From contig JAFZQU010000004.1 in the NCBI GenBank assembly GCA_017620255.1, positions 1-64,000 on the forward strand: a stretch of DNA of 64,000 nt, written 5' to 3'. A program made the position numbers and the translations under genes. The DNA comes from Lachnospiraceae bacterium (GTDB taxonomy: Bacteria; Bacillota; Clostridia; Lachnospirales; Lachnospiraceae). Below are positions 1 through 64,000 of the stretch, one piece after another. Each line of letters begins with the position of its first letter. Position 1 is the first letter of the stretch. The notes beneath the pieces were generated by a model that had not been told where the DNA came from, ran no database searches, and worked only from the letters and a program-made list of their open reading frames with translations.

Positions 1-235
1 CTCTTATAATAATTCATATCTGCTCCTATCCGCAGACAGTAATCGATATAAGAAATTTAACAGAGTTCATTGCAACAGTAAACTAGACTTTTATAGGCGA
101 TTTTCAGTTGTCAAAGTACAGGTTTAATTTTTCATTCTAAGGACACCCTGTAATGATTATATCCCGGGTGTATGACCCATAATCCGTACGATATTTTCAT
201 CCAATGCTTTCCTATATGATTATAGCATAATCTTC

Positions 236-279
236 TTTACGCTTCGGGTCATAAATAATATAATAGTGGGAAATGGAGG
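236..279 (+). promoter_or_regulatory. putative glnN promoter and ribosome binding site
   Basis: A TATAAT -10 at 259-264 lies 17 bases after a weak -35 TTTACG at 236-241. A GGAGG ribosome site at 275-279 precedes the glnN ATG at 290. The upstream stretch 1-235 holds only a weak hairpin, ACACCC at 143-148 with GGGTGT at 166-171; I recognise no riboswitch in it and see no gene. Confidence 0.45.
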
Positions 280-289
280 AAATTGAGAT

Positions 290-2410
290 ATGAAAAGTAA
301 CGTTCCCGAGATCTTCGGCAGCATGGTGTTCAATGACAGCATCATGCGCGACAAACTGCCAAAGGATATTTACCGTTCCCTGCACAAAACGATCGAAGAC
401 GGCAAGGATCTGGACATCGCCGTAGCCAATGTGGTCGCGATCGCGATGAAAGACTGGGCGATCGAGCAGGGCGCAACACATTATACCCACTGGTTCCAGC
501 CTTTGACCGGCATCACCGCCGAAAAGCACGACAGTTTTATCTCGCCGCAGAACGACGGGCGCGTGATCATGGAATTTTCCGGCAAAAACCTGATCAAGGG
601 TGAGCCGGACGCCTCCAGTTTCCCCTCCGGCGGCCTGCGCGCAACATTTGAAGCACGCGGCTACACCGCATGGGATCCGACCAGTTATGCCTTTGTAAAA
701 GACGGCGTATTATGCATCCCTACCGCTTTCTGTTCCTACGGCGGGGAGGCTTTGGATAAGAAGACTCCGCTCCTTCGCTCCATGGAAGCGATCAGCGAAC
801 AGGCCCTGCGGGTTGTCCGCCTGTTTGGCGATACGGATGTGAAGAAAGTCAACACGACCGTCGGCGCCGAGCAGGAATACTTCCTGATCGACGAGAAGGT
901 CTATCGCGAGCGCAAAGATCTGTTCTACTGCGGACGGACGCTTTTCGGCGCTCCCGCGCCCAAGGGTCAGGAAATGAGCGATCATTATTTCGGCGCCATC
1001 AAGCCGCGTATCTCCGCATTTATGAAGGAACTGAACGAGGAACTCTGGAAGCTGGGTATCCTTGCCAAGACCGAACACAACGAGGCAAGCCCCGCGCAGC
1101 ATGAGCTCGCGCCGATCTATACGACCACCAATATTTCCGTGGACCACAACCAGCTGACCATGGAGATCATGAAGAATGTCGCAAGGCATCACGGCATGGT
1201 CTGCGTGCTCCATGAAAAACCTTTTGAGGGCGTAAACGGAAGCGGAAAGCACAACAACTGGGCGCTTTCAACGGATACAGGCGTCAATCTGCTCAATCCG
1301 GGCAAATCCCCGCATGAAAATGCACAGTTCCTGCTGTTTTTGGTCGCAGTGATCAAGGCTGTGGATGAATACCAGGATCTGCTGCGTTATTCCGTTGCTT
1401 ACGCCGGAAATGACAACCGTCTGGGCGGAGATGAAGCACCTCCGACCATCATGTCGCTCTTTATCGGCGATGATCTGGCTGCTGTTCTCGAATCGATCGA
1501 AAACGGCACGGACTACGATGCACATGCTTCCCGCATGGAGATCGGCGTTCACGTCCTGCCGACTTTTACCAAGGATTCGACCGACCGCAACCGCACTTCG
1601 CCGTTTGCTTTTACGGGGAATAAATTTGAATTCCGCTCTCCCGGCTCCTCGCAGTCGATCTCTGGCCCCAACGTTGTCCTGAACACGATCGTTGCGGAGG
1701 AATTACGCCAGTTTGCGGATGAACTTGAAAAAGCGGATGATTTTACAGATGCTTTGAGTGAACTGATCAAACGGACGATCCGGGAACACAAACGGATCAT
1801 CTTTAACGGAGACGGTTACTCCGAGGAATGGCGTAAAGAAGCGGCAAAACGCGGTCTGCTGGAACTCCCGACCGCGGTGGATGCATTCCAGACTTTCTTA
1901 GATCCCAAAAATGTCGAACTGTTTGAGCGCCACAGGATCTTTACCAAAACAGAGATGCAGAGCCGCTATGAGATCAGTCTGGACACCTACTCCAAGATCG
2001 TAAGGATCGAGGGACTGACAATGGTCAACATGGCGCATAAGCAGATCCTTCCTGCCGTGAACCGCTATGTCTCTGAACTCAGTACCACTGTAAACAGAAA
2101 ACGTGCCATCGATACAGCAGATCAGGACGGTGCATCCGCTGCTCCCATCTCCTGTGCGATGGAGATCTCTCTGATCCGCCGTCTCTCCGAACTGCAGGAT
2201 CAGGCTTTTTCACTTGCGGAGGACCTTGCGGCCAAACTGGACGTTGCATCCGCCAAGACAGATGCCCTGCGTCAGGCCACCTACTACCGCGACGTGATCA
2301 TTCCCGCCATGCGTGCGCTCCGCAAATGCTGCGATACCATGGAGGTCTATACACCTGCCGACGTATGGCCGTTCCCGACCTACGGCGCGCTTCTGTTCAG
2401 CGTGGATTGA
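290..2410 (+). CDS. glnN: type III glutamine synthetase
   Basis: Makes glutamine from glutamate, ammonia and ATP in the cytoplasm. At 706 residues it matches the long GSIII class rather than the roughly 440-470 residue GSI. Visible GSIII motifs are the N-terminal run with [20 protein letters not shown] near residue 110, the metal-ligand segment [10 protein letters not shown] near 193, [18 protein letters not shown] near 260 and the loop [17 protein letters not shown] near 308-324. The ATG follows GGAGG by ten bases. It is monocistronic: nadE converges from the other strand with eight bases between the stop codons and no terminator visible. No unusual features; the call is firm. Confidence 0.94.
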
Positions 2411-2418
2411 CGCTGATC

Positions 2419-4230
2419 CTATATCCTGTTCAGATCTGACAGCCAGGCGGCTGCTTCGGCGTCGCTTGGCATTTTTAATCCTGCGCGCGGGGAAAGACCG
2501 ACACTGCCGATCGCCGGGCCGTCCGGCAGGCAGGAACGCTTAAACTGCTGGGCAAAAAAGCGCTGATAGAACAGTGTGATCCATTTACGGATCTCATCCC
2601 CGTCGTATACCTGCGAAAAAGCCACGACCGCCATGCGGTAGATCTTATGCGGTGCAAACCCGTAACGCAGCATGTAATACAGGAAGAAATCATGCAGTTC
2701 GTAAGGACCGATGATATCTTCCGTCTTCTGTGCGATCGATCCGGCCGCCGCAGGCAGCAGCTCCGGGCTGACCGGCGTAGCCACCACGTCGCGCAGTGTC
2801 TCTGCCAGTTTTTCGCGTGTCCCCTCTTCTCCCGTTTTGTCAAAATCACCCGCGACCACACGGTCTGCCAAATACAGGACGATCTTGCGCATCAGGGTTT
2901 TGGGTACATCCGCGTTGACCGCATACATGGAGATATGATCCCCTCCGTATGTCGCCCAGCCAAGCGCGAGCTCGGACAGGTCCCCTGTACCGACCATGAG
3001 CCCGTTCTTTTCGTTGGCAAGGTCCATCAGTATCTGTGTGCGTTCTCTTGCCTGTGCATTTTCGTAGGTTGCATTGTGTACGTTTTGGTCATGTGATATA
3101 TCGGAAAAATGCTGTGTGATGGCATCCGCGATCGAGATCTCCCGTACCGTAACACCAAGCAGTTCCATCATTTCCATTGCATTCTTATGCGTGCGGTCCG
3201 AGGTCCCAAAACATGGCATGGTCACGGCAAGGATATCCTTCCTGTCCCATCCGAGCAGATCAAAGGCACGGACGGTCACAAACAGGGCCAGCGTGGAATC
3301 GAGTCCGCCGGAGATCCCAAGCACGGCTGTCTTGGCCCTGCAGTGCGTCAGGCGCTTTTTCAGCCCCATGGTCTGCAGCATCAGGATATGCGCGATGCGC
3401 CGGTTCATTTCCTGTTCATCCTCCACAAGGAACGGATTTTGACGGATCACACCGCTTAAGACCGTTCCGCAGGGCTTCATGGAGACGGAGATCTTTTCCG
3501 GTACTGCCTGTCGTTTTTTCGTTAATTCATCATATAATTTTTTCATTCTGCGTGCTGCATGCACGAGATCCACATCCACAACCCCATAACAGATCCCGTT
3601 CGTGAAGCTTCCGGATTCAGCGATCAGCTTGCCGCACTGCGTGATCAGGTTATGACCTGCGTACACGTAGTCCGTCGTCGATTCACCCTCACCGGCATTG
3701 GCCTGGACCAGGATGCACTGATGACGGCGGCTGCCGCACAGAGCCTCCTGCGTACGGATCGTGTCGGCACAGACAAGATCATATTCAGCCATCGGACGGA
3801 CAACCAGATCAGCCCCGCTCCTGTAACACAGGCCGACGGAAAAGGAACAGGACGTTCCCTCCACCCGGACCTGCAGCAGGAAAGATTCCGGTTTTGCGAC
3901 CGTGGCAAGAACGGTACCGTTCTGTATAAAAGCCGTGACCGGCTGCCCGGATACCGGATCGGGAAACCCGACGACAACAACGGAATCACTTCCTTTTGTT
4001 TCTTTTGCGATCATCTGGATCCCGTCCGCCGCTGCCTGCAACAGGGCAGACTGCATGATGAGATCTCCCAGACTGCATCCCGTAAGACACAGTTTCGGGA
4101 ACACGATCAGCTTTGCACCGGCATCGGATGCCTGGTGGAAGAGTTTCACGATCTCCGCTGTGTTATAAGCCACATCTGCCACCTTCAGATTTGGGGTAAC
4201 GGCTGCTATTTTAATAAATCCGTCTTTCAT
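2419..4230 (-). CDS. nadE: NAD synthetase, two-domain, with degraded glutaminase motifs
   Basis: Forms NAD from deamido-NAD, ATP and an amino donor. Residues about 1-270 are a nitrilase-type glutaminase domain and about 295-603 an ATP-dependent synthetase domain. The synthetase half is intact: the PP-loop LGISGGLDSTLA near 307 and GTGDLSELALGWATYGGDH near 419. The glutaminase half is odd. Where active relatives have FPEL.LTGY this protein has FPKLCLTGC, so the catalytic Glu position is Lys46. The nucleophile motif usually read as CED appears as CYR. The catalytic Lys motif (AKPESF) is kept. It may therefore use free ammonia; that is inference. Last gene of the hflK-nadE operon, 34 bases after hslO. 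Confidence 0.88.
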   Translation of the reverse strand: MKDGFIKIAAVTPNLKVADVAYNTAEIVKLFHQASDAGAKLIVFPKLCLTGCSLGDLIMQSALLQAAADGIQMIAKETKGSDSVVVVGFPDPVSGQPVTAFIQNGTVLATVAKPESFLLQVRVEGTSCSFSVGLCYRSGADLVVRPMAEYDLVCADTIRTQEALCGSRRHQCILVQANAGEGESTTDYVYAGHNLITQCGKLIAESGSFTNGICYGVVDVDLVHAARRMKKLYDELTKKRQAVPEKISVSMKPCGTVLSGVIRQNPFLVEDEQEMNRRIAHILMLQTMGLKKRLTHCRAKTAVLGISGGLDSTLALFVTVRAFDLLGWDRKDILAVTMPCFGTSDRTHKNAMEMMELLGVTVREISIADAITQHFSDISHDQNVHNATYENAQARERTQILMDLANEKNGLMVGTGDLSELALGWATYGGDHISMYAVNADVPKTLMRKIVLYLADRVVAGDFDKTGEEGTREKLAETLRDVVATPVSPELLPAAAGSIAQKTEDIIGPYELHDFFLYYMLRYGFAPHKIYRMAVVAFSQVYDGDEIRKWITLFYQRFFAQQFKRSCLPDGPAIGSVGLSPRAGLKMPSDAEAAAWLSDLNRI

Positions 4231-4264
4231 GTCTGCCTCCTGTATATCGATGTTATAACATGTT

Positions 4265-5152
4265 TTATTTTTTCGCTTTCGTCCTTATTTCACGCAGTTC
4301 GTCGATCGAAAAGGTGTAAGCCTTTCCGCAGAAATGACATTTCACTTCGATCGGTTCGCCTGCGGCGATCATCCCGTCGAGTTCCTTTGCGCCCACGGCG
4401 ATCAGAGCTTTCTCTACACGCATTTTATCACAATTGCAGAAAAACTGCGTCGGATACGTCTGCAGGATCTCCGGTTCAAAATCACCCAGCAGGTATTCGA
4501 TCAGTCCTTCCGGCGTTCTTCCTTCATCCAGAAGCGTCGTAACACTCGGCATCCCGCTGATCTTCTCTTCCAGCGCGTCGATCAGGTGCTCATCGGCATA
4601 AGGCATGAGCTGTACGATAAACCCGCCGGCCTGTCTGACGGTGTTGTCCCTGTTCATCAGCACGCCGAGACCGACTGCCGAAGGGACCTGTTCGCTGACC
4701 GCAAAATAATAGGTCAGGTCTTCCGCGATCTCGCCGGTCTTTAATTCGACCTGCCCGACATACGGGTCCTTCAGGCCCATATCTTTGATCACATTTAAGA
4801 TGCCGATTCCGAGTGCACCGGAAACATCCAGTTTGCCGGCCGCATTCGGCGGCAGGATCACATCCGGCACAAGGGCATATCCTTTTACATTTGCAGCACC
4901 GTCGGCAGTCACGGTCAGTCCCTTCGCAGGTCCGGAACCGCGGATCTGAAGCGTCAGAAGGTCTTCCTCACTTTTCAGCGTCAGGCCCATCATGGCGCCT
5001 GCCGTCAGCAGCCTGCCGAGGGCAGCCGTGATCACAGGGCTCGTGTTGTGCGCGATCCGCGCCTGTTCCACCAGTTCCTTTGTACAGGCCGCAAAGGCCC
5101 TGATCTGTCCGTTTCCGGCTGTTGCTCTGACAATATGGTCACTCATATCCAA
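4265..5152 (-). CDS. hslO: Hsp33 redox-regulated chaperonin
   Basis: Cytoplasmic holdase chaperone activated by oxidative unfolding. At 295 residues it has the usual Hsp33 length. The zinc-binding C-terminus is present: CNC near 239-241 and CHFC near 272-275, which together form the CxC...CxxC redox switch of the family. The N-terminal region (SDHIVRATAGNGQIRAFAA) also matches. It lies between a methyltransferase gene 46 bases upstream and nadE 34 bases downstream, on the same strand. Nothing unusual. Confidence 0.95.
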   Translation of the reverse strand: MDMSDHIVRATAGNGQIRAFAACTKELVEQARIAHNTSPVITAALGRLLTAGAMMGLTLKSEEDLLTLQIRGSGPAKGLTVTADGAANVKGYALVPDVILPPNAAGKLDVSGALGIGILNVIKDMGLKDPYVGQVELKTGEIAEDLTYYFAVSEQVPSAVGLGVLMNRDNTVRQAGGFIVQLMPYADEHLIDALEEKISGMPSVTTLLDEGRTPEGLIEYLLGDFEPEILQTYPTQFFCNCDKMRVEKALIAVGAKELDGMIAAGEPIEVKCHFCGKAYTFSIDELREIRTKAKK

Positions 5153-5198
5153 ACTCCTGTTTTAGGGATCGTGCGGAAATCCCCGTGTATTCTGTTGA

Positions 5199-5954
5199 TC
5201 ACATGGGTGCCGGCCGCCTGCAGATAAAGCAGAGCCGCTCACTGTGATCTCTTGCAGGTTCTCCCGAAAAGGCATCGCAGACGCGTAACAGTTCAAGTCC
5301 TGCCTCCCGGATCATCTCTTCCACTTCCAAAGCCTTGTAGGCGCGCTGTGTATGAACTTCCTCGAAGCGGCGGTAGTTCTCATCCCCGTCATTTGCATAC
5401 AGTGTCAGCATATATGTGTTGATCCGCGTCTTCGCATCAAACTCGTTTTCCCAGATAAAACTGCAGTCGTCGCGGTTTTCGGCAAAAGTATTGTCTGCAA
5501 GCAGTGTTTCGTATTTATATTCCGTATTCAGGTCAAATAAAAAGATACCGTCATGGTCGAGATAATTGGCCGCCAGTTTCAAAACCTTCAAAAAATCCGC
5601 CGGATCCGTCAGATAGTTCATACTGTCGCAGATACAGACGATCGCGCGGACCGTGCCGTACAGTTCGAAGGCACGCATGTCCTGCAGAAGATAAAGAATG
5701 TCATGCCCGCTCTCATCCCGCTTTTCCATGGCGACCGAGAGCATATCCTCCGCATTGTCCACGCCGATCATGTCGTAACCCGCATCCGCAAGCAGTTCGG
5801 TCAGCGTACCGGTCCCGCAGCAAAGATCCAGAACGAGACCGTCCCCGATCCCGTAAGAGCACAAAATGTCCCGCACGAAAGCAGCCCACTCCGCGTACGG
5901 AACATTATCCATCAGTTCATCATACAGTTGTGCAAATCCGGTATATGCATCCAT
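5199..5954 (-). CDS. class I SAM-dependent methyltransferase
   Basis: A 251-residue Rossmann-fold methyltransferase. The SAM-binding motif I is LDLCCGTGTLT near residues 42-52, followed by the acidic motif IGVDNAEDML near 63-72 and CICDSMNYL near 105-113. The N-terminus YTGFAQLYDELMD is typical of small Firmicutes methyltransferases next to hslO-type genes; the substrate is not known. It starts six bases after the upstream membrane-protein gene, so translation is probably coupled. The product could act on a small molecule or on protein; I cannot say which. Confidence 0.82.
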   Translation of the reverse strand: MDAYTGFAQLYDELMDNVPYAEWAAFVRDILCSYGIGDGLVLDLCCGTGTLTELLADAGYDMIGVDNAEDMLSVAMEKRDESGHDILYLLQDMRAFELYGTVRAIVCICDSMNYLTDPADFLKVLKLAANYLDHDGIFLFDLNTEYKYETLLADNTFAENRDDCSFIWENEFDAKTRINTYMLTLYANDGDENYRRFEEVHTQRAYKALEVEEMIREAGLELLRVCDAFSGEPARDHSERLCFICRRPAPM

Positions 5955-5960
5955 TTCCAG

Positions 5961-6449
5961 TTAACCCGTGATCCCGAACCATGCGCCAAAGCCCAGGGTA
6001 CAGAGCACGCCGACGATCACGCCGGCCAGCGCAACGCCGCAGATGACAGCAATGATGCTTTCCTTGAATTTCATGTCCAGAAGGCTCGCGGCAAGCGTTC
6101 CCGTCCATGCACCGGTTCCCGGAAGCGGAATGCCCACAAAGAGCATCAGTGCCACGAACAGGCCGCGCCCTGCTTTGGACATCAGCTTTTCGCCGCCCTT
6201 ATGGCCCTTTTCCAGACAGAATGTAAAGAATTTCCCGATCACGGGCTTGTCCGCGCCCCACTCAAGCACTTTCCGCGCAAAGAAGAAAATGATGGGGACC
6301 GGAAGCATATTACCGATCACGATCAGGATATAACCGGCCAACAGATTAAAGGACGGGTCGGCCGCCTTGAATCCGTAAGCCACGGGAATGGCGCCCCTTA
6401 ATTCGATCAGGGGGACCATGGAAACCAGAAAAACGATCAGATATTGCAT
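5961..6449 (-). CDS. small multi-drug export family membrane protein (COG2426-like)
   Basis: A 162-residue integral membrane protein with about four hydrophobic segments, starting with an uncleaved membrane segment (YLIVFLVSMVPLIELRGAIPVA). The ELRGAIP signature and the GIPLPGTGAWTG loop match the family annotated as putative small multi-drug export protein; that family name rests on weak experimental support. The start overlaps the 3' end of hisC by 13 bases and has a strong AAGGAGGA ribosome site inside hisC. Transport activity here is unproven. Confidence 0.75.
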   Translation of the reverse strand: MQYLIVFLVSMVPLIELRGAIPVAYGFKAADPSFNLLAGYILIVIGNMLPVPIIFFFARKVLEWGADKPVIGKFFTFCLEKGHKGGEKLMSKAGRGLFVALMLFVGIPLPGTGAWTGTLAASLLDMKFKESIIAVICGVALAGVIVGVLCTLGFGAWFGITG

Positions 6450-7498
6450 AATTCCTCCTTCAGTACTTCGACCAGCCGCTCCATCTGCGCATCCGTGCCG
6501 ATCGTGATCCGCAGATAGTTATCGATCCGCGGCTTTTTGAAGAACCGCACGTAGATATTGTGTTTCTTTAAGCGCGTAAAGATCTCATCCGCAGGGACCG
6601 TCTGGTGTGTTGCGAACAGGAAATTGGCCGCCGAAGGCAGGCAGGTGAAGCCCAGTTCCGAAAGCGCAGCCCCTGTCTTCTCCCTGGTCTTTACGATCTT
6701 TCCTATCATCTCACGAAAATACGGCTCATCCTCCACCGTTGCAACGCCGTAAGCGATCGCCGTGCAGTTCATCGTATAGGAATTGATCGAAAACTTCACG
6801 TTGTTGAGCGCTTCGATCAGGGATGCATCCGCCATGGCAAAGCCGATCCGCATGCCCGCGAAAGATCTGGATTTGCTGAACGTCCGGATGATTACAAGGT
6901 TTTTATACTTTTTCAGAAGCGGCAGCGTCGTTTCCCCGCCGAAATCAATATAAGCCTCATCCACGATCACGATGGAATCCGCATTGTTCCTGATGATCTC
7001 TTCGATCACGGACAAAGGTTCCGCCATGGAAGTCGGTGCATTCGGGTTTGCGATCACGATCCCGCCGTTAGGCCGCATATAATCTGCGGAACGGATATGA
7101 AAATCATCCGTGAGCGGAACCGTTTCGTAGGGAATATGGTACAATGCCGTCCAGACATCATAGAAAGAATATGTAATGTCCGGGAAAAGGACCGGCCTGC
7201 TGCCTGCAAAAAACGTCAAAAAGCAGGTCGCCAGCACATCATCGCTCCCGACCCCGACAAAGACCTGCGCGGGATCGAGCCCGTAATAGGCTGCCAGCGT
7301 CTTTACGAGCGGTGCGGCAGTCGTATCCGGATACAGGCGCATTTCCTCGACGGGAAGCGCCTCGATCGCCTGTTTCACCTTCGGTGAAGGCGGGTACGGA
7401 TTCTCATTGGTATTCAGTTTGATCAGGTCTCCCGTAACTTTGGGCTGTTCGCCCGGAACATACGGGACCACCCGGCGGATATTTTCCTGATAACCCAT
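6437..7498 (-). CDS. hisC: histidinol-phosphate aminotransferase family protein
   Basis: PLP-dependent fold-type I aminotransferase, 353 residues from the chosen ATG. Sequence marks are LNTNENPYPPSP near the N-terminus, the substrate/PLP segment NPNAPTS, DEAYIDFGG, and the Schiff-base lysine in RTFSKSRSFAGMRIGFA. I chose ATG 7498 because GGGAG lies just upstream and the 14 earlier residues of the open frame fall in the upstream gene's end. HisC transaminates imidazole-acetol phosphate in histidine synthesis, but there are no other his genes here, so a related aminotransferase specificity (for example aromatic) is possible. It follows another aminotransferase by 13 bases. Confidence 0.82.
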   Translation of the reverse strand: MGYQENIRRVVPYVPGEQPKVTGDLIKLNTNENPYPPSPKVKQAIEALPVEEMRLYPDTTAAPLVKTLAAYYGLDPAQVFVGVGSDDVLATCFLTFFAGSRPVLFPDITYSFYDVWTALYHIPYETVPLTDDFHIRSADYMRPNGGIVIANPNAPTSMAEPLSVIEEIIRNNADSIVIVDEAYIDFGGETTLPLLKKYKNLVIIRTFSKSRSFAGMRIGFAMADASLIEALNNVKFSINSYTMNCTAIAYGVATVEDEPYFREMIGKIVKTREKTGAALSELGFTCLPSAANFLFATHQTVPADEIFTRLKKHNIYVRFFKKPRIDNYLRITIGTDAQMERLVEVLKEELCNI

Positions 7499-7511
7499 TT
7501 TTTTCTCCCTT

Positions 7512-8696
7512 TTACAGTGTTTCTTCCGCAAGCTTTGCAAAAGCCGGCAGGGAATTCACGATCGTCTCATAGGCCACACAGTACGCGATGCGCACATAGC
7601 CGCCGCATCCGAAACCGGAGCCCGGCACGATCAGGATATGGTATTTCTTTGCGATCTCGCAGAAGGCTTTTTCATCTTCCATCGGCGATCGCATGAACAG
7701 ATAGAACGCGCCGTCGGGTTTGATGCACTGAAATCCCAGTTTCGTCAGTCCCTCATAGAGGGTGTTCCGGTTCCGTTCGTAGTAGGAAATGTCTGTCGTT
7801 TCCTCGAGACAGCGCTCTACGACCAGCTGGAACAGCGAAGGCGCATTGACATAGCCGAGGATCCTGTTTGCCACGCTTGCGGCACCGTATACATCGGCAA
7901 AATCATCCACCTCGGAGGGGATGACAAGATACCCGATCCGCTCGCCGGGCAGGGACAGGGATTTACTGAACGAATAACCGACGATCGTGTTTTTGTAAAA
8001 ATCAGGAACAAACGGCACTTCCACGTCACCGTATACCAGCTCGCGGTAAGGCTCGTCCGTGATCAGATAGATCGATGTTCCGAATTCTTTCTGCTTTTCG
8101 TTCAGGATCGCAGCCATCCTGCGATAGGTCTCCGCTGAATAAATAACACCTGTCGGGTTATTCGGCGAGTTGACCAGTACGCATTTGGTGCGGGCCGTGA
8201 TCTTTTCCGCGAATTCATCAAGTTTCGGCTGGAAGGTCGCCGTGTCCGGCGAGATCTCGACCAGCACGCCGTCGTAGTTTGCCACATAATTCCGGTATTC
8301 CGCAAAGAACGGAGCAAAGGTGATCACCTCGTCTCCCGGATTTAAGAGCGAGCGGAAGACCACGTTCAGCCCGGAGGCCGCACCGACCGTCATGATCACG
8401 TTGCCGGCATCATAATGTGTACCGTATTTGCGGTTTAAGGAGTTTGCGACCGCTTCCCGCGTGGATGCAAATCCCGTATTGCTCATATAGCCGTGCAGGC
8501 GCATGGGATCCTCGTTCTGAATGAGGTCCATGACCGCGTCTTTCACCGCTTCCGGCGGTGCAACGTTCGGATTTCCCAGCGAGAAATCATACACGTTCCC
8601 GGCGCCGTAAATGGCCGCCATTTTCTGTCCTTCTTCAAACATCGCCCGGATCGCGGAAGATCCCTTCACCAGGCCTACCATTTTTTCACAGATCAT
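7512..8696 (-). CDS. pyridoxal phosphate-dependent aminotransferase (aspartate aminotransferase-like)
   Basis: A 394-residue fold-type I class I/II aminotransferase. Seen are DFSLGNPNVAPP near residue 38, VNSPNNPTGVIYS near 174, DEPYRELVY and the PLP lysine motif YSFSKSLSLPGERIGYL. Substrate cannot be read from sequence: aspartate, alanine or an aromatic amino acid are all possible for this subgroup. It is the third gene of the hflK-led operon, 12 bases after hflC, and sits directly before hisC. Confidence 0.86.
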   Translation of the reverse strand: MICEKMVGLVKGSSAIRAMFEEGQKMAAIYGAGNVYDFSLGNPNVAPPEAVKDAVMDLIQNEDPMRLHGYMSNTGFASTREAVANSLNRKYGTHYDAGNVIMTVGAASGLNVVFRSLLNPGDEVITFAPFFAEYRNYVANYDGVLVEISPDTATFQPKLDEFAEKITARTKCVLVNSPNNPTGVIYSAETYRRMAAILNEKQKEFGTSIYLITDEPYRELVYGDVEVPFVPDFYKNTIVGYSFSKSLSLPGERIGYLVIPSEVDDFADVYGAASVANRILGYVNAPSLFQLVVERCLEETTDISYYERNRNTLYEGLTKLGFQCIKPDGAFYLFMRSPMEDEKAFCEIAKKYHILIVPGSGFGCGGYVRIAYCVAYETIVNSLPAFAKLAEETL

Positions 8697-8708
8697 ATTG
8701 ATTTTCTC

Positions 8709-9755
8709 CTATTCCGGAATTTGTTCGCTCTCTATGGCAAAATCCCCCTGCGTGAAGATCTGCGCGATGGGGGAATCCGCAGGCAGGAGCAAAGTCTTTT
8801 CGCCGCCATTCTCCCGCATGCTTTCCTTTGCGGCATCCAGCGCACGTACAAAGGTGTAAAAATCACTCTTTTTGGTGTCTGCATATGCATCGCTCAAGAT
8901 CCGCATGTACTCTGCTTCGCCTTCCGCACGGATCTCTTCGGCGTCCGCCTTCGCCTCTGAAAGCATGATCGACACTTCCTTGTCGGTCGTGTTTTTGATC
9001 ATCTGCGCCTGGGATGCGCCTTCTGCCGTATATTGCGCCGCGATGTTCTCACGCTCGGAGATCATACGCGTGTAGACTGCCTGTTTGTTGTCATCGGGCA
9101 GGTCGAGTTTCTTGACCTCGACCGTTAAGATCCTGATACCGTACTGCTCATAGACCGTGCCGATATGATCCATGATCTCCTCTGTCAGGGACTTGATCTG
9201 CACGACTTTCGTCTTCTCTTCGAGCACGATGTCGTTATTCTGCACATCTTCCTCCGCCACCACATCGGTGATCGTCATTTTGCCGTCGCGGCTCCTGATC
9301 ACCTCATCCTGGGTCATGTTGGAGATCTTGTTCTTCATCGCGTTGTAGACCAGCATATCGATACGGTTTTCCGCGTTCGCGATCGAGCAGCTTAAGGTCT
9401 GTGCGAACAAAAGCGGGTCCGTCACTTCCCAGAGCACATAGCTGTCGATGATCATCGACTTCTTGTCACTGGTGATGACGTCCGAAGGCGGAATATCATA
9501 GAGCAGGATCTGCCGCGGGATCGTGTCCACCGATTCGATGAACGGCACCTTGAAATTGAGTCCCGCCGTCGAGATGGTACGCTCCACGCGTCCGAAACGC
9601 CTGATGAGTTTGTATTCGTCTTCATGACATACGACTAATGACGAGTCCAGCAAAATGAGCAGGACCAGGCCGAGTACGACCCAAAGCCAGACTTTGCTGC
9701 GCTTCTTTTTGGAAACGGGATTTCCGTTTGAATCAAATCTTTCTGCTTCTGCCAT
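8709..9755 (-). CDS. hflC: HflC-like SPFH (stomatin/prohibitin) membrane protein
   Basis: A 348-residue protein with one N-terminal transmembrane segment (VWLWVVLGLVLLILLDSSLV, about 22-41) and an extracytoplasmic SPFH domain (ADEYKLIRRFGRVERT onward), then a coiled-coil region rich in Glu/Ala (MLSEAKADAEEIRAEGEAEYM). In E. coli HflC pairs with HflK in a ring around FtsH and modulates its proteolysis; FtsH is not in this window. It follows hflK by 22 bases, the usual pairing, which supports the call. Confidence 0.86.
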   Translation of the reverse strand: MAEAERFDSNGNPVSKKKRSKVWLWVVLGLVLLILLDSSLVVCHEDEYKLIRRFGRVERTISTAGLNFKVPFIESVDTIPRQILLYDIPPSDVITSDKKSMIIDSYVLWEVTDPLLFAQTLSCSIANAENRIDMLVYNAMKNKISNMTQDEVIRSRDGKMTITDVVAEEDVQNNDIVLEEKTKVVQIKSLTEEIMDHIGTVYEQYGIRILTVEVKKLDLPDDNKQAVYTRMISERENIAAQYTAEGASQAQMIKNTTDKEVSIMLSEAKADAEEIRAEGEAEYMRILSDAYADTKKSDFYTFVRALDAAKESMRENGGEKTLLLPADSPIAQIFTQGDFAIESEQIPE

Positions 9756-9777
9756 CTGTATTTCTCCTTATATACCG

Positions 9778-10824
9778 TCACTCTTCCGATCCGTCACCGT
9801 TTGGTTCCACTGTATTCAGTGTTTCGTCAAACGGTGCAAGCGGCAGGATCTTGGAAACGCCGTTTCCGTCCCCGCCTTCGATGATCACCTTGAGATCCGG
9901 CAGGACTTCTTCCATGGTCTCGTAGAACATTCTCTGCTTTGTAACGGCCGGGAATTTCACATACTCCTCGTACATGGCGTTAAAGCGCGCTACCTGGCCG
10001 ATCGCCTCATTGATACGCCCTTCCTTGTCCGCTTCGGCGTCCTGCTTGATCTTGTCTGCCTGCGCCTGTGCGTTCGGGATCTGCTCATTGCGGTATTTGT
10101 TCGCATTGTTCAGCGCTGTTTCCTTACCCTGTTTTGCGGTCTCCACGGACTTAAACGCCGTGATGACTTCCTCCGTGGGCGGCTCCGCATCCTGGATCGT
10201 GATATTGACGAGCTGGATACCGATATCGAGTTTGTCCAGTTTTTCCAGGATCATGTCCTTGATGTTTCTCTGGATCTCGTTTTTGCCGGTGGTCAGCACC
10301 GCGTCCACGCCGTAGGATCCGATCGTGGTACGGATGCAGTTCTGTGCGAGGTTCGCAAGGACCAGTTTGGGGTCGCTCGATGCGTACAAAGCCTTAACCG
10401 GGTCCGTGACCCTGTATTCCACGTAAAAATCAATCTGGATAAAGTTATAATCCGATGTGATCATCATGGAATCGTCCGGTCCCATCTGCCCGTCGTAATT
10501 CTGGTCATAGTTGTCGGAATACCCGATCGCAAAGCCCTGGATCGTCGTATTGACTTTATCCACGGTCTGAATAACGGGGATCTTGAAATGGATGCCGGGC
10601 TCCGTCACAGCCTTTGCCACGCCAAACGTACAAACGACCGCCTGTTCCTCTTCCTGGATCGTATAGAAAGAATTTCCGATCAGAATGAGTATAAACAGAA
10701 CAGCCGCTACCGCGCCGATGATCTTAAGCGCCTTGCCGGCCGAAGGTCCCATCCCTTTGTCTTTCTTTGCAAAACCGCGGAATTTTGATTCTTTTTCCGT
10801 CTGATTGAAATCTTCGATTGCCAT
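9778..10824 (-). CDS. hflK: HflK-like SPFH membrane protein
   Basis: Partner of HflC, 348 residues from ATG 10824, chosen because GGAGGATCCAT gives a good ribosome site. One transmembrane segment lies at about 33-52 (LKIIGAVAAVLFILILIGNS), followed by an SPFH domain (IQEEEQAVVCTFG) and an Ala/Glu/Gln coiled coil (NAQAQADKIKQDAEADKEG). The C-terminus is Asp/Glu-rich. It heads the eight-gene minus-strand operon ending in nadE. A candidate -10 TATACT (plus-strand 866-871 of the 10.8 kb block) lies about 40 bases upstream. Confidence 0.85.
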   Translation of the reverse strand: MAIEDFNQTEKESKFRGFAKKDKGMGPSAGKALKIIGAVAAVLFILILIGNSFYTIQEEEQAVVCTFGVAKAVTEPGIHFKIPVIQTVDKVNTTIQGFAIGYSDNYDQNYDGQMGPDDSMMITSDYNFIQIDFYVEYRVTDPVKALYASSDPKLVLANLAQNCIRTTIGSYGVDAVLTTGKNEIQRNIKDMILEKLDKLDIGIQLVNITIQDAEPPTEEVITAFKSVETAKQGKETALNNANKYRNEQIPNAQAQADKIKQDAEADKEGRINEAIGQVARFNAMYEEYVKFPAVTKQRMFYETMEEVLPDLKVIIEGGDGNGVSKILPLAPFDETLNTVEPNGDGSEE

Positions 10825-10893
10825 ATGGATCCTCCATACAGTTTGATACTTTGGACAACTATAAAAGTATACCATACAATTCCATAAAAATCA

Positions 10894-10902
10894 TGTTATT
10901 AT
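10894..10902 (+). promoter_or_regulatory. extended -10 promoter of the AEC transporter gene, apparently leaderless
   Basis: TG at 10894-10895, one base, then TATTAT at 10897-10902, followed by exactly six bases before ATG 10909. Transcription would start at or beside the A of the start codon. No Shine-Dalgarno sequence precedes the gene and no good -35 is seen. Confidence 0.5.
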
Positions 10903-10908
10903 ACTGGT

Positions 10909-11826
10909 ATGTCGATGAATCTTGTTTTTTCACAAATCCTGATCATACTGACCTATGTCCTGATCGGTTATATCGCGGGAAAAGCCGGGCTGATCGGTAA
11001 GGAACAGCGCGTTTTCCTGTCAAAACTGTGCGCGGACCTGATCCTGCCTTTCACGGTGATCTCCGCCACCTCTCAGGAACTGGACACAAACGATGTGCGC
11101 AATCTCCTGATCGGCACGGCTCTGACGCTTGCCGTTTTTCTGGGCGTTACGTTCGTATCCGTCTTTGCACACCGCCTGGCGGGTGCTGACCGTGCGCGTA
11201 TGTCCGTGATCACGGGGCTTGTCACCTACCCGAACTGTACATTTCTCGGATTGCCGCTGTGTCTGGCACTGTTTGGCGATATCGCCATCCTTTACAGTGC
11301 GGTCATGATCATTGTATTCAACGTGTTGTTTTTCACACTGCAGTATACACTTTTTCTGAAAGACAAACCGAGCATCAGGAATCTCTGCACGCCCACCATG
11401 ATCAGCACACTCTTAATGCTCTTCATGCTGGCTTTGAAGCTCCGTTTTCCGGCACCTTTGCAGACGGCATTTTCCAGTATCGGTTCGATCATTTCACCCC
11501 TGTCCCTGATCATCATCGGGGTCATGCTGTCTGAAAACCGTCTGTTGCGGATCCTGACGGAAAAGTCCTCGTATGCCGTCGTCTTTGTCAGGAACCTGCT
11601 GATCCCGCTGCTTGTGATCCTGCTCTTAAAGCCGCTGCCGCTTGATACCACATCCAAGATGTGTCTCCTGGTGTATCTTGGTTGCCCGTGCGCGACACTG
11701 ACAAGCATTTATGCGATGCGGCTTGACATAGAACCCGTTCTTTGCGTGAACAGCGTCCTTTTGTCCACGCTCTTCTTTACGCTGACACTCCCGCTCATCA
11801 TCCTGATCGGACAGTTTCTCCTGTGA
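10909..11826 (+). CDS. AEC-family (auxin efflux carrier-like) transporter
   Basis: A 305-residue membrane protein with about ten hydrophobic segments in the two-halves layout of the AEC/malonate-transporter family. Marks are the N-terminal IAGKAGLIGKEQRVFLSKLCADLILPF, the central GLVTYPNCTFLGLPL and C-terminal LGCPCATLTSIYA. Family members carry organic anions or amino acids; substrate unknown here. The next in-frame ATG is 10915. It lacks a ribosome binding site and its -10 abuts the start codon. Ends before a bidirectional terminator. Confidence 0.86.
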   Translation: MSMNLVFSQILIILTYVLIGYIAGKAGLIGKEQRVFLSKLCADLILPFTVISATSQELDTNDVRNLLIGTALTLAVFLGVTFVSVFAHRLAGADRARMSVITGLVTYPNCTFLGLPLCLALFGDIAILYSAVMIIVFNVLFFTLQYTLFLKDKPSIRNLCTPTMISTLLMLFMLALKLRFPAPLQTAFSSIGSIISPLSLIIIGVMLSENRLLRILTEKSSYAVVFVRNLLIPLLVILLLKPLPLDTTSKMCLLVYLGCPCATLTSIYAMRLDIEPVLCVNSVLLSTLFFTLTLPLIILIGQFLL

Positions 11827-11838
11827 GCAGGAAACCAT

Positions 11839-11871
11839 GAAAAAGGCACCGGCTGTACCGGTGCCTTTTTT
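11839..11871. terminator. bidirectional intrinsic terminator between AEC transporter and glycerate kinase
   Basis: Perfect 8-bp stem GGCACCGG (11845-11852) and CCGGTGCC (11858-11865) with a five-base loop, flanked by A5 on the left and T6 on the right, so it can stop both converging genes. Confidence 0.92.
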
Positions 11872-11902
11872 ATGATCTGTACCGTTTGCCGTATTTGACC
11901 GG

Positions 11903-13141
11903 TCAGTCGTTACCGATCAGCACGAGGGCCACATCGTTGACATTCGTTCCGGTCGGTCCGGTCACGATCAGGCCGTCCACAGCCTTCAGGGCCGCGTATG
12001 AATCGTTGTTCTTTAAAACCGCATGTACGTCCAGTCCCTGCGCCTTCAGTTCGTTGAAAGTATCCTCGTCCACATAGCCGCCCGCGGCATCTGTCGGTCC
12101 GTCCGTTCCGTCGCTTCCGAAAGAGAATACCGCCGTGTTTTTCAGGCCGGAGATCCCGGGTGCTGCCGCCAGCGCAAGTTCCTGATTACGGCCGCCCAGT
12201 CCCGTTCCGGTCAGATGTACGATCGTCTCACCGCCTGCGATATAAGCGAGTTTTTTGCCGTCTTTTTTATGCGTTCTTGCCACACTGCTTAAGAAGAAAC
12301 CGGCTTCCCTTGCCTCGCAGCTCAGTTCATCCGTCAGGAAAACGGGTTCATATCCGAGCGCTTTACAGGATCTTGCCGCAGCACTGCACAGTTCACGTAC
12401 CGAACCCGTGATACAGCTTTCCACGTTATCAAGCGTCTTGGGCGTTTCTTTTGCCAGTAATTCCCAAGCCTTGTCTGACATTTTCAGGTCATATTTCTTT
12501 GCGATCGCAAGAGCCTGTTCGCATGTGGAAGAATCCGGATAAGCCGGCCCGCTCGCGATCATGTCCAGGGGATCGCCCAAAATATCGCTCAGAACGATGG
12601 AAAATACCTTTGCGGGTGCCGCAGCTTTTGCGAACTGGCCGCCCTTGATGGCACTTAAACGCTTTCTGACCGTGTTCATTTCCACGATATCCGCACCGCA
12701 CTTCAGGAGCTGTTTCGTGATATCCTGCAGTTCCGCCCCATCGATCATGGGATACTCAAACAGCGCGCTTCCGCCGCCGGAGAGCAGGAAAAGCACGGTA
12801 TCGTCACTGCTTAAGTTCTCCACCATGGCCAGCGCCTCTTTTGCCGCCGAAAAACTGTTCTCATCGGGCACCGGATGTCCCGCTTCGCGGCATTTGATCC
12901 CCTCGATCTCTCCGATGACATGATCATATTTTGTGATCACGATCCCGTCATCGATGTCCGGCAGTTCTTTGCGCGCTGCCGCCGCCATCTGCCAGGCTGC
13001 TTTCCCGGCCGCTACCAGGATCGTCTTTCCGCTTCCCGGGTGAAAGTCAAGAAGCGCCCTTGCCACTGCCTCATCCGGCAACACGGCATGGAGCGCCTCC
13101 TTTATGATCTGATCCGCATCTGCTCTTAGCTGTTTGTTCAT
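11903..13141 (-). CDS. glycerate 2-kinase (GckA/MOFRL type)
   Basis: A 412-residue protein with an N-terminal DUF4147 domain and a C-terminal MOFRL domain, the glycerate 2-kinase family. Visible are ILVAAGKAAWQMA near residue 40, VLFLLSGGGSALFEYP near 115, RKRLSAIKGGQFAK near 158, LSDILGDPLDMIASGP near 188 and C-terminal SFGSDGTDGPTDAAGGYVD. It phosphorylates D-glycerate to 2-phosphoglycerate and feeds glycolysis. The ATG has a GGGAGGTG ribosome site; an extended -10 (TGGTATGAT, plus-strand 13185-13192) lies about 45 bases upstream. Transcribed alone. Confidence 0.9.
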   Translation of the reverse strand: MNKQLRADADQIIKEALHAVLPDEAVARALLDFHPGSGKTILVAAGKAAWQMAAAARKELPDIDDGIVITKYDHVIGEIEGIKCREAGHPVPDENSFSAAKEALAMVENLSSDDTVLFLLSGGGSALFEYPMIDGAELQDITKQLLKCGADIVEMNTVRKRLSAIKGGQFAKAAAPAKVFSIVLSDILGDPLDMIASGPAYPDSSTCEQALAIAKKYDLKMSDKAWELLAKETPKTLDNVESCITGSVRELCSAAARSCKALGYEPVFLTDELSCEAREAGFFLSSVARTHKKDGKKLAYIAGGETIVHLTGTGLGGRNQELALAAAPGISGLKNTAVFSFGSDGTDGPTDAAGGYVDEDTFNELKAQGLDVHAVLKNNDSYAALKAVDGLIVTGPTGTNVNDVALVLIGND

Positions 13142-13322
13142 ATGACACCTCCCTTGGTCTTAAATACCCCATATGACTGTCTTTATCATACCATATTTAC
13201 GGCCGGTCGGCATCGTCAAAATTGTATTGTCTTTTTTTATTTTTAATTGGTTCTGAATGAAAATGGGGCTTGCCGGCCCCGTCCCTTCCGGATTTCCCCG
13301 CCCGGATCCTTTTTCTATCCGG

Positions 13323-13426
13323 CTACGTGTAGATTTGGCGATATCGATGATTTCACACGTAGTTTTTTCTTGCTTCCGGCTTTACACTACGTGTAAAAAT
13401 GGTTAGCCATCGATTTTCACACGTAG
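13323..13426. repeat. two palindromic 40-bp units, 64-bp period (first locus)
   Basis: Units at 13323-13362 and 13387-13426 each begin CTACGTGT and end ACACGTAG, with a 24-base linker between them, so the starts are 64 bases apart. The second unit has 14-base arms with one mismatch. They lie in the 379-base gap between glyK and hydF. The rest of that gap (13193-13322 and 13427-13520) shows no gene or terminator that I can support. The same repeat family recurs at 28026-28383. Confidence 0.85.
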
Positions 13427-13520
13427 TCTTCCTCCGGTGTGATCCATACCGGGTGATTTCCGAAAGCATCAGGCAAAACGCACAGGCAGGGAAATGATAA
13501 GGAAAGACCGACCGCGCTGC

Positions 13521-14783
13521 TTAGTCCAGATAGGGCAGGACATACGCCGTGCTTCTTGCAAGGATGCCGTTCATATGGGCGATCGCCGTCCCGTAGTTGG
13601 TAAAGGGAACGCCTGCTTCGTTTGCCATGCGCATCCGGTTTGCCATTTCGTTATCATGCAGCATGCAGGCGCCGCAGTGGATCACAAGATCATAGGCTGA
13701 CAGATCCTCCGGAAAACCGTGCCCGGAAGTAAAAGTCAGATCCATCTCTTTTCCCGTATATTCCGACAGCCACCGCGGCAGCTTGACCGTTCCGATGTCT
13801 TCGCACTGTCTGTGATGCGTACATCCCTCGGCGATCAGCACCTTCGCATGGTCAGGCAGCCTGTCAATAGCCGAAGCCCCTTCCATGGCTGCCTTCAAAA
13901 ACCCTTTGTAGCGGGCCATCAGGATGGAAAACGAAGTCAGGGGGATCGTTTCCGGCACGATATGCATGACTTTACCAAATGCCTGAGAATCCGTGATCAC
14001 AAGCGACGGCGGCTCCTTGAGCCGGCTGATGGTATCGCTTAAGCCCTCCACGGAGCTCACGATGCCGATCGCGCCCGCATCCAGGATGTCCCTGAGTGCT
14101 TCCTGCTGCGGCAGGATCAGACGGCCTTTCGGCGCCGAAGTGTCGATCGGGATCACCAGTATCACCACCTGCGAAGGCTTCAACATATCAGCCACAAGAC
14201 GGATCTGCTTTTCCCTGCCTTTTGCGCAGCGCGCCAACGCTTCCTTGAGTGCTTCTATGCCTTCTCCCGTCTGCGCGCTCACAAGCAGTACCGGCGGAGC
14301 TGCCATATCCTTGGCAGCTTTATCCCTTGCAGCCATATCCTTTGCTGTCATATCCTTCGCTGCCGTGTCATTTTCCATAACAGCAGGAGCGGCAAGATCC
14401 GCTTTGTTACGTACGATCAGATAAGGGATCTCGCGCTTTTTGATCGTATCAAACAGTTCCGCTTCGATCGCACTCAGCCCGTCGGATTCGGTAACAAGCA
14501 CGGCAATGTCACAGGTCGCAAGGATCTCCTTTGTTCTGGCGACACGCTTTTCTCCCAGTGCCCCTTCATCGTCGTAGCCCGGCGTATCGATGATCGTCAC
14601 AGGCCCTAGGGGCAGTAGTTCCATGCTCTTTTTGACAGGGTCGGTCGTCGTGCCGAGGACATCGCTTACCAGCGACATTTCCTGGGCTGTGATCCTGTTT
14701 ACCAGACTGCTCTTTCCGGCGTTCCGAAGCCCGAAAAAGCCGATGTGGGTGCGCTCCGCCATGGGAGTATCATTCAGACTCAT
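13521..14783 (-). CDS. hydF: [FeFe]-hydrogenase maturation GTPase HydF
   Basis: Scaffold that carries the diiron subcluster precursor and delivers it to HydA. The N-terminal GTPase domain shows P-loop GLRNAGKSS (18-26), LGTTTDPV, DTPG (66-69) and NKAD (126-129). The C-terminal cluster-binding residues are CTHH and later HCGAC, the CxH...HCxxC pattern of HydF. Between NKAD and the G5 motif VSA there is a low-complexity insertion of five-residue repeats (residues 140-161). Length 420 is slightly above typical. Last gene of the maturation operon, about 100 bases after hydG. Confidence 0.95.
   Translation of the reverse strand: MSLNDTPMAERTHIGFFGLRNAGKSSLVNRITAQEMSLVSDVLGTTTDPVKKSMELLPLGPVTIIDTPGYDDEGALGEKRVARTKEILATCDIAVLVTESDGLSAIEAELFDTIKKREIPYLIVRNKADLAAPAVMENDTAAKDMTAKDMAARDKAAKDMAAPPVLLVSAQTGEGIEALKEALARCAKGREKQIRLVADMLKPSQVVILVIPIDTSAPKGRLILPQQEALRDILDAGAIGIVSSVEGLSDTISRLKEPPSLVITDSQAFGKVMHIVPETIPLTSFSILMARYKGFLKAAMEGASAIDRLPDHAKVLIAEGCTHHRQCEDIGTVKLPRWLSEYTGKEMDLTFTSGHGFPEDLSAYDLVIHCGACMLHDNEMANRMRMANEAGVPFTNYGTAIAHMNGILARSTAYVLPYLD
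14301..14366 (-). repeat. 15-bp tandem repeat inside hydF
   Basis: Four in-frame 15-base units (14301-14315, 14316-14330, 14331-14345, 14346-14360), with a degenerate fifth, encode the peptide units AAKDM, TAKDM, AARDK, AAKDM within the HydF GTPase domain. The frame is kept, so this is a repeat expansion and not a disruption. Confidence 0.8.
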
Positions 14784-14882
14784 TCATTTCCCTTTCTCTA
14801 TGCTAACGGCAGAAACACCCTTCTTCGTTCGCTGACACGCTCTCTCAGAAGGTGTTTTCTGTCCGCATCCGTATGATTCGTA

Positions 14883-16301
14883 TCAGAAACGGAAGTCCCG
14901 TTCGCCTTCCGCGATCTTTACAAGCCGCTCGCGAACGATCTCCCTCACCTTTTCTTTGGGAATGGTGTCGATCTCGCGCTCGATCATCTCCTCGCCGATG
15001 CGCTTCGTATCTTCCGATGCGTAGTCAAGGAGGAACTCCTTCAGCGTCATCAGTGCGTTCGGATGACAGCAGTTCTGGATCTGGCCGGATTTGCAAAGTT
15101 CCATGAAACGGTCGCCCGTACGTCCTTCGCGGTAGCAGGCCGTGCAGAACGAAGGGATATAGCCTGCGCGCATCAGCCAGTTGACCACTTCATCCAAGGT
15201 CCTGCAGTCGGAAACGTCAAACTGCGCCGTATCCTGCGGTCTTTCTTCTTCCGTATAACCGCCGACGGAAGTTCTCGAGCCGCCGCTGATCTGGCTCACG
15301 CCGAGGCGGATGATCTTTTCACGCACTTCCGGTGTTTCCCTGGTGGAAATGATCATGCCGGTATAAGGTACGGCGATGCGGATGCAGGCCGCGATCTTGC
15401 AGAACATCTCATCGCTTAAGGAATTGTCAAAATCACCCGGATCGATATCATCGGCAGGTTTTACTCTCGGCACGCTGATCGTATGCGGTCCGACGCCGTG
15501 CACGGCTTCCAGATGCTCCGCATGCATCAGCAGCCCTGCAAACTCGTAAGCATAATTGTCGAGTCCGAACAGCACGCCGATCCCGACATCATCGATCCCG
15601 CCTTCCATCGCGCGGTCCATCGCCTCCGTATGATAGGCGTAATCATGTTTCGGACCGGTCGGATGCAGTACCTCATAGTTCTTCCGGTTATAGGTCTCCT
15701 GGAACAGGATATAGGTGCCGATCCCGGCATCCTTGAGTTTGCGGTAATTCTCCACGGTCGTGGCGGCAATGTTCACGTTGACACGGCGGATCGCCCCGTT
15801 CTTATGTTTGATCGAGTATATGGTCTTGATGCACTCGAGAATGTATTCGATCGGGTTGTTGACCGGATCTTCGCCGGCTTCGATCGCAAGGCGCTTATGG
15901 CCCATATCCTGCAGAGCGACCACTTCTTTTGCAACCTCTTCCTGGGTCAGTTTCTTACGCGTGATGTGCTTGTTCTTCAGGTGATACGGGCAGTACAGGC
16001 AGCCGTTCACGCAGTAATTGGAGAGATAAAGCGGTGCAAACAACACGATCCTGTTTCCGTAGAAATCCTTCTTGATCTGTTCGGCCAGGTCGTAGATCTC
16101 CTTCACCTTCTCTTCGTCCTCGCAGGCCAGCAGAACGCTCGCATCGCGGTGGCTCAGTCCCTTGCGCAGTTTCGCGCGCTCTAAGATCTCGTCCACCAGC
16201 TTCAGATCCCTGCTGTGCTCCTTTGCATACCGGACGGTGTCAAGTATCTCTTCATCATTGATAAATTCGTCCGCTTTCATGGAATGCATGTCATACTTCA
16301 T
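14883..16301 (-). CDS. hydG: [FeFe]-hydrogenase maturation radical SAM enzyme HydG
   Basis: Cleaves tyrosine to supply the CO and CN ligands of the H-cluster. The 472-residue length is typical. The radical-SAM cluster motif is CVNGCLYC (CxxxCxxC) near residue 98, and the C-terminal second cluster has the CxxC...C set in FCTACYREGRTGDRF and MELCKSGQ. Other marks are ISGGSRTSVGGY and TISVPRVKPA. It follows hydE by 16 bases and is transcribed with the other maturases. Confidence 0.96.
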   Translation of the reverse strand: MKYDMHSMKADEFINDEEILDTVRYAKEHSRDLKLVDEILERAKLRKGLSHRDASVLLACEDEEKVKEIYDLAEQIKKDFYGNRIVLFAPLYLSNYCVNGCLYCPYHLKNKHITRKKLTQEEVAKEVVALQDMGHKRLAIEAGEDPVNNPIEYILECIKTIYSIKHKNGAIRRVNVNIAATTVENYRKLKDAGIGTYILFQETYNRKNYEVLHPTGPKHDYAYHTEAMDRAMEGGIDDVGIGVLFGLDNYAYEFAGLLMHAEHLEAVHGVGPHTISVPRVKPADDIDPGDFDNSLSDEMFCKIAACIRIAVPYTGMIISTRETPEVREKIIRLGVSQISGGSRTSVGGYTEEERPQDTAQFDVSDCRTLDEVVNWLMRAGYIPSFCTACYREGRTGDRFMELCKSGQIQNCCHPNALMTLKEFLLDYASEDTKRIGEEMIEREIDTIPKEKVREIVRERLVKIAEGERDFRF

Positions 16302-16317
16302 AATTAAAACCTCCGTT

Positions 16318-17418
16318 TTATATGTGCCGGGCGTGATCGCCGCGGTCCGTTACGATCTCACACCCTGTTTTTGCGATCCGTGCCTTCAGGCAGGCGATGC
16401 AGGCCGCCGCCTCGTCTCCGGTACAGATCTTGTTATCGTAAAGCAGATATTTTTCCCGCACACCGGCAGGGGAAAGATTCGGCATCAGGACATTGGCGCC
16501 TGATAAGATCCCCTTTTCGCGCCCCATCGGGTCGGCTGTTCCGAGCGCTGTCGTGGCGGGAAGAAGGACATCGGGCAAAGTCAGCCGGATCAGGGATAAC
16601 AGAAAGACGGTCAGTTCCGCGCTGCCTGCCTGCTCTTTCGCAAACGGCGTGTCCTTATGCGGGATAAAGGGACCGATCCCGACCATCTCCGGTTTCAGTT
16701 CCCGCAAAAATAACATTTCATCGGCAAGATCTTCATCCGTCTGTCCGGGGGAGCCCACCATAAACCCCGCACCGGTCTGATACCCCAGTTCTTTCAGTGT
16801 CTTCAGACAGGCCATCCGGTTCCCGTAGTGCATATCCGCAGGATGCAGAGCGGCATAATGCTTCGCATTCACTGTCTCATGGCGCAAAAGATAGCGGTCT
16901 GCACCTGCTTCTTTCAGCAGTCTGTAACTCTCGCGGCTCCGTTCACCGACCGAGAGCGTAAGCGCGCAGTCGGGATAGGTTTCCTTCAGGCTCCTTACCA
17001 CAGACAGGAGAATCTCATCCGTGTAGTAGGGGTCCTCGCCGCCCTGCAGGACAAAGGTACGAAAGCCGAGTTCATAGCCTTTCCCGGCACAGGACAGGAT
17101 CTCCTCCGGCATCAGCCGGTAGCGCTCTGCTGCAGTATTACCCGCACGGATGCCACAATAATAACAGTTGTTTTTGCAAATGTTGGTGAACTCGATCAGG
17201 CCGCGGATAAATACCTTGTTTCCGTAGTATCTCTGCCGCGTCCGCACGGCCAGATCCGCCGCTTCATCGCGTACGCTTTCGCGGTCTTTGATCAGCCGGA
17301 GATATTCTTCTTTTGTCAAAGCCTCACCGGCTGCCAGTTTTTCCAGTTCCCTGCTGCCATCCATCTTTGCCACCCTTGTCCGAATGTCTGTATGCGTTGA
17401 TTCTGCAGTGTTTCCCAT
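16318..17418 (-). CDS. hydE: [FeFe]-hydrogenase maturation radical SAM enzyme HydE
   Basis: Radical SAM enzyme that works with HydG and HydF on the H-cluster dithiomethylamine bridge. The cluster motif is CKNNCYYC (CxxxCxxC), followed by the family run TFVLQGGEDPYYTDE. Start choice is open: ATG 17418 gives 366 residues without a clear ribosome site; ATG 17364 gives 348, close to known HydE length, and follows AAGGGTGG by five bases. I give the longer frame but consider 17364 at least as likely. It lies 16 bases after the regulator gene and 16 before hydG. Confidence 0.92.
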   Translation of the reverse strand: MGNTAESTHTDIRTRVAKMDGSRELEKLAAGEALTKEEYLRLIKDRESVRDEAADLAVRTRQRYYGNKVFIRGLIEFTNICKNNCYYCGIRAGNTAAERYRLMPEEILSCAGKGYELGFRTFVLQGGEDPYYTDEILLSVVRSLKETYPDCALTLSVGERSRESYRLLKEAGADRYLLRHETVNAKHYAALHPADMHYGNRMACLKTLKELGYQTGAGFMVGSPGQTDEDLADEMLFLRELKPEMVGIGPFIPHKDTPFAKEQAGSAELTVFLLSLIRLTLPDVLLPATTALGTADPMGREKGILSGANVLMPNLSPAGVREKYLLYDNKICTGDEAAACIACLKARIAKTGCEIVTDRGDHARHI

Positions 17419-17434
17419 GCTTATTAAATGTTGT

Positions 17435-17689
17435 TTAAACGTTGCTGAAAGCCGCTTTGGAAGAAATGCCGCTCAGTCTGCCGATCTGTCCGCAGAGTGT
17501 GTTGATCTCATTCTGCTCAGCATCGATAACAACCGTTATGCAACTGATATCCTTTTTCGGATAAGGAATTCCCATTCTTCCGATGATGTGCTCTCTGTGT
17601 TCGGACAAAATATCATTGAGTGCACCGATGCTCTCCGGCTGCTCAACAATAATACCGATCACCGCCACGCGTGTTCCCGTTTCAGCCAT
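17435..17689 (-). CDS. TM1266-family iron-only hydrogenase system regulator
   Basis: An 84-residue ACT/NikR-C-like protein (RVAVIGIIVEQPESIGALNDILSEHREHIIGRMG). Proteins like this sit beside hydE/hydG/hydF in many Clostridia and are called putative regulators; no DNA-binding domain is visible and the function is unproven. ATG 17689 is chosen over the longer frame because GGGAGGAG lies seven bases upstream. It is the first gene of the maturation operon, placed just behind a hairpin terminator, which suggests the whole operon is under readthrough control. Confidence 0.82.
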   Translation of the reverse strand: MAETGTRVAVIGIIVEQPESIGALNDILSEHREHIIGRMGIPYPKKDISCITVVIDAEQNEINTLCGQIGRLSGISSKAAFSNV

Positions 17690-17732
17690 ATAAACTTCTC
17701 CTCCCTGTATTACCTTCCCGGTTTTGCCTATC

Positions 17733-17756
17733 AAAAAAGCCGTGCGAAAGCACGGC
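17733..17756 (-). terminator. intrinsic terminator in the leader of the hydrogenase maturation operon
   Basis: On the minus strand GCCGTGC (17756-17750), loop TTTC, GCACGGC (17745-17739), then T6 (17738-17733). It lies after the hybrid-kinase gene and also between a strong promoter (17834-17862) and the first maturation gene. An upstream GTGCGAA (17796-17790) could pair with the loop and 3' arm over 7 bp as an antiterminator. Confidence 0.88.
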
Positions 17757-17833
17757 CAAATTCAACGATGTTCATATCAGTCTGTTTTGTTCGCACTTTC
17801 GGTCAGATCGTATCTTTCCGTCAGATTGGATAT

Positions 17834-17862
17834 ATTGTATCCCCGTTCCTGTCTTCTGTCAA
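17834..17862 (-). promoter_or_regulatory. promoter of the hydrogenase maturation operon
   Basis: Minus-strand TTGACA (17862-17857), 17-base spacer, TACAAT (17839-17834). The -35 overlaps the stop codon of the upstream kinase gene. The predicted start near 17827 gives a leader of about 138 bases that includes the terminator at 17733-17756. Confidence 0.65.
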
Positions 17863-20018
17863 CTCTTGAGCCACTTGATCAGAAGTGCCTCGAGATTCTC
17901 GACTTTAACGGGCTTCGCGATAAAGTCATCCATACCGGCTTCCGTGAGCAGCTCTCTGGCCTCTTCCACGGCATTTGCGGTAAAGGCGATGATCGGGATC
18001 TTGCGGTAGGCCGGGAATGCTTCCCGGATCCTCTTTGTGGCTTCCACGCCGTCCATCACCGGCATCATGTGATCCATCAGAATGAGATCGTAGTTGTCTT
18101 TTTCCACGGCCTTAAGGGCCTCTTCCCCGCTGGTCACGCAGGTCGGTTTGATCCCGTAGAGTCCGAGCAGGTTCCGCGCCACATAAAGGTTGACCGTGTT
18201 GTCATCGACAACCAGGACCTTTGCATCCGGCAGGAACAGAATCTGTTCTTCCGTATCCTGTTTTTCTTCCTGTGCATCCGATACTTCAAGCGGATCCGCT
18301 GCGATCTCCTGCGGGATCGAGATCTTGAATACAGAACCTCTTCCGAATTCACTCTCCACTTCGATGGCCCCGCCCATCAGGCGGATCAGCCGCTGCGTGA
18401 TCGCAAGCCCGAGCCCTGTTCCCTCGGCCGCACGGTTTCTGGTACTGTCCACCTGTGAGAACGATTCAAAGATCCGCTCCAGATCCTTCTCCCGGATCCC
18501 GATACCCGTGTCTGCCACGCTGATCTTAAGGTCGATCTCCCTCTCACCGGTCTTCTCATAGGTTACATCGATATGGATCGATCCCTCTGTGGTGAATTTC
18601 ACGGAATTGGAGATCACGTTATTCAGGCTCTGCCTGATCCTTGCACTGTCCCCGTACAGATGCTGCGGAAGATCCGGCACGATATCCAGTTTCATCTCAA
18701 CCGCTTTGCTGCCAAGTCCTAAGGATGTCAGTGTGACAACATCCTGCATGGTCTGTTTCACATCGTATATCCCCGGTGAGATCCCCATGGTTCCGGATTC
18801 GATCCTGGAAAAATCAAGGATATCATTGATAATGACAAGCAGGGCGTGCGCGGATGCGTTCACCTGCGAGGCATACTCTTTGGCCTGACCGGAAAGATCC
18901 TCCTTGAGCATCAGATCGGACAGGGTCACGATCGCATTCATCGGCGTACGAATCTCATGGCTCATGTTGGCGAGAAAATCACTCTTATACTGTGCTGCCT
19001 CCGCGATCTTTCCTTCGTGGATCTGCAGTTCACGGATCATGTCTGCGGTGTTCTGTGCAAGCAGTTGGATCTCGTCACGTCCGTAAGGGTAGGCGCGGAT
19101 CGCATCAACCGTATCATATGCTCTGGTGGATGAAAAATCATTGATCTGTGCAGACAGGTGATTGATCCTGCGGATATGATTATGACTGATAAAGAAAAGA
19201 AGGAGCATTGTTAAAAAGAGCAGCACGACTGCCAGCTGCAGAACCTGCAGACCTGTACTCTTTAAATACATGTTGTTTACGTCCGAGACATTGATCTCCG
19301 TCACGACCAGGCCGATACAGCGGCCGTGGATCACAAGCGGCGTATAGCAGGAATAGGTGTTGCCCCATTTATTGTCCCACTCATACACTTCATCGTACCT
19401 GCATGCATTAAAATAGGTGTCCCACATGAGCCTGTGTTCACTCGGCTCCTCGTAGTAGGAATCACCCATATAAAGGAAACCGGGGTGCTCTTTATCCTCG
19501 GTACGTTCGCCGTCGATCATGTAAACCGTGTAGCGGGTATCTTCCTTGGGAAGCAGGAAATAAGTATACGGAAGACCAAAGGCCTCCCGTGCCTTCTCAA
19601 ACACTAAGATCCAGTATTCCTGCCGGTAGGTGTAGTAGAGGTTCTGCAGTTCCTCCGTCATTTCCTCCGGCATCACATCTGTTTTAAAAGTCTTGCCGGG
19701 GTAGGCTTCTGAAAAAGCCTGATTGAAAGTATTAAGGGCCGTCCGGCATTCCGTGAAGTCATACGGGATCCGGATGTCCTCATAATGTGCATCGTAGTAT
19801 TGCTGATAAGCCAGAAAATCGTCGGGATCCTCCTGGATCAGGCTGGCCAGATAATCGCCGACCTCCATGATCCGGTCACGGCATACCTTCCGGTACTGTT
19901 TCATCTGCGAAAAATACGTAACAACAGCCGTGATCACGATCGTCGTGATCACGAACAAAGAGATCAGATAGGCAAACTGCCTGATCAGTTTGATGTTGTG
20001 CCGCTTTTCTTTTTTCAT
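17859..20018 (-). CDS. hybrid sensor histidine kinase with receiver domain
   Basis: A 719-residue membrane sensor. Transmembrane segments lie near 13-30 and about 250-270 and flank an extracellular sensing region. A HAMP-like stretch follows, then HisKA with the phospho-accepting His354 in FLANMSHEIRTPMNA, a HATPase domain (NVISNSVKFTTEGS, DTGIGI, GTGLGLAI), and a C-terminal receiver with Asp649 in LILMDHMMP. The signal is unknown. No separate response-regulator output gene is adjacent, so phosphate would have to pass to a distant Hpt or regulator. It lies about 20 bases after the Gfo/Idh gene. Confidence 0.92.
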   Translation of the reverse strand: MKKEKRHNIKLIRQFAYLISLFVITTIVITAVVTYFSQMKQYRKVCRDRIMEVGDYLASLIQEDPDDFLAYQQYYDAHYEDIRIPYDFTECRTALNTFNQAFSEAYPGKTFKTDVMPEEMTEELQNLYYTYRQEYWILVFEKAREAFGLPYTYFLLPKEDTRYTVYMIDGERTEDKEHPGFLYMGDSYYEEPSEHRLMWDTYFNACRYDEVYEWDNKWGNTYSCYTPLVIHGRCIGLVVTEINVSDVNNMYLKSTGLQVLQLAVVLLFLTMLLLFFISHNHIRRINHLSAQINDFSSTRAYDTVDAIRAYPYGRDEIQLLAQNTADMIRELQIHEGKIAEAAQYKSDFLANMSHEIRTPMNAIVTLSDLMLKEDLSGQAKEYASQVNASAHALLVIINDILDFSRIESGTMGISPGIYDVKQTMQDVVTLTSLGLGSKAVEMKLDIVPDLPQHLYGDSARIRQSLNNVISNSVKFTTEGSIHIDVTYEKTGEREIDLKISVADTGIGIREKDLERIFESFSQVDSTRNRAAEGTGLGLAITQRLIRLMGGAIEVESEFGRGSVFKISIPQEIAADPLEVSDAQEEKQDTEEQILFLPDAKVLVVDDNTVNLYVARNLLGLYGIKPTCVTSGEEALKAVEKDNYDLILMDHMMPVMDGVEATKRIREAFPAYRKIPIIAFTANAVEEARELLTEAGMDDFIAKPVKVENLEALLIKWLKS

Positions 20019-20038
20019 GTAACCCGCCGTTTACCCCG

Positions 20039-21016
20039 TCATTCAAACGGATATACGATCCCGAACTGCTTCCGGATCGCATCCATCTGCCGCATGATCG
20101 TTAATGTCTCAGCGTGCGGCATCTCTTCACATTCTATCTTACCTTCTTCTATAGCCTTTTTGCAAGAGAGTACTTCATATTCATAGCCCGTGATCTGCTT
20201 TGGTACGACGATCTCTTCCAGGACGGAATAACGTTCGCGGTCCGGCGCATAGACCGTGATCTTCTCCGGGTTGTTGATATTCTGCACGGTGATAAAGCCT
20301 TTATCGCCGCAGATCAGGCCGCGTCTGTCCGTTAAGGCAAACATGGTCGTGAACATGCTCGCCATTTTCCCGTTACTGTATTCGAGCATGACCGTATCCT
20401 GCCCGTCCACGCCCGTTTGCGTGGGAACCATCGAGGCTTCGATCCGCTGAATGTCATCGCCTAAGATCATGCTGGAGAAATTCAGTGTATAGACTGTCAG
20501 ATCCAATAAACAGCCGCCCGCCAGTTCCGGCTTCATCAGGCGTTCATTCATATCGATCTTGTAGCCCAGGTTCGATGCGACTGTCGTCACCTCGCCGATC
20601 TTACCGCTTGCAATGATCTCATCGATGATCTTTCTGGACGGCATGTAACGTGTCCAGATCGCTTCCGTCAGCAGCAGTTTCTTTTCTTCCGCAAGCGCCA
20701 GCATTTCTTCCGCCTGCTTTGTGTTGGCCGCAAATGCTTTCTCGCACAGCACATGTTTACCTGCGTTAAGCGCGGCAAGCGTCCACTGATGGTGGTGTGA
20801 ATGCGGTACGGCGATGTAGACCAGATCGACCTGCGGATCCGAAAGCATCTCCTCATAAGAACCGTATGCTTTCTGCACGCCGAATTTTGCGGCAAATGCT
20901 TCCGCCTTTCTCAGGTCCCTGGATGCGACCGCATAGTTTTCCACGTCCTCCATCCCTGCGATCGTACGTGCCATCACGCCGGCAATGCCACCGGCCCCCA
21001 GTAATCCTACCTTCAT
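20039..21016 (-). CDS. Gfo/Idh/MocA-family NAD(P)-dependent oxidoreductase
   Basis: A 325-residue sugar- or polyol-type dehydrogenase. The N-terminal Rossmann fold starts VGLLGAGGIAGVMARTI, and the family motif is HVLCEKAFAANTKQAE near residue 93, where the usual EKP reads EKA. The C-terminal domain holds the beta-sheet region GGCLLDLTVY. Substrate is unknown. The ATG has a strong AAGGAGGAG site. Same strand as the kinase downstream and the metal permease upstream. Confidence 0.88.
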   Translation of the reverse strand: MKVGLLGAGGIAGVMARTIAGMEDVENYAVASRDLRKAEAFAAKFGVQKAYGSYEEMLSDPQVDLVYIAVPHSHHHQWTLAALNAGKHVLCEKAFAANTKQAEEMLALAEEKKLLLTEAIWTRYMPSRKIIDEIIASGKIGEVTTVASNLGYKIDMNERLMKPELAGGCLLDLTVYTLNFSSMILGDDIQRIEASMVPTQTGVDGQDTVMLEYSNGKMASMFTTMFALTDRRGLICGDKGFITVQNINNPEKITVYAPDRERYSVLEEIVVPKQITGYEYEVLSCKKAIEEGKIECEEMPHAETLTIMRQMDAIRKQFGIVYPFE

Positions 21017-21058
21017 ACCTTCTCCTCCTTTATAACCCGCTTGTTTTCCGGATAAACG

Positions 21059-21898
21059 CTATGCATGCGCACGCAGTTTACCGGCCAGCATACAGATCCC
21101 AAACGCCAGCGCATCTGCCGCGACGATCGTGGCACCGACAGGCGTCCCCGCAAGGATCGACCCGAGGATCCCGGCCAGCGTGCAGATGATGGAAAGGGAC
21201 GCCGAGGCGATCATGACTTTTCCGAAACTGCGGAAAAGGCGCATCGCGGAAAGCGCCGGAAAGATCACCAGCGCGGAGATCAGCAGCGAACCCACAAGAT
21301 TCATGCCAAGCACGATGATCACCGCGGTCAGCACGGCGATCAGCATGTTATAACGATCGGCTTTCACGCCGATCGACCGCGCGAAAGCTTCATCAAAAGT
21401 CACCAGAAAGATCTTATGATAGAACAGGACATACACAGCCAGTACACACACCGAAAGGATCGCGCAAAGCAGCACTTCCCGCGGCGTCAGCGTCAAAATG
21501 GATGTGGAGCCGAACAGCGTCGAACAGACATCCCCTGTCAGATTGGAGGAAGTGGAGAAAAGATTCATCAGCAGATAGCCGAACGCCATCGCGCTTACAG
21601 AGATCATCGCGATCGCGGCGTCTCCTCGGATCTTCGTGTTCTGCCCGCTTTTCAGGATAAAGACCGCGCTGATGACGGTAACGGGCAGTACAAGGAGCAT
21701 CTGGTTCGTCAGCTGCAAAACGGCAGCGACCGCCATCACGCCAAACGCCACATGCGACAGCCCGTCCCCGATAAAGGAATAGCGCTTTAAGACCAGTGTC
21801 ACGCCGAGTAAAGATGCACAGAGTGCGATCAGGAGCGCGACCACCAGTGCATAGCGGACAAACGGATAGGAAAATGCCACGTTCAGTTTCTCGATCAT
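21059..21898 (-). CDS. ABC-3 family metal (zinc/manganese) transporter permease
   Basis: A 279-residue protein with about eight transmembrane segments and the ZnuB/MntB family signature LKRYSFIGDGLSHVAFG near residue 38, plus GMNLVGSLLISALVIFPAL near 200. It would form the channel of a zinc, manganese or iron importer. The ATPase and solute-binding partners are not next to it: upstream is a protease gene and downstream an oxidoreductase. It is therefore an orphan permease here; partner genes may lie elsewhere. Confidence 0.86.
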   Translation of the reverse strand: MIEKLNVAFSYPFVRYALVVALLIALCASLLGVTLVLKRYSFIGDGLSHVAFGVMAVAAVLQLTNQMLLVLPVTVISAVFILKSGQNTKIRGDAAIAMISVSAMAFGYLLMNLFSTSSNLTGDVCSTLFGSTSILTLTPREVLLCAILSVCVLAVYVLFYHKIFLVTFDEAFARSIGVKADRYNMLIAVLTAVIIVLGMNLVGSLLISALVIFPALSAMRLFRSFGKVMIASASLSIICTLAGILGSILAGTPVGATIVAADALAFGICMLAGKLRAHA

Positions 21899-21941
21899 CA
21901 GGGTTGCTCCTCACAAAAGGATCCCCGGTATGCTGTCAGGA

Positions 21942-23588
21942 TCACTCCTTATAGACATACCAGTCGTCATCGTCTTCATCGTAGTAATAAATCTCATCCT
22001 CGTCTTCGTCATAATAGAACACGAGATTGGATTCCTCGTCATAGAGGTAGAGCATATCATCGTCATAGAGATACCAGATCTCTTCTTCGTAGTCATAGAT
22101 CCAGTCGTCGGACGCCGGACCGTCTCCGAAGTCATAGTCGTAACCGTACTCACAGGAACCGCCGCCGCTGATATTACAGCCGTATTCCTTCTCATAGGTG
22201 CCCCAGCCGCCCCAGTCGTTTTCGAATGTGTCATAATCATAATAGTCATCCTGGTCACGCGATACAAAGGCGCGCAGCCAGTCGATGTATTCCTGGTCGA
22301 AGCCGGCTTCTTTATACACGCTGCGCAGCGTGTCGTAAAACTCGGCATCGCCGTAGGGCAGTGACACGGCAAGGCCTGTAAGCTCGTTTTTATCGGAGGT
22401 ATGCCCGTAGTAGGCCACACAGGCTTTGAGCGTGGACATCAGCTTTTTGGCTTCATCACTGTTTTTGTCGATCCCTTCCAGCAGAGCCAGAATATCACTG
22501 ATGTAATAATCCGAAAGCGTCACGTCGCTTTCGTCCGTATCCCACATATCCCAGAATCCGCCGGTAAGACGTCCTCTTGCCTTATGAACACGGCTGTAAT
22601 TTTTTCCGAGGAGTTCATCTTCATGTTTGTACGCATAGGTTTTCCAGGCCGCAAACAGATCCGACACCGTAGACTCGTTGAACAGCGCAACACAGGCGGA
22701 ATCCCCCTCACTGCTGCTCTCGTTTTCCTCAATGACCGCATCGATGATCTTCTTGCCAAGCAGCGGTGTGGAGGCACCGGGATAAGCTTCAAAATACTTC
22801 ATCCACTCTGTATAATTCCAGCCGATCCCCGACTCGAAGTCCTCTGACAGCAGCGTAAACCTGCAAAACGGTGCAAGCGCGTAGCAGGTTTCCAGATTTG
22901 CCATGATGCAGCAGTCCATGCCGATGATATCAAACGTGATATCCGGATGTGCGGAAAAAGCACGTGCCATTTCCGCGATCGTAAGACTGGATTCATCGGA
23001 TTGCCATTCATCGTAACCGAATCCGTATACCGGACCGCCGCCGTGATCCCAAAACAGGAAAAGATAGCGCTCCGCCGGAAAACCGGTTTTGCAGAAACCG
23101 ATAAACTCGGATAAGGTGTCGGCTTCCGTACAGTCTAACTGCCCGAGATCATCCCGGAGGAGTTCCAGGTCATGGTTCCTTACCCGGTAGGTCTGGGCCG
23201 TCTTGGAAGAAATACCGTATTCCTGCCATTCCTTCGTTCCCATGGTCTGTATGATAACGTTGACGTTTTCCCCGACACCTGAAGCGATCATTTCGGCAAT
23301 GTCGCGGCTGGCCTGTCCGTCCTGGCTTTCCAGATCGGAACCGTTCATATAGACCATCACGGTTGCCGAACGCGCGCCCGTATCCATGGACATGGTCTCG
23401 ACATCCAGGGACGTCGTGAGTGCCTGTGACATTTGTTTATCCTGTGTTTCCGTCACATGCTCCGCCACCGGTCCCGTTTCTTCCCGATCCGGCTCCTCTT
23501 CCTCATCCGGCAGCAGCATCAGGATCAGAAATAACACGCCCAGTACTGCAAGGATCACCAGCAGGATCTTTAAAACTTTTTTCCCCAT
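21942..23588 (-). CDS. clostripain-like (peptidase family C11) protease with acidic Tyr-rich tail
   Basis: A 548-residue surface protein. One N-terminal transmembrane anchor (about 5-26) is followed by an acidic linker and a C11 cysteine protease domain. Catalytic residues are His182 in FLFWDHGGG and Cys227 (or 226) in IIGMDCCIMAN. The last roughly 100 residues (coded at about 21945-22245) are made largely of Tyr, Asp, Glu and Trp with two Cys, unlike the rest; I recognise no domain there. It may bind metal ions or the cell wall; that is speculation. Neighbours are a GNAT gene and the metal permease. Confidence 0.85.
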   Translation of the reverse strand: MGKKVLKILLVILAVLGVLFLILMLLPDEEEEPDREETGPVAEHVTETQDKQMSQALTTSLDVETMSMDTGARSATVMVYMNGSDLESQDGQASRDIAEMIASGVGENVNVIIQTMGTKEWQEYGISSKTAQTYRVRNHDLELLRDDLGQLDCTEADTLSEFIGFCKTGFPAERYLFLFWDHGGGPVYGFGYDEWQSDESSLTIAEMARAFSAHPDITFDIIGMDCCIMANLETCYALAPFCRFTLLSEDFESGIGWNYTEWMKYFEAYPGASTPLLGKKIIDAVIEENESSSEGDSACVALFNESTVSDLFAAWKTYAYKHEDELLGKNYSRVHKARGRLTGGFWDMWDTDESDVTLSDYYISDILALLEGIDKNSDEAKKLMSTLKACVAYYGHTSDKNELTGLAVSLPYGDAEFYDTLRSVYKEAGFDQEYIDWLRAFVSRDQDDYYDYDTFENDWGGWGTYEKEYGCNISGGGSCEYGYDYDFGDGPASDDWIYDYEEEIWYLYDDDMLYLYDEESNLVFYYDEDEDEIYYYDEDDDDWYVYKE

Positions 23589-23621
23589 CTTTTCTGTCTC
23601 TTTTCTCTGTTTATTACGGCA

Positions 23622-24413
23622 TCAGATCCGTGAACTTCCCAGTTCCGCCCACGCTGCAATGAAACCCGCATGGTGTGCGACACGTTGTGAGCCGATATTG
23701 GACATACTCGTTCCGTAGAACGGCATATGTCCGGCACGCAGGATATCCTCTTTCAGGATACGGACCAGCAGGGCGCCGAGGTGTTTGCCGCGGGCTTCCC
23801 TGTCCACATCGATCCCGATCTGCCAGAGCGTTTCGCTGTCTGCGCTTGCACCGGCCATCCCCAGGATCTTTCCGTTTGCGACCGCACCAACCCCCAGCAT
23901 GTCCGGAGCGGTTTCCTCAAAAGAATATGCATTCTGAAAACGCTTATCATCCCGAAACTGTTCGATCGATCCGCGGTCATATTTCACGATCGAAATTCCG
24001 GAAGGTGTGGCAGTCTCAGCGACAGCAGCTTCTTCTGTCTCTTCCGGCCGTTCTGCCGGCAGATAGAACGGATGCGCGCTGCCCAGTTTAAAACCGTGCG
24101 GCCTGACGATCTCTTCCAGTTCCCTGAAACGTTCCACGTCCATGAACCAGTCGCCTGACGTCGTTGCATAGCGTTCCCTGCAACAGGCCATGATCTCTTC
24201 CGTTCCGGTAAACAGCAGTTTCCCGTTCACAGCTGCAACCTTCAGGCCGCAATCATCGGAAGTGCGGAATCTGCGCCTTCCGGGAAGCGGCGTAAAGACC
24301 GTGAAATGATTCTCACGATCTGCCACGTCTTCGTATCCGACACAGTAATCCAGTGCCAGTTGTTTATATAATGCATCCTTTGCCTTTGCGTAAAGGCAGG
24401 TATCCTTTTGCAT
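23622..24413 (-). CDS. GNAT-family N-acetyltransferase
   Basis: A 263-residue protein with a C-terminal GNAT fold. The acetyl-CoA binding motif A is IGIDVDREARGKHLGALLV near residues 200-218. The N-terminal half (about 1-120) is a less conserved region seen in two-part GNATs of Firmicutes. Substrate unknown. The ATG lies three bases after the alcohol-dehydrogenase stop codon, with the GAGGT ribosome site inside that gene, so the two are probably translated together. Confidence 0.82.
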   Translation of the reverse strand: MQKDTCLYAKAKDALYKQLALDYCVGYEDVADRENHFTVFTPLPGRRRFRTSDDCGLKVAAVNGKLLFTGTEEIMACCRERYATTSGDWFMDVERFRELEEIVRPHGFKLGSAHPFYLPAERPEETEEAAVAETATPSGISIVKYDRGSIEQFRDDKRFQNAYSFEETAPDMLGVGAVANGKILGMAGASADSETLWQIGIDVDREARGKHLGALLVRILKEDILRAGHMPFYGTSMSNIGSQRVAHHAGFIAAWAELGSSRI

Positions 24414-24416
24414 GTT

Positions 24417-25601
24417 TTACCTCGCTGCCTTGTAGATCGCAAGCATATCCGGCTCACGAAGGACTTTGGCGCTGCCCTTTGCCCCGCCGACACTGACCGC
24501 GCACTTCTTAGCCATTTCCACGCAGTCTTCGTCCGTCGGCTCCACGCCGAGTTCCCGCATATTTGTCGGCATGCCGATCTCACGGTAAAAGTCTTCCATC
24601 GCTTCGATCCCTTTCAGGATGACCGCTTCGTCGTCTCCTTCATCCGGTATCCCCATCACGCGGATCGCAAACTTTTTAAAACGGTCCATACAGTCACGGT
24701 AAACATAGCGTGCCCAGGTTCCCCAGATCGCAGCAAGCCCCGCACCGTGCGCCACATCGTACTTACCGCCCAGTTCCATCTGCAGTTTATGCGGCATCCA
24801 GTCGCCGCCGTCCGTACCGAGTCCCGTCAGGCCGTTGTGCGCCAGGCTCCCGGCCCACATGACCTCGGCTCTTGCATCGTAATCCTGCGGATCCTTTGCA
24901 AGGATCCTGGCCTGCTGCATCACGGTACGGATCAGTCCTTCGGCCAGGGCATCCGTGATCTCCATGTTGCCGCCGTTGCTGAAATAGCGTTCCATCGTGT
25001 GCATCATGATGTCCGTACATCCACAGGCCGTCTGATAATCAGGCAAAGTCATGGTCAGCGCCGGATTCATCAGTGCGAACTTCGGCCGGCAGATCTCATT
25101 GTTATAACCGCGCTTGAGACCACCCTCCTCTTTGGTGATGACCGTTGAATTGCTCATCTCGCTGCCGGTCGCTGCGATCGTCAACACAACGCCTATCGGA
25201 AGGCAGGCCGTCGGGACACGTTTATAGTCGAAGATCTCCCATACATCCCCGGGCTCAGCCACGCCATAGGCGATCACTTTTGCGGAATCGATCACGCTGC
25301 CGCCGCCGACAGCCAGGATCAGGTCGACTTTTTCTTTCCTGCACAGTTCGATCCCTTCATACACCAGCCCGAGTCTCGGATTCGGGACGACACCGCCAAG
25401 TTCCACATAAGAGAGACCCTGCGCGGTCAGTGCCTCTTCCACCCGTTTCAGCAGTCCGGAACGGATCACGCTCCCACTGCCGTAATGGAGCAGGACCTTC
25501 GTTGCGCCAAGCGCTTTCGCTTCCACGCCCGCCCGGTTTTCCGCATCTTTTCCAAAGATCACTTTGGTCGGTGTATAGAACGTAAAGTCTCTCATATTCA
25601 T
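24417..25601 (-). CDS. iron-containing alcohol dehydrogenase
   Basis: A 394-residue group III (Fe-dependent) alcohol dehydrogenase of the NADPH-dependent butanol dehydrogenase/YqhD branch. Seen are FTFYTPTKVIFGKDAE at the N-terminus, the nucleotide-binding run LILAVGGGSVIDSAKVIAYG near 94-113, and metal ligands in CGCTDIMMHTME (Asp and His) and AHGAGLAAIWGTWARY (His). It reduces aldehydes or oxidises alcohols in fermentation. The start has GGGAGGACACGGC just upstream. An 84-base gap separates it from the CrtI-like gene upstream. Confidence 0.9.
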   Translation of the reverse strand: MNMRDFTFYTPTKVIFGKDAENRAGVEAKALGATKVLLHYGSGSVIRSGLLKRVEEALTAQGLSYVELGGVVPNPRLGLVYEGIELCRKEKVDLILAVGGGSVIDSAKVIAYGVAEPGDVWEIFDYKRVPTACLPIGVVLTIAATGSEMSNSTVITKEEGGLKRGYNNEICRPKFALMNPALTMTLPDYQTACGCTDIMMHTMERYFSNGGNMEITDALAEGLIRTVMQQARILAKDPQDYDARAEVMWAGSLAHNGLTGLGTDGGDWMPHKLQMELGGKYDVAHGAGLAAIWGTWARYVYRDCMDRFKKFAIRVMGIPDEGDDEAVILKGIEAMEDFYREIGMPTNMRELGVEPTDEDCVEMAKKCAVSVGGAKGSAKVLREPDMLAIYKAAR

Positions 25602-25685
25602 GCCGTGTCCTCCCGTCTGATTTTTACTGCTCTTACTATTTTACACGTATTTTGTCATTTGGAAAACACTCTGTCTGTTTTTCGT

Positions 25686-27182
25686 TTAAATTTCGACAGG
25701 TCTTCCTTCCCGTTTCAAGATGCGCTGGATCGCAAATTTACCGGAAACGGCTGCGATCGGCAATCCGCCGGGACACATGATCCACTGTCCCGCCAGATAG
25801 AAATTCTTCAGGTTCTTCAGTTCACCCTTCGCACGCAGCTGCTTTGTTCCCTTTGTGGTAATGAAACTCATATAGGCGCCATGGTAAGCATTGCAGTAGC
25901 GCTCATACGTGCGCGGTGTCCAGCAGTCAAGCAGCTCGATCCTGCCTGCAAGGGAGGGGAACTGCGCCACGATCCTTTTTTCCAGTTCGCCGGCCAGACG
26001 TTCCTTTGTCTGCGCGTAAGCGTGCTCATCCAGGCTTTTCCAGAAGGCAAAATCCTCATCCTGCTGTGTGACATTGGTCTGCAACACTGCTTTTCCTTCC
26101 GGTGCAAAAGAGGGTTCGTAAGCAAAATTCTTGACCGACATGCGGCTGAAGCTGTTGCTCCCGATCTGCAGCGGCTCACAGTCAAACACGATCGTTCCTT
26201 CTCCTGCAAAATCACTGTCGACCGCAAAGGCCGCCTGAAAGCCGCTGAAGGTCGGGTAACTCTTCTGATCGGCATAGGCCTTTTGATACTGCGCGGGCAA
26301 GTATTTCTTATCCAGCAGTTTCCCAAACAGGAACCCTGTGTCCACTGCGGAGATTACCTCATCCGCTCTCACAACGGTGCCGTCCGTGAGCACGATCCCT
26401 GCTGCGCGGTCGCTTCTGCCCGCCTTTTCCGTGAGGATACGTTCCACCGGTGCGTTCACATGCAGTTCACCACCCATTTCCCGGAAACGCTTTATGATCC
26501 GGTTTGTCATGGCAAGCGAGCCGCCCACCGGGATCTTTCCGTTCCCCGCAGCCATGGTCGCATAGGAGACCAGGAAGGAATATGCCGTATAGTTATAGCA
26601 CAGGTAGTCTGTCATCATGGTGGAAAGAAGCGGATTCTTAAACATCTTGCCGAAATCTTCCATATTGATCTTGCCGAACGTCTTCATGACCTTAGGCATA
26701 TCAGCCATCTCTTTGCCCATTTCGATATAATCGCGGATCCCCATCATATCGAGCGGTTTTTTGGCCGGTATCACGCAGGTCTTCGCATACTCCACGTGCT
26801 GTATGAACAGATCGATCGCATCCTTATCCTCCGGTGCAAAAGCGGTCAGTTCCTGCCTGGTCCGTTCCAGGTCGTTCCAAAGTGTCAGCGCCTGTCCGTT
26901 CAGGATACTGGTGTAGAACTTTCCCTCATCCACGTATTCCGTCTGCTCATCGATGGCGCCCATCGTCTTCCAGACCTGCCAGAGATCCGTTTTGGGATCC
27001 GTTCCGGTCAGCCAGTGGATGCAGTTGTCGATGTGATATCCCTTGCGGTTCCAGCCCATGCATTCGCCGCCCGCAAGTGCGTTCTTTTCATAGATGGCCG
27101 CATCGTATCCGGCCTTCAGTGCATAGATACCTGTTGATAGTCCGGCGATCCCGCCGCCGATGATCACAATTTTCTTTTTCAT
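25686..27182 (-). CDS. CrtI-like FAD-dependent oxidoreductase (phytoene desaturase family)
   Basis: A 498-residue flavoprotein. The dinucleotide-binding motif is KKIVIIGGGIAGLSTGIYA at the N-terminus followed by YEKNALAGGECMGWNRKG, and a C-terminal FAD motif near LAGQWIMCPGGLPIAAVSGK. No carotenoid genes are nearby, so the substrate is more likely another isoprenoid, steroid or lipid; not known. I chose ATG 27182 because the open frame before it runs into tetR and AGAGG precedes the ATG. It is 77 bases after the tetR gene, which probably controls it. Confidence 0.85.
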   Translation of the reverse strand: MKKKIVIIGGGIAGLSTGIYALKAGYDAAIYEKNALAGGECMGWNRKGYHIDNCIHWLTGTDPKTDLWQVWKTMGAIDEQTEYVDEGKFYTSILNGQALTLWNDLERTRQELTAFAPEDKDAIDLFIQHVEYAKTCVIPAKKPLDMMGIRDYIEMGKEMADMPKVMKTFGKINMEDFGKMFKNPLLSTMMTDYLCYNYTAYSFLVSYATMAAGNGKIPVGGSLAMTNRIIKRFREMGGELHVNAPVERILTEKAGRSDRAAGIVLTDGTVVRADEVISAVDTGFLFGKLLDKKYLPAQYQKAYADQKSYPTFSGFQAAFAVDSDFAGEGTIVFDCEPLQIGSNSFSRMSVKNFAYEPSFAPEGKAVLQTNVTQQDEDFAFWKSLDEHAYAQTKERLAGELEKRIVAQFPSLAGRIELLDCWTPRTYERYCNAYHGAYMSFITTKGTKQLRAKGELKNLKNFYLAGQWIMCPGGLPIAAVSGKFAIQRILKREGRPVEI

Positions 27183-27259
27183 GATTTTTCCTCTTTCTTT
27201 TATGAATTGATAAATGATCCTGTTGATAAGATCCCCCCGGGATCTGTCCGGTCGCCGGT

Positions 27260-27838
27260 TCATCCGGCCCCAGGTGCTTTCAGGATCGCGAGTACCCATT
27301 CCGGCTCCGGAAACGGGATGTCAGGCGTGATCAGATGCTGTTCCATGATCCCCTGCACGCTGCTCCAGTATGTATGCGACAGGGTCAGCGGGTCGCCCTC
27401 CCGGATCAGCCCCATCGCCTGTCCCTTTTCAATGACTGCGACCGACCGCTCCACCTGGGCAACAGACAGGGCCAGTTCCCGTATGTTTGCGGGCATCCCG
27501 AGCCGCATGGCCTGTGACATCAGGACAAAGAGCTGATAGATCCAGGGGCTTTCCCCGGCCGCATCAAACAGGCTGCAGAGGAAGATCCTGAAATAGGCGA
27601 GCGGATCGTCCTTCGGACCCTGATCGGCCCGTTTTGTACCTTCCACACCCATCTGCACCAGTTCCAGGAGCAACTGTTCCTTCGATTCATAGTAGTGAAA
27701 GAGCAGTCCCACACTGATGTTCAGTTCTCCCGCTATGTCGCTGATCTTTGTCTCCGAAAATCCTTTTGTTACAAACAGTTCCAGTGCTTTCATCCGGATC
27801 TGCTGCCTGCGCTGTTCTTTCTGTTCCTGTCTTGTCAT
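27260..27838 (-). CDS. TetR-family transcriptional regulator
   Basis: A 192-residue repressor-type protein. The N-terminal helix-turn-helix spans about residues 10-57 (IRMKALELFVTKGFSETKISDIAGE, SVGLLFHYYESKEQLL), followed by a ligand domain. It is first in the transcription unit with the CrtI-like oxidoreductase and has a GGAGG ribosome site. Its own upstream region carries a palindrome (27915-27930) that could be its operator. Ligand unknown. Confidence 0.9.
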   Translation of the reverse strand: MTRQEQKEQRRQQIRMKALELFVTKGFSETKISDIAGELNISVGLLFHYYESKEQLLLELVQMGVEGTKRADQGPKDDPLAYFRIFLCSLFDAAGESPWIYQLFVLMSQAMRLGMPANIRELALSVAQVERSVAVIEKGQAMGLIREGDPLTLSHTYWSSVQGIMEQHLITPDIPFPEPEWVLAILKAPGAG

Positions 27839-27914
27839 CTGTTTCCTCCGTACAATGCTCCCCGATCCGTTGATCGTTTATTTATTGATGATCCATTCAT
27901 TGATTTTATATTCA

Positions 27915-27930
27915 TTGAATTTATATTCAA
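27915..27930. promoter_or_regulatory. palindrome upstream of tetR, candidate operator
   Basis: TTGAAT, TTAT, ATTCAA gives a perfect 6-bp dyad 77 bases before the tetR start, in an A/T-rich stretch (27885-27935) with further TTCA...TGAA half-sites. Size and place suit TetR autoregulation; this is inference. Confidence 0.45.
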
Positions 27931-28025
27931 TATATCAGCAGATGGTTTTCCTGTCAACCCCTTATTCATTTTCCTTCCGGAGATCATCTTTTTATACGCA
28001 GTATCAGGGCAAAATCACTGCCCCG

Positions 28026-28383
28026 CTACGTGTGAAAACCGGATAGTTGCTGATTTTACACGTAGTTTTTGGACGAGATCATGAAACGGCTACGTGTGAA
28101 AATCTTTTGGTTGCCGATTCTACACGTAGTTTTTGGGCGAGATCCCGGTGCGGCTACGTGTGAAAACCTCATGGTTGCCGATTCTACACGTAGTTTTAGG
28201 ACGAAATCCCGGTGCGACTACGTGTGAAAACGCAATGATAGTTGGTTTTGCACGTAGTTTCAGATCGAAAACAGGGAAAAACTACGTGTAAAGTAACGAT
28301 ATTATGGAATATACACGTAGCCGGACCAAAAGCCGGGCAGAATACTACGTGTAAATATAGAAAAAGCCGGATCATACACGTAG
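28026..28383. repeat. array of six palindromic units with 64-bp period (second locus)
   Basis: Units at 28026-28065, 28090-28129, 28154-28193, 28218-28257 (40 bases each), 28282-28320 and 28345-28383 (39 bases). Each starts CTACGTGT and ends ACACGTAG (GCACGTAG in the fourth). Starts are 64, 64, 64, 64 and 63 bases apart; linkers are 24 bases and the first three share a GG.CGA.ATC core. In most units the arms extend with GAAAA and TTTT. The array fills most of the 623-base gap between tetR and the phosphatase; the rest (27940-28025) shows nothing else. Confidence 0.9.
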
Positions 28384-28411
28384 CCTGGTCCCGGAACGGA
28401 CCCTATGGCAC

Positions 28412-28441
28412 AAAAAAACACCCGCTATGCAGGTGCGGGTG
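28412..28441 (-). terminator. intrinsic terminator after the phosphatase gene
   Basis: On the minus strand CACCCGC (28441-28435), nine-base loop, GCGGGTG (28425-28419), then T7 (28418-28412). It ends the kinase-phosphatase transcript 20 bases after the stop codon and before the palindrome array. Confidence 0.88.
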
Positions 28442-28461
28442 CAAAAAGTACATATTTCATT

Positions 28462-29016
28462 CTACAGGAGCCGCCGCAACTCACAGTTGCCGCACAGATT
28501 GTCCCAGAAACGGGCAAGCTCTGTCCCTTCCGTCCTGCAGATCATGGCGGTATTGACAGCGCCGTGGGCTACGATCAGCACGTCTTTTCCTTCCTGCATC
28601 GCAGGGATCGCAACATGATCCAGAAAATCTCCGGCGCGTGCAAACAGATCATCAAAACTCTCTGCCCCTTCCACGGCACGGTAGTGTACGGGATCCTTAA
28701 AAAGCGGATACAGCGGGGATTCCGGGTGCTCAAAAACGTGTTCCGATCCTTCGCAGATCCCGAAACTCATCTCCTTAAGACGCGCATCCGTATAGATCGG
28801 AACGCCCCGTCCCTCCAGAAAGATCTCTGCAGTCTCCAGAGCGCGGCATAGCGGGGATGCATAACATATATCAAAATGAAGCGCTGCGTATTTTTCGCGC
28901 GCTTCCCTTGCCATCTGCCGGCCTGCTGCATTTAGCGGCACATCCGTCCGCCCCTGGATCTTATAACAGGCATTCCAGTCGGTCTGCCCGTGTCTCATCA
29001 GATATATCATAGCCAT
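28462..29016 (-). CDS. histidine phosphatase family protein (phosphoglycerate mutase-like)
   Basis: A 184-residue branch of the histidine phosphatase superfamily. The catalytic RHG motif is YLMRHGQTDWN at residues 5-15, and the second conserved His is in VLIVAHGAVN near 147-156. The acid segment CYASPLCRALETAEIF is typical. Substrate unknown; CobC-like or broad phosphatases share this pattern. It overlaps the end of the upstream hybrid kinase gene; a second ATG at 29010 would give an ATGA overlap and is an equally good start. Confidence 0.86.
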   Translation of the reverse strand: MAMIYLMRHGQTDWNACYKIQGRTDVPLNAAGRQMAREAREKYAALHFDICYASPLCRALETAEIFLEGRGVPIYTDARLKEMSFGICEGSEHVFEHPESPLYPLFKDPVHYRAVEGAESFDDLFARAGDFLDHVAIPAMQEGKDVLIVAHGAVNTAMICRTEGTELARFWDNLCGNCELRRLL

Positions 29017-31283
29017 TGATCGAGTTTTTCCTGTAACTGTGCCAGTTTGACCGGCTTACAGATATAATCGTTCATGCCGTTTTCAAGAAACATTCTTTCC
29101 GCACCTTTGACCGCGTTGGCCGTGCAGGCAATGATAGCCATGTCCCGGACCCAGGGCGCATCCAGAGCGCGGATCTTTTCCGTGGCCTCGATCCCGTCCA
29201 TGTCAGGCATCATATGGTCCATCAGGATCAGGTCATATGCTTTCTTTTGCACCATTTCGATCGCATCCGGTCCGTTCAGGGCAGTATCCGCGCTGATCCC
29301 GAACGATCTGAGCATGGCGGATAAAACCTTGATATTCACGGAATTATCATCCACGATGAGCACAGCGGCGCCGCTGTGCGGCCCTTTCTTCTGCTCATCT
29401 GGATTATCTTCTTTTTCGTGCGCAAATGCGCCCTTGCCTGCGCGGATCGCGTCTGCAGCGGCAGCGACCGTAGTCTCCGCATTTCCATACAGCACAAACG
29501 GCACATTCTTTTGCAGATGGATCTCGTGGCGTTCCTGATCGGAGAGCGGCTTTTCGCTCTCGATCTTCTGCGGCAGGATACAGTAGAAGGTCGAGCCCTT
29601 TCCGTATTCACTCTCCACACGATAGGTACCGTTCATCCGTTTGATCAGGTGACCGGAGATCGCAAGCCCCAGGCCCGTACCCTGAATGTTACGGTTATTG
29701 TTCAGATCCAGGCGGCTGAATACGCTGAACAGACGGCCGATATCTTCCTGTTTGATCCCGCGGCCGCTGTCCGAAACAGCGAGTTTCAAAAGCATCTCAC
29801 TGCCAAGCCTCTCCCAGTCCACATCCAGCCGGATAAATCCCTTGTCCGTGTATTTGACGGCGTTTGAGAGGAAATTCACCAGGATCTGGCGGATCCGTCC
29901 GTCATCCCCGTTTAAGCGCGAAGGGATCGTCGGATCGATATTGATGATAAAATCAAGGTCTTTGTCTCCCAGACGGATATTTACGATGTTGATGACCGTG
30001 TTCAGCAGTTCCTTCACATCATAGGAGACCGGCAGGATGTCGACTTTTCCGGATTCCGCTTTGGAAAAATCAAGCACATCACTGATGATATCAAGCAGCA
30101 TGTGTCCGGAACTTAAGATCTGCGGCAGGTATTCCCTGCTGGCATCCAGCGTATCCTCTTTCTGCGCCAGTTCCGCAAGACCGAGGATGGCATTTAACGG
30201 CGTACGCATCTCATGCGACATGTTGGCTAAGAAGAAGGTCTTCGCCTCGCTGGCTTCTTCTGCGGCCTTTTTCAGCCGTTCCAGCTCCCGTGCATTGTTT
30301 TCCAGTTCCGTGACATCCGCCAGGACCAGTAGATATCCCAGAAGGGTTTTACGCTTCAGGGGATAGTAATACGTCGTATAATGCCTGTCACCGATCTGTA
30401 TACGTTCCTGCGATTCCTGCGCGGAAATGATCTTTGGCGCATAAGAAAAGATCGTACCGGTTTCCATATCCCCAAGTTCCGGAAAGATCTCTTTCGCCCT
30501 GTCATTGGAATCCTGATAACGGTAAGACACATCCGTCACGATCAGTCCCGCGAACGTGCGGTAGAAAAATTCCGCATAGGCAAGTTCCGCCGGATCCGAC
30601 GTTTTCCCGGCCGTCTTCACGATCGCGATGATCCCGATCACTAACAGTATGATCGCGGAGATCGGTTCGTATCCTTCGAATCCGATCGCGATCGAGAAGA
30701 TCATCGCAAGCAGCGTCAGCCCTGCTGCCGCCAATATGCCGGTAAACGCTTTCCTGCGCTTCCTTGAATTCGTCTGAAGGATCACTTTTGCCGCAATGAT
30801 ACAGCAAAGCAGCGACAGGGCCGCAAGATGGGCCATGAACAGATAGAAGAGGAAGGTTCCCTTCTCCACAAGATGCGGGAACAGGCCCTCCTGCGTAAAA
30901 GAAAGCTCTTTGAAATACAGGCGGTGATATCTGGAAGTCAGCATCAGAAACAGGGTTATCGTTTCATACAGAAAGATACCCTTCCAGACAGCCGACGGAA
31001 CCTTCAGGGCCTGTGTATATTTATCCAGATAGACCGCGAACATGAAGGCAACGTAAGCAAGCCCGCAATATTGCAGGCAGAGTGCATCAAAAGCCATATC
31101 CTGGTTGGTCGAGAGCATCTCAGTCAGATAGCCGAGACCGTACGCTACCACGGCAACGGACGCGCCAAGCAGAAACTTGGCTTCCGGGCGCAGCATGAAA
31201 CCGAACAGGGAATATAGTCCGTATATACCGACAACCAGTGCCACGATCTGAATTGTGATCAGTACATGATAGGTCGTGATCAT
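29007..31283 (-). CDS. hybrid sensor histidine kinase with N-terminal 7TM domain
   Basis: A 758-residue sensor. The first about 225 residues form seven hydrophobic segments like the histidine-kinase 7TM sensor module. A PAS-like region follows (about 235-325), then HisKA with His357 in FLANMSHEMRTPLNA, a HATPase domain (NFLSNAVKYTDKG, DSGRGI, GTGLGLAI) and a receiver with Asp689 in LILMDHMMPDMDG. No output domain. No ribosome site precedes the ATG, and an extended -10 (TGATAAAAT) ends nine bases before it. The only co-transcribed neighbour is the phosphatase. Confidence 0.92.
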   Translation of the reverse strand: MITTYHVLITIQIVALVVGIYGLYSLFGFMLRPEAKFLLGASVAVVAYGLGYLTEMLSTNQDMAFDALCLQYCGLAYVAFMFAVYLDKYTQALKVPSAVWKGIFLYETITLFLMLTSRYHRLYFKELSFTQEGLFPHLVEKGTFLFYLFMAHLAALSLLCCIIAAKVILQTNSRKRRKAFTGILAAAGLTLLAMIFSIAIGFEGYEPISAIILLVIGIIAIVKTAGKTSDPAELAYAEFFYRTFAGLIVTDVSYRYQDSNDRAKEIFPELGDMETGTIFSYAPKIISAQESQERIQIGDRHYTTYYYPLKRKTLLGYLLVLADVTELENNARELERLKKAAEEASEAKTFFLANMSHEMRTPLNAILGLAELAQKEDTLDASREYLPQILSSGHMLLDIISDVLDFSKAESGKVDILPVSYDVKELLNTVINIVNIRLGDKDLDFIINIDPTIPSRLNGDDGRIRQILVNFLSNAVKYTDKGFIRLDVDWERLGSEMLLKLAVSDSGRGIKQEDIGRLFSVFSRLDLNNNRNIQGTGLGLAISGHLIKRMNGTYRVESEYGKGSTFYCILPQKIESEKPLSDQERHEIHLQKNVPFVLYGNAETTVAAAADAIRAGKGAFAHEKEDNPDEQKKGPHSGAAVLIVDDNSVNIKVLSAMLRSFGISADTALNGPDAIEMVQKKAYDLILMDHMMPDMDGIEATEKIRALDAPWVRDMAIIACTANAVKGAERMFLENGMNDYICKPVKLAQLQEKLDQWL

Positions 31284-31292
31284 AACAAGATC

Positions 31293-31301
31293 ATTTTATC
31301 A
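31293..31301 (-). promoter_or_regulatory. extended -10 just before the 7TM kinase start
   Basis: Minus-strand TG (31301-31300), one base, TAAAAT (31298-31293), then nine bases to ATG 31283. The predicted 5' leader is only about two to three bases and there is no ribosome site. Confidence 0.4.
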
Positions 31302-31387
31302 TGCCAGGGGGCAGATGTCACACGCAATTGTCAGATATTCTTTTTAGGTGTATATTTATTTTCAGAATTGTGTAAAGAGGTTTGGCA

Positions 31388-33184
31388 ATGATCCTCATCT
31401 TACTGAACTGGCTCTTTATCCTGCTCACCACCTATGTGACCGGCCATGCCGCTTTGCGGCTTGGCTCAAAACTGTTCGGTTACGGCGGTCATCGTCATTT
31501 TCTGATGATCCTTGTGACCGGATTTTCCTGTGTGAGCGCCTATGCCGGATATTTCAGCCTTTTTGGCCGCGTCTCTCTTGCATCTGACGTGATCCTGGTC
31601 GGGATCTGTCTTTTCTGCATTTTACTCGATAGAAAACACTATGTCGGGATGCCTTTACTCATCCTGGCTTTTCTGCGTGACTGCAGGCATTCCCTGAAAG
31701 ATCCGGATAAGATCAGATCCGGCAGGGGCGGGATCATCCTGTTACGTATCCTGCAGTTAACCGGTGCCATCCTGCTGTTTATCGCGATCCTCTACTTTAC
31801 GGCCTCCGGCTCCTTTTCCGCAGCTTCAGGACTTTACCGTCCGCAGGCGATCCGCTGGATCGAGGAATGCGGCACCGTAAAAGGGCTCTGGCTTGCAGGA
31901 GATGCTTTCTGTTTTGACAGTTCCGCCTTTTGCGCCGGCGCACTGTACGGTTTTTCCTTCGCAGGGCAGTCCCTGCATGGCCTGAACGGGTATCTGGCTG
32001 CTGTCCTGACACTGTATGCATATTTCTGCATCACAAACGCCTTTCTGAAACGGACTTTCGGAAACCTGCACACGATCCTTGCTTTTACGCCCATCGTGTA
32101 CACGGTGATCCTTGCCATAGAACTGATCGCACCGGATACGGACCCGGTCTTTTCCTATCTGCTCCTTGCCATTCTGATCCGCCTTTCGCAGCTGATGGAT
32201 GAAAAGGAAGAAGAAAGTGCACCCTATGCCCTGCTCTTTATACTGACCGTATTTCTGCTTACCGTAAAGATCTCAGCCTGCGTACTGCTCCTTCCGGCGC
32301 TCCTTGCACCTGTCCTCATGATCCGCCGGAAGCACTTTAGGGCACTGATCCATACGCTGCTCTCCACCCTGCTCCTGATCCTTCCGTTTCTGATCAGGCG
32401 CGTGCTCGTTTCCGGCCGTCTGTTCTATCCTCTTGCTTCTCCGGACCTGTTTGCCCTGCCCTGGAAGATCCCGAAAGATACGATAGGGGCGCAGATCGCT
32501 TCGATCCGGGCACAGGCACGCGGCATAAGCGGGTCCGAACAGGCTATGCGGGCCTTTAACTGGGTCCCCGTCTGGTGGAGGAATCTCTCAGGCACGAACC
32601 GGCTGTTCCTGCTCACGGCTGCTGCCGCTTTTACGGTCGGGCTGATCTGGAGCCTGATCGCGCTGATCCGTGTGATCCTCTCGCGACGAACAGACAAAGC
32701 CGTTAAACTTTCCGCCATGCTGCTTCTGGAAGCAGGGGCCATGGCCTCTCTTACTTTCTGGTTTCTCTTTGCGCCCGATATCCGGGATGGCATGATCTGC
32801 CTGCTGCTGGTTCCCTTTGTAACGTTTGCGGTCCTAAAAAACGACGATGCCGTGCCTTCTTCGTTAAAAACCCTGATCCCCGGCATCTTAAGCTGTATGC
32901 TTTTGTATCCGACCGGAAACATTCTCTATCAGGATATGAGTTATATGCTTACGGACCACGGCGCAAACTATGCCCTCTACCAGAGGGATTATCCTGCAGC
33001 CGATGTAAAAGAAGTGAGGTTTGAGGGCCGTACTTTTTATTACCCCGCTCAAAGCGGCGCACCGTTATACCATGAGCCGTTTCCGGCCGTACTGTCGCAG
33101 GATGTCGTGAACCGTATGACATGTATCGGCGATTCGCTTTCAGACGGTTTCACGATCAAGACACAGGAGATTGGCGGACAATGA
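31388..33184 (+). CDS. multi-pass membrane protein of unknown function
   Basis: A 598-residue protein that I do not recognise. About 11-13 hydrophobic segments fill residues 1-510 (for example LILLNWLFILLTTYVTGHA at the start, LLILPFLIRRVLV, LLFILTVFLLTVKISACVLL), and the last roughly 80 residues are soluble. The layout resembles GT-C type glycosyltransferases or polysaccharide membrane enzymes, but no catalytic motif is clear. ATG 31388 has AAAGAGG six bases upstream; a TTG at 31382 is less likely. Its stop overlaps the ATG of the DMT transporter (ATGA). Confidence 0.8.
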   Translation: MILILLNWLFILLTTYVTGHAALRLGSKLFGYGGHRHFLMILVTGFSCVSAYAGYFSLFGRVSLASDVILVGICLFCILLDRKHYVGMPLLILAFLRDCRHSLKDPDKIRSGRGGIILLRILQLTGAILLFIAILYFTASGSFSAASGLYRPQAIRWIEECGTVKGLWLAGDAFCFDSSAFCAGALYGFSFAGQSLHGLNGYLAAVLTLYAYFCITNAFLKRTFGNLHTILAFTPIVYTVILAIELIAPDTDPVFSYLLLAILIRLSQLMDEKEEESAPYALLFILTVFLLTVKISACVLLLPALLAPVLMIRRKHFRALIHTLLSTLLLILPFLIRRVLVSGRLFYPLASPDLFALPWKIPKDTIGAQIASIRAQARGISGSEQAMRAFNWVPVWWRNLSGTNRLFLLTAAAAFTVGLIWSLIALIRVILSRRTDKAVKLSAMLLLEAGAMASLTFWFLFAPDIRDGMICLLLVPFVTFAVLKNDDAVPSSLKTLIPGILSCMLLYPTGNILYQDMSYMLTDHGANYALYQRDYPAADVKEVRFEGRTFYYPAQSGAPLYHEPFPAVLSQDVVNRMTCIGDSLSDGFTIKTQEIGGQ

Positions 33185-34071
33185 AGAATCTGAAAGGAAC
33201 CCTGATCCTGCTACTGACCGCCCTGATCTGGGGAACGGCTTTTGTCGCTCAGACATCCGCCTCCGGCTCGATCAGTGCGTTCACATTCAATGCCACCCGC
33301 TCTCTTCTGGCAAGTGTCTTTCTGTTCCTGTTCGTGTTGTTACGCGCAAAGATCGCAAAAGAAAAAAAGCCGCTTTTTACAAAGCAGACTTTACTGGCCG
33401 GTGTGATCTGCGGCGTCCCGCTGTTTATCGCCACCAACCTGCAGCAGTACGGGATCGAACTCTATCCGGCAGGCACGGCCGCCTCGGGGCGCGCCGGGTT
33501 TTTGACCGCGACCTATGTGATCATGATCGCACTCTATACCCTGCTGAAGACCAGGCGTTTCAGGCCGCTGATCCTTTTTGCGACCCTGCTCTGTATGACA
33601 GGTATGTATCTGCTCTGCTTATCGGGCGGTTTTGGCGGGATCTATATCGGCGATGTTTTGATCCTTCTTTGTGCACTCGCCTTTGCCGTCTATATCCTGC
33701 TCGTGGACGTATACGGGACCGTGGAGTCTGTAAAAGTCTCCTGCATCCAGTTCGCCACCGCCGGGATCCTCTCGTTTATCTGCATGCTTCTCTTTGAATC
33801 CCCGACCCTTGGCAGTCTCACGGCAGCCTGGTTCCCGATCTGCTACGCCGGGATCCTCTCAAGCGGCGTAGCCTATACCCTGCAGATGGTCGGACAGAAA
33901 TATGCAGAACCCGTCATCGCCACCATCGTCATGAGCCTCGAAGCCGTATTTGCAGCCCTGTCCGGCTGGCTGATCCTTTCCGAACAATTAAAAGGACGCG
34001 ATCTTCTCGGCTGCGTCCTTGTCTTTGCATCTGTTCTTCTTGCCCAGTTACCCGAGCGTGATCATTCGTAA
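33181..34071 (+). CDS. DMT-superfamily (EamA-type) transporter
   Basis: A 296-residue protein with ten hydrophobic segments in two EamA repeats. The first repeat starts LILLLTALIWGTAFVAQ, and the second ends with PVIATIVMSLEAVFAALSGW and LKGRDLLGCVLVFASVLLAQL, both usual for drug/metabolite exporters. Substrate unknown. The start ATG overlaps the preceding stop codon by ATGA, so the two membrane proteins are translationally coupled. The gene converges on livF with six bases between stops. Confidence 0.88.
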   Translation: MKNLKGTLILLLTALIWGTAFVAQTSASGSISAFTFNATRSLLASVFLFLFVLLRAKIAKEKKPLFTKQTLLAGVICGVPLFIATNLQQYGIELYPAGTAASGRAGFLTATYVIMIALYTLLKTRRFRPLILFATLLCMTGMYLLCLSGGFGGIYIGDVLILLCALAFAVYILLVDVYGTVESVKVSCIQFATAGILSFICMLLFESPTLGSLTAAWFPICYAGILSSGVAYTLQMVGQKYAEPVIATIVMSLEAVFAALSGWLILSEQLKGRDLLGCVLVFASVLLAQLPERDHS

Positions 34072-34077
34072 AAAGGC

Positions 34078-34800
34078 TTATTTTGCCTTGCTCTTTCCGA
34101 GGTACGCCTCCTTGACGCGTTCGTCGGATAACAGCTGTTCTCCTTCGCCTTCCATGATGATGTTCCCCGTCTCGATCACATATCCGTAATGGCAGGTCTT
34201 TAAGGCCATGTTTGCGTTCTGCTCGATCAGCAGCACCGTAATGCCGTTGTCATTGATCGTGCGGATGATGCTGAAGATATCACGCACCACGAGCGGAGCC
34301 AGACCCAGGGAAGGCTCATCCATCATGATCAGCTTCGGACGGCTCATCAGTGCCCTGCCGACCGCCAGCATCTGCTGTTCGCCGCCGGACAGCGTACCGG
34401 CAAGCTGCCAGTGACGCTCACTCAGTCTCGGGAACAGGCGGTATACATAGGCAAGGTCCTCATCGTAATTGTCTTTGCGCAGATAGGCGCCCATCTTCAG
34501 GTTTTCGAGCACCGTCAGGTTCGGGAACACACGTCTGCCTTCCGGTACGAGCGTGATCCCCCGTGCCACGATCGCATCCGGGGACAGTCCCAGGATATTG
34601 TCGCCTTCAAACAGGATCTCGCCGCTCTCGGGTTTCACGATCCCCGAAACGGAACGCAGGATCGTGGATTTTCCGGCACCGTTCGCGCCGATCAGCGTGA
34701 CGATCTTTCCTTTTTTGACATCCATGGATATGCCGTTGACGGCCTGGATGCCGCCAAAGCGTACGTTTAAGGATTTGATCTGCAAAATCACATCACTCAT
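34078..34800 (-). CDS. livF: branched-chain amino acid ABC transporter ATP-binding protein LivF
   Basis: One of two ATPases of the LIV importer, 240 residues. Walker A is GANGAGKST, the ABC signature LSGGEQQMLAVGRAL, and Walker B LIMMDEPSLGLAP. The C-terminal end of the family is present. ATG 34800 is used because GGGGGTGA precedes it; a GTG six bases earlier is possible. It overlaps the end of livG by eight bases. Last gene of the livJHMGF operon. Confidence 0.93.
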   Translation of the reverse strand: MSDVILQIKSLNVRFGGIQAVNGISMDVKKGKIVTLIGANGAGKSTILRSVSGIVKPESGEILFEGDNILGLSPDAIVARGITLVPEGRRVFPNLTVLENLKMGAYLRKDNYDEDLAYVYRLFPRLSERHWQLAGTLSGGEQQMLAVGRALMSRPKLIMMDEPSLGLAPLVVRDIFSIIRTINDNGITVLLIEQNANMALKTCHYGYVIETGNIIMEGEGEQLLSDERVKEAYLGKSKAK

Positions 34801-35635
34801 CTTCACTCACCCCCAGATATGCATCGATCACCTTCTGGTTGGACTGGATCTCGGCCGGCACACCTTCCGCGATCTCTTTTCCGAAATCAATGACATAGAT
34901 CCGGTCGGAAATGTCCATGACCAGATTCATGTGGTGCTCGATGAGCAGGATCGTTAAGTTGAACTTCTCTCTGATATAGTGGATGAACTTCGTCAGTTCC
35001 TCCGTCTCCTGCGGATTCATACCGGCTGCAGGCTCGTCAAGGAGCAGCAGTTTCGGATCCGTTGCAAGCGCCCTTGCGATCTCCAGCTTGCGCTGTTTAC
35101 CGTACGGCAGGCCCGTTGCGATCTCGTCCTTGACGTCATAGAGGTCCACGAGTTTTAACAGTTCCTCCGTCTCACGGCGCATTTTAGCTTCTTCTTTGCG
35201 GTTCAGCTTGAGCGTGGCCGTAAAGATATTGGAAGTCCTTCTCAAATGCTTAGCCGTCAGGACATTGTCGAACACCGTCATCGACTTAAAGAGACGGATG
35301 TTCTGGAAGGTCCTGGCCATGCCCAGTTTAGTCAGTTCATCCGGCGTTTTCACGAGGATATGCCTGTACATATCCGCGTTGGCGCCGGCGTAAAGCTTTT
35401 TCATCTTTCCCTGCGGATGATTTTCAATGATCTTTTCTCCCGCAAAGGAAACCTGTCCGTTCGTCGGCTCATAGACGCCCGTAATGGCGTTGAAAGCCGT
35501 TGTTTTGCCGGCACCGTTGGGACCGATCAGGGCAACGATCTCGCCCTCGTTCACGTCCATCGTCAGGTTGTCGACTGCGACCACGCCGCCGAACTGCATG
35601 GTCAGATTTTCTACGTGAAGTACGTTTTTACTCAT
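34793..35635 (-). CDS. livG: branched-chain amino acid ABC transporter ATP-binding protein LivG
   Basis: Second ATPase of the LIV importer, 280 residues. Walker A is GPNGAGKTTAFNAITG, the signature is the LivG-type LPYGKQRKLEIARAL, Walker B LLLLDEPAAGMNP, and the C-terminal LivG extension (NQKVIDAYLG) is present. It overlaps livM by eight bases and livF by eight bases, typical of coupled translation in this operon. Confidence 0.94.
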   Translation of the reverse strand: MSKNVLHVENLTMQFGGVVAVDNLTMDVNEGEIVALIGPNGAGKTTAFNAITGVYEPTNGQVSFAGEKIIENHPQGKMKKLYAGANADMYRHILVKTPDELTKLGMARTFQNIRLFKSMTVFDNVLTAKHLRRTSNIFTATLKLNRKEEAKMRRETEELLKLVDLYDVKDEIATGLPYGKQRKLEIARALATDPKLLLLDEPAAGMNPQETEELTKFIHYIREKFNLTILLIEHHMNLVMDISDRIYVIDFGKEIAEGVPAEIQSNQKVIDAYLGVSEDE

Positions 35636-36716
35636 CTTTTACACCGCCCTTCACGCTTTTTTTCATAAAGAGATTTTTGATGCGGAGGATCCCGTCATAA
35701 ACGGAGATCTCCCGCGTCCCCATGATACCCTGCCTGAAGAACAGCACGATGATCATGATCAGGATCGAGAAAACGACCATTCTGAACCCGGGGCCGAGGA
35801 GCGGGATCTTTGCACCTGCATCCGTATAGGTCTCAAGGTCCAAAAACTTCAGCCACCATTCGGAACTCGCGTAGAAAATGAATGCCGCGATGATCGATCC
35901 GGAGATTGAACCGATGCCGCCGATGACCACGACCAGAAGGATCTGGTACGTCATGGCCGATGTAAAGGATACGCTCGATACGCTGGTATTGCACATCGCC
36001 ATCATCGCTCCCGCGATCCCGCAGAAGAATGAGGAAATGATAAAGGACAGCCGTTTGTGATGCGCCAGGTTGATCCCCATGGCTTCCGCTGCGATCTCAT
36101 CATCGCGGATGGCCTTAAAGGCACGCCCGTACGTCGAGTTGATGATGAGCACGATGATCAGGATACTGATCCCCGAGATCGCCGCATATACGAGGATGTT
36201 CTTCGGTGCGGTGAACATGTTGATCGGATCCGGACCATTCGTTACGGGTCCGAAATTCTGCAGCTGCACAAGACCTCTGACGATCTCCGCAAACCCGAGT
36301 GTTGCAATGGCAAGATAGTCGCTTTTCAGACGCAGCACCGGAAGACCGATCAGGAACGCAAAGAACGCGGCGATGAGGCCTGCCAGGAGCAGTGCCGGAA
36401 CAAGCGGCATCTGGAAACGGATCAGCGAATCCCCGTAATTCCGGAATACGTTCGAGCGCATATCCACGGGAATGGTCAGGATCGCGTATGTATAAGCACC
36501 CAGCAGCATAAAGCCGGCCTGTCCCAGTGAAAAGAGGCCCGTGAACCCGTTTAAGAGGTTCATGGAAACCGCTGCCAAAGCAAAGGTGCAGACTTTCCGC
36601 AATACGGAAAACCACATGGAAGTGGACGGCGCAAGCAGCTCGATCAGTACGAGTGTCAGGATCAGTGCTGCCACAAGGAGAAGGTTGCAGATCGTTCGTT
36701 TATTCTGATTCCACAT
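35628..36716 (-). CDS. livM: branched-chain amino acid ABC transporter permease LivM
   Basis: Channel subunit, 362 residues with about nine to ten transmembrane segments. Family marks are LNGFTGLFSLGQAGFMLLGAY near residue 56 and GIGSISGSIIAAFIFY near 270, with the ATPase-contact EAMGIN loop. ATG 36716 is preferred because GAGGAGGT lies six bases upstream; the frame upstream of it would run into the livH stop. 11 bases separate it from livH. Confidence 0.92.
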   Translation of the reverse strand: MWNQNKRTICNLLLVAALILTLVLIELLAPSTSMWFSVLRKVCTFALAAVSMNLLNGFTGLFSLGQAGFMLLGAYTYAILTIPVDMRSNVFRNYGDSLIRFQMPLVPALLLAGLIAAFFAFLIGLPVLRLKSDYLAIATLGFAEIVRGLVQLQNFGPVTNGPDPINMFTAPKNILVYAAISGISILIIVLIINSTYGRAFKAIRDDEIAAEAMGINLAHHKRLSFIISSFFCGIAGAMMAMCNTSVSSVSFTSAMTYQILLVVVIGGIGSISGSIIAAFIFYASSEWWLKFLDLETYTDAGAKIPLLGPGFRMVVFSILIMIIVLFFRQGIMGTREISVYDGILRIKNLFMKKSVKGGVKDE

Positions 36717-36727
36717 ATCGCACCTCC

Positions 36728-37609
36728 TCACACTTTCTCGGTAGTCTTCTCACCGAAGATACCGGTAGGTTTCACAACCAGAATGATGATCAGCAGTGCG
36801 AACGAGATCACGTCGGAAAAATCAGCCAGGCCGAAGGCCTTCGCCAGACTTTCCACCACGCCGATGATCAGCGCTCCCACGACGGCGCCGGGTACCGATC
36901 CGATCCCGCCGACGACTGCCGCGATGAACGCTTTCAGTCCCGGGTTGGCACCGGACAGATGATTGATCCCCGTATTCTTGGCAAAATACAGAATGGAGCC
37001 CGTTGCGGCAAGGAATGCGCCGATCGCGAATGTGATCGAAATGACGCGGTTGATCTTGATCCCCATCAGCTGCGATGTCTCAAAGTCCTTGGAGACCGCG
37101 CGCATGGACATGCCGAATTTCGTATGATTGATGATCCAGACTAAGATCACCATTAAGACCAGCGCGATGACCGGGGAAAGAAAGACAGTCAGTTTGTCTT
37201 TGACGCCGAAGATCCGGATGCTCTCTCCGATCACGGGGATGTCCGGGAACTGCTTGGACAGACCGCCCGTCACATAGCTCACCAGATTCTGCAGCAGATA
37301 GGAAACACCGATCGCCGAGATCATGACCGACATACGCGGTGCGCTCCGAAGCGGCGAATAGGCGAATTTCTCGATCAGGAACCCGATGAACACGGTTAAA
37401 ACGACCATCAGGAAGATCGCAAGCCAGATCGGCAGCATGGGAAAATCAGCCACTATGTAGATCATCAGGATGCCGGAGACCATGAACAGTTCTCCATGGG
37501 CAAAGTTGATCAGTTTCAGGATGCCGTACACCATGGTATAGCCAATGGCGACAAGGGCAAACTGCCCCCCTGTCGCCAATCCTCTGATCAGGTAAGATAG
37601 AATATTCAT
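36728..37609 (-). CDS. livH: branched-chain amino acid ABC transporter permease LivH
   Basis: Channel subunit, 293 residues, about eight transmembrane segments. Marks are GYTMVYGILKLINFAHGELFM near residue 22, the AVSKDFETSQLMGI coupling loop near 150 and AVVGGIGSVPGAVVGALIIG near 225. The start has AAAGGT upstream. It lies between the binding-protein gene (21 bases) and livM (11 bases). Confidence 0.93.
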   Translation of the reverse strand: MNILSYLIRGLATGGQFALVAIGYTMVYGILKLINFAHGELFMVSGILMIYIVADFPMLPIWLAIFLMVVLTVFIGFLIEKFAYSPLRSAPRMSVMISAIGVSYLLQNLVSYVTGGLSKQFPDIPVIGESIRIFGVKDKLTVFLSPVIALVLMVILVWIINHTKFGMSMRAVSKDFETSQLMGIKINRVISITFAIGAFLAATGSILYFAKNTGINHLSGANPGLKAFIAAVVGGIGSVPGAVVGALIIGVVESLAKAFGLADFSDVISFALLIIILVVKPTGIFGEKTTEKV

Positions 37610-37630
37610 ATAAAGAACCTTTCAGATAGC

Positions 37631-38908
37631 TTATTTGGAAGCCGTCTCCCATGCGAACTGGGCCATGACGGAACCCTGGAACGGATCCAGGAAGCAGGTA
37701 CGGAAGTAATAGTTGTGTCCCTCTGTTACGGATGCGTTTGTGCAGGAAACACCGATCGCCGGGATGCCTGCATCCTCAAAGGTCTGTGCAGCCGCGATGG
37801 AAACACCGGAACCGTAGGAACCAAGAGATACCAGAGCACCCTGTCCTACGATGTTGGAAGCAGCCGTTACCGCGTTCTCCTCAAGGGAGCCGTTATCGGA
37901 AACGTAGAGTTCCACTTTGTAGTCTTCGCCGTCGATGGTGATCGTATCATCAAGAGAGTTTGCATAGTAGATGCCGAGTACTTCCTGCTTACCGCCTGCG
38001 GCGTTGTTACCGGAAGTCGGCTCGTAAACGCCGATCACGATCTTTTTGTTTGCGGTATCTAAGGAAACGCCTGTTGCACTGCCGTAATCAACAGCCTTGC
38101 CCTGTGCTGCATTGTTCGGGCTGGTCTGTACTTTTACGAATTCAAAAGCGCCGCTGCCGGCCTTCTTGATGTATGCGCTGTCTTTGATCGCATCGCCGTT
38201 CTGGTCAAACTGGATCTTGCCGGTAACGGCATCGTCAATGCTGGTAGCCCAGAGTGCGTTGGCAACATCGATCGAGGTAAGGCCGGATCCCTTTTCCTCT
38301 GCTGCCGCGCGGATCGCTGTCATGGCAACATTGTATGCATCAAAACCGAGTGCGGATACAGCTGCAACGATATCGTTTCCGCCGTTCATTTCCTTATAAT
38401 CCGCATTGGCGTTCAGCCAGCCTTTGAAACCGGATACGAAATCCTTGGCCGATGTGGAAGAAGAATCGGATTCATCAAAGAATGTGGAGCAGTATACTTC
38501 CAGATCCGTGCCTGCTACCGCATCCAGTATAACGGAAGACTCCCATGTATCGCCTGCCATGATCGGGCATTCGATCCCAAGGTCATCTGCGTTCGCAAGA
38601 AGGTTTGCGGCAACCGTGGTGGAGTTCGGTGCGAAGATCACGTCTGCACGGTTATCCAGTGCCTTCTGCAGATAATCGGAGAAGTTTGTTGTATTGGTCG
38701 GGAAGGTCTCCATAACGACCGTTCCGCCGTTTGCTTCAAACGCTGTTTTAAAGTTGTTGGCAAGACCGAGCGAGTAAGTATCGCCTTTTTCCGCGAGTAC
38801 ATATGCGGTCAGTCCTTCGTTCCCGCCGCCTGCAGCAGCAGCGCCGCAGCCCGCAAGGAGCATCATGGTCATGGCAAGTGCCATCACAACGGAAATTAAC
38901 TTTTTCAT
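37631..38908 (-). CDS. LIV-type amino acid binding lipoprotein, apparently circularly permuted
   Basis: Extracellular solute-binding lipoprotein of the Liv importer, 425 residues. Signal peptide with lipobox LLAGC (Cys21). The order of the two-lobed fold is changed. In LivJ-type proteins a start like KVAVVGAMSGPIA is followed about 140 residues later by the hinge and then a segment like IAIIHDKQQYGEGLA. Here that later segment comes first (TAYVLAEKGDTYSLGLANNF, residues 34-53) and continues to FEFVKVQ (255-261), the usual C-terminus. A linker (262-287) then leads into the usual N-terminus KIVIGVYEPTSGNNAAGGK (289-307), which ends at Lys425 in QFAWETASK. Start ATG 38908 has CAGGAGGGA upstream. 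First gene of the operon. Confidence 0.88.
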   Translation of the reverse strand: MKKLISVVMALAMTMMLLAGCGAAAAGGGNEGLTAYVLAEKGDTYSLGLANNFKTAFEANGGTVVMETFPTNTTNFSDYLQKALDNRADVIFAPNSTTVAANLLANADDLGIECPIMAGDTWESSVILDAVAGTDLEVYCSTFFDESDSSSTSAKDFVSGFKGWLNANADYKEMNGGNDIVAAVSALGFDAYNVAMTAIRAAAEEKGSGLTSIDVANALWATSIDDAVTGKIQFDQNGDAIKDSAYIKKAGSGAFEFVKVQTSPNNAAQGKAVDYGSATGVSLDTANKKIVIGVYEPTSGNNAAGGKQEVLGIYYANSLDDTITIDGEDYKVELYVSDNGSLEENAVTAASNIVGQGALVSLGSYGSGVSIAAAQTFEDAGIPAIGVSCTNASVTEGHNYYFRTCFLDPFQGSVMAQFAWETASK

Positions 38909-38948
38909 AATCCATCCCTCCTGAAGAAAATGATTTTCTAACTGATTT

Positions 38949-38977
38949 ATCATACCTTTTACACGCTGTTCTGTCAA
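38949..38977 (-). promoter_or_regulatory. promoter of the liv operon
   Basis: Minus-strand TTGACA (38977-38972), 17-base spacer, TATGAT (38954-38949). Predicted start near 38942 leaves a 34-base leader before the binding-protein ATG, with AGGAGG in place. It lies back to back with the promoter of the plus-strand gene at 38998. Confidence 0.7.
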
Positions 38978-38982
38978 TTTTG

Positions 38983-38991
38983 TGTTACAAT
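38983..38991 (+). promoter_or_regulatory. extended -10 promoter of the Pr6Pr-like gene, apparently leaderless
   Basis: TG (38983-38984), one base, TACAAT (38986-38991), then exactly six bases to ATG 38998. No ribosome site and no clear -35. Confidence 0.5.
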
Positions 38992-38997
38992 TAGTAC

Positions 38998-39639
38998 ATG
39001 TTTGAAAACGCACGTGTGATCCTTTCACTGATCCTGCATACAGGCATCGTCCTACTCACGGGCAACGCCCTGATCATGGGGTTTAAAAGAGAGAGGGAAC
39101 AGCATCCGGACAGCCATGAGACACATCTGTTCCGCTATTTTACGACGGATTCCAATGTATTTTCGGCGCTTGTTTCCCTATGTCTTGTGATCTTCCTTGC
39201 GGGGATGCTCACCGGACATGTGTCCGCGCTGCCCCGTTTCCTGCTGCTTTTCGGTTATATGGCGTCCGTCTCCGTTTTTGTGACTTTTATGACGGTCATG
39301 GTCTTTCTGGCGCCGATCACCAGTTATGCGCAGATGCTTTCAGGCCCCGACCTTTACATGCATCTGGTCAATCCGCTCTTAGCGGTCATTTCCTATGCCT
39401 TTCTGCTGCCGGGAGAAGCTCTCCCTTTTGCGACCACGTTTTTCTCCCTGGTCCCGACCGTGCTCTACGGCATTCTCTACATATACAAGGTACTGATAAA
39501 GGGAGAAGAAAAAGGCGGCTGGTCTGATTTTTACACATTTAACCGGAACGGTGCCTGGCCACTCTCCCTGATCCTGATGTTAACCGGGACCTACGTGCTC
39601 GGGCTGTTACTGTACTTTGCAAGGAGCCGTTTTGGCTGA
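38998..39639 (+). CDS. Pr6Pr-like six-transmembrane membrane protein
   Basis: A 213-residue protein with about six hydrophobic segments. The motif FRYFTTDSNVFSALVSL near residues 42-58 resembles the Pr6Pr/AIG1-like family, whose bacterial role is unknown. I do not recognise a more precise function. Its ATG has no Shine-Dalgarno and sits six bases after a -10 box. The YgjP-like gene follows 13 bases downstream, probably in the same transcript. Confidence 0.72.
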   Translation: MFENARVILSLILHTGIVLLTGNALIMGFKREREQHPDSHETHLFRYFTTDSNVFSALVSLCLVIFLAGMLTGHVSALPRFLLLFGYMASVSVFVTFMTVMVFLAPITSYAQMLSGPDLYMHLVNPLLAVISYAFLLPGEALPFATTFFSLVPTVLYGILYIYKVLIKGEEKGGWSDFYTFNRNGAWPLSLILMLTGTYVLGLLLYFARSRFG

Positions 39640-39652
39640 AGGATAGCGGAAC

Positions 39653-40213
39653 ATGGACAGACTGCAGGTTGAAATCATCAAAAGCAATCGCAAGACCATG
39701 AGCCTTGAGATCACCAAAGATCTGAAGGTGCGGGTACGCGCGCCAAAATACGTCAGTAAACGCAGGATCCGCGATTTTGTGGCTTCACGCATGGACTGGA
39801 TCGTCGTAAATCTCGATAAGATGCGTCAGAAACAGGAAAGCCTTGCGGCACTTAAACCGCTTTCCAAAGAGGAACTGCAGGCGCTCGCCGATCAGGCCAT
39901 GGAGGTCATCCCCGGAAAAGTCGCGCAATATGCCGCCCTGCTCCATGTCACATACGGACGCATCACGATCCGGAACCAGCAGACCAGATGGGGCTCCTGC
40001 TCCGCAAAAGGGAATCTCAATTTCAATTGTCTGCTGATGCTGACGCCGCCTGAGGTCGTCGACTATATCGTCGTGCACGAATTGTGCCACAGGCTGGAAA
40101 TGAACCATTCGAAACGTTTCTGGGCGCATGTCGCTTCCCTGATCCCCGATTACAGACAGCATGAGAAATGGCTGAAAGAAAACGGTCCCTCGCTCATGGC
40201 AAGGAACCGCTGA
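39653..40213 (+). CDS. YgjP-like metallopeptidase domain protein (DUF45)
   Basis: A 186-residue putative zinc metalloprotease. The HExxH motif is VHELCHRLEMNHSKRFW near residue 142, with the third ligand expected in that His/Asn segment. RWGSCSAKGNLNFNCLLMLTPP near 110 is the family signature. Usual length. Substrate not known. Converges on the DUF218 gene with 13 bases between stops. Confidence 0.9.
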   Translation: MDRLQVEIIKSNRKTMSLEITKDLKVRVRAPKYVSKRRIRDFVASRMDWIVVNLDKMRQKQESLAALKPLSKEELQALADQAMEVIPGKVAQYAALLHVTYGRITIRNQQTRWGSCSAKGNLNFNCLLMLTPPEVVDYIVVHELCHRLEMNHSKRFWAHVASLIPDYRQHEKWLKENGPSLMARNR

Positions 40214-40226
40214 AATGTTGTACCCG

Positions 40227-41375
40227 TCAGGCTTTCAGCCTGAAGATCAGTGCTAAGACGGCAAGGAAGAGACAGCCCGTAAAGAGGATCGCACTTGCCA
40301 GAAGGTGCTGCTTTTTCTCAATGGCAACGATCGCAAAAAACTCCCTGACAAAACCGTTTGGCCAGAAATACCACTTCGTCCTGCTCGCGATCCCTTCTGC
40401 GGTAAGCCCCGCTCTTTTTGCAAGGATGCCGCTTCTGTACATATGATAATTGGTCGTTGCAAAACAGACCTTCGCATCCGGATTCAGTTCCTCAATGATC
40501 TCTTTGGAAAACAGGAAATTCTCGTAGGTGTTCGACGAGCGCTTCTCCGCATGCACTTCCGTGCTCTCCGCCCCGTGTGCGAGCAGGTAAAGTTCCATCG
40601 CGGAGCCTTCGCTCATGATCTCATCACTGCCCTTTCCGCCGCTTGGAATGAATTCCACACGCTTTCCCGTCGCGATCTCCTGGTCCCAGGCGTAACGGAT
40701 CGCACGGTTGGTGCGCGCTTTTATGAGCGGTAAGAGGCCGCCCTTTTTGTCGATGGAACAGCCGAGGATGATAATGAAATCCTTATCGTAACGGGGTTTC
40801 TGCCTGGCCGCCAGAAAAGCCATGACGACCGTCCCCAGGAAAAAGCACTCGAAATAGCACATCATCAGGAGCAGAAACAGGTTCAGATAGGTATGTACCG
40901 CCATGTAGACCGTGTTCCCCATCAGATCCCATTTCCTTAGGACCTGACTCTCCACCAACGTGGACGCCAGATGGATCGCCACGGTGCCGCCGACGATCAT
41001 GATCCCGAGCACGACGCCGAGGATGTTTTTGATGCGCATGCCCTCGTGCCGGATCAGGGCCAGATTACTGATACTGATCGCAAGGCAGATCAGGGTGAAA
41101 ACCGGGATCGCAAACATGGAGAAGCGTTTCGGGAAACGCACGAATTCAATAAAGAGATACCGCAGCGTCAGTTCCTTGGTCTCCAGAAGACAGGATAAAA
41201 GATAAGAGTACAGGGAAAGCATCAGCATGGACAAAAACAGGATCCCTGCAATATAGACCGCATTGCGGTAATAATACAGGGATCTGTGCAGGCTTCTTTG
41301 CAACAGAAACTGCATGAGCACGATCGTTGCAAACAGAAGCGCAAAAAGTATGTTAAAGATCCAGACGACGGTCAA
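40227..41375 (-). CDS. YdcF/SanA-family (DUF218) membrane protein
   Basis: A 382-residue protein. Residues 1-205 hold about five transmembrane segments; residues about 205-340 form the DUF218 domain with IILGCSIDKKGGLLPLIKARTNRA, PSGGKGSDEIMSEGSAM and the end NYHMYRSGILAKRAG. A last hydrophobic segment lies at the C-terminus. Related proteins (ElyC, SanA) are linked to envelope and antibiotic tolerance; the reaction is unknown. Its ATG overlaps the GGDEF-EAL stop codon (ATGA). Confidence 0.86.
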   Translation of the reverse strand: MTVVWIFNILFALLFATIVLMQFLLQRSLHRSLYYYRNAVYIAGILFLSMLMLSLYSYLLSCLLETKELTLRYLFIEFVRFPKRFSMFAIPVFTLICLAISISNLALIRHEGMRIKNILGVVLGIMIVGGTVAIHLASTLVESQVLRKWDLMGNTVYMAVHTYLNLFLLLMMCYFECFFLGTVVMAFLAARQKPRYDKDFIIILGCSIDKKGGLLPLIKARTNRAIRYAWDQEIATGKRVEFIPSGGKGSDEIMSEGSAMELYLLAHGAESTEVHAEKRSSNTYENFLFSKEIIEELNPDAKVCFATTNYHMYRSGILAKRAGLTAEGIASRTKWYFWPNGFVREFFAIVAIEKKQHLLASAILFTGCLFLAVLALIFRLKA

Positions 41376-43036
41376 TGTACTTTCCTCTCCAGCATCGCCA
41401 CGGCGGCTTCGTAGTAGAGCGGTCTGTCCCAGACAAAGCCCTGTACATAGTCACAGTTCTGTTCACGCAGAAGGTCGACCTGCATCTGGGATTCCACGCC
41501 TTCGGAAATGACATCGCAATCCATCAGATGTCCCATGTAGATCACAACGTTGACAAAATCACGGCTCATCTCGCTGGTCTCGATATCATCGATCAGGCTC
41601 TTGTCGATCTTGAGCAGGTTGATCGGCAGTTTGACGAGCTGTGCCAGAGATGTATAGCCGGTACCGAAATCATCCAGTGCGATCTTAACGCCCAGTTTAC
41701 GCAGCTTTCCGATATTCTGGATCGTGATGTTCTCGTTCTCGGCCAGGGAATATTCCGTGATCTCAAGCTCCAGCCTGTTGGCCGGGAAGCCGGTATCTTT
41801 CAGCACCGATGCCACATGCTCTGCAAAATCTTCCCTTGTCATGCTGTTTGCGGAGACATTGACGGAAAGGATGACGTCTTCTCCGTAATTGCTGATATAA
41901 TCCACCATTTCCGTCAGCGCACGGTTTAAGACATAGGTATCGATCTGAATGATCAGATTGGTCTTCTCCGCGACCGGAATAAACTCGGCAGGGCCTGCGC
42001 TCGTGCCATCCGGCAAAAGCGTACGCAGCAGGGTCTCAAACCCGCGCAGCTGTCTGGTCCTGGTATCATATTGCGGCTGATACATCAGATAGAAGTAATC
42101 GCCCGCCAGACATTCCTTGACAAGGGTCTCGAGTTCGTTCTGTTTTAGGATCTCGGAACCCATCTGTTCATCAAAGCAGACCAGTGTATTGGCGCGTTCT
42201 TTCATAGCATGATAAAGCGCAAGATCCGCGTATTTGATCAGGGTCGAAACATCGAGCGCATCCTCAGGGTATCTTGCGGAACCCGCGTAAACGCGCGGAT
42301 AACAGTAAACCGGATATTCGCCCTCCTCGAGTGCGATCTTGCCGCCGAAGCGCTCCTTCATACCGCGCCTGAATGCGTTTAAGTCAAAATCAACATCCGT
42401 TACAAGCGCATATTCGCTGCCGCCGATCTTGCAGACCGTGCCGTAGCCCTTCGTCATCTCAAGCAGTTTTACGCTGACATCCCGCAGCAGCCTGGTTCCC
42501 ATGTCGTGCCCCAAGTTATCATTGATCATGCGGAAATTGTCGATGCGGAAATAGATGACCGTGAACAGGGATCTTGCTGCAATACGCTTCTCGATGGTCT
42601 CTAAGAAACCGCGCATGTTATAGAGTCCCGTCACATAATCGGTCAGGCTCTCCTGCTCCACCAGACGGAACTGTTTGCTGATGATGAAGATCGCAAGGAA
42701 TGCGAGCATTGCATTGATCGCTCCGGGAAGCGGTGCCAGACTCTTCGTGTGCAGGATGCCCACCATATCATATAGCACCGTGAAGATCAGGATACCGTAA
42801 GACAGCCTTGCACCGGCACGGTAACTGATACAGGTCATGATGATGCACACGATGAACATTAAGAGCTGGATCACACCGTTCATACTGAAGACAGGCAGTG
42901 AAACATTGCCCACTCTGAGGGCGGATTCCTGGTTCAGCGTTACGTTACTGATGATCAGTGCGACCAGTATGGTTATATTGAGGATCATGAGTAAAGTGAT
43001 CCACATTGTCTTGTGTGAGATCTTATTCAATCGCAT
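41372..43036 (-). CDS. GGDEF-EAL protein, probable c-di-GMP phosphodiesterase
   Basis: A 554-residue membrane protein. Roughly the first 125 residues are hydrophobic (about five segments). The GGDEF domain has the signature changed to GGSEY near residue 208, so cyclase activity is doubtful. The EAL domain keeps the metal and catalytic residues: GFETLLR (EAL in EXLXR form), NVSANS, LEITE, DDFGTGYTSL, KIDKSL, EGVE and QGF. It should break c-di-GMP. No Shine-Dalgarno; a TATAAT extended -10 ends six bases before the ATG. Divergent from the HD-GYP gene. Confidence 0.91.
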   Translation of the reverse strand: MRLNKISHKTMWITLLMILNITILVALIISNVTLNQESALRVGNVSLPVFSMNGVIQLLMFIVCIIMTCISYRAGARLSYGILIFTVLYDMVGILHTKSLAPLPGAINAMLAFLAIFIISKQFRLVEQESLTDYVTGLYNMRGFLETIEKRIAARSLFTVIYFRIDNFRMINDNLGHDMGTRLLRDVSVKLLEMTKGYGTVCKIGGSEYALVTDVDFDLNAFRRGMKERFGGKIALEEGEYPVYCYPRVYAGSARYPEDALDVSTLIKYADLALYHAMKERANTLVCFDEQMGSEILKQNELETLVKECLAGDYFYLMYQPQYDTRTRQLRGFETLLRTLLPDGTSAGPAEFIPVAEKTNLIIQIDTYVLNRALTEMVDYISNYGEDVILSVNVSANSMTREDFAEHVASVLKDTGFPANRLELEITEYSLAENENITIQNIGKLRKLGVKIALDDFGTGYTSLAQLVKLPINLLKIDKSLIDDIETSEMSRDFVNVVIYMGHLMDCDVISEGVESQMQVDLLREQNCDYVQGFVWDRPLYYEAAVAMLERKVH

Positions 43037-43042
43037 GTCTGT

Positions 43043-43051
43043 ATTATAGCA
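43043..43051 (-). promoter_or_regulatory. extended -10 promoter of the GGDEF-EAL gene, apparently leaderless
   Basis: Minus-strand TG (43051-43050), one base, TATAAT (43048-43043), then six bases to ATG 43036. The best -35 is TTGCGC 18 bases upstream. Same geometry as at 10894 and 38983. Confidence 0.55.
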
Positions 43052-43057
43052 CGTTCA

Positions 43058-43086
43058 TCGACATTTGCGCAAATTTATGATAAAAT
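43058..43086 (+). promoter_or_regulatory. promoter of the HD-GYP gene, start codon at or next to the transcript start
   Basis: TCGACA (43058-43063), 17-base spacer with TG at 43078-43079, TAAAAT (43081-43086). The predicted start, about 43093, is only two bases from ATG 43095, so the AGGAGG at 43088-43093 would lie mostly upstream of the RNA. Confidence 0.55.
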
Positions 43087-43094
43087 CAGGAGGT

Positions 43095-45245
43095 ATGAAA
43101 ATAAGGAAACTATCCCCCCTAATCGAACGCTTTACCGGCAAGCGCTCAGCTGCGATCTGGCTGATCCTTGGCGCGGTTTTACTGAACGTCCTGCTGTCCT
43201 GGCTCGTCTATGATTTTTCCATGCCGCTCTATCTGGATACGGCCGGAACGATCGTCGTGTCCGTCATTGCGGGACCCTTTCCGGGCATCGTCGTGGCGGT
43301 CGCCACCAACGTGCTCTGTTCGCTGTACAACGACAACGCGATCTATTATGCGATCCTGAACGTTCTGATCGCTATTGTCACCTCCGAATTCGTGAGACGC
43401 AAAAAACAGAATGACGTCGGTGCATACGCTCTTTATTTTGCGATCATCGCATTTATCGGCGGTGTCATGGGCGGCGCGATCCAGTGGGGGCTCTTTGGCC
43501 GGCCGCAGTTTTCTTCCATTTCCGAAGCCTCCGATGCTTTCGCCGAGGCGACAGGGATCGCAAAGTTTGCAGGCTTTCTGCTGCTCAATTTCTTTCTGAA
43601 TCTCGTTGATAAGGTCGTTTCCGTCGGAGTTGCCTTTTTGATCTTCGAGGCGCTCCCCCTTTCTTTCCGGGAAGCCGTACGCTCTTTTTCCTGGCATCAG
43701 AATCCTCTGTCAAAAGAAGAAACCGATGCGATGCGCAAGCAGAGTTCCAAAAAACATTCGCTGCAGCACGGGATCGCCCGGATGCTGATCTTCGCAGCCG
43801 TTTCGATGACCCTCGTCATGGGCTGGATCAGCATCTATCTCTATTATCAGAACGCCAGGGAAGAAATGACGCAGACCGCACAGGAAGCTGCTTCTCTCGG
43901 CGCCGAGTTGATCGATCCGTCCCATGTGAACGATTACCTGGAAAAGGGCAGGCGCGCCGAGGGCTATACGGAAACGGAAAAAATGCTCTATGCGATCAGG
44001 GAGAACCTGCCTGCCGTTGCCTATCTTTATGTCGTAAAGATCATGGACGACGGCTGTCACTTCATTTTTGACTTGGAGACCGAAGACACGCCCGCCTGTG
44101 TGCCCGGTGAGATCGTCCTATTCGAAGACGCCTTCCGTCCTTACCTGCCTGCGCTGTTTGCGGGGGACCCGATCGAGCCGGTGGAATCCAACGATGCCAG
44201 CGGCTGGGTGATCACCGTATACCATCCCGTTTACGATCACGCAAGAAACTGCGTCTGTTATGTCGGCGCAGACGTGTTCATGTCTTACCTGACCGATTAT
44301 GTACGCAATTACCTTTTGCGCACTCTTCTGATCTTTTCGGGCTTCTTCCTGCTGATCATCGGTTACGGCCTGTGGATGACCAACTACAGGATCGTTTTTC
44401 CCATTGACAGCATGGCAAGAACAACCAACAGTTTTGTATACGACAGTTCGGATCAGGCAGCGCTCTCCGTCAATATTGACAAGATCAAAAACCTGGCGAT
44501 CCGGACGGACGATGAGATCGAATACCTCTACAAAGCCCTGTATAAGATGACAACAGATACAGCGGACCAGATCCGGGATATCAGGCACCATGCAAAGGCC
44601 ATCACACAGATGCAGGACGGCTTGATCATCACCATGGCGGATATGGTGGAGAACAGGGATTCCGACACAGGCGCGCATGTGCAGAAGACGGCCGCCTATG
44701 TCCGGATCATTCTGGAAGGGCTTAAGAAAAAGGGCTATTACAGGTCCAAACTGACCGATAAATACTTCTCTGACGTGATCACCTCCGCACCGCTCCATGA
44801 CGTGGGTAAGATCAGTATCTCGGATACGATCCTGAACAAACCCGGCAGGCTGACGGATGAGGAATTCGAGATCATGAAGGGGCACGCTGCAGCGGGCAAG
44901 CAGCTCATGGAGAAAGTGATCGATACCGTGCAGGGCGAAAACTATCTGAAAGAAGCCAGGAATATGGCCGGATACCATCACGAGAAATGGGACGGGACCG
45001 GATATCCGGAAGGGCTCTACGGGGAGGTCATCCCGCTTTCCGCCAGGATCATGGCTGTTGCGGATGTTTTTGACGCACTGACTTCCAAGCGCGTCTATAA
45101 AGATGCGATGCCGCTCGAACAGGCCCTGCAGATCCTGGAAGACGGGGCCGGGACCCATTTCGACCCCAAATGTGTGGAAGTTTTTATGGACTCCATCGAA
45201 GAGATCAAGGTGATCCTGAAAAAATACAACCGGGACAGGCACTGA
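43095..45245 (+). CDS. membrane sensor with HD-GYP phosphodiesterase domain
   Basis: A 716-residue protein. Residues about 12-180 form five or six transmembrane segments (GPFPGIVVAVATNVLCSLYN). A further segment near 228-245 is followed by a Cache-like extracellular domain (about 250-410), another segment near 412-432 and a HAMP-like region. The HD-GYP domain is intact: LHDVGKISISD and HHEKWDGTGYPEG near residues 560-645. It would hydrolyse c-di-GMP or a related dinucleotide. An earlier ATG at 43077 is in frame but has no ribosome site. Divergent from the GGDEF-EAL gene, 50 bases before the hybrid kinase. Confidence 0.9.
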   Translation: MKIRKLSPLIERFTGKRSAAIWLILGAVLLNVLLSWLVYDFSMPLYLDTAGTIVVSVIAGPFPGIVVAVATNVLCSLYNDNAIYYAILNVLIAIVTSEFVRRKKQNDVGAYALYFAIIAFIGGVMGGAIQWGLFGRPQFSSISEASDAFAEATGIAKFAGFLLLNFFLNLVDKVVSVGVAFLIFEALPLSFREAVRSFSWHQNPLSKEETDAMRKQSSKKHSLQHGIARMLIFAAVSMTLVMGWISIYLYYQNAREEMTQTAQEAASLGAELIDPSHVNDYLEKGRRAEGYTETEKMLYAIRENLPAVAYLYVVKIMDDGCHFIFDLETEDTPACVPGEIVLFEDAFRPYLPALFAGDPIEPVESNDASGWVITVYHPVYDHARNCVCYVGADVFMSYLTDYVRNYLLRTLLIFSGFFLLIIGYGLWMTNYRIVFPIDSMARTTNSFVYDSSDQAALSVNIDKIKNLAIRTDDEIEYLYKALYKMTTDTADQIRDIRHHAKAITQMQDGLIITMADMVENRDSDTGAHVQKTAAYVRIILEGLKKKGYYRSKLTDKYFSDVITSAPLHDVGKISISDTILNKPGRLTDEEFEIMKGHAAAGKQLMEKVIDTVQGENYLKEARNMAGYHHEKWDGTGYPEGLYGEVIPLSARIMAVADVFDALTSKRVYKDAMPLEQALQILEDGAGTHFDPKCVEVFMDSIEEIKVILKKYNRDRH

Positions 45246-45294
45246 TCCCGGCTTTTCATCCTATTAAAGAAACGAATCCTTACGGAGGCCGGAT

Positions 45295-48200
45295 ATGATA
45301 AAGAAACATCTGTACCGCCATCTTGCGGTTCTTTTTGCCGTCTGTGTACTGTCTGTCACTGCAGGGACTGCGGCATATGCACTTGCCACGGAAGACATTG
45401 CGGAGACCGGGAAGACGGATGCCGCTGCGAACGGCGGCGGCTATGCCGTCACCGGACAGCTTGAAAATGCCGGCTACGCAACAAAACTCTACAACGCTTC
45501 CAACGGACTGCCGACCTCCGATGCCAACTGTATCTGTGCGACACACGACGGCTATATCTGGATCGGCGGATACAGCGGGATCATCCGCTATGACGGAACC
45601 TCTTTTGAACGAATGCCCTCAACCGGCGGCCTGACAAACGGCAAGGCTCTGTTTGAAGACAGTGATAACCGGCTGTTTGTCGGTACGAACGATAACGGGA
45701 TCGTTGTACTTGATCCGGACGGAACCTCCATACACTATACCTACAAGGACGGACTGCCTTCTTCGACGATCCGTGCCTTCACGCAGGGACAGAACGGCCT
45801 CGTCTTCGCAGGAAGCACCGACGGCGTGGTCTATATCGACAGCGATAATATCCTGCATAATCTGGCTGATTCGCAGTTGGACAAAACCTATATCATCCGG
45901 CTGACTTCCGATTCAAACGGCGTTGTCTACGGAAATACCAGAAGCGGGGACGCATTCTCGATCGAAGGTACAAAAGTCACCGCCTATTATCACGGCGGTG
46001 ATCTGGGGATCGGGGACATCACCACGATCTACGCGGATCCCGGCAATCCCGGCTGCGTATATCTCGGCACGGATTCCGAAAAGATCTACTACGGCAGTTT
46101 TCGAAAGAACCTGTCAGACCTCAGGGAGATCGATGTGTCGCCGATCCACAATGTCAACCTGATCGGGTATGCGAGCGGCCGTATCTTTGTCGTATCCGAC
46201 ACTTCCATCGGATATCTTGACGGGGACGGGAAACTCTGTCTGCTCGATAACATTCCCTTAAACAGCGGTATCGAGGCCATGACGGAGGACTATCAGGGGA
46301 ATCTCTGGTTCACCTCTTCGAGACAGGGCGTCATGAAGATCGTCACCGACAACTTCCAGGATCTGACGGAGGCGGGCGGCCTGACTCCGGAAGTTGTCAA
46401 CAGCACCTGCCTGCATGACGGCCAGCTCTATATCGGTACCGACAAAGGACTGCAGATCCTTGACAGCCGCAACCATCCCGTGGAAAATGCCCTGCAGGAA
46501 TATATAGGCCAGGCACGTATCCGCTGTCTGATGGAAGATGGGGAACGCAACCTCTGGGTTTCCACCTATACGGAAGGTCTGGGACTGGTCTGTTATACAC
46601 CGGATGGCCGGATCATTCCGTACACGGAAGAAAACGGTATGCCGAGCAATGCGATCCGCTGTACGGTCGAAGCGGACGACCACTCCGTTCTCGTCTGCTC
46701 AAACGGCGGCCTTACGATCATCCGTGACGGAGAGATCGCGCGGATCGTCGGCGAATACTCCGGGATCAGCAATACCGTCTTTCTGACCGTGGCAGAAGGC
46801 CCGGACGGACGGATCTATGTCGGGACGGACGGCGACGGCATCTACATCATAGACGGTAACCGCATCGAGAAGATCGGCCGCGACGACGGGCTTACCAGTG
46901 ACGTGATCCTGCGCCTTCGAAGAGATAAGCAGCACGGCGTTCTCTGGATCGTCACCTCCAATTCCATTGAATATATGAAGGACGGCACGATCACCGCCGT
47001 GGAGAATTTCCCTTATACCAATAACTACGACCTGTTTCCGGATGATGCCGACAACATCTGGGTGCTTGCTTCTTACGGTGTCTACTGTGTGAAAGCACAG
47101 GATATGCTCGATAACGGGGTCTTCGAATACAGTCTCTATGACACCGCAAACGGGCTTCCGTCCGTACCGACCGGAAACGCGTTCAGCGAACTCGACCACA
47201 ACGGCAATCTCTATATAGCCGGCAGGAGCGGTGTCAGCAAAGTCAATATCCATCACTTTTTCACCGAACAGAGCCGCATCCGCACCGGCATCAAATCCAT
47301 CTTCTGCGGAGAGGAACAGATCCTGCCGGATCCGGACGGGACCTACACGCTTCCTGCAGAATCCGGCCGTATCCAGATCAACATCGGCGTCCTGAATTAC
47401 ATGCTCTCCAACCCTCTCGTCCGTGCTTATCTGGAGGGGGATGAGAACGGCGGTATCACTATGCCGCAGAACGCCTTAACGGCTCTGGAATATACCGGCC
47501 TTTCCTACGGAACCTATAACCTGCACATTCAGATCCTCGATCCTTCCGCACCGGATAAGGTCGTGCAGGATGAGGTGTTTAAGATCGTTAAAAAACCGCG
47601 GATCCTGGAGCTCTTTGTTGTCAGGATCCTGATGATCGCAGCCGGGCTCGCACTGGCCGGTCTGATCGTCTGGTGGGTCATGCGCAGTACCATCATCCGC
47701 AAACAGTACGACCAGATCCGCTCTGCCAAAGAAGAAGCGGAACGTGCCAACAGCGCCAAGTCCCGGTTCCTCGCGAACGTTTCCCATGAGATCCGTACCC
47801 CGATCAATACGATCATGGGTATGGATGAGATGATCCTGAGGGAAGATGCGACCGGCGTACCGAAGCCTTACTTCATGTCCGTCGTCAACTATGCGCTCGA
47901 TATCCGGCGCGCATCCGAGTCCCTGCTCACGCTGATCAACGATATCCTGGATCTTTCCAAGATCGAATCCGGTAAGATGCATCTGGTGGAACAGGAATAC
48001 GATATCGCGGAACTGCTGCGCACGATCGTTGTGATGATCCGTGTGCGCAGCGAACAGAAAGAACTGACCTTCGACCTGGATATTGATGAAAATATCCCGA
48101 GACGTCTCTACGGCGATATGGGCAAGATCAAACAGATCGTACTGAACCTTCTGACCAACGCCGTCAAGTACACGGACCGCGGCGGTTTCCGGCTGAAACT

Positions 48201-49581
48201 CTCCCTTTTGTCAAGGGACGAAGACACCTGCGAACTGCGCTTTTCCGTCAAAGACACCGGCATCGGAATCAAGCCCGAAGACATGGAAAAGCTGTTTTCC
48301 GCTTTTGAACGGCTGGACGAAGAGAAGAACTCCGCTGTGCAGGGTACCGGCCTCGGCCTGAACTTATCCCGCCAGTTCGTCAACCTGATGGGCGCCGATC
48401 TGACCTGCGAGAGTGTGTACGGGGAAGGGTCTGATTTTATCTTCACGATCAGACAGAGGATCGTGGATCCCACGCCGATGGGCGTCTTTGACGAAGAAGG
48501 CGGGGACCAGATGAACGGCCCGTATGTGCCTCAGTTCTGCGCACCCGATGCGGAGATCCTGGTCGTCGATGATGAGCCGATGAACCTGTCCGTGATCAAA
48601 GGTCTCCTAAGTGCCACCAAGATGCTGATCGCAACGGCATCCAGCGGCGAAGAATGTCTGGAGAAGATCCGCTACGGCAGTTACAACGTTGTACTGCTCG
48701 ACCATATGATGCCCGGCATGGACGGCCTGGAAACGATCGCCAAGATCCGCGAGGATCATCCGGATCTGCCCGTCTTTGCCCTGACGGCCAATGCCGCCAC
48801 CAACGGGGAAGAATTCTATAAGGAACACGGTTTTACGGGCTACCTCGCCAAGCCGATCGATACCTATACGCTGGAAAAAGCCATCAAACCCTGCCTGCCG
48901 CCGGAGATCATCATGGAACCGGCCAAGGAAGGCGGCGGAAAGATCTCACAGGAACTGCCGGAAGACATGAACTGGATCCGGGACGTCAAAGAGATCGATA
49001 TGCAAAGCGGGATCCGTTACAGCGGCGGCATCGACAACTTTGTCAATTCCCTGCACATGTTCGCGGACACGCTCGATGACAATGCGGCGGTGATCGAGAA
49101 CGCCTATGCGCAGGATGATATCAAGCTCTACACGATCAAAGTCCATGCACTGAAAACTTCCGCCAGGATCATCGGCGCCATGTCTCTCTCCGAGGCGGCG
49201 CTCACAATGGAAGATGCCGGCAAGAAGGAAGACATGACTTACATCCGCGCACATGCGGACGAGCTGCTTGCATCCTACAGGGCTTTCAAAGAGATCCTCT
49301 CACCCTTACATGCGGCAGAGCAGACAGAGGCAGGATCCCGCGATCCGGTTCCCGAAACGGAACTTGCGGACGCCTATACGGCGCTTCGCGAAGTGATCCC
49401 GCTGATGGATTATGATTCCGTGGAAATGATTTTGACGCAGCTTGATAACTACAGCCTGCCCGAAAAGGATGCCCTGATCATGGACAAACTGAAGAAGGCC
49501 ATGAAGACGTTTGACTGGGAAACGATGGAAGAGATCATAAAAGAAGAAGGAACGGACGAAGGGGGAACGTTAAATGAATGA
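45295..49581 (+). CDS. giant propeller hybrid histidine kinase with receiver and Hpt domains
   Basis: A 1428-residue one-protein phosphorelay. N-terminal signal or anchor (about 7-26). Outside: two-component-regulator beta-propeller repeats (about 50-650, with GYIWIGGYSGIIRYD, NRLFVGTNDNGIVVLD) and a Y_Y_Y-type domain near 690-765. Transmembrane segment about 772-795. HisKA with His831 in FLANVSHEIRTPINT, HATPase (NLLTNAVKYTDRGG, DTGIGI, GTGLGLNL), receiver with Asp1136 in VVLLDHMMPGMDG, and an Hpt domain with His1284 in KVHALKTSARI. Such proteins often sense polysaccharide fragments; here the signal is unknown. Start has GGAGG. Overlaps the next gene by eight bases. Confidence 0.93.
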   Translation: MIKKHLYRHLAVLFAVCVLSVTAGTAAYALATEDIAETGKTDAAANGGGYAVTGQLENAGYATKLYNASNGLPTSDANCICATHDGYIWIGGYSGIIRYDGTSFERMPSTGGLTNGKALFEDSDNRLFVGTNDNGIVVLDPDGTSIHYTYKDGLPSSTIRAFTQGQNGLVFAGSTDGVVYIDSDNILHNLADSQLDKTYIIRLTSDSNGVVYGNTRSGDAFSIEGTKVTAYYHGGDLGIGDITTIYADPGNPGCVYLGTDSEKIYYGSFRKNLSDLREIDVSPIHNVNLIGYASGRIFVVSDTSIGYLDGDGKLCLLDNIPLNSGIEAMTEDYQGNLWFTSSRQGVMKIVTDNFQDLTEAGGLTPEVVNSTCLHDGQLYIGTDKGLQILDSRNHPVENALQEYIGQARIRCLMEDGERNLWVSTYTEGLGLVCYTPDGRIIPYTEENGMPSNAIRCTVEADDHSVLVCSNGGLTIIRDGEIARIVGEYSGISNTVFLTVAEGPDGRIYVGTDGDGIYIIDGNRIEKIGRDDGLTSDVILRLRRDKQHGVLWIVTSNSIEYMKDGTITAVENFPYTNNYDLFPDDADNIWVLASYGVYCVKAQDMLDNGVFEYSLYDTANGLPSVPTGNAFSELDHNGNLYIAGRSGVSKVNIHHFFTEQSRIRTGIKSIFCGEEQILPDPDGTYTLPAESGRIQINIGVLNYMLSNPLVRAYLEGDENGGITMPQNALTALEYTGLSYGTYNLHIQILDPSAPDKVVQDEVFKIVKKPRILELFVVRILMIAAGLALAGLIVWWVMRSTIIRKQYDQIRSAKEEAERANSAKSRFLANVSHEIRTPINTIMGMDEMILREDATGVPKPYFMSVVNYALDIRRASESLLTLINDILDLSKIESGKMHLVEQEYDIAELLRTIVVMIRVRSEQKELTFDLDIDENIPRRLYGDMGKIKQIVLNLLTNAVKYTDRGGFRLKLSLLSRDEDTCELRFSVKDTGIGIKPEDMEKLFSAFERLDEEKNSAVQGTGLGLNLSRQFVNLMGADLTCESVYGEGSDFIFTIRQRIVDPTPMGVFDEEGGDQMNGPYVPQFCAPDAEILVVDDEPMNLSVIKGLLSATKMLIATASSGEECLEKIRYGSYNVVLLDHMMPGMDGLETIAKIREDHPDLPVFALTANAATNGEEFYKEHGFTGYLAKPIDTYTLEKAIKPCLPPEIIMEPAKEGGGKISQELPEDMNWIRDVKEIDMQSGIRYSGGIDNFVNSLHMFADTLDDNAAVIENAYAQDDIKLYTIKVHALKTSARIIGAMSLSEAALTMEDAGKKEDMTYIRAHADELLASYRAFKEILSPLHAAEQTEAGSRDPVPETELADAYTALREVIPLMDYDSVEMILTQLDNYSLPEKDALIMDKLKKAMKTFDWETMEEIIKEEGTDEGGTLNE

Positions 49582-50341
49582 CAAAAAGATCATGGTGATC
49601 GGAGAAAAAGAAACCTTTCTGGTACGCGTCATGATGAACAAACTGACGGCCGCGAACTATAAACCCGTGTTCGTCCCCTTTGACATCACGGCGATCAACC
49701 GCGAATGGGAAGACACCCTGCTGATCACGTGCTACATGGAGACCACCGAAGGATCGCATGCGGATGTGATCAACTTTCTCGCGGACAAACTGACAGACGA
49801 TGAAAAGCAGGTCATCGTGGTCGGGGATCTGGATACCACGTACTTTGTAACGGAAACCATTTCCTCAAACCTCATCTATCATGTCTTCCACAGGCCTCTC
49901 GATAATGAAGCCTATGTGAAAAAAGTGACGGAGCTGCTCGGTAAAATGGAATCAGGTGAGTTCCGCAGGAGCATCCTGGTCGTGGATGACGATCCTTCTT
50001 ATCTGAATATCGTCAGAGTCTGGCTCAAGGATACCTATAAGATCTCGATGGTGACCTCCGGCCTGCAGGCGATCAAATGGCTCGGCAAGAACAAGGCGGA
50101 TCTGATCCTGCTCGATTATGAGATGCCTGTCACGAGCGGACCCCAGGTTCTGGAAATGTTAAGAAGCGACACGGAGACGCGCACGATCCCCGTGATCTTC
50201 TTAACCGGGCGCGGCGACAAGGAAAGCGTCATGTCCGTACTGGCCTTAAAACCCGAGGGATATCTTCTGAAGAATATCGAAAAAGACGAGCTTTTAGAGA
50301 AGCTGAACGCGTTCTTCAATCACAAAAAGATCAATGATTGA
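49574..50341 (+). CDS. response regulator receiver protein without output domain
   Basis: A 255-residue protein. The C-terminal half (about 134-250) is a normal receiver: VVDDDPSYLNI, phospho-acceptor Asp181 in LILLDYEMP, VIFLTGRGDK and the conserved Lys in YLLKNIEKDE. The N-terminal 130 residues look like a second, degenerate receiver or a related fold without the acid pocket. No DNA-binding or enzymatic output. Its ATG overlaps the hybrid-kinase stop by eight bases, so it is the likely partner of that kinase's Hpt domain. Confidence 0.9.
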   Translation: MNDKKIMVIGEKETFLVRVMMNKLTAANYKPVFVPFDITAINREWEDTLLITCYMETTEGSHADVINFLADKLTDDEKQVIVVGDLDTTYFVTETISSNLIYHVFHRPLDNEAYVKKVTELLGKMESGEFRRSILVVDDDPSYLNIVRVWLKDTYKISMVTSGLQAIKWLGKNKADLILLDYEMPVTSGPQVLEMLRSDTETRTIPVIFLTGRGDKESVMSVLALKPEGYLLKNIEKDELLEKLNAFFNHKKIND

Positions 50342-50360
50342 GAAAAATTTTAAAAACCTA

Positions 50361-50389
50361 TTGACATGGTAGGTTAATAGTGTTATAAA
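50361..50389 (+). promoter_or_regulatory. promoter and candidate operator of the metY-cysK operon
   Basis: Perfect TTGACA (50361-50366), 17-base spacer, TATAAA (50384-50389) with extended TG at 50381-50382. The -35 is inside a dyad, AACCTA (50355-50360) and TAGGTT (50370-50375). TTGACA, two bases, GTAGG is shared with the iscS promoter. Confidence 0.8.
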
Positions 50390-50422
50390 TATATCCAGAA
50401 TCATTCAAAGGAGGAAAAAACC

Positions 50423-50515
50423 ATGTCGGATCGCAGAGCGAACATGCAGTGTTGTTGGCGAATGTTCAACTCCCGGGCGTATATTATGGCCGGAGCTTCT
50501 GCATGCCGATGTTGA
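50423..50515 (+). CDS. cysteine-rich leader peptide of the metY-cysK operon
   Basis: A 30-codon reading frame, too short for normal gene calling, with a strong AAAGGAGG site (50407-50414) eight bases before ATG 50423. Cys codons fall at positions 10, 11, 28 and 30 (TGT-TGT at 50450-50455, TGC at 50504, TGT at 50510). It is followed by an intrinsic terminator at 50551-50584 and then metY. The segment 50470-50482, just past the paired Cys codons, can pair over 13 bases (one G-U) with the terminator's 5' arm (50549-50561). That is the layout of ribosome-mediated attenuation responding to charged Cys-tRNA. The peptide itself probably has no other role; this is inference. Confidence 0.85.
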   Translation: MSDRRANMQCCWRMFNSRAYIMAGASACRC

Positions 50516-50561
50516 TGCCTCCGAAACTGTGAGAACATCCTTTTAGCCATATGCCCGGGAG
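50470..50561 (+). promoter_or_regulatory. alternative antiterminator pairing of the metY attenuator
   Basis: CTCCCGGGC at 50470-50478 is identical to the terminator's 3' arm and complementary to its 5' arm (50553-50561). With flanking bases the pairing covers 50470-50482 to 50549-50561. Forming it prevents the terminator. A ribosome halted on the Cys codons at 50450-50455 leaves this segment free. Confidence 0.7.
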
Positions 50562-50584
50562 AAAACAGGCTCCCGGGCATTTTT
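50551..50584 (+). terminator. attenuator terminator before metY
   Basis: Perfect 11-bp stem ATGCCCGGGAG (50551-50561) and CTCCCGGGCAT (50570-50580), eight-base loop, then a short T run to 50584. It lies about 110 bases before the metY ATG. Between it and metY (50585-50694) there is only a small palindrome at 50586-50597 and the ribosome site. Confidence 0.92.
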
Positions 50585-50694
50585 GTGCTCCGGAGCATAA
50601 GCCATACCGGCGGACAATCCTGATGCAGATAAAAGCGCATGGAAAACACATAAAACAGATAAAATACAAAACAAAGAAAAGAGGAGAGAAAAAA

Positions 50695-51978
50695 ATGAGC
50701 GATTACAGATTTGAAACCTTACAGTTACACGTTGGACAGGAACAGGCTGATCCGGCCACGGATGCCAGAGCCGTTCCCATTTACCAGACAACTTCCTATG
50801 TATTCCATAACAGCAAACACGCCGCAGACCGTTTCGGTCTCGCAGATGCCGGAAACATCTACGGCAGACTGACCAACTCCACACAGGATGTTTTGGAAAA
50901 ACGCCTTGCAGCGCTCGAAGGCGGCAGTGCGGCACTCGCACTTGCATCCGGCGCGGCTGCGATCACCTACACGATCGAGGCACTGGCCGCAGGCGGCGGA
51001 CACATCGTTGCGCAGAAGACGATCTACGGCGGCAGCTACAACCTGCTTGCCCATACCCTCCCCCAGTACGGGATCGAAACAACTTTTGTGGATGCACATA
51101 ACCTTGCAGAAGTGGAAGACGCGATCAAAGAGAACACCCGCGCGGTCTACCTGGAAACCCTCGGCAACCCGAACAGTGACATTCCCGATATCGATGCGAT
51201 CGCAAAGATCGCACACAGTCACGGGCTTCCGCTTGTGGTGGACAACACGTTCGGAACACCCTACCTGTTCCGTCCGATCGAGCATGGCGCCGACATTGTC
51301 GTTCATTCGGCAACGAAATTCATCGGCGGCCACGGCACTACGCTGGGCGGTGTGATCATCGAGTCCGGGAAATTCAACTGGAAGGAAAGCGGAAAATACC
51401 CTGCGATCGCCGATCCCAACCCGAGTTACCACGGCGTATCCTTCTACGACGCAGTCGGCCCGGCAGCCTTTGTGACCTATATCCGTGCGATCCTCCTGCG
51501 CGATACAGGCGCAACGCTGGCACCGTTCTCTGCCTTCCTGCTCCTGCAGGGTGTGGAAACACTCTCCCTCCGTCTGGAGAGACATGCCGAAAACACGAAA
51601 AAAGTGGTAGAATATCTGCATAACCATCCGCAGGTTGAAAAAGTCAACCACCCCTCGCTTCCGGAACACCCTGATCACGCTCTCTATCAGAAGTACTTCC
51701 CTAACGGCGGCGGCTCGATCTTCACCTTTGAGATCAAAGGCGGGCAGGAGGAAGCGTGGAAGTTCATCGATAACCTTACGATCTTCTCACTGCTTGCAAA
51801 CGTGGCGGACGTCAAGAGCCTCGTGATCCATCCGGCTTCGACGACACACTCGCAACTTTCCGAAGCCGAACTGAAGGATCAGGGCATCTACCCCAACACG
51901 ATCCGCCTCTCTATCGGTACGGAACATATTGATGACATCATCGCAGATCTCGAAAAGGGATTTGCTGCAGCAAAATAG
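50695..51978 (+). CDS. metY: O-acetylhomoserine sulfhydrylase (O-acetylhomoserine aminocarboxypropyltransferase)
   Basis: Makes homocysteine from O-acetylhomoserine and sulfide; PLP enzyme of the Cys/Met gamma family. At 427 residues it has the MetY length (shorter MetB/MetC are about 380). Marks are [63 protein letters not shown] and the PLP lysine in [21 protein letters not shown] 50695 has GAGGAGAG upstream. Expression is probably controlled by the Cys leader peptide before it. Followed by cysK after 41 bases. Confidence 0.95.
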
Positions 51979-52019
51979 ACAAAACAAACAGAAAAATCAA
52001 AAGAAAGAAGGATAAGAAC

Positions 52020-52958
52020 ATGGCAAACATTTACAAAGGAACATTAGGACTCATCGGCAATACGCCGCTCGTGGAAGTGACAAATATCGAAAAGGAACTG
52101 GGCCTTAAGGCGACCGTACTCGTAAAACTCGAGTACTTCAATCCCGCAGGCAGTGTCAAAGACAGGATCGCAAAAGCGATGATCGAAGATGCGGAACAAA
52201 AAGGACTGTTAAAGGAAGGTTCCGTGATCATCGAGCCCACATCCGGTAACACCGGGATCGGTCTGGCTGCGATCGCCGCGGCCAAAGGCTACCGCATCAT
52301 CCTGACCATGCCTGAGACCATGAGTGTGGAACGCAGGAACATCCTGAAAGCTTACGGGGCCGAGCTGGTGCTGACAGAAGGTGCAAAGGGTATGAAGGGC
52401 GCGATCGCAAAGGCCGAAGAACTGGCGGCTGAGATCGAAAACAGTTTTATTCCGGGACAGTTTGTGAATCCGGCCAACCCTGCGATCCACAAAGCAACGA
52501 CCGGTCCGGAGATCTGGAAGGATACGGACGGCAAGGTAGACATCTTCATCGCAGGTGTCGGTACAGGCGGAACCGTTACGGGAACGGGCGCTTATCTGAA
52601 AGAACAGAATCCGGCCGTAAAAGTTGTAGCCTTAGAGCCCGCCGATTCGCCGGTACTCTCCAAGGGTACGCCCGGTGCGCATAAGATCCAGGGGATCGGC
52701 GCCGGCTTTGTTCCGGATGTTCTGGATACGAAGATCTATGATGAGGTATTTACGGCGGCCAATGAGGACGCGTTTGCGACTGCCAAACTCCTTGCCAAAA
52801 ACGAAGGCATCTCTGTCGGGATCTCGTCAGGTGCCGCACTGTTTGGTGCCATCGAGCTGGCAAAAAGACCTGAGAATGAGGGCAAAGTCATTGTAGCCCT
52901 GCTGCCTGACAGCGGTGACCGTTACTACTCCACGGCTCTGTTCACGGATCCGCAGTAG
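52020..52958 (+). CDS. cysK: cysteine synthase A (O-acetylserine sulfhydrylase)
   Basis: Makes cysteine from O-acetylserine and sulfide. 312 residues. The PLP lysine is in [15 protein letters not shown] near residue 45, the substrate loop [11 protein letters not shown] near 70, the phosphate loop [12 protein letters not shown] near 178, and [15 protein letters not shown] near 222. The ribosome site is AGAAGGA. Second gene of the attenuated operon, ended by a hairpin terminator. Confidence 0.96.
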
Positions 52959-53000
52959 ATCACGCACCGGTCATAAATAGCAGCGAAAAAAGAGTATCAC

Positions 53001-53045
53001 AAAAAAGGCGGTCATCCGTTTATTCGCAAGGATGACCGCCTTTTT
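53001..53045. terminator. bidirectional terminator between cysK and iscU
   Basis: Perfect 11-bp stem GGCGGTCATCC (53007-53017) and GGATGACCGCC (53030-53040), with A6 before and T5 after. It serves cysK on the plus strand and iscU on the minus strand. Confidence 0.93.
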
Positions 53046-53057
53046 GCATATCGGCAA

Positions 53058-53438
53058 TTACGATTGTTCTTTTTTCTTCCGGTAATCTTCCAGTGCCGAT
53101 TTGATGGCTTCCTCCGCAAGTACCGAACAGTGCATCTTGTAGGCCGGAAGGCCGTCCAGCGCTTCTGCCACCGCCGCGTTGGTCAGCTGCATGGCCTCCG
53201 AGACCGGTTTGCCCTTGATCATTTCCGTCGCCATCGAACTGGATGCGATCGCGCTGCCGCAGCCGAATGTCTCGAATTTGACATCCTGTATCACATCGTC
53301 CTCGATCTTTAAGTACATCTTCATGATGTCGCCGCATTTGGCGTTGCCGACTTCCCCGACACCGTCCGCATCCTCGATCACGCCCACGTTTCTCGGATTG
53401 CGGAAATGCTCCATGACTTTCTCACTGTATAATGCCAT
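53058..53438 (-). CDS. iscU: Fe-S cluster assembly scaffold IscU/NifU-N
   Basis: 126-residue scaffold on which Fe-S clusters are built. The three cluster Cys are visible: GNAKCGDIM, FGCGSAIASSS and YKMHCSVLAEEAI. N-terminus MALYSEKVMEHFRNPRNVG is typical of the NifU-N/IscU branch. It follows the cysteine desulfurase gene on the same strand by 35 bases. Confidence 0.94.
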   Translation of the reverse strand: MALYSEKVMEHFRNPRNVGVIEDADGVGEVGNAKCGDIMKMYLKIEDDVIQDVKFETFGCGSAIASSSMATEMIKGKPVSEAMQLTNAAVAEALDGLPAYKMHCSVLAEEAIKSALEDYRKKKEQS

Positions 53439-53473
53439 ATCTTTTCTCCCTTCTGTACTCTCTTACGTCAAGA

Positions 53474-54661
53474 TCACAAAATAAACGGTTTCTTTCCTTC
53501 TGTCAGATCACGCCAGATCGGCGAAAAACTCCGTAAGTACGTTACCACCTCTCTGACGGAAGCGATCAGGTAGTCCGTCTCTTCCGCGGTGATATCTTCT
53601 CCGAGTGTCAGCCGGAGTGACCCGTGCGCGACATCGTGTACCCTGCCGATCGCAAGCAGCACATGACTCGGATCGAGCGATCCGGAAGTGCAGGCACTGC
53701 CGGAGGACGCGCTGATCCCTTTGTCATCAAGCAGCAGTAACAGCGATTCGCCTTCGATCCCTTCGAAGCAGAAATTCACGTTGCCGGGAAGACGTTTTGA
53801 CGCGTCTCCGTTCAGCGCACTGTGTTCGATCGAAGACAGCCCCTCGATCAGCCGGTCTCTCTGTTCTCTCTGTCTGGCGGTGTTTTCCGCCTGTCCTTCC
53901 ACGGTTTCCTTCAGGGCCTCTGCCATGGAAACGATGGCGGGAACATTCTCCGTACCGGCTCTTTTGCCTCTCTCCTGCGCGCCGCCCTCGATCAGGTTGC
54001 GCAGGGGGATCCCTTTTTTCACATACAGGAAACCGCAGCCCTTCGGCCCGTGGAACTTATGGGCCGATGCGGAGAGCATGTCGATATTGTCTTTTTCCAC
54101 GTCAACCGGCAGATGCCCCATGGCCTGCACGGCATCCGTATGGAACAAAACGCCCTTCTCCCTGCAGATCTTCCCGATCTCACCTACCGGCTGGATCGTC
54201 CCGATCTCATTGTTGGCATACATGATCGTAACAAGACAGGTGTCTTCCGTGATCGCCTCTTCCACCTCTTCCGGTCTGATAAGACCGTCCTCATGCACAT
54301 CTGCCAGCGTGACACGGAACCCTTCCTGTTCCAGTTTTTTCAGGGTATGCAGGATCGCATGGTGCTCAAACGCGGAAGATACGATATGCATCTTCCCCTC
54401 GCGCTTTCCGCGTGCCGCCGCGCTAAGGAGCGCCTGGTTGTCCGCTTCGCTGCCGCCGGATGTAAAGGTGATCTCCTGCGGGTTCGCGTGGATCAGGCGG
54501 GCTATGTCAGCCCTGGCTGTTTCGATCGCTTCCTTTGCCTGCTGCCCCAGTTCATAAAGGCTCGACGGGTTACCGTACGCCTCTTCCATGTAGGGGATCA
54601 TGGCGTCGATGGCCCGTCTGCTCATCTTTGTGGTTGCTGCGTTATCCGCATATATTCTCAT
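53474..54661 (-). CDS. iscS: cysteine desulfurase (IscS/NifS family)
   Basis: Takes sulfur from cysteine for Fe-S clusters. 395 residues, PLP enzyme. PLP lysine in SASAHKFHGPKGCGFLY, N-terminal YADNAATTKMSRRA, HTDAVQAMGHLPVDVEK, and the catalytic Cys loop SSGSACTSGSLDPSHVL near residue 320. Pairs with iscU downstream. The promoter has TTGACA and TATAAT at 54731-54760, divergent from the Rrf2 regulator gene. Confidence 0.95.
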   Translation of the reverse strand: MRIYADNAATTKMSRRAIDAMIPYMEEAYGNPSSLYELGQQAKEAIETARADIARLIHANPQEITFTSGGSEADNQALLSAAARGKREGKMHIVSSAFEHHAILHTLKKLEQEGFRVTLADVHEDGLIRPEEVEEAITEDTCLVTIMYANNEIGTIQPVGEIGKICREKGVLFHTDAVQAMGHLPVDVEKDNIDMLSASAHKFHGPKGCGFLYVKKGIPLRNLIEGGAQERGKRAGTENVPAIVSMAEALKETVEGQAENTARQREQRDRLIEGLSSIEHSALNGDASKRLPGNVNFCFEGIEGESLLLLLDDKGISASSGSACTSGSLDPSHVLLAIGRVHDVAHGSLRLTLGEDITAEETDYLIASVREVVTYLRSFSPIWRDLTEGKKPFIL

Positions 54662-54730
54662 ATTTCTTCTCCTTTGTTTCTCTGCCGGCCGCTTCCCTCC
54701 CTGTCAAAGGTCGCGGTTTTGGCCACGGAC

Positions 54731-54760
54731 ATTATACAACCCTTTCGCCTACTGTGTCAA
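54731..54760 (-). promoter_or_regulatory. promoter of iscS-iscU with shared -35 motif
   Basis: Minus-strand TTGACA (54760-54755), 18-base spacer, TATAAT (54736-54731). The bases after the -35 read CAGTAGG, so TTGACA, two bases, GTAGG matches the metY promoter at the same offset. Confidence 0.75.
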
Positions 54761-54773
54761 TGGGTTTATGGGG

Positions 54774-54802
54774 TTGATTACCTATTTACCCTGCGGTATA
54801 AT
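54774..54802 (+). promoter_or_regulatory. promoter of the Rrf2 regulator gene
   Basis: TTGATT (54774-54779), 17 bases, TATAAT (54797-54802). An imperfect dyad, TTACC and GGTAT, spans the spacer and -10, a usual place for Rrf2-type autorepression. AGGAGG at 54819-54824 precedes ATG 54832 by seven bases. Confidence 0.7.
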
Positions 54803-54831
54803 ATGCTGTAGAACCTACAGGAGGAACCATC

Positions 54832-55227
54832 ATGATCTCAACAAAAGGCCGTTATGCACTGCGCGTCATGATCTATCTGGCCAGGGCGCACAGCGACAGT
54901 TACATCCCCTTGAAAGACATTGCTGCGGGGGAGGAGATTTCCAAGAAATACCTGGAGATCATCGTCAAAGACATGGTCGCGGGAAAACTGCTGACCGGAG
55001 CCAGCGGCAAGGGCGGCGGCTATAAGCTGTGCCGGAAGCCGGAGGAATATTCGGTCGGCGAGATCCTGGAACTGACGGAAGGAACGCTGACAAGCGTTGC
55101 CTGTCTCGAAGAAGGCGCAGGAAAGTGTCCCCGCGCCAAGAACTGTCCGACCCTTCCCATGTGGGAGGAATACAACCGGATGATCCATGATTTTTTCTAC
55201 AGTAAAACACTGAGCGACCTCCTGTGA
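54832..55227 (+). CDS. Rrf2-family transcriptional regulator (IscR/CymR-like)
   Basis: A 131-residue winged-helix regulator. N-terminus MISTKGRYALRVMIYLA and recognition helix region EISKKYLEIIVKDMV are Rrf2 hallmarks. It has three Cys in CLEEGAGKCPRAKNC (spacing 7 and 5), near the place of IscR's [2Fe-2S] ligands (spacing 5 and 5), so it may sense Fe-S status; alternatively it is a cysteine regulator like CymR. It is divergent from iscS and close to metY-cysK, which it likely controls. Confidence 0.9.
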   Translation: MISTKGRYALRVMIYLARAHSDSYIPLKDIAAGEEISKKYLEIIVKDMVAGKLLTGASGKGGGYKLCRKPEEYSVGEILELTEGTLTSVACLEEGAGKCPRAKNCPTLPMWEEYNRMIHDFFYSKTLSDLL

Positions 55228-55242
55228 GGCCGCTCTTCTTTT
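55212..55242 (+). terminator. terminator overlapping the end of the Rrf2 gene
   Basis: GAGCGACCTC (55212-55221) pairs with GAGGCCGCTC (55226-55235) with one mismatch, then TTCTTTT. The stop codon at 55225-55227 lies in the loop and stem. Confidence 0.75.
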
Positions 55243-55273
55243 ATCTGTTACCGTTTCTCATCTGTCCGCGGGT

Positions 55274-56551
55274 TCAGGCATCCGTCTCATCGGGTATGCA
55301 CATCCTGCCGACGGCATACCAGAAGATGGGCGTGCACAGCTGGAAAGCCAGCATGTTGGAGCCAATGGACTGCAGAAGTCCCACGGCTACGATCCCGAGT
55401 TCCGCATAGTATCTGCCAATCCTTGAGGCGCCCTTTTTGACCGCAAGGATCAGAAGGTAGAGCCACAGGGAAAAACCGATCACACCGTTCTCACAGTACA
55501 GTTTCACAAGTCCGCCGTCCGCGATCACATGCGCACCCTCGATCCCAAGCGCCTTATGGCCGTTTGCACCGAGGCCGTTTCCAAGCCAGGTGGAATACAT
55601 GTTGTTGACGGCTGCCACCCACTGCTCGCTCCGCTGGGAGATGGCAGTCGGCAGGGAGATGATCCTGTACCAGTATTTTAAGATAAAATCAAACCGTAAG
55701 ACGCAGATGACCGCAAAGAGCACGGCGAGCACCAGCAGTTCGATCCAGAAGTATTTCCGTTTCAGAAGATGCAGGTTGAAAAACAGCAGAACGTTCACAT
55801 AGACAAGCACGAGCGCTGCGGCGACCAGACCGCTGCGCTGGTTGGCCATGATCGCGAAGAGCAGGCAGAGCGCCATGGCAAGGATGCCGAAGATCCGTGC
55901 GCGGCTTATCCCTGTCCCGGCCTGTTTTGTGTTTTCCGGCATGTTGCTGCCTTTTGCATCCCCGTCTGCTTTTGTCAGGAAATAAGCGCCGGCGAGCATG
56001 CCTGCCACCATCAAGAAACTTAAGCAGGTGGATCCGACCACGGAATGCATCCGCACATGTGTCGTCGCGGCATCGGCTTTGGAAATGTAACCTGCCGCAA
56101 AGGACCAGTCATTGTAAAACTGCGGCGCCAGCGCATAGAAAAGCGCGCCGGGCACGCCAAGAAGCAGCATCGCGATCAGGTAATCACGATACCATTGCCG
56201 GCTGTGTCCCTCTGATGATCTGCCCGCAAAATAGAACACCATCGGCAGTGCGGATGCGACAAATTCAGCCGCAAAGACCGAGAACGGAAAACCGCCCGCA
56301 AGCAGCCAGATCACGGACAGCGTCTGATAGGCAAAGAACAGAACGGCGAACCGGTCGGGAAGCGTCTTTAAGGTAAAGCCTCTCCGAAGGGCCAGTTCTA
56401 AGGCTGCAAAAAACATCAGGAGCGTTGCAAACACGCCCGGCCGCATCCCTTTTATGAGCAGCGTCGACAGGTAGCCGAGTGCCACAAGGATGTAGTAAAG
56501 GTCATAAAACCTGTATTTTTCGTATAATTGTTTCCACTTTGTCTGATTCAT
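55274..56551 (-). CDS. O-antigen ligase/polymerase-like membrane protein
   Basis: A 425-residue protein with about ten to eleven transmembrane segments. A large loop before the last segments ends in TWLGNGLGANGHKALG and HVIADGGLVKLYCENGVIGFSLWLY, the pattern of Wzy/WaaL-type (Wzy_C) enzymes that polymerise or ligate surface polysaccharide. No other glycan genes are next to it, so the substrate is unknown. It lies 23 bases after the DUF1836 gene and has no clear ribosome site. Confidence 0.75.
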   Translation of the reverse strand: MNQTKWKQLYEKYRFYDLYYILVALGYLSTLLIKGMRPGVFATLLMFFAALELALRRGFTLKTLPDRFAVLFFAYQTLSVIWLLAGGFPFSVFAAEFVASALPMVFYFAGRSSEGHSRQWYRDYLIAMLLLGVPGALFYALAPQFYNDWSFAAGYISKADAATTHVRMHSVVGSTCLSFLMVAGMLAGAYFLTKADGDAKGSNMPENTKQAGTGISRARIFGILAMALCLLFAIMANQRSGLVAAALVLVYVNVLLFFNLHLLKRKYFWIELLVLAVLFAVICVLRFDFILKYWYRIISLPTAISQRSEQWVAAVNNMYSTWLGNGLGANGHKALGIEGAHVIADGGLVKLYCENGVIGFSLWLYLLILAVKKGASRIGRYYAELGIVAVGLLQSIGSNMLAFQLCTPIFWYAVGRMCIPDETDA

Positions 56552-56574
56552 GTCAATCTTACCGTAACGGATTC

Positions 56575-57168
56575 TCAGGCACCCTGATCGTCCGTCTTGG
56601 GTTTTGCTTCCAGTAAGAGCAGTTTCTCGGATAACAGATGGGAAAATCCGCTTAAGACCGCTGAAAAAGCGACGAGATTCTCGGCGCTCTCCACCGTCAG
56701 TTCGCCCACCTCATCGTGTTTTAAGATCGGTGCGGCAACATCCGACAGAAGATCCACGAAATACCGGCAGATCTTGTGATGCAGGGCGGCATACTGCCCG
56801 TAAAGCGCACGCATCTCCTCTTCGCTTAAGTTTGAGGGGATCAGTTTCTGGATCAGGGAGATCTCGATCCCTTCCTTCATGGTCAGCACCATGATCAGAT
56901 AGGCGATGTGGATCCGGTAGTAACGTTTCTTGACCGGTTCCGGGATCACCTTCATGCGCACGTAATTGTTGATCGTGGAGGGCGTGATGAACTGTGCCTC
57001 CTTGAGGTCCGGCGGCAGATAATCCAGATACTGCTTCAAAAGCACGATGATCTGTTCCATATAAAGACCGAAGTCCGGTATGTTGTCCCAGGTGGGCAGG
57101 TTAAATTCCAGAAGGTATTTCTTCCATCTTCTGAGTTTGGCAGCCACCAGTTCCTGATCGTTGGTCAT
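56575..57168 (-). CDS. DUF1836 domain protein, probable DNA-binding regulator
   Basis: A 197-residue cytoplasmic protein. The segment FITPSTINNYVRMKVIPEPVKKRYYRIHIAYL (in two parts around residues 80-112) is the DUF1836 signature, with a MerR-like helix-turn-helix look. DUF1836 proteins are uncharacterised, mostly in Firmicutes. It is divergent from degV; the 136-base region between them contains a perfect palindrome over the degV promoter, which makes it a candidate local regulator. Start has AGGTGAGG. Confidence 0.82.
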   Translation of the reverse strand: MTNDQELVAAKLRRWKKYLLEFNLPTWDNIPDFGLYMEQIIVLLKQYLDYLPPDLKEAQFITPSTINNYVRMKVIPEPVKKRYYRIHIAYLIMVLTMKEGIEISLIQKLIPSNLSEEEMRALYGQYAALHHKICRYFVDLLSDVAAPILKHDEVGELTVESAENLVAFSAVLSGFSHLLSEKLLLLEAKPKTDDQGA

Positions 57169-57228
57169 AGTTTCCTCACCTGCATTTTTTTACCTTCTCA
57201 TCATATCAGAAATAATGAAAAGTTACAA

Positions 57229-57275
57229 TTGACTTTGTGACGAATATGCTTTAATCTAATATTAGTTATTAGATT
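57229..57275 (+). promoter_or_regulatory. degV promoter with overlapping palindrome
   Basis: TTGACT (57229-57234) and an extended -10 TGCTTTAAT (57247-57255) with a 15-base spacer. A perfect dyad AATCTAAT (57253-57260), seven bases, ATTAGATT (57268-57275) begins inside the -10. It also holds CTAATATTAG at 57256-57265. A repressor here would block transcription. Confidence 0.6.
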
Positions 57276-57304
57276 GTCTTGTTTTATTTATTTGGAGGTT
57301 TGAT

Positions 57305-58246
57305 ATGGCAAACAAGAATGCTTCCTATGTGATCGTTACCGACTCGGGCGCAGACATGCCCTATGAGTACCTGGACGCGCACGGCATTCCCTGCGTGGAC
57401 CTGACCCTTCACTTTGAAGGCGAGAACATTGAAATGAAGAACCGGGAGATCAGGGTGAGTGATTTTTACGCACGGATGCGTGCCGGCGAAGTCGCAAGAA
57501 CATCCGCACCCAGCCCCGCTGCTTTCGCGGAGACCTTTGAGGAGATCCTGGCACAGGGCAAGGATGTGCTCTATCTCGGTTTTGACACGGGCATCAGCGC
57601 GACCGTCAATTCCGCGCTCATCGCTGCGGAAGACCTGCGCGAGAAATACCCGGAGCGCAAGATTTTCGTACTCGACAGCCTTTGCGCAAGCGCCGGTCTG
57701 GGTCTCGTGATCGTACAGACCGTCAAACGTGCCGAAGACGGCATGAGCATCGAGGATGCCTATGAATTTGCAAAGTCGCTCGCGCCGCAGGTCGCACACC
57801 GCTTTACCGTGGAGACACTGACCTATCTCTGCCGCGGCGGCAGGGTCAGCAAGACGGCGGCATTTGCGGGAAACATGCTGAGCATCAAACCGGTACTGCA
57901 TGTGGATGACGCCGGCAAGCTCATCAACATCGCCAAAGCCAGGGGCAGGATGAAATCCTTATCCATGCTGGCGGATGCGTTCGGGGAAACGGCCCTGCAC
58001 ACCCTTGCGGGATCCGAGATCGCCGTCGGTGCCGAGTACATGGCAGACCCGGAAGACGCGGCGAAATATGATACGACCTACATGATCTCCCAGGCCGACT
58101 GCATGGAAGACGCACAGGCTCTGGCAGACATGATCTATAAGAGATTCGGCAGAAAAGTGGATATGATCACGGACATCGGCCCGGTCATCGGCAGCCACGC
58201 AGGTCCGGGTACCATCGCCCTTTTCTTTGTAGCAACAAGACGTTAA
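57305..58246 (+). CDS. DegV-family fatty-acid-binding protein
   Basis: A 313-residue cytoplasmic protein. DegV/FakB proteins bind a fatty acid and present it to the kinase FakA. Marks are VIVTDSGADMPYEYLDAHGI at the N-terminus, TSAPSPAAFAETFEEIL near 66, the GISATVNSALIAAEDL loop near 97 and SIKPVLHVDDAGKL near 195. The ribosome site is GGAGGT. Followed by hemolysin III after 16 bases. Confidence 0.93.
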   Translation: MANKNASYVIVTDSGADMPYEYLDAHGIPCVDLTLHFEGENIEMKNREIRVSDFYARMRAGEVARTSAPSPAAFAETFEEILAQGKDVLYLGFDTGISATVNSALIAAEDLREKYPERKIFVLDSLCASAGLGLVIVQTVKRAEDGMSIEDAYEFAKSLAPQVAHRFTVETLTYLCRGGRVSKTAAFAGNMLSIKPVLHVDDAGKLINIAKARGRMKSLSMLADAFGETALHTLAGSEIAVGAEYMADPEDAAKYDTTYMISQADCMEDAQALADMIYKRFGRKVDMITDIGPVIGSHAGPGTIALFFVATRR

Positions 58247-58262
58247 TAAACAGGGAGTACGC

Positions 58263-58940
58263 ATGACACGCACGAAACTTGCCGACAGGAAACTGCCGGA
58301 TTATACAAGAGGAGAAGAGATCACAAACATGGTCACACACATCATCGGCGGTGCCTTCGGCATTGTCGCGCTGGTGCTGTGCGTGGTCTTTTCTGCCATG
58401 CGTCACAATCCCTATCTGGTGGTCGGGAGCGCCATCTACGGTGCTTCCCTGATCATTCTCTACACCATGTCGAGTGTTTATCACGGCCTGCGTCCCAACA
58501 TGGGCAAAAAGGTACTGCAGGTCCTTGACCACTGCACCATCTATTTTCTGATCGGCGGCACCTATACACCGATCGTCCTGGGTCCGCTGCGCGCCATGAA
58601 ACCGTGGCTCGGCTGGACGATCTTCGGCGTGGTCTGGGGATTCAGCGCCCTCGGCTGCGTGTTTACGGCGATCGATCTCGAGAAATATAAAAAGCTTGCC
58701 ATGGCCTGCTATGTGGGCATCGGATGGATCATCATCCTGGCCGTCAAACAGACCATACAAGCTGTTTCTTTTGAGGGATTCCTCTATCTGATCGCAGGCG
58801 GTGTTGCCTACACCATCGGCGCCGTTCTCTACGCGCTTGGCAAGAAGAAACGCTACATGCATTCCATCTTCCACGTTTTCGTCCTGCTCGGCACCGGCCT
58901 GCAGTTTGTCACGATCTTCGTTTACTGCATTCTGCGCTGA
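58263..58940 (+). CDS. hemolysin III family (PAQR) membrane protein
   Basis: A 225-residue protein with seven hydrophobic segments. The PAQR zinc motifs are visible: EEITNMVTHIIGGAFG near residue 20, SSVYHGLRPNMGKKVLQVLDH near 73 and HSIFHVFVLLGTGLQF near 200. Bacterial members are called hemolysin III, but haemolysis is not established for most. GGGAG precedes the ATG. Likely in one transcript with degV; converges on the hydroxyacid dehydrogenase gene. Confidence 0.93.
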   Translation: MTRTKLADRKLPDYTRGEEITNMVTHIIGGAFGIVALVLCVVFSAMRHNPYLVVGSAIYGASLIILYTMSSVYHGLRPNMGKKVLQVLDHCTIYFLIGGTYTPIVLGPLRAMKPWLGWTIFGVVWGFSALGCVFTAIDLEKYKKLAMACYVGIGWIIILAVKQTIQAVSFEGFLYLIAGGVAYTIGAVLYALGKKKRYMHSIFHVFVLLGTGLQFVTIFVYCILR

Positions 58941-58952
58941 TCCCTGCGGGGT

Positions 58953-59927
58953 TCAGTATCCCTTTTCCCTGTCCACGCGGTAGGTGAGCGGTTCTCCTTT
59001 CGCATAATGTACCAGGTCTTCGCAGAACATCTCCACGTTTTTATTCAGTGTATGCTCCACGGTCAGATTACCGGCCACATGCGGCGTGATCAGGAGGTTC
59101 TTTGTCTTCCAGAGGCGGCTGTCCTCAGGGAGCGGTTCGGTCTGAAAAACATCCAGCGCTGCCCCGGCCAAATGCCCGCTATCCAGCAGGTCCGCCAGCG
59201 CATCCTCATCGATCGCGGATCCGCGTCCCACATTTACGATATAGGCACCCTCAGGGAGCAGTTCCATGCGTTTTCGCGATAGGATCCCTCTCGTTTCAGG
59301 CGTATCCGGAAGGCTCATCACGAGCAGGTCCGTTTCCGGCAGGATGGTATCGAGCAGACCGGTCTTCATCACACGGTCAAAACTTGGCTCGCTGCTTTTC
59401 CCGCTGTGACTTATACCGGTCAGCTGTTTCGGTTCAAACGCCTTCACGCGCTTTGCAAAACTGCCGCCGATATCTCCTGCGCCAAGAGCGGTGATCCGGC
59501 TGTCTTTTAAGGATCTTTGCGCCCTGCGGGATCCCCACTGACCGTTTAGGGTCTCTGCATGAAAATCAGTCAGGCAACGCATCATCATCAGAGATACGGC
59601 AATGATATGCTCCGCGATCGACACGCCGTACGATCCGGAAGAGTTGGTCAGGATGCAGTCTTTATTGGCAAAGGCGTCCGGTCTCATCATAAAATCGACG
59701 CCCGCAGACGGAACGCAGAGCCATTTCAGATCCCTGCTCGTCGCCGCGATGTGCGTCCCGTAACCGTATACGACCTCCGCATCGGCAAAACCGGCAGGGA
59801 CCGCCTGCTCGTCTTTTGCAAAGCACACCCTGGCACCCACAGATGCCGCCGTCTTTTTGATCTTTTCCATATTCGCTTCTGTCAGGGCTCCCGGCAGGAG
59901 CGGATCATTCAACACGATTATCTTCAT
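58953..59927 (-). CDS. D-2-hydroxyacid dehydrogenase family protein
   Basis: A 324-residue NAD(P)-dependent enzyme. Nucleotide-binding motif ALGAGDIGGSFAKRV near residue 144, catalytic Arg in NVGRGSAIDEDAL, Glu in DVFQTEPLPED and His in ITPHVAGN. It would reduce a 2-keto acid to a D-hydroxyacid; the substrate is not known. ATG 59927 is chosen for the typical KIIVLND start, though ATG 59936 is also possible; neither has a good ribosome site. Confidence 0.87.
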   Translation of the reverse strand: MKIIVLNDPLLPGALTEANMEKIKKTAASVGARVCFAKDEQAVPAGFADAEVVYGYGTHIAATSRDLKWLCVPSAGVDFMMRPDAFANKDCILTNSSGSYGVSIAEHIIAVSLMMMRCLTDFHAETLNGQWGSRRAQRSLKDSRITALGAGDIGGSFAKRVKAFEPKQLTGISHSGKSSEPSFDRVMKTGLLDTILPETDLLVMSLPDTPETRGILSRKRMELLPEGAYIVNVGRGSAIDEDALADLLDSGHLAGAALDVFQTEPLPEDSRLWKTKNLLITPHVAGNLTVEHTLNKNVEMFCEDLVHYAKGEPLTYRVDREKGY

Positions 59928-59954
59928 GTTTACCATTTTACAGCCGGGAACGGT

Positions 59955-59984
59955 TTGATACAACCAAAATCCGCATGTTATAAT
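59955..59984 (+). promoter_or_regulatory. promoter of the DHH phosphoesterase gene
   Basis: TTGATA (59955-59960), 18-base spacer, TATAAT (59979-59984) with extended TG at 59976-59977. AGGAG lies before ATG 60017. Confidence 0.7.
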
Positions 59985-60016
59985 GAGCAGAGAAAATTCC
60001 CGCAGGAGAGACTGCC

Positions 60017-61513
60017 ATGAGATTACAGGAACTGGAACGCTTTGAAAACATCACGATACAGTGCCATGACAACCCCGATCCGGATGCGCTTGCTTCCGCA
60101 CTCGGGTTGCACCGGTATTTTGAAGGGAAGGGGATCAGATCCCGCATCATCTACAGCGGGCCCTTTCAGATCCGCAAATCCAATCTTCTGCTCATGATCA
60201 AAGAACTGCAGATACCGGTTGCCTACTACCCGGCAGATGCGGGAAAGATCGACGGACTTCTGCTGACCGTGGACTGTCAGTATGGGCAGGGAAACGTCAC
60301 ATCCCTTCAGGCCGATCAGATCGCCGTGATCGATCACCACAACGGAACCTCCGAGATCGGACTCTGTGAGATCCGTCCGGCACTTGGCAGCTGTGCGACC
60401 CTTGTCTGGGATATGATGCAGAAAGAGGGGATAGAGGTGCTGCAGGACCGCGATCTTTGCACCGCCCTCTACTACGGGCTGATGACCGATACCGGCAATT
60501 TTTCGGAGCTCTCTCATCCGCTCGACCGCGATATGCGTGATTTTCTCATCTACAATGAAGCCCAGATCCGCATGTTCACCAACAGCAACATCTCTCTCGA
60601 AGAGATGCGCATCACCGGAGAAGCACTGGCCGGTTATGAGCGCATCAGCACCTACAGCTGCGGCATCCTCAAGGCGGATGAATGCGATCCCAACATCCTC
60701 GGTATCATCAGTGATACAGCCCTGCAGGTTGCGGAATTCAATGTTGTCGTGGCTTACGGCCACGTATCCGGCGGCTACAAACTCTCGGTCAGAAGCTGTA
60801 CCAGAGAAGTGATGGCGGATGAGTTCATCCGGTACATCACGGATACGGTGGGCTCCGGCGGCGGACATGATTACAAGGCCGGCGGTTTCATCAGCGAGGA
60901 CAAACTGGCAAAACAGTTCCCGGACATGGCTTTTCCGGATTATCTGAACAGTATCATCCGGCAGTACTTTGAATCCTTCCGGATCATCCTGGCAGCGGAG
61001 TATGCGCCCGATCTTGCCACATTCCGGAAGTACTGCAAAAACCGCATGGTCCTCGGCCATGTCGATCCGCTCTCGTTTCTCGAAAAGAATACCCGCATCC
61101 GCGTCCGTACGCTGGAAGGGGATACCGATCTGATCGTGGAGGATGATTTTTACCTGATGGTCGGACTGTTGGGCGAAGTTTACCCGATCGCAAAAGAAAA
61201 GTTTGCGGCAAGTTACGAGGAGACTGACGAGCCATTTGCGGCGCAGATGGAATATGTGCCCAGGATCTACACACAGCCGGACGGAAAAGCCTATGACCTT
61301 TCGGAATATATCAGGCCCTGCGTCCCGACCGGCACATCCTGTATCTACGCAAAACAGCTCGACATCAATGTCAAGCTGTTCACGAAATGGTATGAAGAAA
61401 AGTATATGCAGGGCGTGTCCGGCGACTATATCGCATGCCGCGCAGACGATCTGCATGATTTTTACATTATCCGCAAAGACATCTTCGGTATGACCTATTC
61501 CCCGGTCAGTTGA
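60017..61513 (+). CDS. DHH-family phosphoesterase (NrnA-like) with C-terminal extension
   Basis: A 498-residue protein. Residues 1-about 320 form a DHH-DHHA1 enzyme: CHDNPDPDALASALGL near 16, DQIAVIDHHNG near 112 and GSGGGHDYKAGGF near 283. NrnA-like members act on nanoRNA or cyclic dinucleotides. The last 170 residues form an extra domain that I do not recognise, absent in the roughly 320-residue NrnA. Its 3' end overlaps the TIR gene on the other strand by eight bases. Confidence 0.88.
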   Translation: MRLQELERFENITIQCHDNPDPDALASALGLHRYFEGKGIRSRIIYSGPFQIRKSNLLLMIKELQIPVAYYPADAGKIDGLLLTVDCQYGQGNVTSLQADQIAVIDHHNGTSEIGLCEIRPALGSCATLVWDMMQKEGIEVLQDRDLCTALYYGLMTDTGNFSELSHPLDRDMRDFLIYNEAQIRMFTNSNISLEEMRITGEALAGYERISTYSCGILKADECDPNILGIISDTALQVAEFNVVVAYGHVSGGYKLSVRSCTREVMADEFIRYITDTVGSGGGHDYKAGGFISEDKLAKQFPDMAFPDYLNSIIRQYFESFRIILAAEYAPDLATFRKYCKNRMVLGHVDPLSFLEKNTRIRVRTLEGDTDLIVEDDFYLMVGLLGEVYPIAKEKFAASYEETDEPFAAQMEYVPRIYTQPDGKAYDLSEYIRPCVPTGTSCIYAKQLDINVKLFTKWYEEKYMQGVSGDYIACRADDLHDFYIIRKDIFGMTYSPVS

Positions 61514-63878
61514 TGCTGTAGCGGCTCAGGACATCATCAGCCGGAACATAGCCGTTTAACAGCTTGTCCGCGAGGTCTGTAAGCTTGTCATACGGCAGGA
61601 TCCTGATCCGGTAGTACAATTCATCCTTGAACCGGGAGCGGATATATACGCTCTTACCGTCTTTTCCTTTGGCAGCGATCTCGCCTGCCGCCAGTTTTCC
61701 GATCCTGTTCAGGTCCTTATCAAATATCTCCCTCCCGATGATATAGACTTCCGCCCTGTCCAGATAGATAAACCCGGTATGCCACAGGGTGATCCCGCTT
61801 GCATACAGGGTCTTCACCTTCTCTCCCTTCTTCCTGTCAAACACATAAAGCGTGCCGTCGGTCGCGGATACGGCGATGTACTTCCCGTCATCGGAGAGGG
61901 CCGCACAGAAAACGTCGATGTCCTCTATGCCGGACAGACCGTCTGTATCCGGCTGCTCTTCCGGATAAATAACGGGTGTTGCGTCATCAAGATCCGACAC
62001 GGTTTCAGCCATGCCTCTTCGTTCGTAGATACTGATCCTTCCCGTGTCCGCAAAGTGCAGGAAAAACCGGTCATGATCCGCGTCATAGGCAGCGTGTGAG
62101 ACAAATGTCCCGTCATCATGTCCGTACAGTTCAAAAGCAGCCTCATCGGTTGAAAAGAGATCTGCGGTATACATGCTGCCTGTCGCATCGAGCAGAACAA
62201 AGCCTTCCTCATAGGCATATTCACAGACAGCATCCAGATAGCCCGTGACCACGTCAATGTCTTCCAGATCCGGGCCGAGCATGTAAGCCATGCGGTCGGA
62301 GACCAGCAGAAGGCCGTACTCGCCAAGAAGCATTTTATAGAAGCCGTCTCCTGAGAGTTGCCTGGTGGCAAGAGTCTCACCTGTCCCTGCATCCATCGCG
62401 GCCAGACTGCCCGTGATCCTTCCCGTCATGTCCGCTTCTTCCCGGTACAGGTAGACGGTCTCTCCGTCGGTTGCGATCGCGGGTTCCTCGCAGTCTGCGA
62501 GGGCAGGCAGCATCGTGCAGGCATTGGTCTTCAGATCGATCAGTCCCGCATGCATCCCGTCCATGGCAGAAAGCACGAATGCGATATATCTGCCGGCAGG
62601 ATCCCGGTATACGCTTTCCACGCCGTCCCCGTCTTCCGACCACCAGGTCCCGATATCGATCTGCTCACTCTTTCCGTCTTTGCAGACCGTGATGCCTTCA
62701 TAGGTAAAGAGCACGGTGGCTTTGCTCCCCTGCAGGTAATAGATGTCGAGCACATCCTGTGCCAGGATCTCTTCCCTGCCGCCCTTCAGATCCGTATGGA
62801 CGGCCTCACCGTCCTCATTCAGATATGTCACGCCGGTTGCATCGGGACTCGCATATACACAGTCTATGCGTAAGATCTCTCTTGATGTATCCGTATCGAT
62901 GAGGGTGGCGTATCCTTCGGCATTTATGAGCACACAGTTCCCGTTTCCCGCCATGTCCATCCCCATGATACTCTCGGGGATCATGAGAGCGCCCGTTGGA
63001 AAATAACAGTTTGCAACCTCGTAGGGCGCAAGCGCTTCCGTGAGCGCATAGACGGCATCCGCATTATGTGCCTTTGACTCTTTATCCGGCAGAACGGATC
63101 TGACGGCATATACCGCATCCTTTTGCAGGCCTTCGGATAAGAGTGAAGCAGACGCATCGGCCATGGCGCCCGCATATTTATCCTGAATGACTTTGTTCTG
63201 GCGGCTGATCTTTACCGTAAAGAAAAGACAGGTCAGCGCAAAAAGGGTTACGACTGCAAACGCAGCGGAAGCAGCGATCAGCCGTCTTCTGACCTGCCGT
63301 TCCCTGTGACGCTGGCGCAGGTCGTCATAATTGAGACCAAACATTGCCGCGCACAGTTTGAGGACAACGTTATCCAGCTTTTTCAGGCGCTGCCTGTTGT
63401 TATCGCCGCGGCAGTCCGCAGCAAGCGGTTCTCTCCCGATCGTGACCGTGACATCATTGCCCGCTGCATCCTTTGCAAGGACCTCTTCGTGCAGCAGGAT
63501 CTCGGGAAATGATTCCTCGGGCTCTCCTTCCGCAAGGACCAGAAGGACATGCTCGCGGTCGTGCATCTGCACAAAACTCTCGATCTCCTTCATGCACCAC
63601 TGCGACTGGCGCAGTCTCGGCGTGCATATGACGATCAGAAATTCGGAATGCGCAAGCGCGACCGTGATCGGATCGGACAGGTTCCCGGAAAGCGGGAGTT
63701 CCGCCTCGTCCCGAAAGATCCGCTCGATCGAGCGCTTCCCTGCCGCAAGTTTCTTTGCGGCAGAAGAAGGCATCTTATAGCTTTCCAGCTTCTTGTGCAG
63801 GTGTTCCGAGATAAAGGAATCCAGCTCGCAGTGTCTGTAGCTGATAAACGCATCGTATCTGATATTTTCAAGTGACAT
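61506..63878 (-). CDS. TIR-domain membrane protein with C-terminal beta-propeller
   Basis: A 790-residue protein. Residues 1-about 130 form a TIR domain: YDAFISYRHCELDSF at the N-terminus, FRDEAELPLSGNLSDPI for the loop region, and SQWCMKEIESF with Glu98 at the place of the catalytic Glu in NADase TIRs. A basic stretch and one transmembrane segment (about 199-222) follow, then about 500 residues of beta-propeller-like repeats outside or facing away from the TIR side. Role unknown: defence, stress signalling and developmental sensing are all possible. GGAAGAG precedes the ATG. Single-gene unit; a dyad lies upstream. Confidence 0.85.
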   Translation of the reverse strand: MSLENIRYDAFISYRHCELDSFISEHLHKKLESYKMPSSAAKKLAAGKRSIERIFRDEAELPLSGNLSDPITVALAHSEFLIVICTPRLRQSQWCMKEIESFVQMHDREHVLLVLAEGEPEESFPEILLHEEVLAKDAAGNDVTVTIGREPLAADCRGDNNRQRLKKLDNVVLKLCAAMFGLNYDDLRQRHRERQVRRRLIAASAAFAVVTLFALTCLFFTVKISRQNKVIQDKYAGAMADASASLLSEGLQKDAVYAVRSVLPDKESKAHNADAVYALTEALAPYEVANCYFPTGALMIPESIMGMDMAGNGNCVLINAEGYATLIDTDTSREILRIDCVYASPDATGVTYLNEDGEAVHTDLKGGREEILAQDVLDIYYLQGSKATVLFTYEGITVCKDGKSEQIDIGTWWSEDGDGVESVYRDPAGRYIAFVLSAMDGMHAGLIDLKTNACTMLPALADCEEPAIATDGETVYLYREEADMTGRITGSLAAMDAGTGETLATRQLSGDGFYKMLLGEYGLLLVSDRMAYMLGPDLEDIDVVTGYLDAVCEYAYEEGFVLLDATGSMYTADLFSTDEAAFELYGHDDGTFVSHAAYDADHDRFFLHFADTGRISIYERRGMAETVSDLDDATPVIYPEEQPDTDGLSGIEDIDVFCAALSDDGKYIAVSATDGTLYVFDRKKGEKVKTLYASGITLWHTGFIYLDRAEVYIIGREIFDKDLNRIGKLAAGEIAAKGKDGKSVYIRSRFKDELYYRIRILPYDKLTDLADKLLNGYVPADDVLSRYSIN

Positions 63879-63970
63879 GTTTTTTCTCTCTTCCGGATTG
63901 ATCTGGTTTTACTAAATCAATACCATAAAAAGAGATTACTTTACAAGCCCTTTGTCTGTCTTTTTCACAT

Positions 63971-63990
63971 GTTTGAACACATTTTCAAAC
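63971..63990. promoter_or_regulatory. palindrome upstream of the TIR gene
   Basis: GTTTGAA (63971-63977), six bases, TTCAAAC (63984-63990): a perfect 7-bp dyad about 93 bases before the TIR gene start. Possible operator; the window ends here. Confidence 0.4.
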
Positions 63991-64000
63991 CGGTTCAGGG

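Follow-up and report, generated by a model that had tools for sequence, protein, structure and literature searches.

To the best of our knowledge, natural circular permutations of binding proteins have rarely been documented. Tp0684 (MglB-2) of Treponema pallidum is a naturally permuted type I binding lipoprotein for which a type Ic, or cluster Bc, was proposed (PMC4990184); that paper describes a fourth cross-over and an extended linker, relatives among the spirochetes and the Gram-positives of the gut, and a cut in the N-lobe after the third strand, with the first three N-lobe strands moved to the C-terminus. The gene considered here, an ORF on the minus strand at 37631-38908 of the window (i.e., the whole stretch of 64,000 nucleotides of DNA that was analysed), derives from a gut bacterium and encodes a 425-residue lipoprotein of the Peripla_BP_6 or LIV-type binding protein kind. 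It has in common with the canonical LIV/HAAT proteins (e.g., LivJ and LivK of E. coli and TM1135 of T. maritima, 3td9) the family to which both of its pieces belong, the operon partners, the predicted fold and several conserved cleft residues, but it differs from them in the reversed order of the pieces, the termini inside the C-lobe, a new linker and a lipid anchor that enters the C-lobe. Like TpMglB-2, it is a permuted type I binding lipoprotein; its own linker would make a fourth crossover. Unlike TpMglB-2, which belongs to a sugar-binding, MglB-like family, it is a LIV-family protein whose cut separates helix 1 from strand 1 of the C-lobe, and the piece that was moved also comprises the crossover and the first C-lobe helix. 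With respect to type Ic/cluster Bc it therefore has the permutation, but neither the N-lobe cut nor the sequence kinship with MglB-like proteins. An earlier note on this DNA had stated that no permuted member of the family was described. For the LIV family this holds for the literature matches listed (open-licence PubMed Central text), none of which concerns a permuted LIV-family protein by its title; searches directed at the LIV family itself gave no paper. Among type I proteins as a whole, a permuted one is known in a sugar family (PMC4990184).

Gene and operon

The protein starts with MKKLISVV...LLAGC, preceded by an AGGAGG ribosome-binding site just 5' of the ATG, and ends with QFAWETASK. 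Its parts and the genes that follow it are:

38846..38908, minus strand: signal peptide and lipobox, residues 1-21 (LAGC; Cys21 is the presumed lipidated residue), from the sequence
38813..38845, minus strand: short Ala/Gly tether, residues 22-32, ahead of the first strand, from the sequence and the AlphaFold2 model
38123..38812, minus strand: segment A, residues 33-262, the canonical C-terminal two thirds (HMM 137-359; Peripla_BP_6 127-334)
38051..38122, minus strand: new linker, residues 263-286 (24 residues), connecting the former C- and N-termini and flanked by the two profile stretches
37634..38050, minus strand: segment B, residues 287-425, the canonical N-terminal third (HMM 1-134; LivJ alignment; DSSP)
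37631..37633, minus strand: stop codon right after QFAWETASK, from the sequence
36728..37609, minus strand: livH permease (Pfam PF02653; 81-97% identical in other permuted-type operons)
35628..36731, minus strand: livM permease (Pfam PF02653; compared with other permuted-type operons)
34793..35635, minus strand: livG ATPase (Pfam PF00005 and PF12399; compared with other permuted-type operons)
34078..34806, minus strand: livF ATPase (Pfam PF00005; compared with other permuted-type operons)

After Cys21 and the tether the chain enters TAYVLAEKGDTYS, with TAYVLAEKGD from residue 34; the AlphaFold2 model has a pLDDT <50 at residues 1-29 and its first strand starts at residue 34. Segment A proceeds from the first strand of the C-lobe through the second part of the N-lobe to the canonical C-terminus, with FEFVKVQ at residues 255-261. 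The linker, which is partly conserved in sequence across the four complete permuted proteins discussed below, then gives way to KKIVIGVYEPTSG, which runs to the end of the protein, with KIVIGVYEP from residue 289. Segment B thus contains the canonical N-terminus, the first part of the N-lobe, the first crossover (approximately at 407/408) and the first C-lobe helix (408-424). The earlier note had read the same succession (lipobox, a segment of the post-crossover type, FEFVKVQ, linker, family N-terminus and the QFAWETASK end), and the ORF, the order and the coordinates were all recovered; the displaced N-terminal part, which it put at approximately 37634-38047, is here placed at 37634-38050 (residues 287-425). 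Its description of both pieces as complete is also borne out, with about two HMM positions missing at the cut, as is that of the gene heading an intact livHMGF operon, since livH, livM, livG and livF each match their own Pfam family. The permuted gene heads such an operon in all four complete cases.

Only one other Peripla_BP_6 match (E up to 0.001) was obtained in the genome of the window; it is distant, canonical in order and located on contig C35. At approximately 251128-252159 of this contig (L133, L136) there is another LIV operon, which comprises a binding protein of canonical order and a livHMGF set of its own; of the latter, livH and livF are 44 and 54% identical, respectively, to those of the window.

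Order of the two pieces

The Pfam profile Peripla_BP_6 matches the native protein in two stretches with 93.2 bits (cut-off 31.7), the better of which aligns residues 23-246 with profile positions 127-334, and in a six-frame search positions 127-334 are likewise encountered first and positions 2-133 second in the reading order. When the protein is rejoined in the canonical order, a single stretch covering positions 2-334 is obtained with 109.4 bits. Our own HMM, built from 49 dereplicated canonical relatives out of 108 found, matches the native mature protein in two stretches, 137-359 and then 1-134 (446.4 bits), and the rejoined protein in a single one, 1-359 (452.0 bits); a canonical control gave one stretch with 567.6 bits and, when deliberately swapped, two stretches with 541.2 bits. 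Rotation of the protein every 20 residues resulted with this HMM in a split match or a lower score, the exceptions being cuts within the linker or at the start of the mature protein, with which the result of the rejoined or the native order was reproduced. The best match among solved structures, 3td9, increased from 100.4 bits (native) to 115.0 bits (rejoined), and the E-value for E. coli LivJ (1z15) improved from 3.9e-4 to 9.6e-8. The canonical order thus aligns better with our own HMM, Pfam, 3td9 and 1z15, in agreement with the permutation proposed in the earlier note. Both segments share 57-63% identity with their five closest canonical relatives (L010, L011, L012, L006, and L007) and the family match is therefore far beyond chance. 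By score the protein belongs to Peripla_BP_6, although it does not possess the canonical linear order (first part of the N-lobe, C-lobe, second part of the N-lobe); judged by its sequence, it is a circularly permuted variant homologous to Peripla_BP_6 and not a canonical member. The sequence matches with solved structures comprised 16 PDB entries at E up to 1e-3, by name amino-acid/LIV-type or general extracellular ligand-binding proteins, and none of these 16 is by name a sugar-binding protein or MglB-2. In three of the canonical relatives (L010, at 4938-6110, L011, and L012) the signal peptide seems, by eye, to be without a lipobox cysteine, which the permuted proteins do have.

Cut site and predicted fold

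In the alignment with LivJ, K425 meets P138 and L33 meets Q139, which places the cut at LivJ 138/139, and D408 meets D121. The domains of LIVBP are given as residues 1-120 with 249-328 and residues 121-248 with 329-344 in the relevant section of PMC13103812; with this 120/121 boundary, the alignment indicates that the first crossover is intact near 407/408 and that the cut lies approximately 18 residues past it. The secondary structure (DSSP) is in line with this: in the model of the permuted protein helix 408-424 closes the chain and strand 34-40 opens it, and in the canonical control L010 the helix 143-157 and the strand 162-168 adjoin. The join was previously thought to fall at the hinge, i.e., at the first crossover, but the LivJ alignment and DSSP place the cut within the C-lobe, where its first helix is normally followed by its first strand. 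By this alignment the three original crossovers are retained. As the N- and C-termini of LivJ sit in opposite domains, according to the section of PMC6983066 that deals with them, a linker joining the old termini is expected to cross between the lobes, and linker 263-286 should therefore add a fourth inter-lobe connection, four instead of three.

AlphaFold2 predicted the native order with a mean pLDDT of 90.9 and a pTM of 0.87, compared to 89.3 and 0.85, respectively, for the canonical control L010, and the linker has means of 91-98 in blocks of 10 residues. When the element lists are compared by eye and the signal-peptide helix is left out, 26 of the 28 helices and strands of L010 recur in the rotated order, and the two elements without a counterpart in the permuted model are four residues long each. 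The alignment supplied for the model contained 76 rows (the four permuted proteins, 36 segment A pieces, and 36 segment B pieces), 16 of the 92 rows of a previous alignment, in which the segment A fragments were incorrectly aligned towards their end, having been left out. Because the canonical pieces were entered as separate rows, it was mostly the four permuted rows that informed the contacts between the pieces. Foldseek, a sequential aligner, matched the canonical control with 3td9 over 372 columns (TMq 0.75, ranked first) and the permuted model over 240 columns (TMq 0.44, ranked second); the shorter match is as expected if such an aligner follows only one of the pieces. The suggestion that the fold could close up unchanged has thus gained support, since the native order is predicted to be family-like, with a type I two-lobed fold that is predicted to be rebuilt from the two pieces. 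For the permuted model, the first-ranked and most of the best 50 Foldseek rows are full-length chains of glutamate receptors with an rmsd of approximately 19-29; these were set aside as relatives since the alignments spread over several domains.

Conservation, selection and putative ligand site

When columns that are conserved in 95% or more of the 49 canonical relatives are taken as near-invariant, there are 67 of them; 60 of these are retained by every one of the four permuted proteins, and 61 by that of the window. In a leave-one-out control the median canonical relative keeps 98.5% and the lowest 82%, and the permuted clade is, therefore, more changed than a typical member. Five of the near-invariant positions have changed alike in all four permuted proteins (44 D to T, 75 D to N, 106 Q to N, 353 L to I, and 392 P to A), perhaps in connection with the new topology or with another ligand; with such positions changed, the ligand or the dynamics may differ.

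The ratio dN/dS, from Nei-Gojobori counts with our own script, is 0.067 between L003 and L004 for residues 33-425, with 0.062 for segment A, 0.053 for segment B, and 0.186 for the 24 codons of the linker. For the protein of the window it is 0.031 with L003 (dS 1.9), 0.038 with L004 (dS 1.5), and 0.077 with L005 at a dS of 2.2 (segment B 0.133). The values in the four comparisons with an estimable dS thus range from 0.03 to 0.08, several of them at high dS, and the other values for L005 are mostly saturated. Judged by these ratios, both pieces are under purifying selection, and the reading frame is open in all four complete permuted genes.

LivJ hydrogen-bonds its ligand through S79, T102, Y202, and E226, according to the pertinent section of PMC13103812. 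In our alignment S79 corresponds to S367, T102 to T390, Y150 to Y45, and E226 to D120. Since S367 and T390 belong to segment B and Y45 and D120 to segment A, the putative cleft would be built from both pieces. Y202 corresponds to S96, but a serine is also found at this position in 43 of the 49 canonical relatives, and the subgroup as a whole may therefore have a ligand other than that of LivJ. The ligand of the permuted protein is probably amino-acid-like.

Distribution, origin and possible transfer

The same permuted order was encountered in three further complete genes from separate assemblies, and the carriers are largely metagenome-assembled genomes:

L003: water buffalo rumen MAG RGIG7959 (G018), complete, permuted order
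L004: MAG RUI166 (G014), complete, permuted order
L005: horse faeces MAG (G846), complete, permuted order

In their best segments these proteins are approximately 87% (L003), 87% (L004), and 73% (L005) identical to that of the window (range 73-88%). In a fifth genome, G031, the gene is split by contig ends, but both of its ends show the permuted order: the start comprises a signal peptide followed by LTAYVLAEKGD, and the end QFAWETASK, the stop and livH. The permuted order is thus conserved among related genomes. The loci retrieved contain 125 distinct full-length relatives, a set gathered by similarity and not at random; four of these are permuted and 121 canonical, and three further entries are partial, two of them representing the same G031 fragment. 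The full permuted gene occurs in three of the 37 genomes of the genus (search at E up to 1e-55). In samples of 397 genomes of the family, 391 of the class, and 398 of the phylum, with at most four candidates scored per genome, no match of permuted length other than the window's own was present among the matches listed (E up to 1e-50, 1e-50, and 1e-30, respectively). The canonical locus L052 carries two canonical-order LIV binding-protein genes close together on one contig (4905-6161 and 9932-11146), the second of which is much more diverged.

Phylogenetic trees were based on loci with a complete operon, leaving out 17 loci that were duplicate or partial. All four complete permuted proteins group together in a single clade (support 1.0, 62 rows), and so do the livHMGF genes of the permuted operons, G031 included (support 1.0, 63 rows). 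In separate trees, segments A and B fall in the same 16-member clade (support 0.999 and 0.97, respectively), which favours one parent gene. We judge the permutation to be functional and of single origin. The textbook route to circular permutation is a tandem duplication in frame with subsequent trimming at both ends, and we assume that it was followed here, although no intermediate of this route was seen.

Alternative origins of the unusual order carry little weight. The genome of the window is a draft in 48 contigs and the G031 gene is broken at contig ends, which might suggest that assembly or binning had put together the reads of a canonical gene in a false order. Three separate assemblies, however, carry the same order with a different sequence (73-88%) and a similar linker, livH follows the permuted gene in each of them, and the only other Peripla_BP_6 match in the window's genome is the distant, canonical one mentioned above, so that we attach practically no probability to such an artefact. 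That halves of two different parent genes were fused, instead of one gene being permuted, we consider very unlikely. Segment B is closer than segment A to canonical relatives in the 20 rows listed, and L118-L121 stand beside the permuted clade in the B tree (0.819) but not in the A tree; however, the higher identity of B may simply mark the more conserved part, and A and B do share the 16-member clade. A chimera of two distant parents was rejected, since the separate trees agree on this clade.

The five operon genes of the window are all approximately 80% identical to those of L005. RpoB, in contrast, is only 63.7% identical between the two genomes, similar to the 64.1% with G676, which belongs to another family of the class, whereas it is 86-96% identical within the genus (G850, where the longest frame gave no match, and G017, where RpoB is in pieces, are not part of this comparison). 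This difference points to transfer of the whole permuted operon between distantly related Clostridia, old shared ancestry with many losses being less likely. The G+C content of the operon, 53% in the window and 39% in L005, matches that of each host and any transfer must, therefore, be old. In G846, RpoB is on a different contig from the operon, but the G+C content of the operon contig is 37-40% in all stretches sampled, and this uniformly low value makes mis-binning less likely. The genes that flank the operon in the window are present around the G031 fragments as well, but were not found in the 19.0 kb (G018) and 15.3 kb (G014) around the operon. The neighbours of the operon seem to be different in G018 and G014 (L124, L125) from those in the window and G031 (L126/L127), all of one genus.

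Proposed function and implications

We are highly confident that the gene encodes the working binding lipoprotein of a LIV-type (HAAT) amino-acid importer with a chain that was circularly permuted once in evolution. The order of the pieces, its conservation, the selection, the operon and the predicted fold are what the analysis demonstrates; the fourth crossover, the ligand class, the transport and the route of origin are what we infer. In such a protein the old termini would be joined by the ordered 24-residue linker, resulting in a fourth connection between the lobes. The new termini would have arisen where the first helix of the C-lobe meets its first strand, and the lipid-anchored end would consequently enter this lobe rather than the N-lobe. 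Together, both pieces would rebuild the two-lobed fold, with ligand contacts in the cleft from each of them, and the protein would capture an amino acid or a similar ligand outside the membrane and deliver it to LivHM, with LivGF supplying the energy. A single parent gene is the most likely source of the permutation, which could have come about by the duplication and trimming considered above, and the permuted gene may then have spread or been kept with the whole operon.

It might be argued from the substitutions at near-invariant positions that the rearranged gene is decaying or non-functional and merely carried along by the operon. The dN/dS values of 0.03-0.08 with both pieces constrained, the open frame in four out of four complete genes, the 60 out of 67 conserved columns kept and the confident AlphaFold2 prediction render this extremely improbable. 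Somewhat less improbable, but still unlikely, is that the protein is folded and functional without being the capture protein of this importer, either as a sensor or scavenger of another ligand or as a domain-swapped dimer in which segment A of one chain pairs with segment B of another. Some conserved positions have indeed changed, the two pieces are connected by the linker alone and the AlphaFold model is that of a monomer. However, the gene is the first of a co-inherited livHMGF operon, the trees of the binding protein and of LivHMGF each give one permuted clade, and the linker is modelled as ordered. Capture of the ligand for LivHMGF is our preferred reading.

More tentatively, and on balance doubtfully, the protein may represent a second, independent type I permutation in the lobe opposite to that affected in MglB-2, with the moved anchor and the fourth strand being adaptive (in opening, closing or docking to LivHM) and the operon having been passed between distant Clostridia. 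The permuted gene is a natural experiment in protein rewiring, and together with its canonical close relatives (approximately 57-63% identity, same operon partners) it offers a clean comparison, with which it could be asked whether hinge closure, ligand affinity, anchor position and permease docking depend on the order of the chain. With its termini in the C-lobe, the protein also offers itself as a natural scaffold on which sensors could be designed. Domain searches that depend on order split such permuted proteins and under-score them.

With regard to the remainder of the window, no Rfam families were detected in it at the gathering score. By eye, the ORFs at 29007-31283, 41372-43036, 43065-45245, and 45295-49581 resemble hybrid histidine kinases, a protein of the GGDEF/EAL type and one that is HD-GYP-like, and the ORFs around the permuted operon seem to form a signalling-rich neighbourhood.
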